A stretch of DNA of 46,249 nt from positions 1 through 46,249 of the forward strand of contig JAFGMQ010000112.1 in the NCBI GenBank assembly GCA_016927455.1, in the 5' to 3' direction. Source of the DNA: Deltaproteobacteria bacterium. GTDB taxonomy: Bacteria; Desulfobacterota; DSM-4660; Desulfatiglandales; Desulfatiglandaceae. Each line of letters starts with the position of its first letter. Within the stretch, counting starts at the first letter, position 1. The notes beneath the pieces were generated by a model. It was not told where the DNA came from, searched no databases, and saw only the letters and a list, made by a program, of their open reading frames with translations. Below are positions 1 through 46,249 of the stretch, one piece after another. Position numbers and translations under genes: made by a program.

Positions 1-1659
1 ACATACTATATTGCAATGGAATATCTGTACGGTAAGGATCTCAAAATTGTCACAAAGCAGTATAAAGAAAAAGGAATGCAGCTGAGCCTTGGTAATGCGC
101 TCTACATTGCCACTCAGGTCTGCGCCGGGCTAGATTATGCCCACAAACTTAAGGATTTTCAGGGCAAACCCCTTAATATTATTCACAGGGATATAGGCCC
201 TCACAATGTTTTTATAACATACGACGGTCAGGTAAAGATCATAGATTTTGGTATTGCCAAGGCGGCTACCCAGGTTAATAAAACCCAGTACGGCTCCATC
301 AAGGGCAAAATCACATATATGTCACCTGAACAGGCCAAGGCCGAAAAGATAGATCACCGGTCTGATATTTACGCCTTGGGCATATTGCTCTATGAAATGG
401 TTACCCATGAAAGGATGTTCGATGGAGAGAATACCTATGGTGTCTTCAGCAAGGTTCTTGAATCGGAATACAGACCTGCCCAGGAAGTAAACAAGGACCT
501 TCCAAAGGATCTTTGCAGGATCATTGACAGGGCACTTGAGAAAGATCGTGAAAAGCGTTATCAGTCGGCAGAGGAAATGCTGGCTGATCTTGAAAAGTGT
601 ATGCACAGGCTTTCGATAATCCCTTCCTACAGGAATCTTGCCCGGTTTATGAATAAACTTTTTGGTGAAGGGCCAGCTGACGAAGCCGAAGAAACAGAAA
701 GAACCGAAAAAAGCACCACCCGGAATATATCCGAGATGTCCGATATTATGTCTGACAAGACAGTGCTTCTTTCGGAGGCAGCTTTGCCCTACAGGAAAAA
801 GCTGATACCAAAGTTTGCATTTTATGTGCTGTTTCTGATTGCCTCAATATTTATATTGCTGGTTATTATAAAAAAGCCTGAACCTTTACTTAATACCTTA
901 TTTAATTATTTTCATTTTGAGGTTTCCAGCAATGAATCGGCTTCCGGACCAGTATCCGGACCTGTTTCTAAACCGATCTCCAAACCTGTCAATAACATGC
1001 ACTCTGCCTCTGACCAGGAAAATGTCATTTCGGTGCAGGATTCGTCCGATTCGGTCGATTTGTCTCAGGCCTATCAAACCGATACCGATTCTCCCAGGTT
1101 AAAGGAAGGGATTGCGCTTCTTACGGCAGAAAAATTTTCCGAAGCTGCAGCCATCTTTGAGGAAATCCTGGCAACTGAGCCTCATGTCGGAGAAAGGGTA
1201 TCGGCATTGTATGCTCAGTCTTTAGTCGGGCAGGCGTCGGGCATTTTAGAGAAGACGCCCGAGAGGGCAAAGGCGTTGCTTCTGAAAGCGGTAAAAATAA
1301 ATCCCGGCAGTTCACAGGGCCATTTTTTATTGGGGCGCATATATACTCAGCAGAAGGATTATACCAGCGCAATTGCCTCATATCAGACTGCTACGGAACT
1401 TGATCCTCAAATGCATAACGCCTTTTTTAATATGGGCTATATATACGCAATTAAAAAAGACTATAATAAGGCACAGGAGATGTTTGCCCGGGTTGTCGCC
1501 CTGTCTCCTCCATTTCTGGATGAAGCCCTCTATAATCTTGCGATTGTTCAAAGAAAAATGGGGAATATTCAGGAATGTATAAAGAATCTGGAAAAGGCAA
1601 TAGCTGTTAATCCTGAAAACAAAAACGCAAAAAAACTGCTTGAGACATTGAAAAAATAA
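1..1659 (+). CDS. Ser/Thr protein kinase, membrane-anchored, with C-terminal TPRs (5' partial)
   Basis: Hanks-type protein kinase, truncated by the window edge: the frame is open from base 1, so the N-lobe (glycine loop, VAIK lysine) lies upstream and the Met codon at 16 is internal. Counting from that Met, the C-lobe shows the catalytic loop HRDIGPHN (57-64), DFG (77-79), an APE-like MSPEQ (102-106) and the helix-F DIYALG. The lysine of the usual HRDLKPxN is glycine here. A charged linker leads to one hydrophobic segment at about 265-286, then a Ser/Pro/Val linker and about four TPR-like units at 364-547. The predicted topology is cytoplasmic kinase, membrane helix, periplasmic TPRs. The gene is followed after 23 bases by a LysM lipoprotein, so a role in envelope signalling is plausible. 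Substrates cannot be read from the sequence. Family assignment is secure; activity is likely but unproven. Confidence 0.93.
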   Translation, partial: TYYIAMEYLYGKDLKIVTKQYKEKGMQLSLGNALYIATQVCAGLDYAHKLKDFQGKPLNIIHRDIGPHNVFITYDGQVKIIDFGIAKAATQVNKTQYGSIKGKITYMSPEQAKAEKIDHRSDIYALGILLYEMVTHERMFDGENTYGVFSKVLESEYRPAQEVNKDLPKDLCRIIDRALEKDREKRYQSAEEMLADLEKCMHRLSIIPSYRNLARFMNKLFGEGPADEAEETERTEKSTTRNISEMSDIMSDKTVLLSEAALPYRKKLIPKFAFYVLFLIASIFILLVIIKKPEPLLNTLFNYFHFEVSSNESASGPVSGPVSKPISKPVNNMHSASDQENVISVQDSSDSVDLSQAYQTDTDSPRLKEGIALLTAEKFSEAAAIFEEILATEPHVGERVSALYAQSLVGQASGILEKTPERAKALLLKAVKINPGSSQGHFLLGRIYTQQKDYTSAIASYQTATELDPQMHNAFFNMGYIYAIKKDYNKAQEMFARVVALSPPFLDEALYNLAIVQRKMGNIQECIKNLEKAIAVNPENKNAKKLLETLKK

Positions 1660-1682
1660 AGAAAGAAAAAAGGATATCAACT

Positions 1683-2147
1683 ATGATTAAAAAATCAGGT
1701 CTGCTCCTTTTATTATCAGGTGTTACATTATTGGTCTGCAGCGGATGTAACCTGATAGGCGCGAAAAAGACAGAAACAGAATATCAACCTACAGTTACTG
1801 TAAACAGGCCGCCCTATGTCCATACAGTAAAATACCCGGGAGAAACACTGCCTATTATCTCCAAATGGTACACGGGGGATGAGAATAACTGGGAAGCCCT
1901 TGCAGACGCCAACCCGTATATGGATTATGAAAAGATGTCGGCGGGGGACAGGTTATTTATTCCTGAAAACCTGCTTAAGACAGCAGAACCGCTATCTGAA
2001 GAGTTTATTATCGGCTTTAATCAAAAAAGCAAACCTGTAGAAGAGATCAAACCTGTGGTAAAAGAAGAAGAAAAGAAGGTGCCGGTTTCAAAACCCAAAC
2101 CCAAGCCCAAAAAGGATGAAGATTTCGATCTTATTGGGCCAAAATAA
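1683..2147 (+). CDS. LysM-domain lipoprotein
   Basis: A 154-residue protein with a lipoprotein signal peptide: Lys-Lys, a hydrophobic core, then CSGC, with Cys22 the likely lipidated residue. The +2 residue is Asn, not Asp, which fits outer-membrane sorting. The -3 position is Cys instead of Leu, slightly off consensus. Residues about 45-98 form one LysM-like peptidoglycan-binding domain: HTVKYPGETL at the start, WEALADANP in the middle, GDRLFIPENL at the end. The tail is rich in Lys, Pro and Glu (KPKPKPKK), a probable wall-spanning or disordered region. It lies 23 bases after the kinase and 17 bases before the pentapeptide gene, so the three are probably co-transcribed. An AGGA stretch before the ATG serves as ribosome binding site. 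The domain call is solid; the specific role (anchoring or sensing the wall for the kinase operon) is inference. Confidence 0.88.
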   Translation: MIKKSGLLLLLSGVTLLVCSGCNLIGAKKTETEYQPTVTVNRPPYVHTVKYPGETLPIISKWYTGDENNWEALADANPYMDYEKMSAGDRLFIPENLLKTAEPLSEEFIIGFNQKSKPVEEIKPVVKEEEKKVPVSKPKPKPKKDEDFDLIGPK

Positions 2148-2164
2148 TTTTTGAGGAGATGCAG

Positions 2165-3706
2165 ATGAAAAAAAAGATACAGGTTTTTATATCCATCTAT
2201 ATTATTTCAATGGTATATGTCCCCCTTCTTTTTGCTGCATCGGTAACATATTCGTCACAATTAACAGTGAGTGATGTTACAGAGACCCTCAAGAAAAACA
2301 GGGTCTTCCGAAATTCAGATTTAAGTAAACTGGATTTGACTGAGATTGATTTAAGCAAAATTTCTCTTCATAACTCATCATTGAGCGAAGCAACCCTTAA
2401 AAAATCCAGGCTTGCAGATTCCCTTTTGATAGCAACGGATTTGAGTGAATGTAATCTGCAAGGCGCAGAGATGACCGGGTTAAAATCCGATAACTCAAAT
2501 TTCACAAAGGCGGATTTAAGAAATGCGAACATGACCTGTGTGGCCCTTATTTCAACCATTATGACAGGGGCTGATCTTTCAGACGCAAATCTCCGTTACG
2601 GAATAATCAGAAACAGCGATCTGAGCAATACAGTAATGAACAATACAAACCTGAGCTTTTCTTTAATAAATGCGGATATGAGTAATGCGGATCTTAACAG
2701 GGCGGATATGCACGGGGCCTGCCTCTCGAATGTAAAACTTGTGAACGCCAACATGAGCAATGTTAATCTGAGTACAGCCAAGATGGATGATGTAAACATA
2801 AAAGGCTCGGAAAAAGGAGGAACTGTTCTTGCAAAGGCAAACCTCAGTTATGCCCATATCGAATCATCAAAGATGGATTACGCCCTTATGGGCGGGGCCT
2901 ACATGAATGGTATTACAATGAACAGGGTAGACCTTAACTTCGCGGACCTGAGTTATGCCAATATGAGCAACGCCTTTATCAGAAGTTCCGAATTTAATAA
3001 CGCGGATCTCCAGTATGCTGTCCTCGCTGATTCAAGCTTTGTTGGAATTGAGTTTAAAGACGCTAAAATGAGTAATGCCGATTTAAAGAAGGCTGATCTT
3101 TCAGGTGCTGTTTTAACCGGGGCAATCATGATTTCCGTAGACCTGACAGGATCTGATCTGAGCAGGGCCAACCTTAAAAATACAAACCTGACCGGAGCAA
3201 AGATAGAGGATGTTAAACTGGAAGGAGCTGATTTGACAAATGCCATGTTAGACGGGGCAATATTAAAAAATATAAATCTTAACAACGCGACACTAAATGG
3301 TGTCATGCTTAAAAATGCCGACCTGAAAGGATCGAATCTGAGCGGTATCAAAATGAACAAGGCCCAGCTTTCAGGATCATATTTTAATGAGGTGAACTTC
3401 AGCTATGCCGACCTGAGTTTTGCTGTTTTATCAGGGTGTGACCTGACGAATGCAAGTTTTCAGGGCGCAAATTTAACCGGTTCAGAGTTAAGCGGAGCAA
3501 TACTGGAAGGGGCAATTTTAAAAGGATGCAACCTGAAGAATGCTGTTCTGGCAAACGCGAAAATGAATGGAGCGGATCTTGAGGGTGCAGATATAAGAGG
3601 AGCTGATTTTACCGGGGTTGATATTACATCTGTCAAAAATTTTGAGCTGACAAAAAACCGTGACAAGGCAAAGGGGTTATCAAATATTACACCCCCTGCC
3701 GAGTAA
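2165..3706 (+). CDS. Exported pentapeptide-repeat protein
   Basis: A protein of about 513 residues. The N-terminus is a Sec-type signal peptide (MKKK, a long hydrophobic core, cleavage near LLFAA). From about residue 35 to 495 it is almost entirely pentapeptide repeats of the A(D/N)Lxx type, including ADLSN, ANLTG and ADLKK, enough for roughly twenty coils of a right-handed quadrilateral beta-helix. I chose the ATG at 2165 because GAGGAG (2153-2158) lies six bases upstream; the ATG at 2159 abuts that motif and would leave no spacing. The repeats often carry Asn or Ser with Met at alternating positions (SNADM, NANMS). No catalytic domain is visible. Known pentapeptide proteins act as DNA mimics or structural rods, but the signal peptide here points to a periplasmic or surface structural role. 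Third gene of the kinase/LysM group. Confidence 0.9.
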   Translation: MKKKIQVFISIYIISMVYVPLLFAASVTYSSQLTVSDVTETLKKNRVFRNSDLSKLDLTEIDLSKISLHNSSLSEATLKKSRLADSLLIATDLSECNLQGAEMTGLKSDNSNFTKADLRNANMTCVALISTIMTGADLSDANLRYGIIRNSDLSNTVMNNTNLSFSLINADMSNADLNRADMHGACLSNVKLVNANMSNVNLSTAKMDDVNIKGSEKGGTVLAKANLSYAHIESSKMDYALMGGAYMNGITMNRVDLNFADLSYANMSNAFIRSSEFNNADLQYAVLADSSFVGIEFKDAKMSNADLKKADLSGAVLTGAIMISVDLTGSDLSRANLKNTNLTGAKIEDVKLEGADLTNAMLDGAILKNINLNNATLNGVMLKNADLKGSNLSGIKMNKAQLSGSYFNEVNFSYADLSFAVLSGCDLTNASFQGANLTGSELSGAILEGAILKGCNLKNAVLANAKMNGADLEGADIRGADFTGVDITSVKNFELTKNRDKAKGLSNITPPAE

Positions 3707-3967
3707 AATTAACAGATTTTATATCCGCATTATGACAGGCGCAGGATGTTATACATCTCCTTGTATTGATACGTTTTTTTTCCGGCAGGTTCATTCCCTG
3801 ATAAGATCCTTTTATACTTTAAGGCCGTATTTATCTCCCTTGACACACTGTGGCAATTGATGGTTAAATAACTTTTTTCAGCAATATTCAAAGTTTATCA
3901 AATATTTTTTTCAAAGTTATTAATCGGCTGATTAAAAAATATTTTAAACCCAACCTCGGAGGAGAAG
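3707..3967 (+). promoter_or_regulatory. Intergenic region with candidate sigma-70 promoter for the aldolase group
   Basis: This 261-base AT-rich gap separates two gene groups. TTGACA (3840-3845) and TTAAAT (3864-3869) are separated by 18 bases, a fair -35/-10 pair about 100 bases before the aldolase start. A perfect 6-bp hairpin, TTAATC/GATTAA with loop GGCT (3920-3935), lies between promoter and gene. It lacks a T-tract, so it is more likely a 5'UTR structure or operator than a terminator. Only weak AT stems lie near 3750-3775 before a T run, so I do not call a terminator for the upstream operon. The aldolase ribosome site GGAGGAG is at 3958-3964. Confidence 0.45.
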
Positions 3968-5251
3968 ATGGCTGATAAGAACAAAGATTTTGAAAAGGCT
4001 CTTGAAATAGGCAGACCGCCAAATATAAAAACACTGTTTCCTAATTCAAAGGCCCTTATTGTGAGCGGAAAGGTTATTGACCGGGCCTTAAGGGCAAAGG
4101 GAAAGGCAATGACCATAGCAGCCAACGGAAGAAACCAGGCTGTTGTAAGAGGGGCTCTTATGGCGGCCCAGAAGGCGAATGCCGCAATTATCCTTGAGAT
4201 TGCAAAGTCAGAGGGCGGCGCGAGCGCCTATTGCGCTGTAAATTTCTGGAACCTCGCCAGGCTGGCCGATGATATCTGTAATGAACTCGGCATCACTGTT
4301 CCGGTCGCGATCCATGCAGACCATTATGGAATAAAATCCGACAAAGACATTGAAACCGCAAAAACCGAAATACCCAGCATGTTTGACGCGGGTATAACTT
4401 CCATTGCCGTTGACGCTTCACATCTTCCTGATGACCAGAATCTTCTGGCAAATCTTGCCCTCAATCCATATATTCCCGAATGGGCAGGATATGAAACTGA
4501 GGTGGGTGAGATAAAGGGCAAAGAGGGGCTTTCAACGGTTTCTGAGGCCTTATTCCTGATTCAGGGTTTGAATGCAAATGGCATATTCCCCGACTGGATA
4601 GCACTTAACAACGGCACTACCCACGGCATAGAGGCGAGCGACGCGGGGATACAGGTGGAACTTACAGCCGAGATCCACAAGGCGCTTGAACCCTACAGCA
4701 TTTCAGGCGCCCAGCACGGAACATCAGGAAATAACTCGGACAGGTTAAGGCGTATAGCCGAACAAACAGCCACAACAAAGGCAAATGTTGCCACGGCATT
4801 GCAGATGATATCATGGGGCGTCAAGGTGAATGAATACGGGAATGCCTTCCTGGATGAAAATAAGGAGTTTGTAAAAGTCTCATCAGATGGAATGACAGAC
4901 GCACTGTGGCAAGATATGGTTGCCTATGCTAAATCAAAGGAATTAAAGGCCGGAGACTATAAAAAACTTAATCTTCCCTTTGAGAACAAGATTCTCGGAC
5001 AGAGCAAAGCGATCCGGGACAGGATGTCAAAGGGCGTAGAGAATTTTGTATATGATCTTCTGGTTAACGTCTTTAACGCAAAGGATACTGCGCCCCTGGG
5101 GATAAAGGCTATTCTCGACTCGGGTTCATACAACCCTGGACCAAAGGCACAGAGGATAGAAAATCCTGATGAGTGGACAACCGAAAAGATAAAAAAACGC
5201 GCAGCGGGATTGTCGTCAGACAAAGGCCCGAAAGGTAATTTTGATGACTAA
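3968..5251 (+). CDS. Class II (zinc) fructose-bisphosphate aldolase family protein
   Basis: A 427-residue class II ketose-bisphosphate aldolase. The metal/catalytic signatures are in order: HADHYG (Asp118 as likely general acid, His119 as zinc ligand), the ETEVGEIKG stretch (about 176-184, with the acidic residues of motif 2), NNGTTHG (His219) and SGAQHGTSG (His250, the phosphate/zinc loop). It is longer than the E. coli enzyme (about 360 residues), with extra N-terminal and C-terminal segments. Expected chemistry is reversible cleavage of fructose-1,6-bisphosphate or a related ketose phosphate into dihydroxyacetone phosphate and an aldehyde, in the cytoplasm. The exact sugar substrate is not settled by sequence alone. 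A strong GGAGGAG lies three bases before the ATG. The stop overlaps the start of the YhaM-like gene by eight bases, so the two are translationally coupled. Confidence 0.9.
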   Translation: MADKNKDFEKALEIGRPPNIKTLFPNSKALIVSGKVIDRALRAKGKAMTIAANGRNQAVVRGALMAAQKANAAIILEIAKSEGGASAYCAVNFWNLARLADDICNELGITVPVAIHADHYGIKSDKDIETAKTEIPSMFDAGITSIAVDASHLPDDQNLLANLALNPYIPEWAGYETEVGEIKGKEGLSTVSEALFLIQGLNANGIFPDWIALNNGTTHGIEASDAGIQVELTAEIHKALEPYSISGAQHGTSGNNSDRLRRIAEQTATTKANVATALQMISWGVKVNEYGNAFLDENKEFVKVSSDGMTDALWQDMVAYAKSKELKAGDYKKLNLPFENKILGQSKAIRDRMSKGVENFVYDLLVNVFNAKDTAPLGIKAILDSGSYNPGPKAQRIENPDEWTTEKIKKRAAGLSSDKGPKGNFDD

Positions 5252-6284
5252 CGAGGGAATGCCCCGATCTTCAGGAATAAAAACGCATCTGTGGGTACAG
5301 GATATAAGAGAGGATGACATCGTTAATGACCGGTACCTGGTTAAAACCAAGAGAACAGGGCAGACAAAAAATGGGGGCGCCTTTTTAAGCCTTATCCTTT
5401 CCGACAGGACAGGCGATATTGAGACCAGGGTATGGGAAAGGGCGGATGAACTGGGCACCCTTTTCAGGGAAGGAGACATAATAGAGGTGTCAGGAAAGGC
5501 CGGATTATACCGTAATCAGGTGCAACTGACATTGTCCGATATATCTCTTTCAAAGGAAGACGACCCGGCCATCTTTCTTGAGACCACACCCTGTGATATA
5601 ACCGCCATGATGAGAGATCTAAAGGGTATTATCAGGAACATAAAAAACGCCGGCCTGCGTGATCTTGTCAATTCCTTTATTTCGGATCACAGGTTTATTG
5701 AAAAATTCAAGGAGTCTCCCGCAGCAAAGAATTTTCACCATGGCTATTTAGGTGGTCTTCTTGAGCATACGCTGTCGGTATGTCGGCTCGCAGTGCTTGT
5801 GAATGAACAGTATCCTGAACTGGACGGAGACCTTCTCATAACAGGGGCGTTTCTTCACGATATAGGAAAAATAAATGAGTTTTCCTATGGCCGGACAATA
5901 GATTATTCTGACGAAGGACGCCTGCTGGGTCATCTTGTCCTGGGGGTCTCCATGCTAGAGGAAAAGCTAAAAGGCCTTAAAAATTTCCCTCAGGAAACAG
6001 CCCTTTATCTAAAACACATGATCCTGAGCCACCATGGTGAATATGATTTCGGTTCTCCTAAACGGCCCAAGTTTCTTGAGGCCTTTGTGCTTCATCTTAT
6101 TGATGATCTCGACGCCAAGATGAACGGAATAGCAAGATTTATTACAAAAGATAAAAATGAAGGCGCATGGACAGATTTTAACAGGATGTTTGAAAGGTAT
6201 CTTTTAAAGGAAAGGCTTAAACCCCTGGAGGATGAACAGGTGACGGCCCCTGTCCGGGATGACAGGCAGAAGGCCTTGTTTTAA
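5244..6284 (+). CDS. YhaM-like 3'-5' exonuclease (OB-fold plus HD domain)
   Basis: A protein of about 346 residues. An N-terminal OB-fold nucleic-acid-binding domain (about 25-110, including the GDIETRVWE and GDIIEVSG strands) precedes an HD phosphohydrolase domain (about 165-305) with HHGYLGGLLEHT, FLHDIGK, GHLVLG and LSHHGEYDFG. The order and length match the YhaM/CBF1 3'-5' exoribonuclease family. The C-terminus is a basic then acidic tail. I chose the ATG at 5244; a TTG immediately before it would add one residue. The start lies inside the aldolase stop region. No strong Shine-Dalgarno is visible apart from an AAAGG at 5231, consistent with translational coupling. Predicted role: cytoplasmic RNA (or ssDNA) 3'-end trimming with divalent metal. 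Confidence 0.88.
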   Translation: MTNEGMPRSSGIKTHLWVQDIREDDIVNDRYLVKTKRTGQTKNGGAFLSLILSDRTGDIETRVWERADELGTLFREGDIIEVSGKAGLYRNQVQLTLSDISLSKEDDPAIFLETTPCDITAMMRDLKGIIRNIKNAGLRDLVNSFISDHRFIEKFKESPAAKNFHHGYLGGLLEHTLSVCRLAVLVNEQYPELDGDLLITGAFLHDIGKINEFSYGRTIDYSDEGRLLGHLVLGVSMLEEKLKGLKNFPQETALYLKHMILSHHGEYDFGSPKRPKFLEAFVLHLIDDLDAKMNGIARFITKDKNEGAWTDFNRMFERYLLKERLKPLEDEQVTAPVRDDRQKALF

Positions 6285-6339
6285 TATATTCGTATTTATT
6301 TTTTAACAGTATTAATGTTAGACAGGTGCAAGTGATTAA

Positions 6340-7338
6340 ATGAACAAGATTATAATGGTTGACAGCAGTAACCGCAAGATTAACTACCTCAGGCTTTCAA
6401 TAACCGACAGATGCAATCTAAGGTGCATGTATTGCATGCCTGAAGAAGGAATAGAATTTTTACCCCATGAAAATATCCTCAGCTATGAGGAGATGCTCAG
6501 GATGGTAAATCTATCAGTATACAGGGGAATACAAAAGGTCAGGATCACGGGCGGGGAGCCACTTGTACGCAAGGGGTTTACCGGGTTTCTGAAAAGGCTG
6601 AGTGAGATAGAAGGCCTGGAAGAGATAACACTGACCACAAACGGTGTTCTTTTAAAGCAGTATGCCGAGGAGATCAAGAAATGCGGGATTCACCGCATTA
6701 ATATCAGCCTTGATTCGTTAAAACCTGAAAAATTTAAAAAGATAACAGGCAGGGATTATTTCAAACAGGTATGGGAAGGTATCCAGGAGGCGGAAAGGCT
6801 TGGTTTCTCACCTGTAAAGATAAATGTTGTCGCGATAAGGGGTGTTAATGATGATGAGATTGAAGACTTCGGCAGACTGACTCTAGAAAAACCCTATCAT
6901 ATCCGCTTTATCGAGCATATGCCCATCGGCGGGAGCAATAACTGGAACTCCGAAAAGTTTCTGCCCATACTTGAGATATATGAGCGGCTTCAAAATGTAG
7001 GCCCTCTTTCCCCGGTTCAAAGAAGAAATAATCTGGACGGACCGGCGCAGCGTTACAAAATCGAAAACGCCAAGGGAGAGATCGGACTTATAGGCGCCCT
7101 GAGCAACCATTTCTGCGCCGTATGTAACAGGTTACGGCTTACAGCCGACGGTCATTTAAGGAGTTGCCTTTTTTCAGAGAACGAGATCGATGTCATGCCC
7201 CTGTTAAGAAACGGCGCGGGCGACGAATCAATACTTGCACTTATTGAAAAGGCTATCACTGAAAAACCGGAGCGGCATAACCTGAGTAACTACGGACACC
7301 GAAGCTGCACAAGACATATGTCCAGCATCGGGGGGTAG
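6340..7338 (+). CDS. moaA: GTP 3',8-cyclase MoaA (molybdenum cofactor biosynthesis)
   Basis: A 332-residue radical SAM enzyme that converts GTP to 3',8-cyclo-7,8-dihydro-GTP, the first step of molybdopterin synthesis. The N-terminal cluster motif CNLRCMYC gives Cys25, Cys29 and Cys32. RITGGEPLVRKG is the SAM-binding GGEP motif. The second, GTP-binding 4Fe-4S cluster is FCAVCNRLR plus a later Cys (Cys259, Cys262, Cys276). The chain ends in Gly-Gly, as MoaA needs. Length is normal for the family. It starts 55 bases after the YhaM-like gene; that gap is too short for an obvious Moco riboswitch. No other moa genes are in the window. A molybdenum or tungsten enzyme elsewhere in the genome is implied, fitting an anaerobe, but is not shown here. 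Confidence 0.96.
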   Translation: MNKIIMVDSSNRKINYLRLSITDRCNLRCMYCMPEEGIEFLPHENILSYEEMLRMVNLSVYRGIQKVRITGGEPLVRKGFTGFLKRLSEIEGLEEITLTTNGVLLKQYAEEIKKCGIHRINISLDSLKPEKFKKITGRDYFKQVWEGIQEAERLGFSPVKINVVAIRGVNDDEIEDFGRLTLEKPYHIRFIEHMPIGGSNNWNSEKFLPILEIYERLQNVGPLSPVQRRNNLDGPAQRYKIENAKGEIGLIGALSNHFCAVCNRLRLTADGHLRSCLFSENEIDVMPLLRNGAGDESILALIEKAITEKPERHNLSNYGHRSCTRHMSSIGG

Positions 7339-7820
7339 AAATTTTTATCGGGTAAAAATAAGCTTCCAATGCTTCCAAAAAAAAGGTTTCCCGGGTATTT
7401 CCCCCTGGTTATTATTAACCCGATTACTCGCACTTCATGAGGTTTCGACCCGGGATATGATTATCATTCATAGACCATCAATACTCCTGGATCAAATTTT
7501 TTGTCTTTAAGAAAATAATGACGCATAAAAGGGCAAAATACAGACATTCCATCCTGTAACTTTTCAAAATAATTAGAAAAATATTCTTTTTTTTTTCACT
7601 GAAATTATATATAAGATAAAAATTAAATAGAAAAAACTAAGCAGCAATGCGGCAGCGTTTTTTTTAATTTCTCAATCCTGTCATTATTATATTTATCTGG
7701 TGCTTATTAAGGTGCTCATTAAAAAATCTGCACCTAACAGTTAAAAGAATTTACGCCTGCCCGGTTCTTCCTATTCTATTACGTTTTTTATATCTTTGTA
7801 TCCACAGGAAGGGGTCTAAT
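7339..7820 (+). promoter_or_regulatory. Long AT-rich intergenic region before the secretion locus
   Basis: I see no gene in these 482 bases. Notable structure: an AT-only hairpin ATTTTTA/TAAAAAT (7341-7359) just after moaA, too weak to call a terminator; a separated inverted pair CCCGGGT (near 7390) and ACCCGGG (7449-7455); a small palindrome ATGATTATCAT (7457-7467); and two adjacent 12-base direct repeats, GGTGCTTATTAA (7699-7710) and GGTGCTCATTAA (7711-7722), followed by GCACC (7730-7734), the inverse of their first five bases. I find no convincing -35/-10 pair. The promoter for the tolC/adhesin unit presumably lies here. GGAAGGGG about seven bases before the ATG at 7821 is the ribosome site. 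Confidence 0.4.
7699..7734 (+). repeat. Tandem 12-bp direct repeat with an inverted half-site
   Basis: GGTGCTTATTAA is followed directly by GGTGCTCATTAA (one mismatch), then GCACC eight bases later on the opposite sense. Short tandem sites about 90-120 bases before a start codon are typical of regulator binding sites. The function is inference. Confidence 0.4.
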
Positions 7821-9353
7821 ATGTATTCTTCTATTTCAATTGTTCCGCCTTATTTTTCATCATCTCTTAAGGGGAGATGTGCTCATGTTTTTTTTATCTA
7901 TTTTATGTTTTTGATCTTTTCTGTGCCGGCACATGCATATGATCTGGTTGATATTTATAAACTTGCACTAAAAAATGATGCAACTTTTCAGAAGGAGATT
8001 TTCAGGCATGAAGCATCTCTGGAAATATATGACCAGGCCCTTTCCGAAATGCTGCCGGTCCTTGGTCTGGAGGCATATTATCAGCGTTCCAAGCATGAAA
8101 TTTTCGATAATGAAGTTGAGATATACGGAGACAGTATTGCACGTTATCCAAGCAAGGGTTTTGACCTTGTTTTGCGTCAGCCCATATTTAAATATTCCTC
8201 TGTGATTGGTCTTTCACAGGCAGAAGAGGAAGTAAAACGTGCTGACCTTGAGTTTGTTGCTGCCGGACAGGACCTGATCCTGAGGGTTACCGAGGCATAT
8301 CTAAAGGTTCTTGAGTCCAGGGATATTTTAAGATTCAGCAAATCCGAAGAAGAGGCAGTCAGCCAGCATTATAGACTTGCAAAGGAGCGGTATGATAATG
8401 GTCTGGTCCCAATTACAGACTATCATGACGCAAAGGCCAGACTCGCAGCCATAATAACTAAAAGGATAAGGGCAGAGCACAGCCTTGAAGACGCCCTCGA
8501 AGGTCTGGCGGAATTGACGGGCATAAGGATTGATTTTCTGAAAGGCATAAAATCCCCTGAAATTGAAACAGATGCCTATTATTACCTGCCCGCTGAAAAG
8601 GTTGATGCCGGTATTTCTGAAGCAGAAAAAAGTCAGGTTGCAAGTCCGCCGCAGGGAAATCTTTTCAACAGCCTTGTTCCTCGAAAAGAAGAGAAATATG
8701 ACGGAGATATTATCCCCCTGATTACACCTCTACCTGATGATATGGAGGAATGGGTGTTGGCTGCAAAAAAACAGAATCTTGACATCCTTGTTAAAGAAAA
8801 AGAGCTTTATGTTGTCAGGCAGGAAATCGACAAACAGCGTTCAGAGCATCTGCCGACTCTTTCACTCGTAGGAAGGTGGAAGCAGGATGAACAGGGAGGC
8901 TCTCTTTATGGCGGGGGAAGTGATATTGAGAAATGGGAGGGATTGGTGGAATTGAAAGTCCCTCTGTTTAACGGATTTTCTACATCATCAAAGGTACGTG
9001 AAGCCAGACTGCTTGCAAAGGCAGTCAGGGAGGAACTTGAAAAGGAAAACCGAACAGTAATCCGAAAATCCAAGGTTGCTTTCCTCGGTATTAAGAGCTC
9101 AATCGAAAATATCAAGGCTTTAAAACAGGCAATGATTTCCAACCAGATTGCACTTGATGCGAAAAAAGAGGGCTTTAAATCAGGGTTGTTTTCGAGCCTT
9201 GCTGTCACAGATGCAGAACGGGATCTTTACCAGATAAAGCAGGAATACGCAAAATCACAGTATGAATATATTATATATAGTCTAAGGCTTAAAGAAGCAG
9301 TCGGGCTTTTAAAGATGGATGATATCGTTGTTGTCAACGACTGGTTGGACTAG
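7821..9353 (+). CDS. TolC-family outer-membrane channel protein
   Basis: A 510-residue outer-membrane efflux/secretion channel. The signal peptide has an extended N-region, a hydrophobic core at about 22-36, and cleavage after AHA (37-39). The mature start YDLVDIYKLALKND is the classical TolC opening helix. Two OEP halves follow: the first at about 45-240, and the second from about 300, with its own start and long alpha-hairpins. Between them is a Pro-rich linker of about 60 residues (about 245-310), longer than in E. coli TolC, and GSS(K)VREARL-type hairpin sequence is seen late in the protein. It forms the outer-membrane duct of tripartite export systems, receiving substrate from HlyD-type adaptors. 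Here it stands 64 bases upstream of the giant adhesin with no RND or ABC pump nearby, so it is most likely the dedicated exit channel for that protein. Confidence 0.93.
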   Translation: MYSSISIVPPYFSSSLKGRCAHVFFIYFMFLIFSVPAHAYDLVDIYKLALKNDATFQKEIFRHEASLEIYDQALSEMLPVLGLEAYYQRSKHEIFDNEVEIYGDSIARYPSKGFDLVLRQPIFKYSSVIGLSQAEEEVKRADLEFVAAGQDLILRVTEAYLKVLESRDILRFSKSEEEAVSQHYRLAKERYDNGLVPITDYHDAKARLAAIITKRIRAEHSLEDALEGLAELTGIRIDFLKGIKSPEIETDAYYYLPAEKVDAGISEAEKSQVASPPQGNLFNSLVPRKEEKYDGDIIPLITPLPDDMEEWVLAAKKQNLDILVKEKELYVVRQEIDKQRSEHLPTLSLVGRWKQDEQGGSLYGGGSDIEKWEGLVELKVPLFNGFSTSSKVREARLLAKAVREELEKENRTVIRKSKVAFLGIKSSIENIKALKQAMISNQIALDAKKEGFKSGLFSSLAVTDAERDLYQIKQEYAKSQYEYIIYSLRLKEAVGLLKMDDIVVVNDWLD

Positions 9354-9400
9354 CAATTTCTTAATAAAATAACGGGTTATATTCAATATAAGAATTTCAT

Positions 9401-9417
9401 AAGGAGTAATCCTCAAA
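9401..9417 (+). promoter_or_regulatory. Ribosome binding site of the giant adhesin, inside a small inverted repeat
   Basis: AAGGAG (9401-9406) lies 11 bases before the ATG. AGGA (9402-9405) can pair with TCCT (9410-9413) across the loop GTAA, which would place the Shine-Dalgarno in a short hairpin. The stem is only four base pairs, so real occlusion is doubtful. The gap to tolC (64 bases) has no clear promoter, favouring co-transcription. Confidence 0.45.
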
Positions 9418-12400
9418 ATGTCACAACTGAAAAAGATTGCCCATAAGTTAAAGTCCTTATCAAATAGACCCTCCGGTAAAAGGGGACCGGAGAGACGCAG
9501 GATGCTCTTTGAAACTCTTGAAAAGCGCCTGCTTCTTTCGGCAGACCCCATAGCAGCATCTCAGGACTTGCAGCAAAAGGACCTGATGGCAGATGCCGTC
9601 CCTGTTTTTACCGTGGAAACCCTCTCTATAGATACCGGCAGTACGGATTTTCAGCACGCTGATGTCCCTCCACTATCTGTTAAAGCTGATGAAGGTGTGC
9701 TATCAAAGGAAAATATTTCATCGCAGCTTTCATATCTCCTTTCGGAAGATATTGGGAGTCAGATTGTCATCATAGATTCATCAGTCCCTGATTACGAATC
9801 CCTGATAGAAAAATTATTTGAAGTGTCCGATAGCGCTGAAAATAAGGACGGCCATAAGGCGACGGGCATGAATTCAGATGAGGGTTATAAAGCTCCATCC
9901 TATGAAATTATGGTCCTTGATTCGGACAGGGACGGGATAGAACAGATTACAGAGATTCTCGGGCAGTATGATCAGGTAAGTGCCATACATGTAATCTCTC
10001 ATGGTTCAGGCGGAATGATGCATCTTGGAAACAGCATCATAGACAGGGACAGTCTGGAAGAATATTCCGGGACGCTCAGTGCATGGCAGGAAAGTCTTAC
10101 CGAAGAAGGGGATATCCTTCTTTATGGCTGCAATATAGCGGATGGTGAACTGGGTATTAGCTTCATCACAGAACTGAGCAGACAGACAGGGGCGGATGTG
10201 GCGGCGTCTACAGATGCCAGCGGAAGCCAGGAGCTGGGAGGTGACTGGGAGCTGGAGTACAGCACCGGTGTTATAGAATCGATGCCCCTGTTCACCGGGC
10301 AAAACATGTCAGCCTATTCCCACCTGCTTGCTGATATCAATGTGGATGGAACAACAGGGGATGATACTATCACAGTGGATTTTGAATCTCTGTCTATCAC
10401 AGGCGGTTCTGCACCTGTTGCACCAAATACGAGAGACAATTACCTTATAGACGGTCTTGGCGGAGACGATACACTGATTATTCAAGGCACTTCCGGCGAT
10501 GATACCATTGATATATCTGATTCCGGGATAACCATAAACGGGACAACCTACAGTATTCTTCTGAATAGTATTACCAGTATCGAGGATTTAATGATAATTG
10601 GGGGTGATGGAACAGATTCGGTCACCATATCTGATTCACTCGCGATTGCCAACGTGAACCTTAGTATAAAATCAGAGACGATTAGTGTTAATAACTCAAT
10701 AGATACAGGATCAGGTTTAATCAGTCTTGATGTAACATCAGAGGATAACAGTGTATTTGGTAATTCGAGCTCATACATAACAATAAATAATTCAACACTT
10801 CGCGGGAGCGATATAAATATAAGTGCTGAATCGCGTGTAACCGCAGAGGCATCCCTTGAACTGAACCTTCCCGTGGATGTTGCCCTGATCAATGTAACCT
10901 CTGATGCCATCGTTTCTATAACAGGGGCATCGCGCCTTGAGAGCACAGGCGATGTTACCATCAACGCCACGTCAACGACAGAAACTACAGCACGGTCCCT
11001 CGCATCCATGAATGGAAGTATCTCTGCGGATGCATCTGTAGCTACATCCATAGTTGCCGGATCAGCGGCTGTCCGGGTGACCGGAACCTCGGCCTTTAAC
11101 GTGGGCGGAGCCATAAGTATAAATGCAACAAACAACAGGACAGTAACAACCATTGCAGACGGCGCTGCCGGCGGGGAGACTGCTGCCGGAGGAAGTGTCG
11201 CAGTTGCAACTATTACAGGAGACACAGAGGCATACCTGGGTGAAGGGTCAACAGTTGAAACCGCAGGAAGCATATCAATAAATGCAAACAAGCTGGACCG
11301 CATAACAACTTCAGCCAAATCAACCTCAGGCGGGGCATCAGAAACTGAAGGATCAACCGCGACCGAAAAGACCCTGAGCGATAATAATGCTGAGACCAGC
11401 GAGGGGGCAGTCACCATAGCAGGTGCTGTAGCAGTTAATACTCTCACAGGTAACACAGGGGCGTATATTGACAGCAGCCAGGTGGTAACAACCAGCGGCA
11501 TGTTAAGTGTTAATTCCATGGATAATACAGATTCTTCGGTTAGGGCTGATGGAAGTTCTGTGGGGTCAGCATCTGCTGGAGTAGGAGCCGGGGTCGCCAT
11601 TAACGTTGTGCAGATCAATAATGAAGCATACCTGGGTGGAACGGGTATAATTACTGCCGGTAATGTGGAAGTCAATGCCGGGATGGCTGAAAAGACAGGA
11701 GAGGAGACCCTGTCTGGTATGTTATCCGCCGAGGCAATATCAGGTGCAAATGGCGGCACAGTGGGTGTTGCTGGTGCGCTTGCTTTAAATGTGGTGGATG
11801 CCACGAGCCGGGCAGAGATAGAGAGCGGGGCGCAGGTAACGATAACAGGCGGAGGGGATGTAAGCCTTACAGCTGAGAACACGACAGAGAGCAGGGCTAT
11901 AGCGCAGCCTGCAAATGAAGGCGCTACAGCAGGGAGCGTGGGTGTAGGTGCATCAGTAGCTCTTAACATAGCAAACACGACTACCATAGCACAACTTGCG
12001 GGCACATCGGTATTAACCGGGGCTAATGACCTGAGCCTGAAGGCTACATCTGATAATACGGTAGTAACAACCGCGAAGGCAGGAGGAGCCGCGAGCGGGG
12101 GAAGCGGGGTAGGTGTAGGCGGAGCCATAGCCATAAGCGTAGCCAATAACGAAACGAGCACGATAATCGGAAGAGGAACAGACCTGACGCTGACTGGAGC
12201 TCTGAGTGAGGAAGCTAACCATAAGGGCAGTACGACCACCTCAGCAGACGGATCTGCCGGAGGAGCCAGCGCAGGCATAGGAGTAGCGCTTGGACTTAAC
12301 GTAGTAAACGACAGCACAATAGCAACAACTGAAAGAAACATAACGGCTGGCGGGGATATTATGTTCGCAGCACATGCAGCAGCGGCGAGCTCGGCAGGAT

Positions 12401-15400
12401 CAAAGGCAAGCGCGTCCGGGGCTGAAGAGGAAAGCGATACACCTGATGATAAGGGAGTTGATAAGAAGATCGGTGCTGAAAGAGGTCTTGCGGATAAAAA
12501 GGCTGAGGAGAGGGGAACAAAGGGGACAGGAGACTCGGCAGATACACCTGCGGCAGAGACAAGTAGTGGCGGGGTAAGTGTTGCAGCGGCAGTGGGAGTA
12601 AATATTGCTGAATCCACGGCCAGCGCCTGTATCCCTGATGCCGAGATCCCCGGTAATGGATTGATCATAACATCAGGAGGACTCCTTACTTTATCATCCG
12701 GCAATAATACCGATGCCACAGCCAAGGCGGACGGAAGCGCAACGAGCGACGGAGGTACAAGTATAGGAGCTGCGGTGGCGATCAACCTTGTAAGCGCGGT
12801 AAATGAAGCCTATGTTGGAGAAGATAGTACTATAAACGCAGACTGGCTGACGATAGAGGCGAAGAAGACAGAGGAGTCGGGGGATACTACAGGGAAAATA
12901 GGGGCAGAGGCTATATCCGGGGCAAGCGGAGGCAAGGTGGGGATAGCAGGGTCTCTGGCTCTGAATATAGCGGACAGCAGGAACGATGCCCTGATAAAGG
13001 ACGGTGCAAGAGTAACCCTCAATGAAGGTGATGTAACCCTGACAGCCGAAGGCGCTACAGAGTCCACGGTCCTTGCGACAGCAAAGGGTGCTGCGGTTGC
13101 ACCGGAAAATAAAGTTACAGCAGCAGGCGATACCGACCTTATTACAAAGGACACGGTGATAGGCGCAGAAAAGGGTCAGTTGTCTGTTGAGCCTGCCGGA
13201 ACCGGCACAGATGATATCAGGTTTACCCTCAGGGACGGCAGTACCATAAGCGTCAGCCTGAACGGTATAACAAAGGTCCAGGAGATACTGGATAAGATAA
13301 ACAATGATAGTGAGAACAATGGAAAACTGTTTGCTGAGTTTAACGAGGCAAAACAGCGGTTTGTTTTAACCGATAAAACAACGGCAACAACAGGGGAGAG
13401 CTCAGAATCCACCTCTGTGACCATGACAGGAAACCCGGTGTTTTACCGTCGGGAAGGCGGCACAGCGGTTACTGCCCCAACATCAGGATCAGCAACATCA
13501 GAAGAACTGAACTTTGCCCTGAGGGTAGGAACCGAGAACCAGCGATTTTATGTCACGGTAGCTAACAAGACATATACCGGTACAGATGCAGAGATGAAGG
13601 CCGAGTGGCTTTCTGATATCAAAGAGGCTATAAGGCTTGAGATGGTGGCTGCCGGTCAGCTTAAGGCCGCTGATGCCGCAGTAGTAGATGTGAAGTTTGT
13701 AGCCGGTAAACTTGTGTTTGGGTCAACAAAGACCATGACCATATGGACAGACACAACAGAGGGGTCTGCGGTAAGCTTCAAGGTAGAGGCCCTTAACTCA
13801 TCCAAAACAAGAAGCCAGCTTGGACTAGAGAAAACAACATCAAATACGGATGGAACGGTCATAACCGGAAGTCTCTTAAAAACTGTAGGAGGAGAAGAAG
13901 CAACCCCGGTAAGTGATGGCGGTTCACTCGGGATAGGAGCATCGGTAGGCCTTAACATATCGAACAACACATCAACAGCCCGGATAGAAAACAATGCGAT
14001 CATCGAAGGAACTGTTAACAATATAAGTCTGTCAGCTGACAGCGAGACAAAGGCCACAACCACATCTACTGCCGGAGGCGAGGCAAAAGGCGGAAGCGGA
14101 GTAGGGATAGGCGGGGCCATCAGTATAGCGGTGTCTAATAATGATATGACAGCGGAGGTAGGCAGCGGTCAACTTCTGGATATTGATGGAGATTTTGCAG
14201 CTTCAGCAACCCATAAGGGAGAGACCATAACCAAGGCGGATGGATCAGCCTCAGGCGGCAGCGCTGCCGTGGGTATCGCTCTCGGACTCAATGTGGTTAA
14301 TGACAGAACTTTGGCCACAACAAACAGGGTTATAGATTCTGCTGGTGATATGAAGTTTGAAGCTGTTAATACATCAACCTCATCTTCTGAAGCAAAGGCC
14401 AGTGCTAAAGGCGCAGAGGGGGAATCCAGCGAAGGTGGGTCATCGGAAAATGTGGATAAAAAAGTTGGTGATCAGAGAAAACTGGCTGACGACAAGGCTG
14501 AAGAAACTGGGAAAAAAGGGACTGGTGATGCTGCTGAAACACCTGCAGCAGAAACCTCCGATGGCGGAGTGAGTGTGGCAGCTGCCATTGGCGTCAATAT
14601 TACATTGAGTGAGGCAACAGCCTATATTCCTGACAACGGTCAGGTGATATCCGGAGGAACCCTGACCCTTACCTCTTCAAACAATACGGATGCCTCATCA
14701 AAGGCAGACGGAAGTGCTGTAGATCCTGAAAACACAAGCGTTGGAGTTGGTGCCGCAGTAGCCATAAACTATGCGGATGTTACAAATATCTCCCACATAG
14801 GTAAAGATGCCCAGGTCACGTCAAACGGGCTTGTTCTAAACGCGGACATGACCGCGGACGAAAAACCCTTTGAACTGACAAATATTTCAGAGACAAGGGA
14901 CAGTATTAACCTGGGAGAAGACCATGGCCTCCAGACAGGAGACATGATTGGCTATGATAATGGCGGCGGTGACAGTATTGGAGGTCTGACCAGCGAACAG
15001 ACCTATTATGTTGTTATGGATGATACCCGGTCCTTCAATATAATACCGCACAATATTGATGATCTGGGTGTGGAGGCACTGAATACCTTCAGAGATGGAA
15101 TGGCGAAGGTTGGGATCAATATTGATGAAATAGGCGGGTCAATAGATTACTCCGAAAACTGGATAGACCTGGGTGCGGATCATTTTCTCAAGGACGGAGA
15201 CCTGGTTGTTTATTCCAAGGGGAATTTTCTCAACAGCGGAGCAATAGGCGGCCTGAAGGACGGGGCAACCTACAAGGTTGATGTTGATGAAGCAAGCCCG
15301 ACCCGCATTAAACTTCTGGACCCGGATACTGATGCGGTACAGGACCTGACATTCTCTGCAGAAAATATAAGCTTCTTTGATCACAAATTTACTATTGTCA

Positions 15401-18400
15401 ATCCTGTTGCAGTAAAACTTGCAGCCATACCTGAAGATGCCATGAATGGTAAGACAATAGATCTCATGGCCGGTGCGACAGGAGACGAACAGAAGCTCAT
15501 TGAAAAGAGTCATAGCTTTAATACAGATGCAACATCAGGTGCCGGTGCATCGAATGTGGGTGTTGCCGGTTCGCTGGCACTGAACATAATTACAAATCAT
15601 ACCGAAGCTGTTATAAAAAGCGGTGCATCAGTAGAAACCGGTACAGGTGATATTTCAATAACAGCAGAGAATATTGAAAATGATTCTGCAAATGCCGCTT
15701 CAAAGGTCTCGGGCGGAAAGGTGGGAGTAGGCGCATCTGTTGCAATGAATATACTCCCGGTCAATGTCACACGGGCCGAGATCGAAGATACTGCCGTCCT
15801 TACAGGCGGCCATGATCTTACCCTTAATGCCGAGTCAGGGCATTCGGTATTTACAACTGTCAAAGCCGGTGCAGCTGGTGGAACAGCTGTAAGCCCAGCC
15901 GTAGCAGTTGCTTATATCAATGATGACACGAGTTCCAGCATCGGCACACCTGACGGGGACGCCATCGATGTGACAGGAAAAGTAAATATGCAGGCCAGTC
16001 ACACGGGAACGGCAAAAACCACCGTAGACGCGTCTGTTGCAGGAGAAAAGGTGGCAGTAGGAGCAGCGGTCGGCATCAATATTATTACCGATTCAACAAT
16101 TGTGACAGCAGAACGTGATATCTCGGCAGGAGGCGCTGTTTCAATTGATGCGATTACAGATCAATACAGCAAGATGGATATCACTGCCAGCGCAAAGGGC
16201 AACAAGAGCGAAGATGAGACAAAGGAAGGAGAGACAGCTCCGAGAAACAGTGATGACGAGGCCCAGGCCCAGGCAAATGCGGCAACCGGCGGTACAAAAA
16301 CACTGCCAAAGGCGAACGACAGCCTTGATAATGCAAATAATAAAGCAACAGAAAAGACCGGTGATGAGAACGGAGAAAACGGAACAGGATCAAGCAGTGT
16401 AGGAGTGGCGGCAGCAATTGGAGTAAACTGGGTGATATCCGATAATGAAGCATCAATAGCCGATGGGATTAATGTTGAAGCAGGCGGAGCTCTGGAAGTA
16501 AAGGCCGAGAGCGAGACAGATCTTGACACAAAGGCGATAGGTGCAGCCCTGTCTTTTGACAGTGATACGGGTGTGGGCGCTGCGGTTGGGCTTAATGTTG
16601 GAATAGTAACGAACAGTGCAACCATAGGGTCAAGCTCTAATATCGATGCAAACGGGATTTCCGTCCAGGCTGTGACACCGGAAGACAAAACCAATGATTT
16701 TGCTGTATGGGCACTTGCAGTGGGAGGCGGCAAAGACAACGGAGTAGCAGGTTCAGCAGGCATCAACGTTATGGTTATGGATACAGAAGCCTCAGCAGGG
16801 CATGACGCGACACTTGCCTCATCTGATTATATTGATATCGAGGCGGAAAATGACACGTCACATCAAAATATCGCAGGGGGCGGTGGTGTTGGTAAAAAGG
16901 CCGGGGTTGGTGTGGCCGTAGCTGCTAACATCATCACCATGAATACGGACGCCTATATTGGAGAAAATACCCATGCTGATGCAACAGAAAAAATATTTAT
17001 CAATTCCGATTCATCTATAACACCGGTTAATTTTGAAATCCCCGGCATGGGCTCCCTGGGTTTCGGGGTGTCCTCCATTGCAGCAGGGGGCGGTGTAAGT
17101 ACCAGCAGTGAAGGGAAGGCCGCCGTGGGCGGATCTGCAATAGTAGATGTTATTATACAGAATACACAAGCCTATGTGGCGGATGGCGTACAGATCAATA
17201 CAGACCCCGCACTGGTAGCCGGTATAGACCAGGGTGTTGTTGTTGATGCCACAAGCCTGACAAGAATAATTAATGGTGCCGGAGGTCTTGCTGTTGCCTT
17301 TGGCGGAACGGGCGTAGGCATAGGGCTCGATGTGGGTGTTATCGTAAAGGATACATCTGCATATATAGGCAATTCTGCAACAGTAAACGCAGATAATGAT
17401 GTCACAATAAGTGCTGCATCAACAGAAGACATTACATCTGTAGCGGTATCTGCTGGAATTTCAAAGGAAAACGGGATAGCAGGATCCCTGGCGGTATTTG
17501 TCCTGACGGCCGGTACGCGTGCGGTAATAGAGGGTGAGTCCGGAAAGATCACCACTGTCAATGCCGGCGGGAATGTAACTCTCTCTGCAACGGACAGTTC
17601 AAGCCTGAACACCATTGCATTTACCGTTGCGGCTGCAGGAAAGACCGGGGTAGGGGCAGCAGGCTCGGTTAATGTTATTACAAACAATGTCCTGGCAGAA
17701 ATATCCGGCTCAACAGTAGGTTCAGAGGGAGATGTGTCTCTTACAGCCACATCATCGCCAATAATCAGGTCACTGGGTATTGGGGTTTCAGGTTCAGGTG
17801 AAAATGCCGTGGCCATAAACGCCTCTGGAAACGGCGTTGCAAATACTGTAAAGGCCTTGATAAACGAAGGGTCAACAGTTACGGCAGAAGGCAATGTGCA
17901 TCTCTCTGCAAAGGATGAAGCAGGGTTTATCATTCCCACCTGGATGATCGATGAAGGCGTTCAGGAGGACCTGAACACAGCCCTTGAAGAGTCACCCATA
18001 GATCTTAAGTCAAGCATCCTCGCAGTAAATGTAAGTGTCGCCGGAAGTGGTCAGAAGGCAGTGGGCGTTTCTCTGATGGGTAATGTGGTCACGAATAATA
18101 TAGCGACTGAGATCAGCAGCTCAACTGTAAGGGCCGGGGTAGATGTAGATGACATTGACACAATAGTTAATGCCGAGGCAGATGTCTCCATGGATGCCTA
18201 TTCAAAAGCAGGTATCCTTGCAGTAACCGTTGGTGTTGGTGCATCAGGAGACCTTGCTGTTCAGGGTACAGGCTTTGGGAATGTAATAACAAACAGGACA
18301 GAGGCCTTGATATCATCCGGCTCGGTTGTTCGGAGTGCTGATGATATAACCATTAAGGCGGAAGATGATTCATCAATAAAATCCCTTGGGTTAAGCATCG

Positions 18401-21400
18401 CTGCATCAGGCAGCAATGCCATAGGCGCAATTGTCGGCGCCAATGTGATTGTTAACAGCGTAACATCGGAAATTGCCGGTTCTCAGGTAGATAGTGGAGA
18501 CAGTCTTGAACTTAAAGCTCTGGCAAATTCCGATATAATGGCATTTACCGGAGGGGTTGCGGCTTCCGGTTCTACTGCCGTTCTTGTGTCTTTATCTGCC
18601 AATGTAGTTACTAATACCACAAGGGCTGTTATCAGCGATCAGGTTATTAATAATGTAAATCACAGGACTGATATTGATGCTGGCGGTACAGTCGACGTCT
18701 CGGCTAAGGACAGTTCAACCATAGATTCACTTGCCTTTGGTGTTTCAGGAAGCGGAAGCACTGCTGTCGGTGTGGGTATTGGCGCAAATGTTGTTGCCAA
18801 TACCATCGCGAGTTCGGTTACAGGTTCTGACCTTGAGACTGATTCCACACTTGATATCACCTCTGAATCATCGGCCATAATCCGCACCCTTGCGATAGGG
18901 GTATCAGGTTCAGGTTCAGTAGCTGTCCAGGTAACGGCCATGGGAAATGCAGTTACAAATACAGTCTCATCCACTATTTCCGAAGGATCAATAGTCACGG
19001 CAGCAGGGGATGTGACGATTACTGCAAAGGACATAGCCCCGAGCCTTATCCCTGACTGGATCGTTTCAGAGGACAGGGCAGATGACCTGACAAAGTCCCT
19101 TGATGGAACGCCAATTGACCTTGACGCCAATATCCTTTCCGTGATGGTAAGTGTGGCGGCTTCAGGTTCTGTAGCGGTAAATGCGGCACTTGTTGGAAAT
19201 CTGATAGCCAATACAGTAACAGCGGAAATCAGCGGGTCTGATGTTGAATCGACTAGCGGGGCTATAGACCTTGATGCACTGTCAAAGGCGGGCATTATTG
19301 GCCTTACCGTGGGGGTTGCAGGTTCAGGGTCTGTTGCAGTGAATGCAACAGGCTATGGAAATGTGATAACTAACCGGACCAAATCCATTATATCTGGCGA
19401 ATCAACCGTAAAAGCAGATGATCTGATTGGCCTGACCGCAAAGGATAGTTCACAGATACGTTCTCTCGGAGTAAGCGTGGCAGGGTCGGGTGCTGTATCG
19501 GTAGGTGCGCTGATAGCAGCAAATGTGATTACAAACAGTATTGAAGCCCTGATATCAGGCTCAACAGCGGAAAGCGGCTCAAACCTTAATCTTTCTGCTG
19601 AAAACGATTCGGATATACTTGGTCTCACTGTTGGCGTGGCCGGTTCAGGTGCAGGGGCAGGCATGCTCTCACTTACTGCCAACACCATAACCAACACAAC
19701 AAGGGCAGCTATTACAGGAGAAGAGGGAGTGAGGTCGGATATTGACACAGATGGCGCAATAAACCTCACGGCGTCCGATATATCGGAGATAAATACGCTT
19801 GCTATTGGTGTGGCAGGCACAGGAGGAGGGGCTGTTGGCGCAGCCCTTGCAGCAAATATTATTATTAACAAGGCTGAGACAGAGATCAGCGAAAGCGACA
19901 TTATAACAGGTTCCACCCTTTTACTTGACTCATCAAATTCTTCAATCATACGCGCCCTTGCCATAGGGGTTTCCGGTTCAGGAGGGTTTGCCGTTCAGTT
20001 AACCGCAATGGGTAATGTTATCTCAAATGAGACATCATCAGTTATAAGCGGTTCAGACGTGGAGGCAGCCGGTAATATTAACCTCTCGGCAGAAGATAAA
20101 TCACCATCCATGATTCCTTTTATGGATGCTGTGGGTTCATATATTACAGATGAAGACACAGTCCAGGATCTGAAAGATGCCCTGTCAGGCTCCCCAATTG
20201 ATCCGACAGCAAATATAATATCTCTAATGGTCAGTGTAGCCGGTACAGGCGGTGTGGCTGTAAACGGCGCATTCACGGGAAATGTAATTACAAATAACAT
20301 TGAGACATTGATACATGCTTCAGAGGTTGTTTCGGATACAGGGATTATTAACCTTGATTCTGACTCAAAGGCAGGCATCCTTGCCCTGACAGTTGGTGTG
20401 GCAGGTTCCGGTGCAGTTGCAGTCAATGCAACTGGATTTGGAAATATCATTACCAATACGGTCTCTTCAAAAGTGACAGGGGGTTCAAGTATTACAACCA
20501 GCTCCGATAGCGGTGATATCACTCTTAATGCGGACGACACCTCCCAGATAAGGTCTGCCGCAGTAAGTGTCGCCGGCACCGGCGGTATAGCCGCAGGGGC
20601 CCTGATTGGTGCAAATGTTATTACCAATTCGGTGATAACAGAGGTTAGAGGATCAACCGTCAACAGCGGTTCAAAACTGGAACTGACATCTGAGAATGAT
20701 TCAGATATTCTTGGCCTGAGTGTTGGTGTGGCAGGAGCAGGCGCAGGAGCGGGGATCCTTTCTCTCACTGGTAACACTATTACTAATACAACAAAGGCTG
20801 CTATTACGGGAGAAGTTAACGATCGGTCAGATATTGATACGACCGGTGCAGTAAACCTCACTGCCTCAGATACATCGGAAATCAATACCCTTGCCATCGG
20901 TGTGGCGGGAGCAGGTGGCGGTGCAGTTGGGGCAGCTGTCTCTGCAAATGTTATAGCAAACACGACTGAGACTGAAATAAGCTACAGCGATTTATTTTCA
21001 GGATCAACCCTTGAAATGGATTCGTCAAATTCCTCGATCATTCGCACGCTTGCAATAGGGGTGTCAGGATCAGGAGGTGGCGCCGTACAGATATCAGCCA
21101 TGGGTAATGTAATAGCTAACAATACATCCTCAGTAATAAACAACTCAAATGTGACGGCTGATGGAAATATCAGTATAAAGGCAGAGGAAAAATCACCATC
21201 CATGATACCTCTTATGGATGCCATAGGTTCCTTTATAGTTGATGCTGATACCCGTGAGTCTTTTGCAGATGCCCTCGAAGATTCCCCGTTTGATCCAAGG
21301 GCCAACATTATGGCCTTCATGCTGAGCGTGGCAGGTTCCGGAGGTGTGGCAGTAAGCGGAGCCTTTACAGGAAATGTTATAACCAACTCAATCACAACAG

Positions 21401-24400
21401 AAATATCAGGATCTAAAGTTACATCTTTATCAGTCAGTATCAGTGAAGAATCTGTTTCAAGCGCAGGTATAGCGTCAATCTCGGTAGGAGTAGGCGGATC
21501 AGGTGCTGCAGCAGTCAGTGCAGTGGCCTTTGGAAATACCATAACAAACACTGTGAAATCAGTCGTATCAGATACCTCTGTCCTGGATTCAGAAGGAGAA
21601 CTCTCTATCAATGCCACAGATGATTCGATGATACGTTCTGTTGGTCTGAGCATAGCAGCTTCAGGAGGGGCAGCTCTTTCTTTTATAGGGGCAGTTAATA
21701 CTATTACTAACACCGTAACAACCGGATTCTCAGGTTCAACCCTTGAAAAGGGGACTAACCTGGATATTTCATCTTTATCAGATTCGAATATTTACAGCTT
21801 TACTGGTGGTATTGCCGCTTCAGGTGCGGTTGCTGCGCAGATTTCGTTATCGGGGAATATTATCAATAATGAAGTTACTTCGAAAATAAATAATTCCCAC
21901 GTTGATTTAACAGGTACTGTCGATGTTTCCTCAATAGACAGTTCTACAATAGATTCGGTTTCTGTTGGGGTATCCGCTTCAGGGGCAGCAGCAGCAGGGG
22001 CTGCCCTGTCAGAAAATCATATTGGAAATACAATAAGTGCATCAGTGGAAGACTCCAATGTTGAGGCAGACCTGGATATTAATGTTATTTCCAGGGAAGC
22101 GGCTACTATAAGATCTCTGGCCGCCGGTCTGAGCGGTGCAGGCGGGGCCTCGGGCGCCGCATCAGTAACCCTTAACCAGATAGGCAACCAGATTGCATCC
22201 TCCATTAATGATTCAACAGTGACATCAGCAGGTGGAGACATAACTGTATATGCATCTGATGAACTCCCGACAGCAGATTTTGACAATATGCTTTTACCTG
22301 CAAAAGTAAAAAGTTCCAAGGCACTTAATGACACGGAATATGACAGGAGTGCCAATATTATATCTTTTGCGGGTAGTATTGCAGTGGCAGGTGGTGTAGC
22401 TGGAAGTGCGGCTGTTTCTGATAATGAGATAAACAACACAATCAATGCATCTATTGACGGGTCTTCTGTTGCGGCGACTACAGGTGATGTCCTGGTCGAA
22501 ACAGTTTCAAGTGCAAAGATTGTTGCGGTATCGGCGGGAATCGGTGCGGCAGCCGGAACTGCTCTCAATGCATCTTCTTCTGAAAATGAAATAGACAGCA
22601 CTGTTTTATCCGGCATTATAAACGGCTCAGTGATTGAGGCCGGAGACGATGTTAATGTAACAGCAAAAGATATCTCCGAAATAAATGCATTCTCCCTGAG
22701 TCTTGCAGGAGCCATTGGTGCGGCATTGGGTGGCGCTAAAGTGACAAATACTATCAGTACGGATACAATTGCCTATATGACAGGAAATTCAACAGATAGT
22801 ACCAGGATTGACAATGCAGATGAAGTTTTGGCCAAGGCTTACAGTGGCCAGAAGGCAACAGGTAAAACGCTGGGCGCCACACTTGGTATTGTTTCGGGTG
22901 GTGCATCAATCGCGAGCGGCACAATTAACGGCTCTACCATGGCGTATGTGGATGATCATGTGGAGATCGGTACGGAAAATGGAAAATCCATTGATAATCT
23001 GAATGTCCAGGCTATCTCTGACAGTTCCGTAATATCAGAAGCAACAGCCATGGCAGCCGGTATTGGCGCAGGAACAGAAAACAGCGTAACTTCAACGATT
23101 ACCCCGACAATTACCGCGTATATCGGTTCCAATGTTGTTGTGAAACTGACCGGTAGCGGCGGTATTATGGCACAGTCCAGGGTAAAGGCAAGTGCGGATA
23201 CAAAGGGTATTACACTTTCATTGACCGGATCAGTCGGGGCCTCAAACGCCAAAACTAATGTTGCACCGGCAGTCTCTGCATATGTCGCGGGCGGATCAAC
23301 AATACAGAGTGCGCCTTCAGTAACTGATCCCTATAACTTCGAGATTAGGGCCAATCGTGATGTCCTGAATGGTGATTCTGCCACTGCAACGGCCAAAGGG
23401 TCTGCCGGAGGCCTGCTTTTTGGTGCGGTTGGAACCAGCAGTGAATCTGTTGATTCAGGTACTGTAAGCGCCTATATCGGTGATGAGAGCGGCCTTTCAA
23501 CTACTATTGCTATGTCCGGTACAACAACTGTTTATGCTGACCTCAATGCAAAGCAGACTGCAACAGCCAGCGGTAAATCAGGGGGGATAGTTGCTGCAGG
23601 ATCAAACGAGGCTGTCGTAATATCCAATACCCTGACCGAGGCTTACCTTGGAAGCAATGTGACTGTAACTGGAAAAAGTCTGGATATTCATGCTGTTGGA
23701 ACAGATGATAACTTTGCAAATGTTATAGCTGGAAGCGGTGGCCTGGTGGCCGGGAGTGCCTCGACAGGGAAGACAATTAACAATAGTCGTACCAGAGTTG
23801 ATGTGGGCACCGGAAGCGGAACAAAGGTTGATGTATCAGGCGATTTTAAGGTCATGTCAGAACATACAGCCAATTTCAGGGCTGCTTCAGACAGTACAAC
23901 AGCGGCCTTGGTGGGTGCCAGCGGTTCTACTGTTATTAACAGTGTTGAGGCTGATGTAAGTATGGATTTCGGATCCGGGATAGAGATAAATGCCGGAGCC
24001 ATTGATGTGGATGCAAATAATATTATTTCCAAAATAACGGTAGGGTATGATGTGGTAGCAGGTTCAGGGGGTCTCGCGGGTGGACCTGCGGCATCAAGCA
24101 GTACCGTAATAACTGACAGGACTGAAATTACAGTAGGAAATGGTGCAAAACTTATTGTAAACGGTGCGGGTGGCATAAACTTCTTGAGTAATAATCAGGT
24201 TAACGCAACAGATAAGACAAAACTTGATTCCGGCGGTGCAATTGCCCTGGCAAAGGCAAAGACGACGATAGTAAACCATGTAAACACAAACAATATATAT
24301 ATTGGTGATGCTCTGCTTAGAAACACGGTGGGTGATATCGACCTGTCCGTTCGCAGCAGTGCCAATGTACTCAGCCAGTCGAATGCAAGCACATACGGAG

Positions 24401-27400
24401 TTGCAGGTGCGGCCCAGGGCGATTCATTCGCCTCGGTACACGCGAACAGTAAACTGATCCTGGCAGATGGTGCGGAAATTGAGGCCAAAGGGGATATCAG
24501 CCTGAAGGTGGGTGAAGGAAGCAACCTTGATGTGAAGGCCTACACTGATCTCTGGAATAAAACTGCATTACCTGTCAAGAACGATCCATACGCACATGGT
24601 GAGGCGATACAGAGCAATTTAATAGATATACAGAGCGGAGCGAGTGTAGCGTCCGACACAAATGTCTATATAGATTCACAAAAAGGAAGCACAAACGCAA
24701 TAGGTAAAGGTAATGCAAAGGATCTGTACCGGGAAGTGCTTGCCGCTATTGCAAACTTCTTTGGTTCAATTTTCGGTGCCAAGCCGGTCTCTCTTGATAT
24801 CAAGACTTCATCAAGCCGCTCGGATTCTTCAGGAAATATAAATATAGACGGTTATGTCCGGTCGAGTGCCCACAATATCCAGACACTTAAAATTGCCAAT
24901 ACGGATGAGCAGTTTGCCCCGATCAGCATCAGTAACCAGGGTAACGGCGAACCTGAAATTACCATTAATGCTGACAGCGACACAATATTACGTACAGACG
25001 GTGGAAGCTGGTCAACAGATGGTTTTGAAGAAGGTCAATTTATAGTTTTAGATGGTACAAGCGGAAGTGACGGTATATATCAGATAAAAACTATCGCAGG
25101 TTCTGAAATCGTACTGGAGGACGATCTTGTCGGTACCGGAACCCATATGGCAAAAGTATATGTAGTTGATAACTATATTGCAAATAATCCGGTTCAACTT
25201 GTTACATCCGGCACTCTGGATTTCAATGCTGCAAGTAACACCATTAGCCGAAATGACGGTATTGAGTGGAGTGTAGACGGGTTTAAGGAGGGTCAATACA
25301 TACGGGTTAGCGGGGCAGGAAGTGGCAATGACGCAACATACAGAATAATGGATATAGCCGGAAATATCCTGACAGTGAACGGGTCAATACAAAGTGCACC
25401 TGGCATTACTGCCGGCATCGTTGTTCTGGCAGTAAGAGAAAATGCAACCTATGCCAGTATGGATCGAACACCTCTGCCTGATCTGACCTATACCAATAGA
25501 AGGACCTCTCTTCATAGGACTGATGGTGGCAGCTGGATCATGGACGGCTTTTTGACAACTTCCGACAATATAACAATAGGCGGAACCACATATAATGTCG
25601 TATCAGTTACAGAGAGTGAAATTATGCTCGATCAGGTTGAATTCACACCAGGACCTGCAACCGGTGTGAATGTAAGCACTCAGATAGACAGTCTCAATGC
25701 CAGGGTACGATTCGTAACACAGTATACGGATCCTTCAGAAATAGAATGGAGCGGTCAGAATTGGGGTGATTACGGATTTCAGGCAGGCGATACAATAAGA
25801 GTTTCAGATGCTGATGGTTCTGGAAACAACACTGTAACTGGATTTCTGATCCAGAGCATAGATCAGGAAGTGATCAGGCTTGATGCTGGAGTCAGTTTAA
25901 CGAATGCAGTTGATACAAATGGTGTAACAGTCGAAAAAGATGTGGCCATCGCCAGTGGCACCACCCTTACCTTTACTGCCGCCACACAAACCATTACACG
26001 GAGTGGCGGAGACTGGGATCAGAATGTTTTTAAGGCGGGTCAGAATATTTCATTTACCAATGCCGGAACTTTAAATACAGGTACCTATACAATACTTTCA
26101 GTCGCAGGTGATACAATTACACTGGAAAATGCACCTCTCCTTCAAAATGATACAGATAATAATGGTGCAACCATCACCCTGAGTATAACGACTGCCGGGA
26201 ATGTAGTCTTCAGGGCAACAGTTAATCATGATGCCCGGATTGAACGATATAACCCGGTAAACGGTAATCCTGTTGACTGGTCAAACACTTACCAGGCAGG
26301 TCATACTATTACCATCGCAAACGCCGATGAAACGGCCAATAACGGTACCTATACTATTAAATCTGTTGTAAATGACGTCATATCAATCGAAGAAAATATA
26401 GGTGTTGAAGACCTGGTCGACGGTGGTCTTTCCGGCACAAATGTCACCGTAAACGCGTCGACAACCGTAAATGTTAACTATGTTACCAATAATGCAAGAA
26501 TCGATAGAAGTGTAGGATCATGGGCAACCGACGGATTCAATGGCGGTCAGACTATCTATATCACGAATTCCAGCAACAATAATGATGACGGAAACGGATA
26601 TGTTATAAGCAGTATAATCAACGGCGGGCAGACCCTTGTGCTTGGTAGCGGTTACGACCTTCAGAGCGGTGTGGAAATTAACACTCCTGCCAGAATAAAC
26701 ACCCAGTCTGTAAATACCTTCAGGGCGCCTGATGGTACATACATGAAGCTTGTCAGGGGAGATGCCACCACACGCGACAGTATCGTTCTCACGGACGCTG
26801 CCGGAGATCCGATTACTTCAGGCTCCGACTGGAGCACTTATGAGTTTTACGCGGGTCAACACATAATGGTAGTGGGCACACAGGGCGGCAATAATGATGG
26901 TCTCTATGAAATCAACTATGTAGCAGCCAATACTCTATTCCTGTCCCCGGAGGGAGATAGATTCCAGGGAACTGATGGAGAAATTCTTACAGCTTCTGAA
27001 AATGTCGGGGTGCTGGGAGTCTATACTCAGGTTGAAGATATTGTTGCAGCAATGACTGAAGGCACCAGCCTGACATTTGCCACGAATAACACCATAACAC
27101 GCGCAAGTGGCAGCTGGGTTACCGATAGATTCATAGTCGGACAGGAGATTGTTATTGATGGTGCCGATCCAGAAAACAACGGAACCTATCGTATTATTGA
27201 TATTGATGATACAGGAACCGTTCTGACGCTGGATGCAAACAATATGCTGGGTAAAGGGGAAACCGGAATCACCGGTGCAAAAATCGTCTATAGTAAACCC
27301 CATACGGATCGAGTCACCTTGCCGGGAAATACAATTGTCAGCATCTATTCATCAGGTAATATAACAACACCCAATGCAATAACCCGGAATGAAGGGAACT

Positions 27401-30400
27401 GGTATGATGATGGTTTTCAGCCCGGACAGTATATCTTTATCAGTGGTGCAGTTGACTCAGGTAATAGCGGTATATACCGGATTTACGCAATAAATGACTC
27501 CGGGAATACCATGACGCTGGATGGCAGCCAGTCTCTCGGAAAAGATGAAACCAATATTGGTAATGTTAAAATAACAGGAGTGGTTGTAAAGGAAGGGGAT
27601 GTTACTTCTCTTATCAGCAGAAGCGAAGGTGTCGCAATGCCCACGATCAGCGTGGAAGATCTTGCGGCAAATATCATCGCTGAAATAAAAGACCTTGAGG
27701 CAGAAAAACAGAAGTTTGGGGTTCAGGGGACAGAGGCCGAGGCAGGGTTAAATGCACAGATCGATCATTTGAACTATCAACTGGAAGAACTTGGTCTGAT
27801 GACACCAAATGGACCAAAATCCATGATGGTTACATATATAGAAACACCGGAAATAGTGGCACAGTCCGGTGATATTATAATTACAGGGGACAATCTTACG
27901 GGCACCGGTCAACTTGATGCACCGGGTGATGCAACAATAAGTATTGAGAACAACAGTCCATACTATTTACGGGTAAATAATGAACTTACCATAAATAATG
28001 TTGGTGGAAATATAACCTTCAATGGCGCCCGTGTATACGATAATGAAACCATTCAGCAGCGTAACAGTTCGGGAGTTGCAAGCTTCAGCAGCATTACAAC
28101 TTCAAAGAGCAGTCCGGATCCGCTGATCAAGATTCGAAACACGTATAATCCCCCTCCGGCCGGGGACCTGGCCACTGCCCCGCCGCCAGATATAGAGATT
28201 GTCGGAACCACAATTCTTAACAGTGACGGCACAGTTCGTATATATAACAAGGAAGGCAGTATATTTATCAAGGATGACAAGTCCACCGAACCGGCAACCC
28301 GGGTCAGTATACAGGCTAAAACAGTTGAGATAAAAGCTGGAAAGGACGTAATCATCGCAGTTGACACCCATAATGTCGGCAGTGATCCTGAAACAGCATG
28401 GAGCAGTATTGCTGCAAGTAATGAGGCAATTGATAAAATTGATTCCAGCGGTAATTATATAAACCAGAACGGGGATGGGTCATGGGGAAGTTCGCAGGGT
28501 CATGTATCTCAGGATGGAAGCACAATTGCGGGCAATAATGTTTTTATTACCGCGCGGGTGCTCAACATAAATGGTCCAATACAGAGCGGTATAGCCGAAC
28601 ACTCATTGACCCTGACAAACGGCATGATGACCCAGAGCGGAAGGACTCTTTCAGAGGAGATACAATTTCTCAGGGACTCCCAGAAAACAGAATGGATCAC
28701 ATTAATCGGTGATGACAGCAAGGCGCTCGATATTGAAGTTCAATATGATTACGCGACTGACAGGTTGATAGTTGATAATGTAGAAACCCAGGGCGGGTTG
28801 ATAAAACTGACAGGGCACATTATCGCAACTGATACCGATGGTCTGCTTAAGGTCATGGACGGTTACGGCAATATCACAATAGACAATCAGACTGAATGGG
28901 ATATTGCAATACAGAATCTGAAGACAGGAGAGGATAAGGAACTGCTGCTTTCGGGTGCCGCCTGGAGGGTATCCGGTAATGACTGGCTGATTAAGGCAAA
29001 TGACACAATAAGCTTTAATAGCGGCGAAAACAGTATCACTCGACAATACGGTAGCTGGCAGAAGGATGGCTTTTATGAAGGCCAGAAAATCCTCATCAGC
29101 GGTGCAGAGGGCGTATATTCAGTAAATAATTCAGTTGATGAAAACGATGTCTACATAGTCCAATCTGTGGGTGACAAAACTTTAATCCTGACTTCAGATA
29201 AGATTCTGGCTGCAAGCGGTGCAGCAGAAGCAACATCATCTTTAACTGTCAGTGGCCTCTGGCTTACCATTGCAGGAGATACAGTTACCCGCAGCGGAGG
29301 CAGCTGGATAGATGACGGCTTCTATGTTGATCAGTATATCCGCATTACAGGCTCAGCCAATACTGATATTTACAAGGTTGCAGGTTTTACCGAAACTGAC
29401 CTTATTCTGGTAAACATTGATAACTCGCAGGCATCTCTGACAGGTGAAAGCAGCATATCTACACCCTTTGAAGTTGCAGGAAACTGGATTACATTCAGCA
29501 ATAATGGAACTTCAGACATTATCAGCAGGAATGCAGGGAGCTGGCTGGATGAAGGTTATCGTGATGGAATGACTATCGTGGTTTCCAGATCGAACGGGTC
29601 CTATGATGGTGAATACCAGATTATTCATGCGACCGACACAACTCTGGAACTTGACACATCAGTCATGCTCAATAATGAAACCAATCTCGAGACAGGACTG
29701 GAAATTCAAGGTCTGGGCAACGGTATTGAGGGAAAAGTGGTAATTACCGATACTGCCTATGATCTCGATCCGTCTGCTGATGTTTATAAACCTCTTATAA
29801 CAACCTATACAAGGATTGGTAATAATTTACAGATTACGGATAATAATGACATCACGTCCAACGTGGTCATCAACGACAGCCGTGTTGCAGGCTATCAGGC
29901 TCAACCGGGTCAGCGGTATTACTGGGTAACAGGACAATCCGAATCATCCTACAAGCGTGAATACTGGGTCAGCAGTTCATTCTGGGGTATTACCTATGCC
30001 GAAGGGCAGCCCTACGCCGATTATATTTATAATGAAGCCACCCCGCAGGAATTGCTGCCCTATGGGAACTTTCCCAATGACACCACGGCTGATGAATCCC
30101 TGGCGACCGTGGGATATCAGTATGAATTCGTTCCCCTGGATGTTAATACTTATGTGACTCAGACCAGATGGATTACAACAAGCGGATGGTGGATTTTTTC
30201 AACAGAGCATAATCATCTGGTTCAGGAAACCACAGTTGGCAGCGTCACCTACGATTATCACAGTGTAAAAGCTGACTATCCAATCGGAATCGAATTCATA
30301 GGCGATGATTCGGGAACCATAACAGTTAACTCAGTAAATGATATATACCTTAATGCAGTAATTACAAATACCCAGGGAACAACAACCATTACTTCGAGCG

Positions 30401-33400
30401 CAGGCTCTATTTACCAGGAAAAGGACAGGGCAATAATCAGAAGCGGAGGTTCACTTTATGATAATGGAAGCGAACAGTTTGTTGCCGGAGAAATAAACCT
30501 TAATGCACCGAACGGCAGTATCGGCAATTTTGATGAGGGTGGTACGCTCAAACCCGTTCGCACGGATCTTTCTGGCGGGGTATTTAATGCTACAGCTCAG
30601 GGTCTGATTGCCATAAGTGAGATAGAAGAGAAGCTGACAATAGGCAATGTGATTTCAAGTGGCGGTGATGTGTACATTACTGCTGACGGCGGTATAGTTG
30701 CCGAAAACGGGTCTTCAATGATTGTCGGTGAAAATATTAACCTGAATTCAATCAGCGGCGGTATAGGTGATGCTGCAATTGAAATAAAAATCAATTCCAA
30801 TATTGATAATATCTATGATGCAAATAACAGGTCGGGTGAAGTAACAGCAAAGGCATTCGATGATATATATATAAGAGAAACAGATGGGGACCTGCGGGTT
30901 GTGTCGATGGAATCCCTGGATGGAGATATTCATGTTGCCACAGATTCAGGTGACCTGATAGATGCCAATACTATAGAGAGTGTTGATGTCCGGACAGAAG
31001 AGGAACTGGTTGATCTCTGGAACGGCATGAACCTGCTGGATGGCGGCGGCAGTGATGAAAATCAGCAGGCCTATAAGGATATCAGGACGCGTGAATACAA
31101 CACCTACTGGAATTACCGTACCGGAAATTCACTTGTCTTTGATCTTCATACACAGGTTGATGGAGTTACAGAGGAAATCAGCTTTGATACGGACCATGGA
31201 TTTACTACCGGAGACGCGCTTATTTATAGGGTTATCGACGGGTCGGAAGGAAGCTGTGAACTTGCTGACAATGTTACATATTATGCAATAGTTGTAGATG
31301 CAACAACCATCCGTCTTGCAGCCTCCCGGGATAATGCCCTGGCCGGGATTGGCATAGACATTGAGGCGGCTTCATCGGATGGGCATGCAAGCCTTACCCG
31401 CATGCTTGATTATGATCCGGACTATCAGATTGTCTTCTCTGCTGAAGAACGGGATATGTACAAAAGTCAGTTAAATTGGGATGATGCGAGAATTGACCTG
31501 GAGCAGAACAAACGGACCGAGGAATTCCACGATCTGCATAACCGCTACAGCGTTCTGGGGGATACATATAATCCAGACTGGACCTATGACCTGATCAGGC
31601 AGAATGGAATGCCGGATGCCAAGAACCCGGGGTATGAACCGGAATTTGACCCGGCTTCGGCAGTTGACAGTGTGAACAATACCATCACCATTGGGCCTCA
31701 TCTGTTTTCAACGGGGACAGGCGTTGTCTACAATGTCAATGGCGGTACAGCTATTGACGGTCTTACGGACGGAACGCTGTATTACATTATCAAAATAGAC
31801 AATTACACCATACAACTGGCAGAAAGTGAGGAGGATGCTTCAAACGGTATTGCGATTGATATAGATGCTGCAGGAGCGTCAATAAATCCAAATCCGGATG
31901 CTAACAATCTTATAAACACAGGCCATGAACTCTCGGATATTGACGCCATCGCATCCAATTCCATCTGGTCGGAGGATCAACTGAGGTATGCCATTGGTAT
32001 AGGATGGCTGAAGGAGACCACAGATACGGACATCCGTGTTGAAGATCCAAATCTTATCGGGAAAAACATCGTTATGGATATCTCAGGATCAATCGGTGAG
32101 CATTTAACCGAGCAGAAAATACTTGTCCATTCCAATACCGATATGGAGATTGTAGAGGATGTGAGCATCTCATTCGATCCCTCTGCTGTTGACAATATTG
32201 CAAATTCCATTGCTGTCAGCGGATATCTTTACCGTACGGGTACTTCTGTAGTCTATAACAATGTAACTTCTCCTCCGGCAGCAATAACCGGCCTGGAAAA
32301 TGGAAAGACATACTTTATCAGGGTTAACAGTGATAGCACGATTAGCCTTGCACTCACAGAACAGGATGCCAAGGACGGAACGAACCTGATTGACATCGAT
32401 CCCAGCGGGGCAGCGGGGACTCATACACTGGACCTCGATCAGGTAGAGAAGACCAGACGTGCCAAAGCCGCAATAGCGGCAGCAGAAAAAGAGGACCTTA
32501 TCTCAATCAAGGCTGAGACCGATACAATCAGTTTTGGTAATCTGCACAATCTTAATGCCGGGGATCCGGTTATATTCGGAAACAGCGGCACCATAGGTTT
32601 AAGTGATGTCCCCGGTGTAACCAATGGTGTTACCTATTATGCAGGGGTTGTTGATGAGTTCACTATTAAGCTTTATGCAAGTTCGGATGATGCTCAAAAT
32701 GTCATTAACCCAATCGATATTACTGAAAGCGATGCAAGGATTGCACAGCGCGATGATATAGATATTCAGTCCGGTGGTAAGATTACAATTGTTACTATTG
32801 CTACTTCTGTTGGTGATATGGGTGAAGGCGGTACACCAGCGAATTTGACCGATGCTGAGAATGAAGCAATTAATAATGCCGACCCTGAGGATATCATTAC
32901 GATCGATTCAGCTGATAATTCCATTACCTTCGGTACACCCCACGGTATCCTGACCGGAGATGCTGTCAACTTTGGTAAATATGGGACATTCAAAATCAGT
33001 GATATCCCGGGTGTAACAGATGATGTTACCTGCTATGCCAGGGTTGTTGATGATTTTACTTTCAAGCTGTTTGATACAAAGGAAAACGCATCGGGGACGG
33101 ATGATACAGGCATTATCAACATTACTCAAAGTGAAATACGGATATTCCGGGCGGAGGAGAATTCCTACCAGGTTGATATAAAGGCCGGAACATTCATATT
33201 TATAGGATCAGAAACCGACATATATATCGGAGAGGTAATCTCAGGAACCTCGTCAACATCATTGACCAACATGGAAAGGGAAATTCGTATCAAGACAGGA
33301 GGCGGCATCTATGATTCTCAAGGCTCCTCTGCCATTAATTTTACAGGGGGGAATATAATTCTCGAGGCTGCTAACGGCAGCATTGGTATTGACGGGATCC

Positions 33401-36400
33401 CTGTAACACTTGATCTCTACCCTGAGGCACGCCTTACAGCCCGTGGAAAGAAGGGTGTTTATCTCAATGAAACTGACGGAGATATGTACGTTGACACCAT
33501 GTTTTCTCCTGACCGTGTGGACCTGTTTGCTGATAGATCGATTCTGGATGCATTTACCGGGAATTACCTGAATGTCAGGACAAAAATACTCAATCTGAAC
33601 GCAGGCATGGCCATAGGATCGAAGGATGTAACTGACATAAACTACCTTGAAATAGATCTCTATCCGGAGGGTCTCCTAAATGCCTATGCAGGAGACGATA
33701 TCAATATATCCGAGACAAACGGCAATATGAACATTGGAGAGATTATCTCCTATTCCGGTGATGTTGGTCTACATGCCGCGGTATCGATTATTGACAGGGA
33801 TGATGAAATGTTCCCCGATATTACAGGCAACAATATCACCCTTGAAGCACTGATAGGTGGCATCGGGGCTTCAGAAAACGATCTGGACATCGACAGTGCT
33901 TTCTCGGATGCCGGCAGCCTTAATAGCAGCAGCGCCTTAAATACATATCTCACCGAGACAAATGGGGATCTGGGTATCCACAGGATAACCACAGGCATGG
34001 ATTATACCGCATTTATCGGGAGTGGCGCATCAATCCTTAACGCCAGGGTTGATGAAGAAGATAATATTGTATCCGGTTCTGCGTGGCTGTTTGCTGACGG
34101 GGAAATCGGGACAGAGGCCAGCAGGATAAGTACCACTATCGGTCATCTTGAAGGACGCGCTGTCCATGGCAGCGTATGGCTGGTTAACCAGGGGCACCTG
34201 ATTATTGGCGGTGTTACTGAAGGAGATGGAATCACGGTTGAAGGCAGCCTGGTTATAACGGCGAGGAGCCCAATAACCGTAATAGAGCAGATTGAGGCTG
34301 GCAATATTATTCTCACCACAGAAGATAACACCGATAATGATAATCTGACTGTTCAGACAGGGGGCAATGTTATCTCCACCACTGGCTCAATTATAATGTA
34401 TTCCGGTGACGACATTATTATTGAGGCCGGCGCAACCCTGCAATCCGCAGAAGTTGTAGAGCTGTATTTGGACTATTTTAACAGTGACCCCGGAACCGGC
34501 GGTCTCCTCCAAATGTCCGGGCTGGCGACAGGGGCTTCGGTTCAGGTATTCGGCAATATCGATAATGATACGATAGCGATAACAAATGTGGTTTCTCCGA
34601 CGATCATTAACACAGCAGAGGGGGATGATACGATATTTTTAGGCAGCAATGCCTCCCCTGACAGCAATGTTGATGGTAATATCAGGAATATTCTTGAATT
34701 TATTGATATTGATGGAGGATCAGGCAATGATTCTCTGTGCCTGGATATTACCGGAGAGGTCGATGGCGTTACCGGAACAGTGACCGAAGACATTATTACC
34801 GGTTTTAACATGGGTACAGACGGAGAAGTACAGTATATAAATATTGAAAATCTGAATCTAAGCCTTGGAAATGGGAGCGATACTATCAATTTTCAGGGGA
34901 CTTCAGCCGGTACAGTTACCAGCCTGGATGCCGGCGAAGGGGATGACATAATTAATATATCATCCGATGCCCCGGCAAACATGGGAAACCTGGATAATAT
35001 TAACGGTATCCTGAACATAGACGGAGAAGCAGGAGATAATACCCTTAATGTAAGCGATGCAGGATCAACTGTCGCAGATACGGATGTGGTAATCACAGAT
35101 ACAAGTATATCCGGGATGGCGCCGGCTGTAATAAATTTTACAGCAACCGGCGGTACATTTGACGGCAGCATAAATATAATCATGGGAACAGAATCAGACT
35201 TAATATCCATTGAAAGTATAAGAAATGATGCAGTTACTGCAATATCAGGAAATGATGGGGATGATACAATCATTGTCGAGGCAACAGTTACTTCCGGTCA
35301 CCTGGAGATACATGGAGATACCGGGAATGATGTTATTGATGGTTCAGATGCTCCGGCAGGCGCTGAACTGGTCCTGATCGGAGGTTCGGGTGCAGACGCA
35401 TTAGCAGGCGGTCAGGGAACCGATGTTATGTTTGGCGACGAAGCGATAATAACCCGTGATAGCGCCCATAACATTATTCAGGTAGAATCAGATCAATCAG
35501 TTACCGGAGAAAATGATTTAATCCGGGGCAATGGCGGGGATGATATCCTTGTCGGCGGCTCTGGTGAAGATAATATTTGGGGCGGTGATGGCGATGACAT
35601 GGTAATCGGTGATAATGGAAGTATTGAGTATACATCTGGAATAGTAACATTTATCGAAAGCACAGATGCCGGTGATACAACTACAGGAGATGATGTAATC
35701 AATGCCGGTGCGGGTGAAAATTATGTAATTGCCGGCGGTGGAAGCGATACAATAACAGGTGAATATGGAGCCGATTATGTAGTTGGTGATCACGGTTCCA
35801 TGGCATATACTGCTGCAGGAATTATTACTCAGATAACAACCAGGCTGGATAATCTTGGCGGTGACGATACTCTGAATCTGGGAGATGGAAACAATGTTGC
35901 CACAGGTGGCCAGGGTTCGGATCTAATAACAACCGGAACAGGTGCTGACATTCTCCTTGGAGATTCAGGTACGTTTAATATGGATGCGACCGGAGTCATA
36001 ACTTTAGTTGAAAGCAGCAGCACTGGACAGGGTGGAGATGACACTGTATACTCAGGTGATGGTAATGATATTGTAATCGCCGGGAATGGATCAGATACGA
36101 TCGATAGCGGAGCGGGTAGTGATATCATTATAGGCGATAATGGATTTGTCCGGTTTGCCGATGGTATGCCGGTGGTGGCCGAAACAAGGAAGACTGCCTT
36201 GGGTGCAGCCGATTATCTTGACGATGGAGAAGGCACAGATATCCTGATTGGCGGTGAGGGCAGAGATATTGTTAAAGGCGAATTTCCCACTGATTCCATT
36301 ATCTCCAGATACGGAAGAGTTGTTCTGGAGGATCTCAAGATTATCACTATTTATCCGCCTTTCAGCCAGATACCGGGAAGCTATATGTCGCAGGAGAGAT

Positions 36401-37128
36401 ACTCTCTTCCTGATCAGGTTCCTTTAGCAGGGCCTGACAGGTCACTGTTTATGAATAAAGAAACCGAAGTCATAACGTCAAGTCCGGTTATCTCAGGACC
36501 TGGTGAAGCTTCTGGTCAGGATCTTTATTACAGTCAGGAGACAATGATTGCGGGAAAAGAAAACAGAGAGATAGTAACCAGGGTCTTGCCGGGCGGTGCA
36601 ATAGCAAAGAGCTATCCCAATGGAATGGTAAGAATTATTGAGCCTGACGGATCAGTTATTGTTGAATCACCTGAGGGTACAGAGAGGATCATCGGGCTTG
36701 ATAATATTGTAACCATTCTTTATCCGAACGGTATTAAATTAGTCAGGTATCCGGACGGTTCTTCAATTACAACATATCCTGACGGCAGGATAATAAGGGT
36801 ACTGCCCGATGGTACTGTAATCAACAGTTCTGCTGAGCTTGAAGGTGAAGAACTCAGGCTCAACAGGTTGATGCTGCAGGCCAGAAGGGATACCGATGGT
36901 GTGTTTGATATTGGTGAAGAAAGAGAAGGTTTTACCAACTTGAAAAGAGGGAATAACTCTGATAGGATTGCGCCGAAAATTGATGTTGGAAAAATGGTGG
37001 CAGGTCTGACTGGGTGGGGATTGTTCTCTTTAAAGAAATCCAGTGATGGGAACCTGATTGACCGGGACAGTTTCAGTAAACTGGACAGAAAAAACAGACT
37101 GCGACATTTTATCAAATGGAGTAACTGA
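9418..37128 (+). CDS. Giant LEPR-XLL/DUF4347 repeat adhesin with RTX-like and G-box-like C-terminus (9,236 residues)
   Basis: One open frame of 27.7 kb. Order of regions: basic N-terminus with LEKRLLLSADP (34-44, a LEPR-XLL variant); DUF4347 (about 115-305); short RTX-like GGDDTL/SGDDTI stretches (304-400); LktA-like beta-strand repeats (about 460-2760) with a flagellin-hook-like insert; five super-repeats of about 360 residues (about 2760-4440); more beta repeats; GSW repeats (about 5187-6060 and 6530-6760); a Tyr/Trp-rich patch; TGD modules and FHA-like strands (to about 8380); RTX-like blocks (about 8600-8950); eight 9-residue YPDG units (9066-9137); a basic tail. There is no Sec signal, sortase motif, C-terminal barrel or TPS domain. 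I noticed only five cysteines, as expected for an exported protein. It is probably a surface adhesin or matrix protein that folds outside the cell with calcium. No frameshift in 27 kb implies selection. Export by the neighbouring tolC/HlyD/M50/SecA-like genes is inference; the target surface is unknown. Confidence 0.95.
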   Translation: MSQLKKIAHKLKSLSNRPSGKRGPERRRMLFETLEKRLLLSADPIAASQDLQQKDLMADAVPVFTVETLSIDTGSTDFQHADVPPLSVKADEGVLSKENISSQLSYLLSEDIGSQIVIIDSSVPDYESLIEKLFEVSDSAENKDGHKATGMNSDEGYKAPSYEIMVLDSDRDGIEQITEILGQYDQVSAIHVISHGSGGMMHLGNSIIDRDSLEEYSGTLSAWQESLTEEGDILLYGCNIADGELGISFITELSRQTGADVAASTDASGSQELGGDWELEYSTGVIESMPLFTGQNMSAYSHLLADINVDGTTGDDTITVDFESLSITGGSAPVAPNTRDNYLIDGLGGDDTLIIQGTSGDDTIDISDSGITINGTTYSILLNSITSIEDLMIIGGDGTDSVTISDSLAIANVNLSIKSETISVNNSIDTGSGLISLDVTSEDNSVFGNSSSYITINNSTLRGSDINISAESRVTAEASLELNLPVDVALINVTSDAIVSITGASRLESTGDVTINATSTTETTARSLASMNGSISADASVATSIVAGSAAVRVTGTSAFNVGGAISINATNNRTVTTIADGAAGGETAAGGSVAVATITGDTEAYLGEGSTVETAGSISINANKLDRITTSAKSTSGGASETEGSTATEKTLSDNNAETSEGAVTIAGAVAVNTLTGNTGAYIDSSQVVTTSGMLSVNSMDNTDSSVRADGSSVGSASAGVGAGVAINVVQINNEAYLGGTGIITAGNVEVNAGMAEKTGEETLSGMLSAEAISGANGGTVGVAGALALNVVDATSRAEIESGAQVTITGGGDVSLTAENTTESRAIAQPANEGATAGSVGVGASVALNIANTTTIAQLAGTSVLTGANDLSLKATSDNTVVTTAKAGGAASGGSGVGVGGAIAISVANNETSTIIGRGTDLTLTGALSEEANHKGSTTTSADGSAGGASAGIGVALGLNVVNDSTIATTERNITAGGDIMFAAHAAAASSAGSKASASGAEEESDTPDDKGVDKKIGAERGLADKKAEERGTKGTGDSADTPAAETSSGGVSVAAAVGVNIAESTASACIPDAEIPGNGLIITSGGLLTLSSGNNTDATAKADGSATSDGGTSIGAAVAINLVSAVNEAYVGEDSTINADWLTIEAKKTEESGDTTGKIGAEAISGASGGKVGIAGSLALNIADSRNDALIKDGARVTLNEGDVTLTAEGATESTVLATAKGAAVAPENKVTAAGDTDLITKDTVIGAEKGQLSVEPAGTGTDDIRFTLRDGSTISVSLNGITKVQEILDKINNDSENNGKLFAEFNEAKQRFVLTDKTTATTGESSESTSVTMTGNPVFYRREGGTAVTAPTSGSATSEELNFALRVGTENQRFYVTVANKTYTGTDAEMKAEWLSDIKEAIRLEMVAAGQLKAADAAVVDVKFVAGKLVFGSTKTMTIWTDTTEGSAVSFKVEALNSSKTRSQLGLEKTTSNTDGTVITGSLLKTVGGEEATPVSDGGSLGIGASVGLNISNNTSTARIENNAIIEGTVNNISLSADSETKATTTSTAGGEAKGGSGVGIGGAISIAVSNNDMTAEVGSGQLLDIDGDFAASATHKGETITKADGSASGGSAAVGIALGLNVVNDRTLATTNRVIDSAGDMKFEAVNTSTSSSEAKASAKGAEGESSEGGSSENVDKKVGDQRKLADDKAEETGKKGTGDAAETPAAETSDGGVSVAAAIGVNITLSEATAYIPDNGQVISGGTLTLTSSNNTDASSKADGSAVDPENTSVGVGAAVAINYADVTNISHIGKDAQVTSNGLVLNADMTADEKPFELTNISETRDSINLGEDHGLQTGDMIGYDNGGGDSIGGLTSEQTYYVVMDDTRSFNIIPHNIDDLGVEALNTFRDGMAKVGINIDEIGGSIDYSENWIDLGADHFLKDGDLVVYSKGNFLNSGAIGGLKDGATYKVDVDEASPTRIKLLDPDTDAVQDLTFSAENISFFDHKFTIVNPVAVKLAAIPEDAMNGKTIDLMAGATGDEQKLIEKSHSFNTDATSGAGASNVGVAGSLALNIITNHTEAVIKSGASVETGTGDISITAENIENDSANAASKVSGGKVGVGASVAMNILPVNVTRAEIEDTAVLTGGHDLTLNAESGHSVFTTVKAGAAGGTAVSPAVAVAYINDDTSSSIGTPDGDAIDVTGKVNMQASHTGTAKTTVDASVAGEKVAVGAAVGINIITDSTIVTAERDISAGGAVSIDAITDQYSKMDITASAKGNKSEDETKEGETAPRNSDDEAQAQANAATGGTKTLPKANDSLDNANNKATEKTGDENGENGTGSSSVGVAAAIGVNWVISDNEASIADGINVEAGGALEVKAESETDLDTKAIGAALSFDSDTGVGAAVGLNVGIVTNSATIGSSSNIDANGISVQAVTPEDKTNDFAVWALAVGGGKDNGVAGSAGINVMVMDTEASAGHDATLASSDYIDIEAENDTSHQNIAGGGGVGKKAGVGVAVAANIITMNTDAYIGENTHADATEKIFINSDSSITPVNFEIPGMGSLGFGVSSIAAGGGVSTSSEGKAAVGGSAIVDVIIQNTQAYVADGVQINTDPALVAGIDQGVVVDATSLTRIINGAGGLAVAFGGTGVGIGLDVGVIVKDTSAYIGNSATVNADNDVTISAASTEDITSVAVSAGISKENGIAGSLAVFVLTAGTRAVIEGESGKITTVNAGGNVTLSATDSSSLNTIAFTVAAAGKTGVGAAGSVNVITNNVLAEISGSTVGSEGDVSLTATSSPIIRSLGIGVSGSGENAVAINASGNGVANTVKALINEGSTVTAEGNVHLSAKDEAGFIIPTWMIDEGVQEDLNTALEESPIDLKSSILAVNVSVAGSGQKAVGVSLMGNVVTNNIATEISSSTVRAGVDVDDIDTIVNAEADVSMDAYSKAGILAVTVGVGASGDLAVQGTGFGNVITNRTEALISSGSVVRSADDITIKAEDDSSIKSLGLSIAASGSNAIGAIVGANVIVNSVTSEIAGSQVDSGDSLELKALANSDIMAFTGGVAASGSTAVLVSLSANVVTNTTRAVISDQVINNVNHRTDIDAGGTVDVSAKDSSTIDSLAFGVSGSGSTAVGVGIGANVVANTIASSVTGSDLETDSTLDITSESSAIIRTLAIGVSGSGSVAVQVTAMGNAVTNTVSSTISEGSIVTAAGDVTITAKDIAPSLIPDWIVSEDRADDLTKSLDGTPIDLDANILSVMVSVAASGSVAVNAALVGNLIANTVTAEISGSDVESTSGAIDLDALSKAGIIGLTVGVAGSGSVAVNATGYGNVITNRTKSIISGESTVKADDLIGLTAKDSSQIRSLGVSVAGSGAVSVGALIAANVITNSIEALISGSTAESGSNLNLSAENDSDILGLTVGVAGSGAGAGMLSLTANTITNTTRAAITGEEGVRSDIDTDGAINLTASDISEINTLAIGVAGTGGGAVGAALAANIIINKAETEISESDIITGSTLLLDSSNSSIIRALAIGVSGSGGFAVQLTAMGNVISNETSSVISGSDVEAAGNINLSAEDKSPSMIPFMDAVGSYITDEDTVQDLKDALSGSPIDPTANIISLMVSVAGTGGVAVNGAFTGNVITNNIETLIHASEVVSDTGIINLDSDSKAGILALTVGVAGSGAVAVNATGFGNIITNTVSSKVTGGSSITTSSDSGDITLNADDTSQIRSAAVSVAGTGGIAAGALIGANVITNSVITEVRGSTVNSGSKLELTSENDSDILGLSVGVAGAGAGAGILSLTGNTITNTTKAAITGEVNDRSDIDTTGAVNLTASDTSEINTLAIGVAGAGGGAVGAAVSANVIANTTETEISYSDLFSGSTLEMDSSNSSIIRTLAIGVSGSGGGAVQISAMGNVIANNTSSVINNSNVTADGNISIKAEEKSPSMIPLMDAIGSFIVDADTRESFADALEDSPFDPRANIMAFMLSVAGSGGVAVSGAFTGNVITNSITTEISGSKVTSLSVSISEESVSSAGIASISVGVGGSGAAAVSAVAFGNTITNTVKSVVSDTSVLDSEGELSINATDDSMIRSVGLSIAASGGAALSFIGAVNTITNTVTTGFSGSTLEKGTNLDISSLSDSNIYSFTGGIAASGAVAAQISLSGNIINNEVTSKINNSHVDLTGTVDVSSIDSSTIDSVSVGVSASGAAAAGAALSENHIGNTISASVEDSNVEADLDINVISREAATIRSLAAGLSGAGGASGAASVTLNQIGNQIASSINDSTVTSAGGDITVYASDELPTADFDNMLLPAKVKSSKALNDTEYDRSANIISFAGSIAVAGGVAGSAAVSDNEINNTINASIDGSSVAATTGDVLVETVSSAKIVAVSAGIGAAAGTALNASSSENEIDSTVLSGIINGSVIEAGDDVNVTAKDISEINAFSLSLAGAIGAALGGAKVTNTISTDTIAYMTGNSTDSTRIDNADEVLAKAYSGQKATGKTLGATLGIVSGGASIASGTINGSTMAYVDDHVEIGTENGKSIDNLNVQAISDSSVISEATAMAAGIGAGTENSVTSTITPTITAYIGSNVVVKLTGSGGIMAQSRVKASADTKGITLSLTGSVGASNAKTNVAPAVSAYVAGGSTIQSAPSVTDPYNFEIRANRDVLNGDSATATAKGSAGGLLFGAVGTSSESVDSGTVSAYIGDESGLSTTIAMSGTTTVYADLNAKQTATASGKSGGIVAAGSNEAVVISNTLTEAYLGSNVTVTGKSLDIHAVGTDDNFANVIAGSGGLVAGSASTGKTINNSRTRVDVGTGSGTKVDVSGDFKVMSEHTANFRAASDSTTAALVGASGSTVINSVEADVSMDFGSGIEINAGAIDVDANNIISKITVGYDVVAGSGGLAGGPAASSSTVITDRTEITVGNGAKLIVNGAGGINFLSNNQVNATDKTKLDSGGAIALAKAKTTIVNHVNTNNIYIGDALLRNTVGDIDLSVRSSANVLSQSNASTYGVAGAAQGDSFASVHANSKLILADGAEIEAKGDISLKVGEGSNLDVKAYTDLWNKTALPVKNDPYAHGEAIQSNLIDIQSGASVASDTNVYIDSQKGSTNAIGKGNAKDLYREVLAAIANFFGSIFGAKPVSLDIKTSSSRSDSSGNINIDGYVRSSAHNIQTLKIANTDEQFAPISISNQGNGEPEITINADSDTILRTDGGSWSTDGFEEGQFIVLDGTSGSDGIYQIKTIAGSEIVLEDDLVGTGTHMAKVYVVDNYIANNPVQLVTSGTLDFNAASNTISRNDGIEWSVDGFKEGQYIRVSGAGSGNDATYRIMDIAGNILTVNGSIQSAPGITAGIVVLAVRENATYASMDRTPLPDLTYTNRRTSLHRTDGGSWIMDGFLTTSDNITIGGTTYNVVSVTESEIMLDQVEFTPGPATGVNVSTQIDSLNARVRFVTQYTDPSEIEWSGQNWGDYGFQAGDTIRVSDADGSGNNTVTGFLIQSIDQEVIRLDAGVSLTNAVDTNGVTVEKDVAIASGTTLTFTAATQTITRSGGDWDQNVFKAGQNISFTNAGTLNTGTYTILSVAGDTITLENAPLLQNDTDNNGATITLSITTAGNVVFRATVNHDARIERYNPVNGNPVDWSNTYQAGHTITIANADETANNGTYTIKSVVNDVISIEENIGVEDLVDGGLSGTNVTVNASTTVNVNYVTNNARIDRSVGSWATDGFNGGQTIYITNSSNNNDDGNGYVISSIINGGQTLVLGSGYDLQSGVEINTPARINTQSVNTFRAPDGTYMKLVRGDATTRDSIVLTDAAGDPITSGSDWSTYEFYAGQHIMVVGTQGGNNDGLYEINYVAANTLFLSPEGDRFQGTDGEILTASENVGVLGVYTQVEDIVAAMTEGTSLTFATNNTITRASGSWVTDRFIVGQEIVIDGADPENNGTYRIIDIDDTGTVLTLDANNMLGKGETGITGAKIVYSKPHTDRVTLPGNTIVSIYSSGNITTPNAITRNEGNWYDDGFQPGQYIFISGAVDSGNSGIYRIYAINDSGNTMTLDGSQSLGKDETNIGNVKITGVVVKEGDVTSLISRSEGVAMPTISVEDLAANIIAEIKDLEAEKQKFGVQGTEAEAGLNAQIDHLNYQLEELGLMTPNGPKSMMVTYIETPEIVAQSGDIIITGDNLTGTGQLDAPGDATISIENNSPYYLRVNNELTINNVGGNITFNGARVYDNETIQQRNSSGVASFSSITTSKSSPDPLIKIRNTYNPPPAGDLATAPPPDIEIVGTTILNSDGTVRIYNKEGSIFIKDDKSTEPATRVSIQAKTVEIKAGKDVIIAVDTHNVGSDPETAWSSIAASNEAIDKIDSSGNYINQNGDGSWGSSQGHVSQDGSTIAGNNVFITARVLNINGPIQSGIAEHSLTLTNGMMTQSGRTLSEEIQFLRDSQKTEWITLIGDDSKALDIEVQYDYATDRLIVDNVETQGGLIKLTGHIIATDTDGLLKVMDGYGNITIDNQTEWDIAIQNLKTGEDKELLLSGAAWRVSGNDWLIKANDTISFNSGENSITRQYGSWQKDGFYEGQKILISGAEGVYSVNNSVDENDVYIVQSVGDKTLILTSDKILAASGAAEATSSLTVSGLWLTIAGDTVTRSGGSWIDDGFYVDQYIRITGSANTDIYKVAGFTETDLILVNIDNSQASLTGESSISTPFEVAGNWITFSNNGTSDIISRNAGSWLDEGYRDGMTIVVSRSNGSYDGEYQIIHATDTTLELDTSVMLNNETNLETGLEIQGLGNGIEGKVVITDTAYDLDPSADVYKPLITTYTRIGNNLQITDNNDITSNVVINDSRVAGYQAQPGQRYYWVTGQSESSYKREYWVSSSFWGITYAEGQPYADYIYNEATPQELLPYGNFPNDTTADESLATVGYQYEFVPLDVNTYVTQTRWITTSGWWIFSTEHNHLVQETTVGSVTYDYHSVKADYPIGIEFIGDDSGTITVNSVNDIYLNAVITNTQGTTTITSSAGSIYQEKDRAIIRSGGSLYDNGSEQFVAGEINLNAPNGSIGNFDEGGTLKPVRTDLSGGVFNATAQGLIAISEIEEKLTIGNVISSGGDVYITADGGIVAENGSSMIVGENINLNSISGGIGDAAIEIKINSNIDNIYDANNRSGEVTAKAFDDIYIRETDGDLRVVSMESLDGDIHVATDSGDLIDANTIESVDVRTEEELVDLWNGMNLLDGGGSDENQQAYKDIRTREYNTYWNYRTGNSLVFDLHTQVDGVTEEISFDTDHGFTTGDALIYRVIDGSEGSCELADNVTYYAIVVDATTIRLAASRDNALAGIGIDIEAASSDGHASLTRMLDYDPDYQIVFSAEERDMYKSQLNWDDARIDLEQNKRTEEFHDLHNRYSVLGDTYNPDWTYDLIRQNGMPDAKNPGYEPEFDPASAVDSVNNTITIGPHLFSTGTGVVYNVNGGTAIDGLTDGTLYYIIKIDNYTIQLAESEEDASNGIAIDIDAAGASINPNPDANNLINTGHELSDIDAIASNSIWSEDQLRYAIGIGWLKETTDTDIRVEDPNLIGKNIVMDISGSIGEHLTEQKILVHSNTDMEIVEDVSISFDPSAVDNIANSIAVSGYLYRTGTSVVYNNVTSPPAAITGLENGKTYFIRVNSDSTISLALTEQDAKDGTNLIDIDPSGAAGTHTLDLDQVEKTRRAKAAIAAAEKEDLISIKAETDTISFGNLHNLNAGDPVIFGNSGTIGLSDVPGVTNGVTYYAGVVDEFTIKLYASSDDAQNVINPIDITESDARIAQRDDIDIQSGGKITIVTIATSVGDMGEGGTPANLTDAENEAINNADPEDIITIDSADNSITFGTPHGILTGDAVNFGKYGTFKISDIPGVTDDVTCYARVVDDFTFKLFDTKENASGTDDTGIINITQSEIRIFRAEENSYQVDIKAGTFIFIGSETDIYIGEVISGTSSTSLTNMEREIRIKTGGGIYDSQGSSAINFTGGNIILEAANGSIGIDGIPVTLDLYPEARLTARGKKGVYLNETDGDMYVDTMFSPDRVDLFADRSILDAFTGNYLNVRTKILNLNAGMAIGSKDVTDINYLEIDLYPEGLLNAYAGDDINISETNGNMNIGEIISYSGDVGLHAAVSIIDRDDEMFPDITGNNITLEALIGGIGASENDLDIDSAFSDAGSLNSSSALNTYLTETNGDLGIHRITTGMDYTAFIGSGASILNARVDEEDNIVSGSAWLFADGEIGTEASRISTTIGHLEGRAVHGSVWLVNQGHLIIGGVTEGDGITVEGSLVITARSPITVIEQIEAGNIILTTEDNTDNDNLTVQTGGNVISTTGSIIMYSGDDIIIEAGATLQSAEVVELYLDYFNSDPGTGGLLQMSGLATGASVQVFGNIDNDTIAITNVVSPTIINTAEGDDTIFLGSNASPDSNVDGNIRNILEFIDIDGGSGNDSLCLDITGEVDGVTGTVTEDIITGFNMGTDGEVQYINIENLNLSLGNGSDTINFQGTSAGTVTSLDAGEGDDIINISSDAPANMGNLDNINGILNIDGEAGDNTLNVSDAGSTVADTDVVITDTSISGMAPAVINFTATGGTFDGSINIIMGTESDLISIESIRNDAVTAISGNDGDDTIIVEATVTSGHLEIHGDTGNDVIDGSDAPAGAELVLIGGSGADALAGGQGTDVMFGDEAIITRDSAHNIIQVESDQSVTGENDLIRGNGGDDILVGGSGEDNIWGGDGDDMVIGDNGSIEYTSGIVTFIESTDAGDTTTGDDVINAGAGENYVIAGGGSDTITGEYGADYVVGDHGSMAYTAAGIITQITTRLDNLGGDDTLNLGDGNNVATGGQGSDLITTGTGADILLGDSGTFNMDATGVITLVESSSTGQGGDDTVYSGDGNDIVIAGNGSDTIDSGAGSDIIIGDNGFVRFADGMPVVAETRKTALGAADYLDDGEGTDILIGGEGRDIVKGEFPTDSIISRYGRVVLEDLKIITIYPPFSQIPGSYMSQERYSLPDQVPLAGPDRSLFMNKETEVITSSPVISGPGEASGQDLYYSQETMIAGKENREIVTRVLPGGAIAKSYPNGMVRIIEPDGSVIVESPEGTERIIGLDNIVTILYPNGIKLVRYPDGSSITTYPDGRIIRVLPDGTVINSSAELEGEELRLNRLMLQARRDTDGVFDIGEEREGFTNLKRGNNSDRIAPKIDVGKMVAGLTGWGLFSLKKSSDGNLIDRDSFSKLDRKNRLRHFIKWSN
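9517..9549 (+). other. LEPR-XLL-type N-terminal motif
   Basis: Residues 34-44, LEKRLLLSADP, preceded by a Lys/Arg-rich stretch (RRRMLFET). The usual form is LEPRxLLSA; here the proline is lysine. In other giant proteins this short motif sits close to the N-terminus and has been proposed as a sorting signal. No hydrophobic signal sequence precedes it, so it is the best candidate for the export address of this protein. Confidence 0.75.
9760..10330 (+). other. DUF4347 domain
   Basis: Residues about 115-305. It opens with IVIIDSSVPDYESLI and contains VSAIHVISHGS, DILLYGCNIADGE and TGADVAASTDASG, ending in GDWELEYSTG. These are the conserved blocks of DUF4347, found near the N-terminus of very large repeat adhesins in diderms. 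The His-Gly and YGC motifs give it a hydrolase- or caspase-like look, but no activity is established. Confidence 0.8.
13081..13908 (+). other. Non-repeat insert resembling flagellar hook/FliD-type modules
   Basis: Residues about 1222-1498 interrupt the beta repeats. The first half runs IRFTLRDGSTISVSLNG, then KVQEILDKIN and FAEFNEAKQRFVLTD, the layout of flagellin-hook IN motifs (tsLxdIvdaIN, then a strand ending in LT). The second half, with RFYVTVANKTYTG and SRSQLGL-like text (SKTRSQLGLEK), may be a second copy. Homology is my reading of the pattern only. Confidence 0.45.
14869..15420 (+). repeat. Two TGD-type modules inserted among the beta repeats
   Basis: Two copies of a roughly 65-90-residue module: DHGLQTGDMIGYDN, then GLTSEQTYYVVMDD; and DHFLKDGDLVVYSKG, then GLKDGATYKVDVDE. 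The same module recurs five times near 31159-33140. Acidic, beta-rich; function unknown. Confidence 0.6.
17701..22750 (+). repeat. Five tandem protein super-repeats of about 360 residues
   Basis: Sub-units of about 50-60 residues read like SVAGSGAVAVNA, GNVITNT, SxISGSxVxS, LxLxAxxxSxI. A marker segment (A-K/E-D-x-(A/S)-P-S, Ile-Pro, then a P-(I/F)-D motif and ANI) recurs at 17911, 19027, 20092, 21184 and, degenerate, at 22255. The spacing is 1116, 1065, 1092 and 1071 bases, i.e. 372, 355, 364 and 357 residues. Repeats are clear in protein but diverged in DNA. Confidence 0.8.
24976..27590 (+). repeat. GSW repeat block 1 (about ten copies)
   Basis: About ten copies of a roughly 65-90-residue beta module with the core I-x-R-x-x-GSW-x-x-DGF-x-x-GQ-x-I-x-ISG, then N-x-GTY-x-I and a hydrophobic strand ending in LTL. 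Best copies: ITRASGSWVTDRFIVGQ (near 27090) and ITRNEGNWYDDGFQPGQ (near 27380). Three further copies lie at 29005-29690. The motif also occurs in phage-related and other giant bacterial surface proteins; its ligand is unknown. Confidence 0.75.
27640..27840 (+). other. Short helical/coiled-coil segment in the all-beta adhesin
   Basis: Residues about 6075-6140 are rich in Leu, Glu, Lys and Ala with heptad-like spacing (LAANIIAEIKDLEAEKQ, then AQIDHLNYQLEELGL). It is the only obvious amphipathic helical hairpin I see in the giant protein and may be a hinge or interaction site. Confidence 0.55.
29005..29690 (+). repeat. GSW repeat block 2 (three copies)
   Basis: Three further GSW modules: ITRQYGSWQKDGFYEGQ, VTRSGGSWIDDGFYVDQ and ISRNAGSWLDEGYRDGM, each followed by a YxI strand and a hydrophobic strand. 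They are separated from block 1 by about 1.4 kb of other beta sequence and the helical segment. Confidence 0.75.
31159..33140 (+). repeat. Five TGD-type modules
   Basis: Five copies of a module of about 65 residues: a strand with HGFTTGDALIY-type text, a GLxxGxTYYxxVVD strand, then (I/L)xLAxSxxDA and IDI. Copies begin near 31170, 31670, 32190, 32520 and 32920. Spacing is irregular because other segments intervene. One intervening stretch (about 30990-31640) is rich in Tyr, Asp, Asn and Trp. Confidence 0.65.
35221..36279 (+). repeat. RTX-like calcium-binding repeats
   Basis: Residues about 8602-8954 contain six blocks with GGxGxDxhx-type nonapeptides, for example GGSGADALAGG, GNGGDDILVGGSG, GGDGDDMVIGDNG and GAGSDIIIGDNG. 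Each block ends in GD(N/H/S/E)G and is joined by a beta hairpin of about 25 residues. Such repeats bind calcium and fold outside the cell in type I secreted proteins. Confidence 0.85.
36613..36828 (+). repeat. Eight exact 9-residue YPDG units (G-box-like)
   Basis: Residues 9066-9137 divide without gaps into eight units of nine residues (27 bases each). Most begin (Y/E/S/L)P(D/N/E)G, such as YPNGMVRII, YPDGSSITT and LPDGTVINS; the fourth unit (GLDNIVTIL) is degenerate. The period and the YPDG turn match the Tcp10_C/G-box beta-sheet of eukaryotic CPAP and STIL-partner proteins. Homology versus convergence is open. Confidence 0.7.
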
Positions 37129-37270
37129 GAACTGGAGAAGAAGGCAGGAAAAGAATTATCTTTTCAAAAGAAAAGAGACTTAAACTAAAATCGGGATACT
37201 GTGATCTTTTAACCCGGTTTAAACTCGAAGTTATTAAAATTTTGGCTGTTGTAAAAAATGAGGAGGATAT
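37129..37270 (+). other. Adhesin-DUF3467 spacer
   Basis: This 142-base gap holds a TCTTTTC/GAAAAGA hairpin with loop AAAA (37159-37176) without a T-tract, so it is not a clear terminator. GAGGAGG (37260-37266) precedes the DUF3467 start. No convincing promoter is seen; read-through from the adhesin is likely. Confidence 0.4.
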
Positions 37271-37585
37271 ATGGCCCAGAAACAGGATGAAAAGAAAGAT
37301 GTGAAAGATGAAAAAGTTGCAACCCAGACCTTGCGCTGGGATGATTCAAAAATGACCAGTACATATGCCAATGTATGCAATGTCTCCAGCACCAGGGAAG
37401 AGGTTACACTGCTTTTCGGGACAAACCAGAGCTGGTATACGGGTCAGCCTGAACTGACAGTCCAGCTGTCAGATCGAATAATCCTGAATCCTTTTGCCGC
37501 TAAAAGGCTGTCCATGCTTTTGAACAACATTATAAGGGAATATGAGGCGCGTTTCGGTGAGTTGAAGATTGAAATGCCGAAATAA
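37271..37585 (+). CDS. DUF3467 family protein
   Basis: A 104-residue soluble protein. After a charged, Lys/Asp/Glu-rich N-terminus (about 20 residues), it shows the DUF3467 hallmarks: TYANVCNVSSTREEVTLLFG at about 34-53, a middle strand pair ending SDRIILNPFAAKRLSMLL, and the closing helix with EYEARFGEL. There is no signal peptide, so it is predicted cytoplasmic. A strong GAGGAGG ribosome site precedes it, suggesting high output compared with the adhesin. It is the last gene before the 37637-37673 terminator. The family has no settled function. Its place beside the export substrate suggests a small cytoplasmic helper, for example a chaperone or assembly factor, which is inference only. Confidence 0.85.
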   Translation: MAQKQDEKKDVKDEKVATQTLRWDDSKMTSTYANVCNVSSTREEVTLLFGTNQSWYTGQPELTVQLSDRIILNPFAAKRLSMLLNNIIREYEARFGELKIEMPK

Positions 37586-37636
37586 CCCCAGGATATCACC
37601 TTCTGCTGTTTTCACAGTTATGATATTTTTTAATAG

Positions 37637-37673
37637 AAAAGGGACTTGGCTGGCAGGGTTAAGTCCTTTTTTT
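37637..37673 (+). terminator. Rho-independent terminator after DUF3467
   Basis: Stem AAAAGGGACTT (37637-37647) pairs with AAGTCCTTTT (37661-37670) through one G-U pair, with a 13-base loop, and runs into a T-tract ending at 37673. It closes the tolC-adhesin-DUF3467 unit 50 bases after the stop codon and separates it from the adaptor/SecA operon. Confidence 0.8.
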
Positions 37674-37743
37674 ATTCCGGCCCGGAATTTGACTGGGCAT
37701 AAAGGCCGCCGCGGGATAATACTTTTTTAATATGGGATAGATT
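37674..37743 (+). promoter_or_regulatory. Palindrome and possible weak promoter before the export operon
   Basis: A perfect palindrome, ATTCCGG-C-CCGGAAT (37674-37688), directly follows the terminator and abuts TTGACT (37689-37694). A GATAAT follows at 37715-37720, but the 20-base spacer is longer than the usual 16-18, so the promoter is doubtful without help from an activator. GGGAT (37734-37738) is the ribosome site for the GTG start at 37744. Confidence 0.35.
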
Positions 37744-39612
37744 GTGGGTGAAAGCAAAATTGATGAAGAAATGAAATTTCGGCCCAGGATTGACAGCCAG
37801 TTGTGGTCAGAATTTATCTATGCACATGAAAGAGATGATTTCAGTCGTTGCTGGCTGACCCTTCAATGTTCGATCCTTTCCAATGTGAAGCAGGGGATTG
37901 TTATTTTAGCTGATCACGGAAAGGAAACATATACGCCTTCTGCAATGTGGCCTGAACAGGGTGGGAAACCTGAGAGACTTACTGAAATATCTGAGCGGGT
38001 CCTGGAAGAAAAATGCGGTATGCTGGTTGAACTCAATCAAACTGAAAACATTCTGCCCGTTTCCATACGCAGTTATGGTATGGCATATCCCATAATGACG
38101 GGTGAAGAATTTTGCGGACTTGTTGCACTGGAAGTAGTTGCAGAAACAGAAGATCAACTGAAGTATACCATGGAACAACTTCAATGGGGGATCTCCTGGA
38201 TGGAGGTTATGCTCAGGCGTGAAAAGGAGAAAAATGTAAAGGGCTCTCTTGAAAGACTCAAATCCTCTGTTGATCTGCTGGCAGGCGTCCTTTCCAAAAA
38301 AAGCTACATCAGCGCCTGCATCTCTTTTGTTACGGAGCTTGCAACATGTCTTGGATGTGATCGGGTGAGCCTGGGTTTTGTTAATAATAGAAAGATCAGG
38401 GTTGAAGCTGTTTCACACAGCAGTCGGATTTCAGATAATATGAATCTGATTCAGGCGATTGTAAAAGTAATGGAAGAGACTGTTGCTCAGCGGAAAGAGA
38501 TTTGTTATCCACCCTCTATAGATGATCGCCGGATAATCAGGGATCATGAGATACTGGCCAGGCAGCATGGGGCAGAATATGTCCTTTCCGTCCCTTTTTA
38601 TGATGGACAGCAATATTCTGCTGTTATCACCCTTGAAAAATCAAAAGGTCTCCCCTTTGGAATTGATGATGCATTGTATTGTAACAGTGTCGCGTCACTT
38701 ATAATACCTGCGCTTGAATTAATGCGTCAAAAAGAGAGGACTATCCCGCTGCTTGCATTTGATGGATTAAAAAATCAGATAAAAAAATTATCAGGATCCG
38801 AATACACAGGAAGAAAGCTGCTGATCCTTTTATTAATAATCCTGGTTATTTTTTTCAGCCTTAAAAAAGGCGATTATAAAATCTCCGCAAATAGTGTCCT
38901 TGAAGGCGCATTAAAAAGGGTGATTGTCACGCCATTTGAAGGTTATATAAAAGATGCCTTTGTAAGAGCAGGGGATTATGTAGAACAGGATGAAAAGGTA
39001 TGCCTGATGGATGACAGGGAACTGCGGCTTGAGCGGTTGAACTGGGCAAGTAAGATTACCCAGTACCAGAAGCAGTATGAGGAAGCACAGGCCATGCATA
39101 AAAGGGCTGAAGCAAAAATAATAAAGGCCCAGCTTGATCAGGCTGCTGCCCGTCTTGAACTTGCAGAAAACCAGATACAGAGAACTCTTTTGACAGCCCC
39201 TTTTAAAGGGCTAGTGCTGAGCGGGGACCTGAGCCAGCGGCTGGGCGGCGCTGTGGCAAAGGGCGAAGTCCTATTTGAAATAGCTCCTCTTGATCAGTAC
39301 AGGATTATCCTTGAAGTGGATGAGCGCCGTATTACGGATGTATCTGCAGGACAGCAGGGTATGATGGTATTATCAGCGCTGCCCAATGAAAGTATAGCTT
39401 TCACTGTTGAAAAGATTACCCCCATTACCCTGGCAAAGGAAGGTCTGAATTATTTCCGTGTTGAGGCAAAGCCATCAGGTTTTATGGGCAGGCTAAGGCC
39501 GGGGATGGAGGGTGTAGGCAAGATATACGTGGACAGGAGAAATCTTTTTTCCATATGGACAAGAAATATGCGGGAATGGTTTAGGCTTAAGATGTGGGAA
39601 TATCTTTTATAA
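37744..39612 (+). CDS. GAF-GAF-TM-HlyD fusion: sensor-linked membrane fusion protein
   Basis: A 622-residue fusion. The N-terminal half is cytoplasmic and GAF-like: a degenerate module at about 15-165 and a clearer one at about 175-335 (ELATCLGCDRVSLGFV, then GAEYVLSVPFYDG and AVITLEKS). One membrane helix (about 359-375, LLILLLIILVIFF) follows, then a periplasmic HlyD-type adaptor: a lipoyl half-motif (VIVTPFEGYIKDAFVRAGD), a short alpha-hairpin (about 430-475), the second lipoyl half (LLTAPFKGLVLSGD) and a beta-barrel (IILEVDERRITDVSAGQ). Ordinary HlyD adaptors have only a short cytoplasmic tail, so the GAF part is unusual and may tie export to an internal signal or partner. GTG start; its stop abuts the next ATG with no gap. 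An alternative start is ATG 37771. Confidence 0.88.
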   Translation: MGESKIDEEMKFRPRIDSQLWSEFIYAHERDDFSRCWLTLQCSILSNVKQGIVILADHGKETYTPSAMWPEQGGKPERLTEISERVLEEKCGMLVELNQTENILPVSIRSYGMAYPIMTGEEFCGLVALEVVAETEDQLKYTMEQLQWGISWMEVMLRREKEKNVKGSLERLKSSVDLLAGVLSKKSYISACISFVTELATCLGCDRVSLGFVNNRKIRVEAVSHSSRISDNMNLIQAIVKVMEETVAQRKEICYPPSIDDRRIIRDHEILARQHGAEYVLSVPFYDGQQYSAVITLEKSKGLPFGIDDALYCNSVASLIIPALELMRQKERTIPLLAFDGLKNQIKKLSGSEYTGRKLLILLLIILVIFFSLKKGDYKISANSVLEGALKRVIVTPFEGYIKDAFVRAGDYVEQDEKVCLMDDRELRLERLNWASKITQYQKQYEEAQAMHKRAEAKIIKAQLDQAAARLELAENQIQRTLLTAPFKGLVLSGDLSQRLGGAVAKGEVLFEIAPLDQYRIILEVDERRITDVSAGQQGMMVLSALPNESIAFTVEKITPITLAKEGLNYFRVEAKPSGFMGRLRPGMEGVGKIYVDRRNLFSIWTRNMREWFRLKMWEYLL

Positions 39613-41757
39613 ATGTCCTATTCTCTTTTCAGTGAATCCTGGTACAGGGTCGCGGAACTTAAACCGCGTCTACGCAGTCACGCCCGGATACATCATCATG
39701 TATACAGGGGAAGGGACTGGTATGTACTGCAGGATCATTCCACGGGAACCTATCACCGGTTTTCAAATGAGGCCTATTACATAATAGGGCTGATGGACGG
39801 ATCAAATACCCTGCAGGAGATCTGGAAAACGGCCTGTGAAAACCTGGGTGATGATATGCCCACCCAGGATGAGGTAATTAATCTTCTATCACAGCTTCAC
39901 CAGGTTGATATGCTCCAGAGCGATATTCCCCCGGATATCGCCGATCTGTATAAGCGTCACCTGCGCTATAAAAAAAATAGTATGATAAACAGGATCAGAT
40001 CTCCGCTCTCAGTCAGCATCCCTCTGCTTGATCCTGAGAAATTTCTTTCTAAAACAGTATTTTTAACACGACCTGTTTTTAGCAAAATCGGAATTACCAT
40101 GTATTGTATAATACTGCTGTCAGCAATATATCTTGCCATGGTTCACTGGTCTGAACTGACCGGCAACCTTGCTGACAGGGTGCTGGCGCTTGAAAATGTA
40201 TTTCTGTTGTGGCTGGTCTATCCTGTAATAAAAATATTCCACGAATTCTCCCATGCATATACCATCAAACACTGGGGAGGGGAAGTTCATGAGATGGGAG
40301 TAATGTTTCTGGTATTTGTTCCCATACCATATGTGGAGGCATCTTCTTCTATTGCATTTAAGGAAAGGTATAAAAGAGTCATGGTTGGGGGTGCAGGGAT
40401 CATGGCCGAGCTTCTGCTTGCCGCTCTTGCAGTCCTGGTATGGGTAAATGTAGAACCGGGAATTGTAAGGGCAGTATCATTTAATGTCATAATAATTGCA
40501 GGGGTGTCGACATTGCTGTTTAATGGTAATCCTCTGCTGCGTTTTGACGCCTATTACATATTGTCTGATTTAATTGAAATACCTAATCTGGCAATGAGGG
40601 CCAATAAATATATTGGTTATATTCTACAGAGATATCTCCTGAATGCGGAGGATGTCCAGAGCCCGGTAACCGCCAGGGGCGAGGCGCCCTGGTTTTTATT
40701 TTACGGTATGGCATCTTTCGTATACCGTATGTTTATCATGGTCAGAATCGCGGTATTTGTGGCAGGAAAATTTTTTATTATAGGGATAGCCTTTGCTTTG
40801 TGGGGGCTTGCGGGGATGCTGATTATGCCACTCGTAAAAATCTTTAAATTTTTATTTACAGATCCTTCTATGCAGCATAAAAAAGCCAGAGTAGCCGCTG
40901 TTACTGGTTTTTCATTGCTGTTTCTTGTTTTGTGTCTTTTTATAATACCGCTTCCCTCTTTTACTGTTGCGGAAGGTGTGCTCTGGGCGCCTGACAGCTC
41001 AAGACTCCATGCCGGAACAAACGGTTTTATTAAAGAAATACTTGTAACCCCTGGGAAAGAGGTCCAAAAGGGGACCCCGTTAATAAGGTGTGAAAATCCC
41101 GAATTGATTACAGAAAAAAAGGAGCTGGAATCCAGCCTGGAGGAGTATGAGTTAAGGCTTGAACTCGCAAGGACAAGGGACAGGACGGAAACAAAGATAC
41201 TCCAGGATGAAATAGAGCGAATAGAATCCGGGTTAAAGGATCTTGCGGATAAACTTGACAGTCTTTTGATCCGCAGTCCTCATGACGGTATTTTTTTGCT
41301 TCCTGAATATGAGAATCTGCATGGTCAATATTTTATACGGGGCGCCCAGCTAGGATATGTGGTTGACTTTGATAAGGTAACTGCCATGATAGTGGTAACA
41401 CAGGAGGATATTGACAGGGTACGAACAGAGACAGAAGATGTTGAAGCGAAACTTGCGGAGAATATAAAAGAAACTTACCATGCGTATGTAAAGAGAGAGG
41501 TTCCTGCAGCATCTCCTGAACTTCCAAGCCTTGCACTGAGCCTTGAAGGAGGCGGCGAACTTGCGCTTGATCCAAAGACAAAAGAGAAACTTAAGGCCTT
41601 TGAAAATCTTTTTCATTTTGAAATAGTAATTGAGAGCAGGCATTTATCATCAATTGGTGAAAGGGTGTTTGTCAGGTTTTATCACGGGCACGAACCTTTG
41701 TTTTCGAAGGGTTACCGTGCTGTAAGAAGGGTATTGCTCAGTAAATTCAGTGTGTAA
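39613..41757 (+). CDS. PqqD-like/M50 site-2-type metalloprotease/HlyD fusion, multi-pass
   Basis: A 714-residue polytopic protein. Residues about 10-115 resemble PqqD, a RiPP recognition element fold (YHRFSNEAYYIIGLMDGSNT, then LLSQLHQVDML). The membrane core holds an M50 peptidase: HEFSH (His210, Glu211, His214) in a membrane segment, and NPLLRFDAYY with Asp312 as third zinc ligand, so the active site looks intact. Several helices follow to about residue 450, then a periplasmic lipoyl/HlyD part (GFIKEILVTPGKEVQKGT, a coiled-coil hairpin, and LLIRSPHDGIFLLP). This matches the putative peptide zinc metalloprotease family found in peptide export clusters. It could process the adhesin leader, form the inner-membrane path, or both; neither is proven. 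It starts directly after the preceding stop and ends two bases before the SecA-like start. Confidence 0.88.
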   Translation: MSYSLFSESWYRVAELKPRLRSHARIHHHVYRGRDWYVLQDHSTGTYHRFSNEAYYIIGLMDGSNTLQEIWKTACENLGDDMPTQDEVINLLSQLHQVDMLQSDIPPDIADLYKRHLRYKKNSMINRIRSPLSVSIPLLDPEKFLSKTVFLTRPVFSKIGITMYCIILLSAIYLAMVHWSELTGNLADRVLALENVFLLWLVYPVIKIFHEFSHAYTIKHWGGEVHEMGVMFLVFVPIPYVEASSSIAFKERYKRVMVGGAGIMAELLLAALAVLVWVNVEPGIVRAVSFNVIIIAGVSTLLFNGNPLLRFDAYYILSDLIEIPNLAMRANKYIGYILQRYLLNAEDVQSPVTARGEAPWFLFYGMASFVYRMFIMVRIAVFVAGKFFIIGIAFALWGLAGMLIMPLVKIFKFLFTDPSMQHKKARVAAVTGFSLLFLVLCLFIIPLPSFTVAEGVLWAPDSSRLHAGTNGFIKEILVTPGKEVQKGTPLIRCENPELITEKKELESSLEEYELRLELARTRDRTETKILQDEIERIESGLKDLADKLDSLLIRSPHDGIFLLPEYENLHGQYFIRGAQLGYVVDFDKVTAMIVVTQEDIDRVRTETEDVEAKLAENIKETYHAYVKREVPAASPELPSLALSLEGGGELALDPKTKEKLKAFENLFHFEIVIESRHLSSIGERVFVRFYHGHEPLFSKGYRAVRRVLLSKFSV

Positions 41758-41759
41758 TT

Positions 41760-43757
41760 ATGATTAGCCAGCCAGCAGATATTCCTCCAGCATCTCATAT
41801 CATCCGGCCGGAAAGAGTGGATAAAGCTTCAGGTATGCTCGACATAATTAGCAGTAAGATCATTACCTCTGTGTCATCCTCTTATAAACTGCGCGGAAGG
41901 CGGATGAAAAAATTTTTAAAACGGGTGGAGTATTATGGCAGAGGGCTTGATAATTTAAGCGAAAAAGACCTGAGTGAAAAGGTCGAAATGCTGAAGCAGC
42001 TTCTTCATAAAGGTGGGCTGACAGAAGAAAACATCGCCGGTTCATTTGCACTGATAAGGGAGTTGTCTTTTAAGATACTGGGATTGCGTCATTTTGACAC
42101 CCAGGTTACAGGCGGCAGGATCATTCTTGATGGGATGGTGGCCGAAATGGAGACCGGAGAAGGTAAGACCCTTACAGCTACTCTTGCTGCCGGGACAGCC
42201 GCGATGGCGGGCATACCGGTTCATGTCATTACAGTTAATGATTACCTTACCGAACGGGATGCCGAATGGACCAGGCCTTTGTATACTGCTCTTGGGCTTA
42301 CATCAGGCTTTGTTATTCACGGTATGACCCCGGAAGAAAGAAGAAATGCGTATTCACAGGATATTGTATATTGCACCAATAAGGAGATAGTATTTGACTA
42401 TCTCAAGGACTGGATAATTCTTGGTAACAGGCAAGACAGATTAAAGCTAAATGCTGAATATCTGTATGATAAAGATCAGCGGATAAAAAGGCTTTTACTA
42501 AGGGGCCTCCATTATGCCATTGTGGATGAAGCAGATAGTGTCTTGATTGATGAAGCAAGAACCCCGCTGATTATTTCCGGCCAGGGTGAAGGTAGCGCAG
42601 ATGAACATGAGTTTTTCCGGCAGGCGGTCGATCTGGCGCAAAAATTGAATAAGGACACTCATTTCACTGTTGATAAGGCTGATCATATAATAAAGCTTAC
42701 CCCTGAAGGGGAAGAGATGGTAAACAATGCTGCTGTGTGTCTCGGGCCTTTATGGAGGGGAAATGTCAGAAGAATGGAGATTGTCAGACTTGCCCTTTCA
42801 TCGATTTATTTTTTTAAAAGGGATGAACAGTACATGGTCCGTGACGGGAAGATCCAGATTATTGACGAGTTTACAGGCAGGGTGATGCCTGACAGGTCAT
42901 ACGAGAAGGGGCTGCACCAGTTGATAGAGATAAAGGAGGGATGTGAAATCTCAAATCAGTCCGTAGTACTTGCACGAATCAGTTATCAGAGGTTTTTCAG
43001 GCGCTACTTGAAACTCGCCGGTATGACCGGTACAGCACGTGAAGTAAAGGGAGAGCTTTTATCAGTCTATAATCTTCCCGTTGTAAGAATCCCCACATAT
43101 AAAAAGAAAATAAGAAAATCATATCCGGACAGATTCAGTGTTACGGAAAAGGAAAAATGGGAAGATGTTGCAGACAGGGTCACTGATTTTCATGAAAAAG
43201 GGAGGCCAATCCTTGTTGCAACCCGTTCGGTAGTCGCGTCCGAAAAGGTGGGAATGATTCTTTCAGGCAGAAATTTGCGATTCAGGATTCTTAACGCCAA
43301 ACAGGACAGGGAAGAGGCTGATATAATCGCAGAGGCTGGAAGAGAAGGAAAGATTACAATTGCTACCAATATGGCAGGCCGTGGGGTGGACATCAAACTT
43401 GAAGAAAAAGTTAAAGCACTGGGAGGGTTACATGTTATTATCACAGAACGGCATGAGGCCGGGAGGATAGACCGTCAGCTGGCTGGGCGGTGTGCGCGCA
43501 TGGGCGACCCTGGCAGTTTCGAGGCAATACTCTCGCTTGAGGATACTGTTCTTGAAAAAGACAGGGGGGGATTCTGGAAGATGCTGGCGCTTTATTATCC
43601 TCTGAAAAAGTCCGTGCCATGGCGTTTTTTTTTAAAAAAGGCGCTCTTAAGTGCGCAGAAGAAAACAGAGAAAATCCACGCAAAAATGAGAAAAAATCTT
43701 CTGAAGGAAGATGAAAGGCGTGGTAATGTACTGTCGTTTTCAGGCCGTTCGGAATAG
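41760..43757 (+). CDS. Shortened SecA-like translocase ATPase
   Basis: A 665-residue SecA paralogue. It retains MAEMETGEGKTLTAT (Walker A Lys136), VDEADSVLIDEARTPLIISG (Walker B around 256-259), the preprotein cross-linking region (about 275-385), the IIDEFTGRVMPDRS and LAGMTGTA motifs, TNMAGRGVDIKL (about 536-547) and the arginine-finger region QLAGRCARMGDPGS. After the LSLEDTVLE motif the chain goes only about 80 residues, ending in a helix like the start of the SecA scaffold (AQKKTEKIHAKMRKNLL). The helical wing, two-helix finger and zinc-binding C-tail are absent; normal SecA has 800-900 residues. The second position of motif II is Glu-Ala instead of the usual Glu-Val. It is clustered with export genes, so I read it as a dedicated motor, not the housekeeping SecA. 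Two bases separate it from the M50 gene. Confidence 0.92.
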   Translation: MISQPADIPPASHIIRPERVDKASGMLDIISSKIITSVSSSYKLRGRRMKKFLKRVEYYGRGLDNLSEKDLSEKVEMLKQLLHKGGLTEENIAGSFALIRELSFKILGLRHFDTQVTGGRIILDGMVAEMETGEGKTLTATLAAGTAAMAGIPVHVITVNDYLTERDAEWTRPLYTALGLTSGFVIHGMTPEERRNAYSQDIVYCTNKEIVFDYLKDWIILGNRQDRLKLNAEYLYDKDQRIKRLLLRGLHYAIVDEADSVLIDEARTPLIISGQGEGSADEHEFFRQAVDLAQKLNKDTHFTVDKADHIIKLTPEGEEMVNNAAVCLGPLWRGNVRRMEIVRLALSSIYFFKRDEQYMVRDGKIQIIDEFTGRVMPDRSYEKGLHQLIEIKEGCEISNQSVVLARISYQRFFRRYLKLAGMTGTAREVKGELLSVYNLPVVRIPTYKKKIRKSYPDRFSVTEKEKWEDVADRVTDFHEKGRPILVATRSVVASEKVGMILSGRNLRFRILNAKQDREEADIIAEAGREGKITIATNMAGRGVDIKLEEKVKALGGLHVIITERHEAGRIDRQLAGRCARMGDPGSFEAILSLEDTVLEKDRGGFWKMLALYYPLKKSVPWRFFLKKALLSAQKKTEKIHAKMRKNLLKEDERRGNVLSFSGRSE

Positions 43758-43769
43758 AAAGGGATTATT

Positions 43770-44516
43770 ATGAAATTATGCAAAAATCCGGTTATACGTA
43801 TTTTTTTTATATTAATATTAGTTGCTTTAAATGCTCAGCATGTCCATGGGGAAGAAAAATATTTTGAGGGTATTATTGAACCAAGTGAGCTTGTTAAGGT
43901 AAGCAGCTCGGTTGAGGGTATTCTGGAAGAGGTTTTTTTTGATCGTGGTGAAACTGTAAAGAAGGATCAGATCATCGCATTTCTTAATTCCAATATAGAA
44001 AAGGCTGCGGCGGATCTTGCACTGGCCAGAGTGGATTTCAGCAGGAGGAAGGTTGAAAGGAATGAAGACTTGTATAAAAAACAACTTGTTTCCATACATG
44101 ACAAGGATGAGATGGAGACTGAACTTAAGATAGCCGAACTTCAATACAAAGAGGCCCGGGAAAAGGTTGAGATAAAAAATATCCGAAGCCCTGTGGATGG
44201 CGTGGTTGTTGAACGGTTTCTTTCCAGGGGAGAGTATGTGGGCGATGAGCCGATTATGTCAATTGCCCAGATTGATCCACTCTATGTTGAGGTTGTTATA
44301 CCATCCGAGGAGTTTGGAAGAATAAAGAAAACAACACCCGCCACAATAAAAATTGAAAATCCTGTTTTCAGGGAATTGACTGCAATAGTCAGTGTTGTGG
44401 ACCCGGTTATTGACGCCGCAAGCAGTACAATCGGAGTACGCCTGGTTTTGCCGAACCCGGGGTACTCACTTCCTGCGGGTATAAAGTGTAAAGTGTTTTT
44501 CATCTCTTTGCAGTAA
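43770..44516 (+). CDS. Short periplasmic adaptor (RND/HlyD-type membrane fusion protein)
   Basis: A 248-residue exported protein with a Sec signal peptide (about 1-27, cleaved after HVHG). The mature part has the lipoyl half-motif SSSVEGILEEVFFDRGE, a short helical hairpin (about 70-130: ALARVDFSRRKVERN, KDEMETELKIAELQYKEA), the second half IRSPVDGVVVERFLSRGEYV, and a beta-barrel ending in GYSLPAGIKCKVFF. It is compact and lacks the C-terminal membrane-proximal domain of RND adaptors. No RND pump gene is nearby. It stands 12 bases after the SecA-like stop, with AAAGGG as ribosome site, and is the last gene of the operon. With the two fused adaptors it makes three adaptor-type proteins for one TolC. 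Confidence 0.9.
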   Translation: MKLCKNPVIRIFFILILVALNAQHVHGEEKYFEGIIEPSELVKVSSSVEGILEEVFFDRGETVKKDQIIAFLNSNIEKAAADLALARVDFSRRKVERNEDLYKKQLVSIHDKDEMETELKIAELQYKEAREKVEIKNIRSPVDGVVVERFLSRGEYVGDEPIMSIAQIDPLYVEVVIPSEEFGRIKKTTPATIKIENPVFRELTAIVSVVDPVIDAASSTIGVRLVLPNPGYSLPAGIKCKVFFISLQ

Positions 44517-44554
44517 CCCTTCCATATTAAACTATCGTGAAGTTAATTTGTAAT

Positions 44555-44574
44555 CTGCACATGATATTGTGCAG
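44555..44574 (+). repeat. Hairpin CTGCACA/TGTGCAG
   Basis: Perfect 7-bp arms (44555-44561 and 44568-44574) with a 6-base loop, 38 bases after the adaptor stop. It shares the TGCACA core with the next hairpin, so it may be half of a bipartite terminator or a regulator-binding pair. Confidence 0.55.
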
Positions 44575-44576
44575 TG

Positions 44577-44610
44577 ATGCACAAATAATTGTGCATTTTT
44601 ATTGTTTTTT
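44577..44610 (+). terminator. Rho-independent terminator of the export operon
   Basis: Perfect stem ATGCACAA (44577-44584) with TTGTGCAT (44589-44596), loop ATAA, followed by a T-rich tract with only two interruptions to 44610. It closes the adaptor/M50/SecA-like operon. Confidence 0.75.
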
Positions 44611-44721
44611 CAAATAGAGAAATATAGTTGCATCACTCCTTCCTGAATTTGAATTTAACGAAGACTCCTGATATGCCATAATTTTCACTGTTTTTTCTTC
44701 TACATTAATACCGCTGAATGC

Positions 44722-44764
44722 TTCTGGCACAATCTTTGTAATAAGCAGGTTCAACCTGCCAGAA
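44722..44764 (+). repeat. Two overlapping, mutually exclusive inverted repeats
   Basis: TTCTGGCA (44722-44729) pairs perfectly with TGCCAGAA (44757-44764). Inside it, GCAGGTT (44745-44751) and AACCTGC (44753-44759) form a near-palindrome around one C. The two share bases 44757-44759, so both cannot form fully. An operator or RNA switch ahead of the methylase is possible. Confidence 0.45.
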
Positions 44765-44887
44765 AAACAGACTGAAACTTTTTAGCCTGAAGGCTGAAGT
44801 AAAAGCCTTTCCCATAACAGCCTATCCTGGCCCTGCAAAGTCTTGACGACGGCAGCCTGTCTTTAAAACCAATGGAAGGGTGAAGTC

Positions 44888-46249
44888 ATGAGCAAAGTGC
44901 AATCCATAAAAATAGAAGATATTGTTCTGGACAGCAGTATCTATCCCAGAAACAGCATTGATCACAAGAGAGTGTCCATGTTTGAGGAAAACATGAGGGA
45001 TGGCTTTGAATTCGATCCCATCCATCTTCAGGAACATCCGGATGAACCGGGCAAATACCGCATCCTGGACGGCGCGCACCGGTTTAAAGCATACAAAGGT
45101 ATTGGGGATAAAGAGGTTAAGGCAGAAATAATAAATCTCAATGGAGAAGATCCACTGCTCTATGCCGCAAGTATGGCCATAGGCCCCAGAGAGCTTAAGG
45201 ATGACGAGGCAAGAGAGATTGCCCGAAGGGCTTATCAAAACAACCCGAGAATATCATCCGCAAAAGTTGGAAAAGCTGTCGGGCGTTCAAGGCAGGCAGT
45301 GGACAGCTATATCTCGGATCTTAGAGCGAAAGCACAAATGAAGCTTGATTTAATGTTATTCAAGATGAAGAGACTTGGGGTGCCTCAGGAAAAAATATCA
45401 GAACGGTTAGGTGTCCACCTAAAGACAATTTATAATCATATATCGGCAAAAATGCCAGCGATAGCAAAATTGCCGGTTTCCGATTTAAAAAAAGGATTTA
45501 CAATCTCCCAGGTAGCTGAAAAGCATGACTGGCCTGAGTCTATGGTCTGGTCTGTTTCTCTGGATGGTAAAAATGATCCTTGCCGATTTCGTGATTTGCA
45601 GTGGGGGATCCGAACCTGGGATAACTGGTACTGGACAGATTGCGATAAGAGATTCGGCGACGAATGGCCAGGAAGAATTCCTGCCCAGCTCATAGCACAT
45701 ATACTTTATTACTTCTCAAAACCCGGTGACCTGGTTATTGATCCCATGGCCGGCGGCGGGGTTGTGCCGGATACATGCCTTGCCTTCAACCGAAGATGCT
45801 GGAGCTTTGATATGGTGGATAGAATTGATGAAAGACCGGAGATAGAGCCCTATTTCTGGGATATCAATAACCTTAAATGGCCTGTCAATGGAAAGACAAA
45901 GCCGGATCTTATTATCTTTGACCCTCCCTATTTCAGTAAAAAGGCAAAGGAATATGAAGAAGAGAGCATATCGAACCTCTCAAGGGAAGAATACCTGGAT
46001 TTTCTTGAAAGGTTTTTCAGGCTAGCAGGCGAGAACAGTAAAAAAGGGACAAGGATTGTTATGATAAATGCTGACTGGAGAGATTTTCAGGGAACTCCGG
46101 CCCTTGAGGAGAATGAAGAAGAAGCCATCCTGATAATTGATTACGGCATTTTAATGCGAAATGCAGGGTGGGCAGTTTCACATGTTATGCAGGCGCCAAT
46201 GTCGTCCGAGAGGTTTCAGGCCGGTACTGTTTCAGCAATGCAAAATAAA
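44888..46249 (+). CDS. ParB-N/HTH/DNA methyltransferase fusion (3' partial)
   Basis: The frame is open for 454 codons to the window edge, without a stop. The N-terminus is a ParB/sulfiredoxin-like domain (about 5-95: SSIYPRNSIDHKR, then YRILDGAHRFKAYKG). One or two helix-turn-helix segments follow (about 115-145, SAKVGKAVGRSRQAVDSYIS; and about 160-185, ISERLGVHLKTIYNHIS). From about residue 215 comes an amino-methyltransferase: DLQWGIRTWDNWYW, SAM motif DPMAGGG and catalytic DPPY (about 348-351), in the N6-adenine/N4-cytosine class. Such fusions are typical of mobile or plasmid-like segments and orphan methylases. No restriction enzyme is visible. Its target sequence cannot be read. It begins a new transcription unit, with GGAAGG before the ATG. 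Confidence 0.87.
   Translation, partial: MSKVQSIKIEDIVLDSSIYPRNSIDHKRVSMFEENMRDGFEFDPIHLQEHPDEPGKYRILDGAHRFKAYKGIGDKEVKAEIINLNGEDPLLYAASMAIGPRELKDDEAREIARRAYQNNPRISSAKVGKAVGRSRQAVDSYISDLRAKAQMKLDLMLFKMKRLGVPQEKISERLGVHLKTIYNHISAKMPAIAKLPVSDLKKGFTISQVAEKHDWPESMVWSVSLDGKNDPCRFRDLQWGIRTWDNWYWTDCDKRFGDEWPGRIPAQLIAHILYYFSKPGDLVIDPMAGGGVVPDTCLAFNRRCWSFDMVDRIDERPEIEPYFWDINNLKWPVNGKTKPDLIIFDPPYFSKKAKEYEEESISNLSREEYLDFLERFFRLAGENSKKGTRIVMINADWRDFQGTPALEENEEEAILIIDYGILMRNAGWAVSHVMQAPMSSERFQAGTVSAMQNK

Follow-up and report, generated by a model that had tools for sequence, protein, structure and literature searches.

A PqqD-M50-HlyD protein as the candidate leader reader of a proposed dedicated exporter for LEPR-XLL giant surface proteins

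Leader proteases in which a RiPP recognition element (RRE) is joined to an M50 core, as well as HlyD adaptors, TolC channels and SecA, are already known. Daptides came to light through the fusion of RREs with a site-2 protease, and their precursors have the motif ELExMEAP in common (PMC10036551). RRE-dependent processing of the daptide leader requires Leu(-7) and Met(-4), although these leader mutations were assayed with the RRE of MpaB and not with that of the protease (PMC10036551). Planctomycetes have a surface signal with the motif RRLxxExLExRxLLA (PMC8567305), and the LEPR-XLL leader of giant surface proteins appears to be the same motif.

The window analysed here, a stretch of 46,249 nucleotides from a deltaproteobacterial contig, encodes a protein of 714 aa (39613..41757, + strand) delimited by its open reading frame, Pfam and NCBIfam matches, the alignment of its relatives and a structure model, whose start lies 0 bp past the stop of the upstream gene. 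The Pfam scan showed that this single reading frame combines a PqqD/RRE domain, an M50 core and a HlyD arm (PqqD, Peptidase_M50 and HlyD_D23), which confirms the three-part architecture proposed in the original prediction. The closest NCBIfam model is daptide_HExxH (NF041824), which matches residues 18–404 with an E-value of 1.9e-44 and a score of 152.3 bits, about half of the 300-bit equivalog cut-off, so that the protein falls outside this equivalog. It has, as the daptide intramembrane metalloprotease does, an RRE fused N-terminally to an M50 core with HExxH and Asp, but its neighbourhood consists of TolC, giant, DUF3467, adaptor and SecA genes and is not a daptide cluster.

The PqqD/RRE domain (residues 18–102; 39664..39918, +), assigned by Pfam, the AlphaFold2 fold and Foldseek, is predicted to be cytosolic and constitutes the putative leader-binding part of the protein. 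The Pfam PqqD match (residues 37–100) has an E-value of 4.3e-4 on the full protein and of 3.4e-5 in a scan of the domain by itself, which exceeds the Pfam gathering score; the same family was matched in 58 of 77 relatives. The N-terminal 125 aa were modelled by AlphaFold2 with a pLDDT of 87 in the beta-beta-beta-alpha-alpha-alpha order of PqqD and RREs, and both this model and Foldseek place the domain within the PqqD/RRE superfamily, with three strands leading into three helices in a winged-helix fold. Among the Foldseek matches of the domain model are PqqD and the lasso RRE TbiB1, solved with its leader peptide, as well as a heterocyclase and a thioether enzyme of sactipeptides, the RRE matches reaching TM-scores to the target of 0.67–0.78 (TbiB1 up to 0.78). 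The best E-values belonged to GdmN-type carbamoyltransferases, matched over part of a large chain only, and coverage of whole targets of similar size was seen with the RRE matches. In the PDB profile search with the domain family the sole match, weak (E 0.077) and spanning the full domain, was PqqD (3g2b). The NCBIfam matches of the domain were PqqD, ScmD, ApyI, lasso PqqD and the daptide protease, all of them PqqD-type or RiPP leader-binding families, and the remainder were three single chance matches. The kinship with RiPP recognition elements that had been claimed for this domain is borne out by the AlphaFold2 fold and by the RRE–leader complexes found with Foldseek. A model of the domain lacking the leader-binding groove had been set in advance as an outcome against the leader-reading idea, and the fold-level half of this check came out in its favour, because AlphaFold2, Foldseek and NCBIfam all point to PqqD/RRE. 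It is quite likely that the domain binds the leader of the neighbouring giant.

The M50 core follows with the zinc-binding and catalytic motif HEFSH (residues 210–214; 40240..40254, +), in which His210, Glu211 and His214 are conserved in 81 of 81 relatives, and with the third zinc ligand, Asp312, within NPLLRFDAYY (40546..40548, +), equally conserved (81/81). All three zinc ligands that the protein had been said to retain (His210, His214 and Asp312) are therefore found at the expected residues and are invariant, as are Glu211, Asn304, Asn306 and Pro307, in relatives with identities down to 44%. These 81 relatives were gathered through peptide patterns at about residues 54–62 and 222–229, so the conservation of the catalytic residues was not imposed by their selection. 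Desulfobulbus rhabdoformis and Geomonas paludis, both culturable and non-pathogenic, are among the carriers found. The HExxH/Asp set is also retained in a much more distant PqqD-M50-HlyD branch. The HExxH motif and distal Asp ligand in membrane helices that characterize M50/site-2 proteases are both present, and the Pfam Peptidase_M50 match (residues 205–314) is weak, with an E-value of 7.4e-4 below the gathering score, like the PDB profile match of this part to 3b4r (E 0.053). Since the catalytic residues are invariant, their pattern indicates a protease kept active by selection. The only clear loss of an active site was seen in a relative of 405 aa (L018), in which AEVSK replaces HExxH.

The C-terminal HlyD-like periplasmic adaptor arm (residues about 446–695; 40948..41697, +) was recognised through HlyD_D23 (residues 463–632, E 4e-9) and through matches to MacA, MexA and AcrA, and has the barrel-sandwich and hairpin adaptor domain of HlyD/membrane fusion proteins. 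The model of the full protein (pLDDT 87) contains seven membrane-length helices (158–177, 193–220, 252–279, 284–304, 357–386, 388–416 and 424–444), which would put PqqD on one side of the membrane and HlyD on the other. The Foldseek matches listed for this full model are all of the HlyD type, so the search adds nothing on the M50 part.

The surrounding genes give the protein its context. A TolC-family outer membrane channel (7821..9353, +; OEP E 3.3e-48, TIGR01844 above cut-off) ends 64 bp upstream of the giant gene, and a small DUF3467 protein of 104 aa (37271..37585, +; PF11950 E 3.8e-23) lies between the giant and the cassette; of 80 loci, about 45 have its gene at this site, and it is likely an unrecognised component of the export system. 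The cassette itself is formed by a protein of 622 aa with a GAF-like region, one transmembrane segment and a HlyD part (37744..39612, +; HlyD_D23/HlyD_3, weak GAF_3 E 0.006), the PqqD-M50-HlyD protein, a short SecA paralog of 665 aa (41760..43757, +) and a periplasmic adaptor (MFP) of 248 aa (43770..44516, +; RND_mfp above cut-off). This gene order is near-invariant in about 80 loci, counted where the contig was long enough, from Desulfobacterota, Gammaproteobacteria (Vibrio, Marinobacterium), Betaproteobacteria and MAGs labelled as other phyla. The SecA paralog retains the DEAD, PPXD and NBD2 domains. It lacks the helical wing, the two-helix finger and the C-tail, because its alignment covers SecA residues 21–604 only and stops there. 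The borders of the SecA domains, which we take to place these three elements past residue 604, were assumed for this reading. In the 60 of 69 relatives in which the search motif was recognised, the distance from the Walker A region to the C-terminus is 531–543 aa, and the short length, judged from these sequences, is a family trait. Neither the window cassette nor the inspected cassettes of the distant branch showed an ABC transporter, which sets them apart from type I secretion.

The presumed substrate is a giant repetitive surface protein of 9236 aa and 945 kDa (9418..37128, +) with a LEPR-XLL leader and DUF4347. The leader, FETLEKRLLLSAD (residues 31–43, Phe31–Asp43; 9508..9546, +; NF012209 E 1.4e-7), lies after a basic arm and is followed by DUF4347; the N-terminus scores 30.8 and 34.3 bits against NF012209, above the 17-bit cut-off, so the leader that had been ascribed to this adhesin is real. 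Hydropathy windows showed no Sec-type hydrophobic region in the N-terminus of the window giant, nor was such a stretch found by hydropathy in any of 32 leaders, the one of the window included. The consensus of the giants' leaders is [F/I]-E-x-L-E-x-R-x-L-L-S-A-D. Glu(-2), Leu0, Glu(+1), Arg(+3), Leu(+5) and Ser(+7) are invariant over the 32 leaders and conservation falls past Asp(+9). Several of these positions were partly imposed by the pattern used in the search, and the HMM had already selected for the motif; Glu(-2) and Ser(+7) were outside the pattern. In the genome search the window leader (9493–9549) also scored 27.7 bits against the planctomycete family PF07595, exceeding its 25.5 cut-off, so that the LEPR-XLL leader seems to be the same motif as the signal of planctomycetes. 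A salt bridge between the invariant Arg49 of the PqqD domain and Glu(-2) of the leader, a pairing that had looked promising in the first handful of distant pairs, was dropped because one genome (G773) has Arg49 without Glu(-2). At the other end, a C-terminal [VIL]AG[FLVY]xxW motif recurs in giants from different bacteria, often with a basic tail behind it (window 37000–37128, and the ends of the reading frames upstream of the cassette in L032, L045, L050, L057, L086, L092 and L102), which possibly acts as an anchoring or sorting signal. In the locus L086 a second DUF4347 protein with LEPRIMLDAAAVATG (18244–20439) is encoded about 3 kb past the type A cassette.

The DUF4347 domain of the window giant (9763–10329), placed after the leader, contains ISHGS and YGCN, which resemble a His/Cys protease pair; from these motifs it is possible that the domain is an alternative self-processing domain. 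They bear on a different reading of the locus, in which the PqqD domain reads the leader while the membrane part is a receptor, gate or channel subunit, the leader being kept or removed by another protein such as DUF4347. All the evidence on recognition and linkage is equally compatible with this non-cutting reading, and the window giant, like several others, has DUF4347 after its leader, with the His/Cys motifs visible. The strict conservation of His210, Glu211, His214 and Asp312 over both branches is hard to explain without catalysis, however, and DUF4347 was detected near the leader in some giants but not in every one, so we consider a membrane part that does not cut unlikely. Cutting of the giant's leader by the M50 core is favoured with some reserve.

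The linkage between leader and protein could be followed across genomes. Among 297 genomes of Desulfobacterota, a close PqqD-M50-HlyD protein is present in six and a strong LEPR-XLL leader in five, all five within the six (Fisher p 3e-10); in the sixth (G203) a giant lies directly upstream, with its start beyond the contig edge. Among 197 genomes of Vibrionaceae, the protein was found in eight and the leader in seven, each of the seven also having the protein, on the contig of the leader (Fisher p 4e-12), and in the eighth (G349) the giant upstream is cut by the end of the sequence stretch examined. Both p-values are too small by some factor, since genomes and not independent events were counted, and the recurrence of the coupling in two phyla is the stronger point. 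The leader is present in 33 of the 50 cassette genomes reached through named loci, and some of those without a match show visible variants, e.g. IEAMEPRVLFSDG in L081; the giants lie mostly directly 5' of the cassette and on the same strand, in Desulfobacterota, Vibrio and others. This arrangement bears on the proposal that an unseen RiPP-like peptide is what the PqqD domain acts on, the linkage to the giant reflecting only a shared surface function. PqqD-M50 fusions are indeed known from RiPP clusters, but with a giant adjoining the protein in cassette loci and a co-occurrence with the leader near one to one in Vibrionaceae, a hidden peptide substrate is very improbable. A search with a degenerate nucleotide pattern of LEPR[h][h][FY]D leaders gave 12 matches, spread over 11 genomes, and on inspection the majority proved to be due to chance. 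Two MAGs estimated to be 95–96% complete (G082 and G135) have LEPRLLLDA-type leaders (FETLEPRLLLDA and FEPLEPRLLLDA; L118, L119 and L120) with no PqqD-M50 match and generic HlyD only; either the MAGs miss the PqqD-M50 gene or the leader has another reader.

Genes of the distant PqqD-M50-HlyD branch mostly accompany a GAF-like-HlyD protein and an MFP, with an outer membrane channel in at least one case, and neither SecA nor an ABC transporter was recognised beside them in the stretches inspected. Six of these loci have a giant with a variant leader nearby (of the LEPRxMFDAA/LEERIVLDAA type), the leaders being LFEQLEERIVLDAA (L170/L179), LEPRIMFDAA (L180) and LEPRMLYDGA (L184), and further LEPRIVFDAD (L182), LEPRLLFDGA (L262) and LEKRIVLDGA (L265); no leader was found in the examined flanks of several other distant loci, where the contig often ends. 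Since variant leaders occur without a SecA gene nearby, the leader tracks the PqqD-M50-HlyD protein and not the SecA paralog, a distribution that points to the former as the leader reader. It might instead be supposed that the leader is recognised by the short SecA paralog or the house SecA, and that the M50 protein serves as a scaffold and removes remnants or other substrates in the membrane. In favour of this, export signals are usually read by SecA proteins, and the short paralog occurs in the type A cassette only. These variant leaders beside loci with no SecA gene near, and the presence of an RRE in the PqqD-M50-HlyD protein and its absence from SecA, make recognition by a SecA decidedly improbable. 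The claim that the PqqD-M50-HlyD protein reads and cuts the leader thus stands in part: reading has good indirect support from the RRE fold, the kinship with the daptide family, the near-perfect coupling, also where no SecA gene lies near, and the leader core, and the two MAGs with a leader and no partner (G082 and G135) speak against a strict rule.

On balance, we regard the PqqD-M50-HlyD protein as the leader-reading, and probably leader-cutting, inner-membrane part of an exporter dedicated to LEPR-XLL giants. The sequence of events favoured by the modelled topology would begin in the cytosol, where the PqqD/RRE domain would bind the consensus leader [F/I]-E-x-L-E-x-R-x-L-L-S-A-D as an added beta strand, in the manner of RiPP recognition elements, and would pass the chain on to the intramembrane active site of M50. 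There the leader would be removed, by analogy somewhere between Arg(+3) and the SAD residues; the HlyD arm and the two further adaptors would couple the M50 site to TolC, the HlyD arms and TolC would form the conduit and the shortened SecA paralog would supply the push. What we infer here comprises binding, cleavage and its site, the driving force and the order of events, and also a role of leader cutting as an export checkpoint. The broader picture, an undescribed pathway in which a RiPP-type element reads the conserved leader of proteins as large as about 1.5 MDa, its cutting by an intramembrane protease licenses export, a finger-less SecA drives passage through HlyD/TolC and the same code marks planctomycete surface proteins, is put forward tentatively, as something possible rather than probable. 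No description of the LEPR-XLL/DUF4347/SecA-HlyD giant system was found in the searchable literature, whose coverage was partial, and none of the HlyD-arm fusion, of the dedication to megadalton substrates or of the SecA-containing, ABC-free cassette was found there either. The planctomycete form of the leader has reportedly been termed a novel export signal since 2004, and no reader of it was found in the searchable literature. For the export of near-million-dalton proteins without a Sec signal a concrete candidate is now offered, a testable reader that unites in one protein a leader-binding domain, the conserved site of a protease and the arm of a pump; if true, it would extend the leader logic of RiPPs from peptides to giant surface proteins.

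Compared with the known systems, the protein is closest to the daptide proteases MpaP/DapP (NF041824), with which it has in common an RRE at the N-terminus joined to an intramembrane M50 protease (a match of 152 bits for residues 18–404), and from which it differs by the added HlyD arm, the TolC/MFP/SecA cassette and a neighbour of 945 kDa in place of peptide-modifying enzymes. The daptide leader ELExMEAP and the LEPR-XLL leader share Phi-E-x-Phi-E, with Phe(-3), Glu(-2), Leu0 and Glu(+1) at the same spacing; this resemblance of the leader cores is suggestive only, because the parallel was drawn post hoc and the daptide mutations were tested with MpaB. The epipeptide maturation protease YydH/LiaK (NF058609) has a similar M50 core (E 2.8e-7), but its match is confined to the M50 region (residues 156–327) and its substrate is of another class. 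PqqD (5SXY/3G2B) and the lasso RRE TbiB1 (5V1V) have the same fold, strand and helix order and leader-binding family as the window domain, which differs in its fusion to a protease and an export arm and is about 20% identical in sequence. Type I secretion (ABC, HlyD and TolC, in some cases C39) likewise uses HlyD adaptors, TolC and a leader peptidase in the inner-membrane part, whereas the window cassette has a SecA paralog instead of an ABC transporter and M50 replaces C39. The accessory Sec (SecA2) export of large adhesins also dedicates a SecA paralog to a large surface protein, and the window system departs from it in a SecA without two-helix finger and wing, a cassette with no SecY2 and a Gram-negative envelope with HlyD/TolC. 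With the planctomycete surface signal (PF07595) the locus has the motif RRLxxExLExRxLLA in common.
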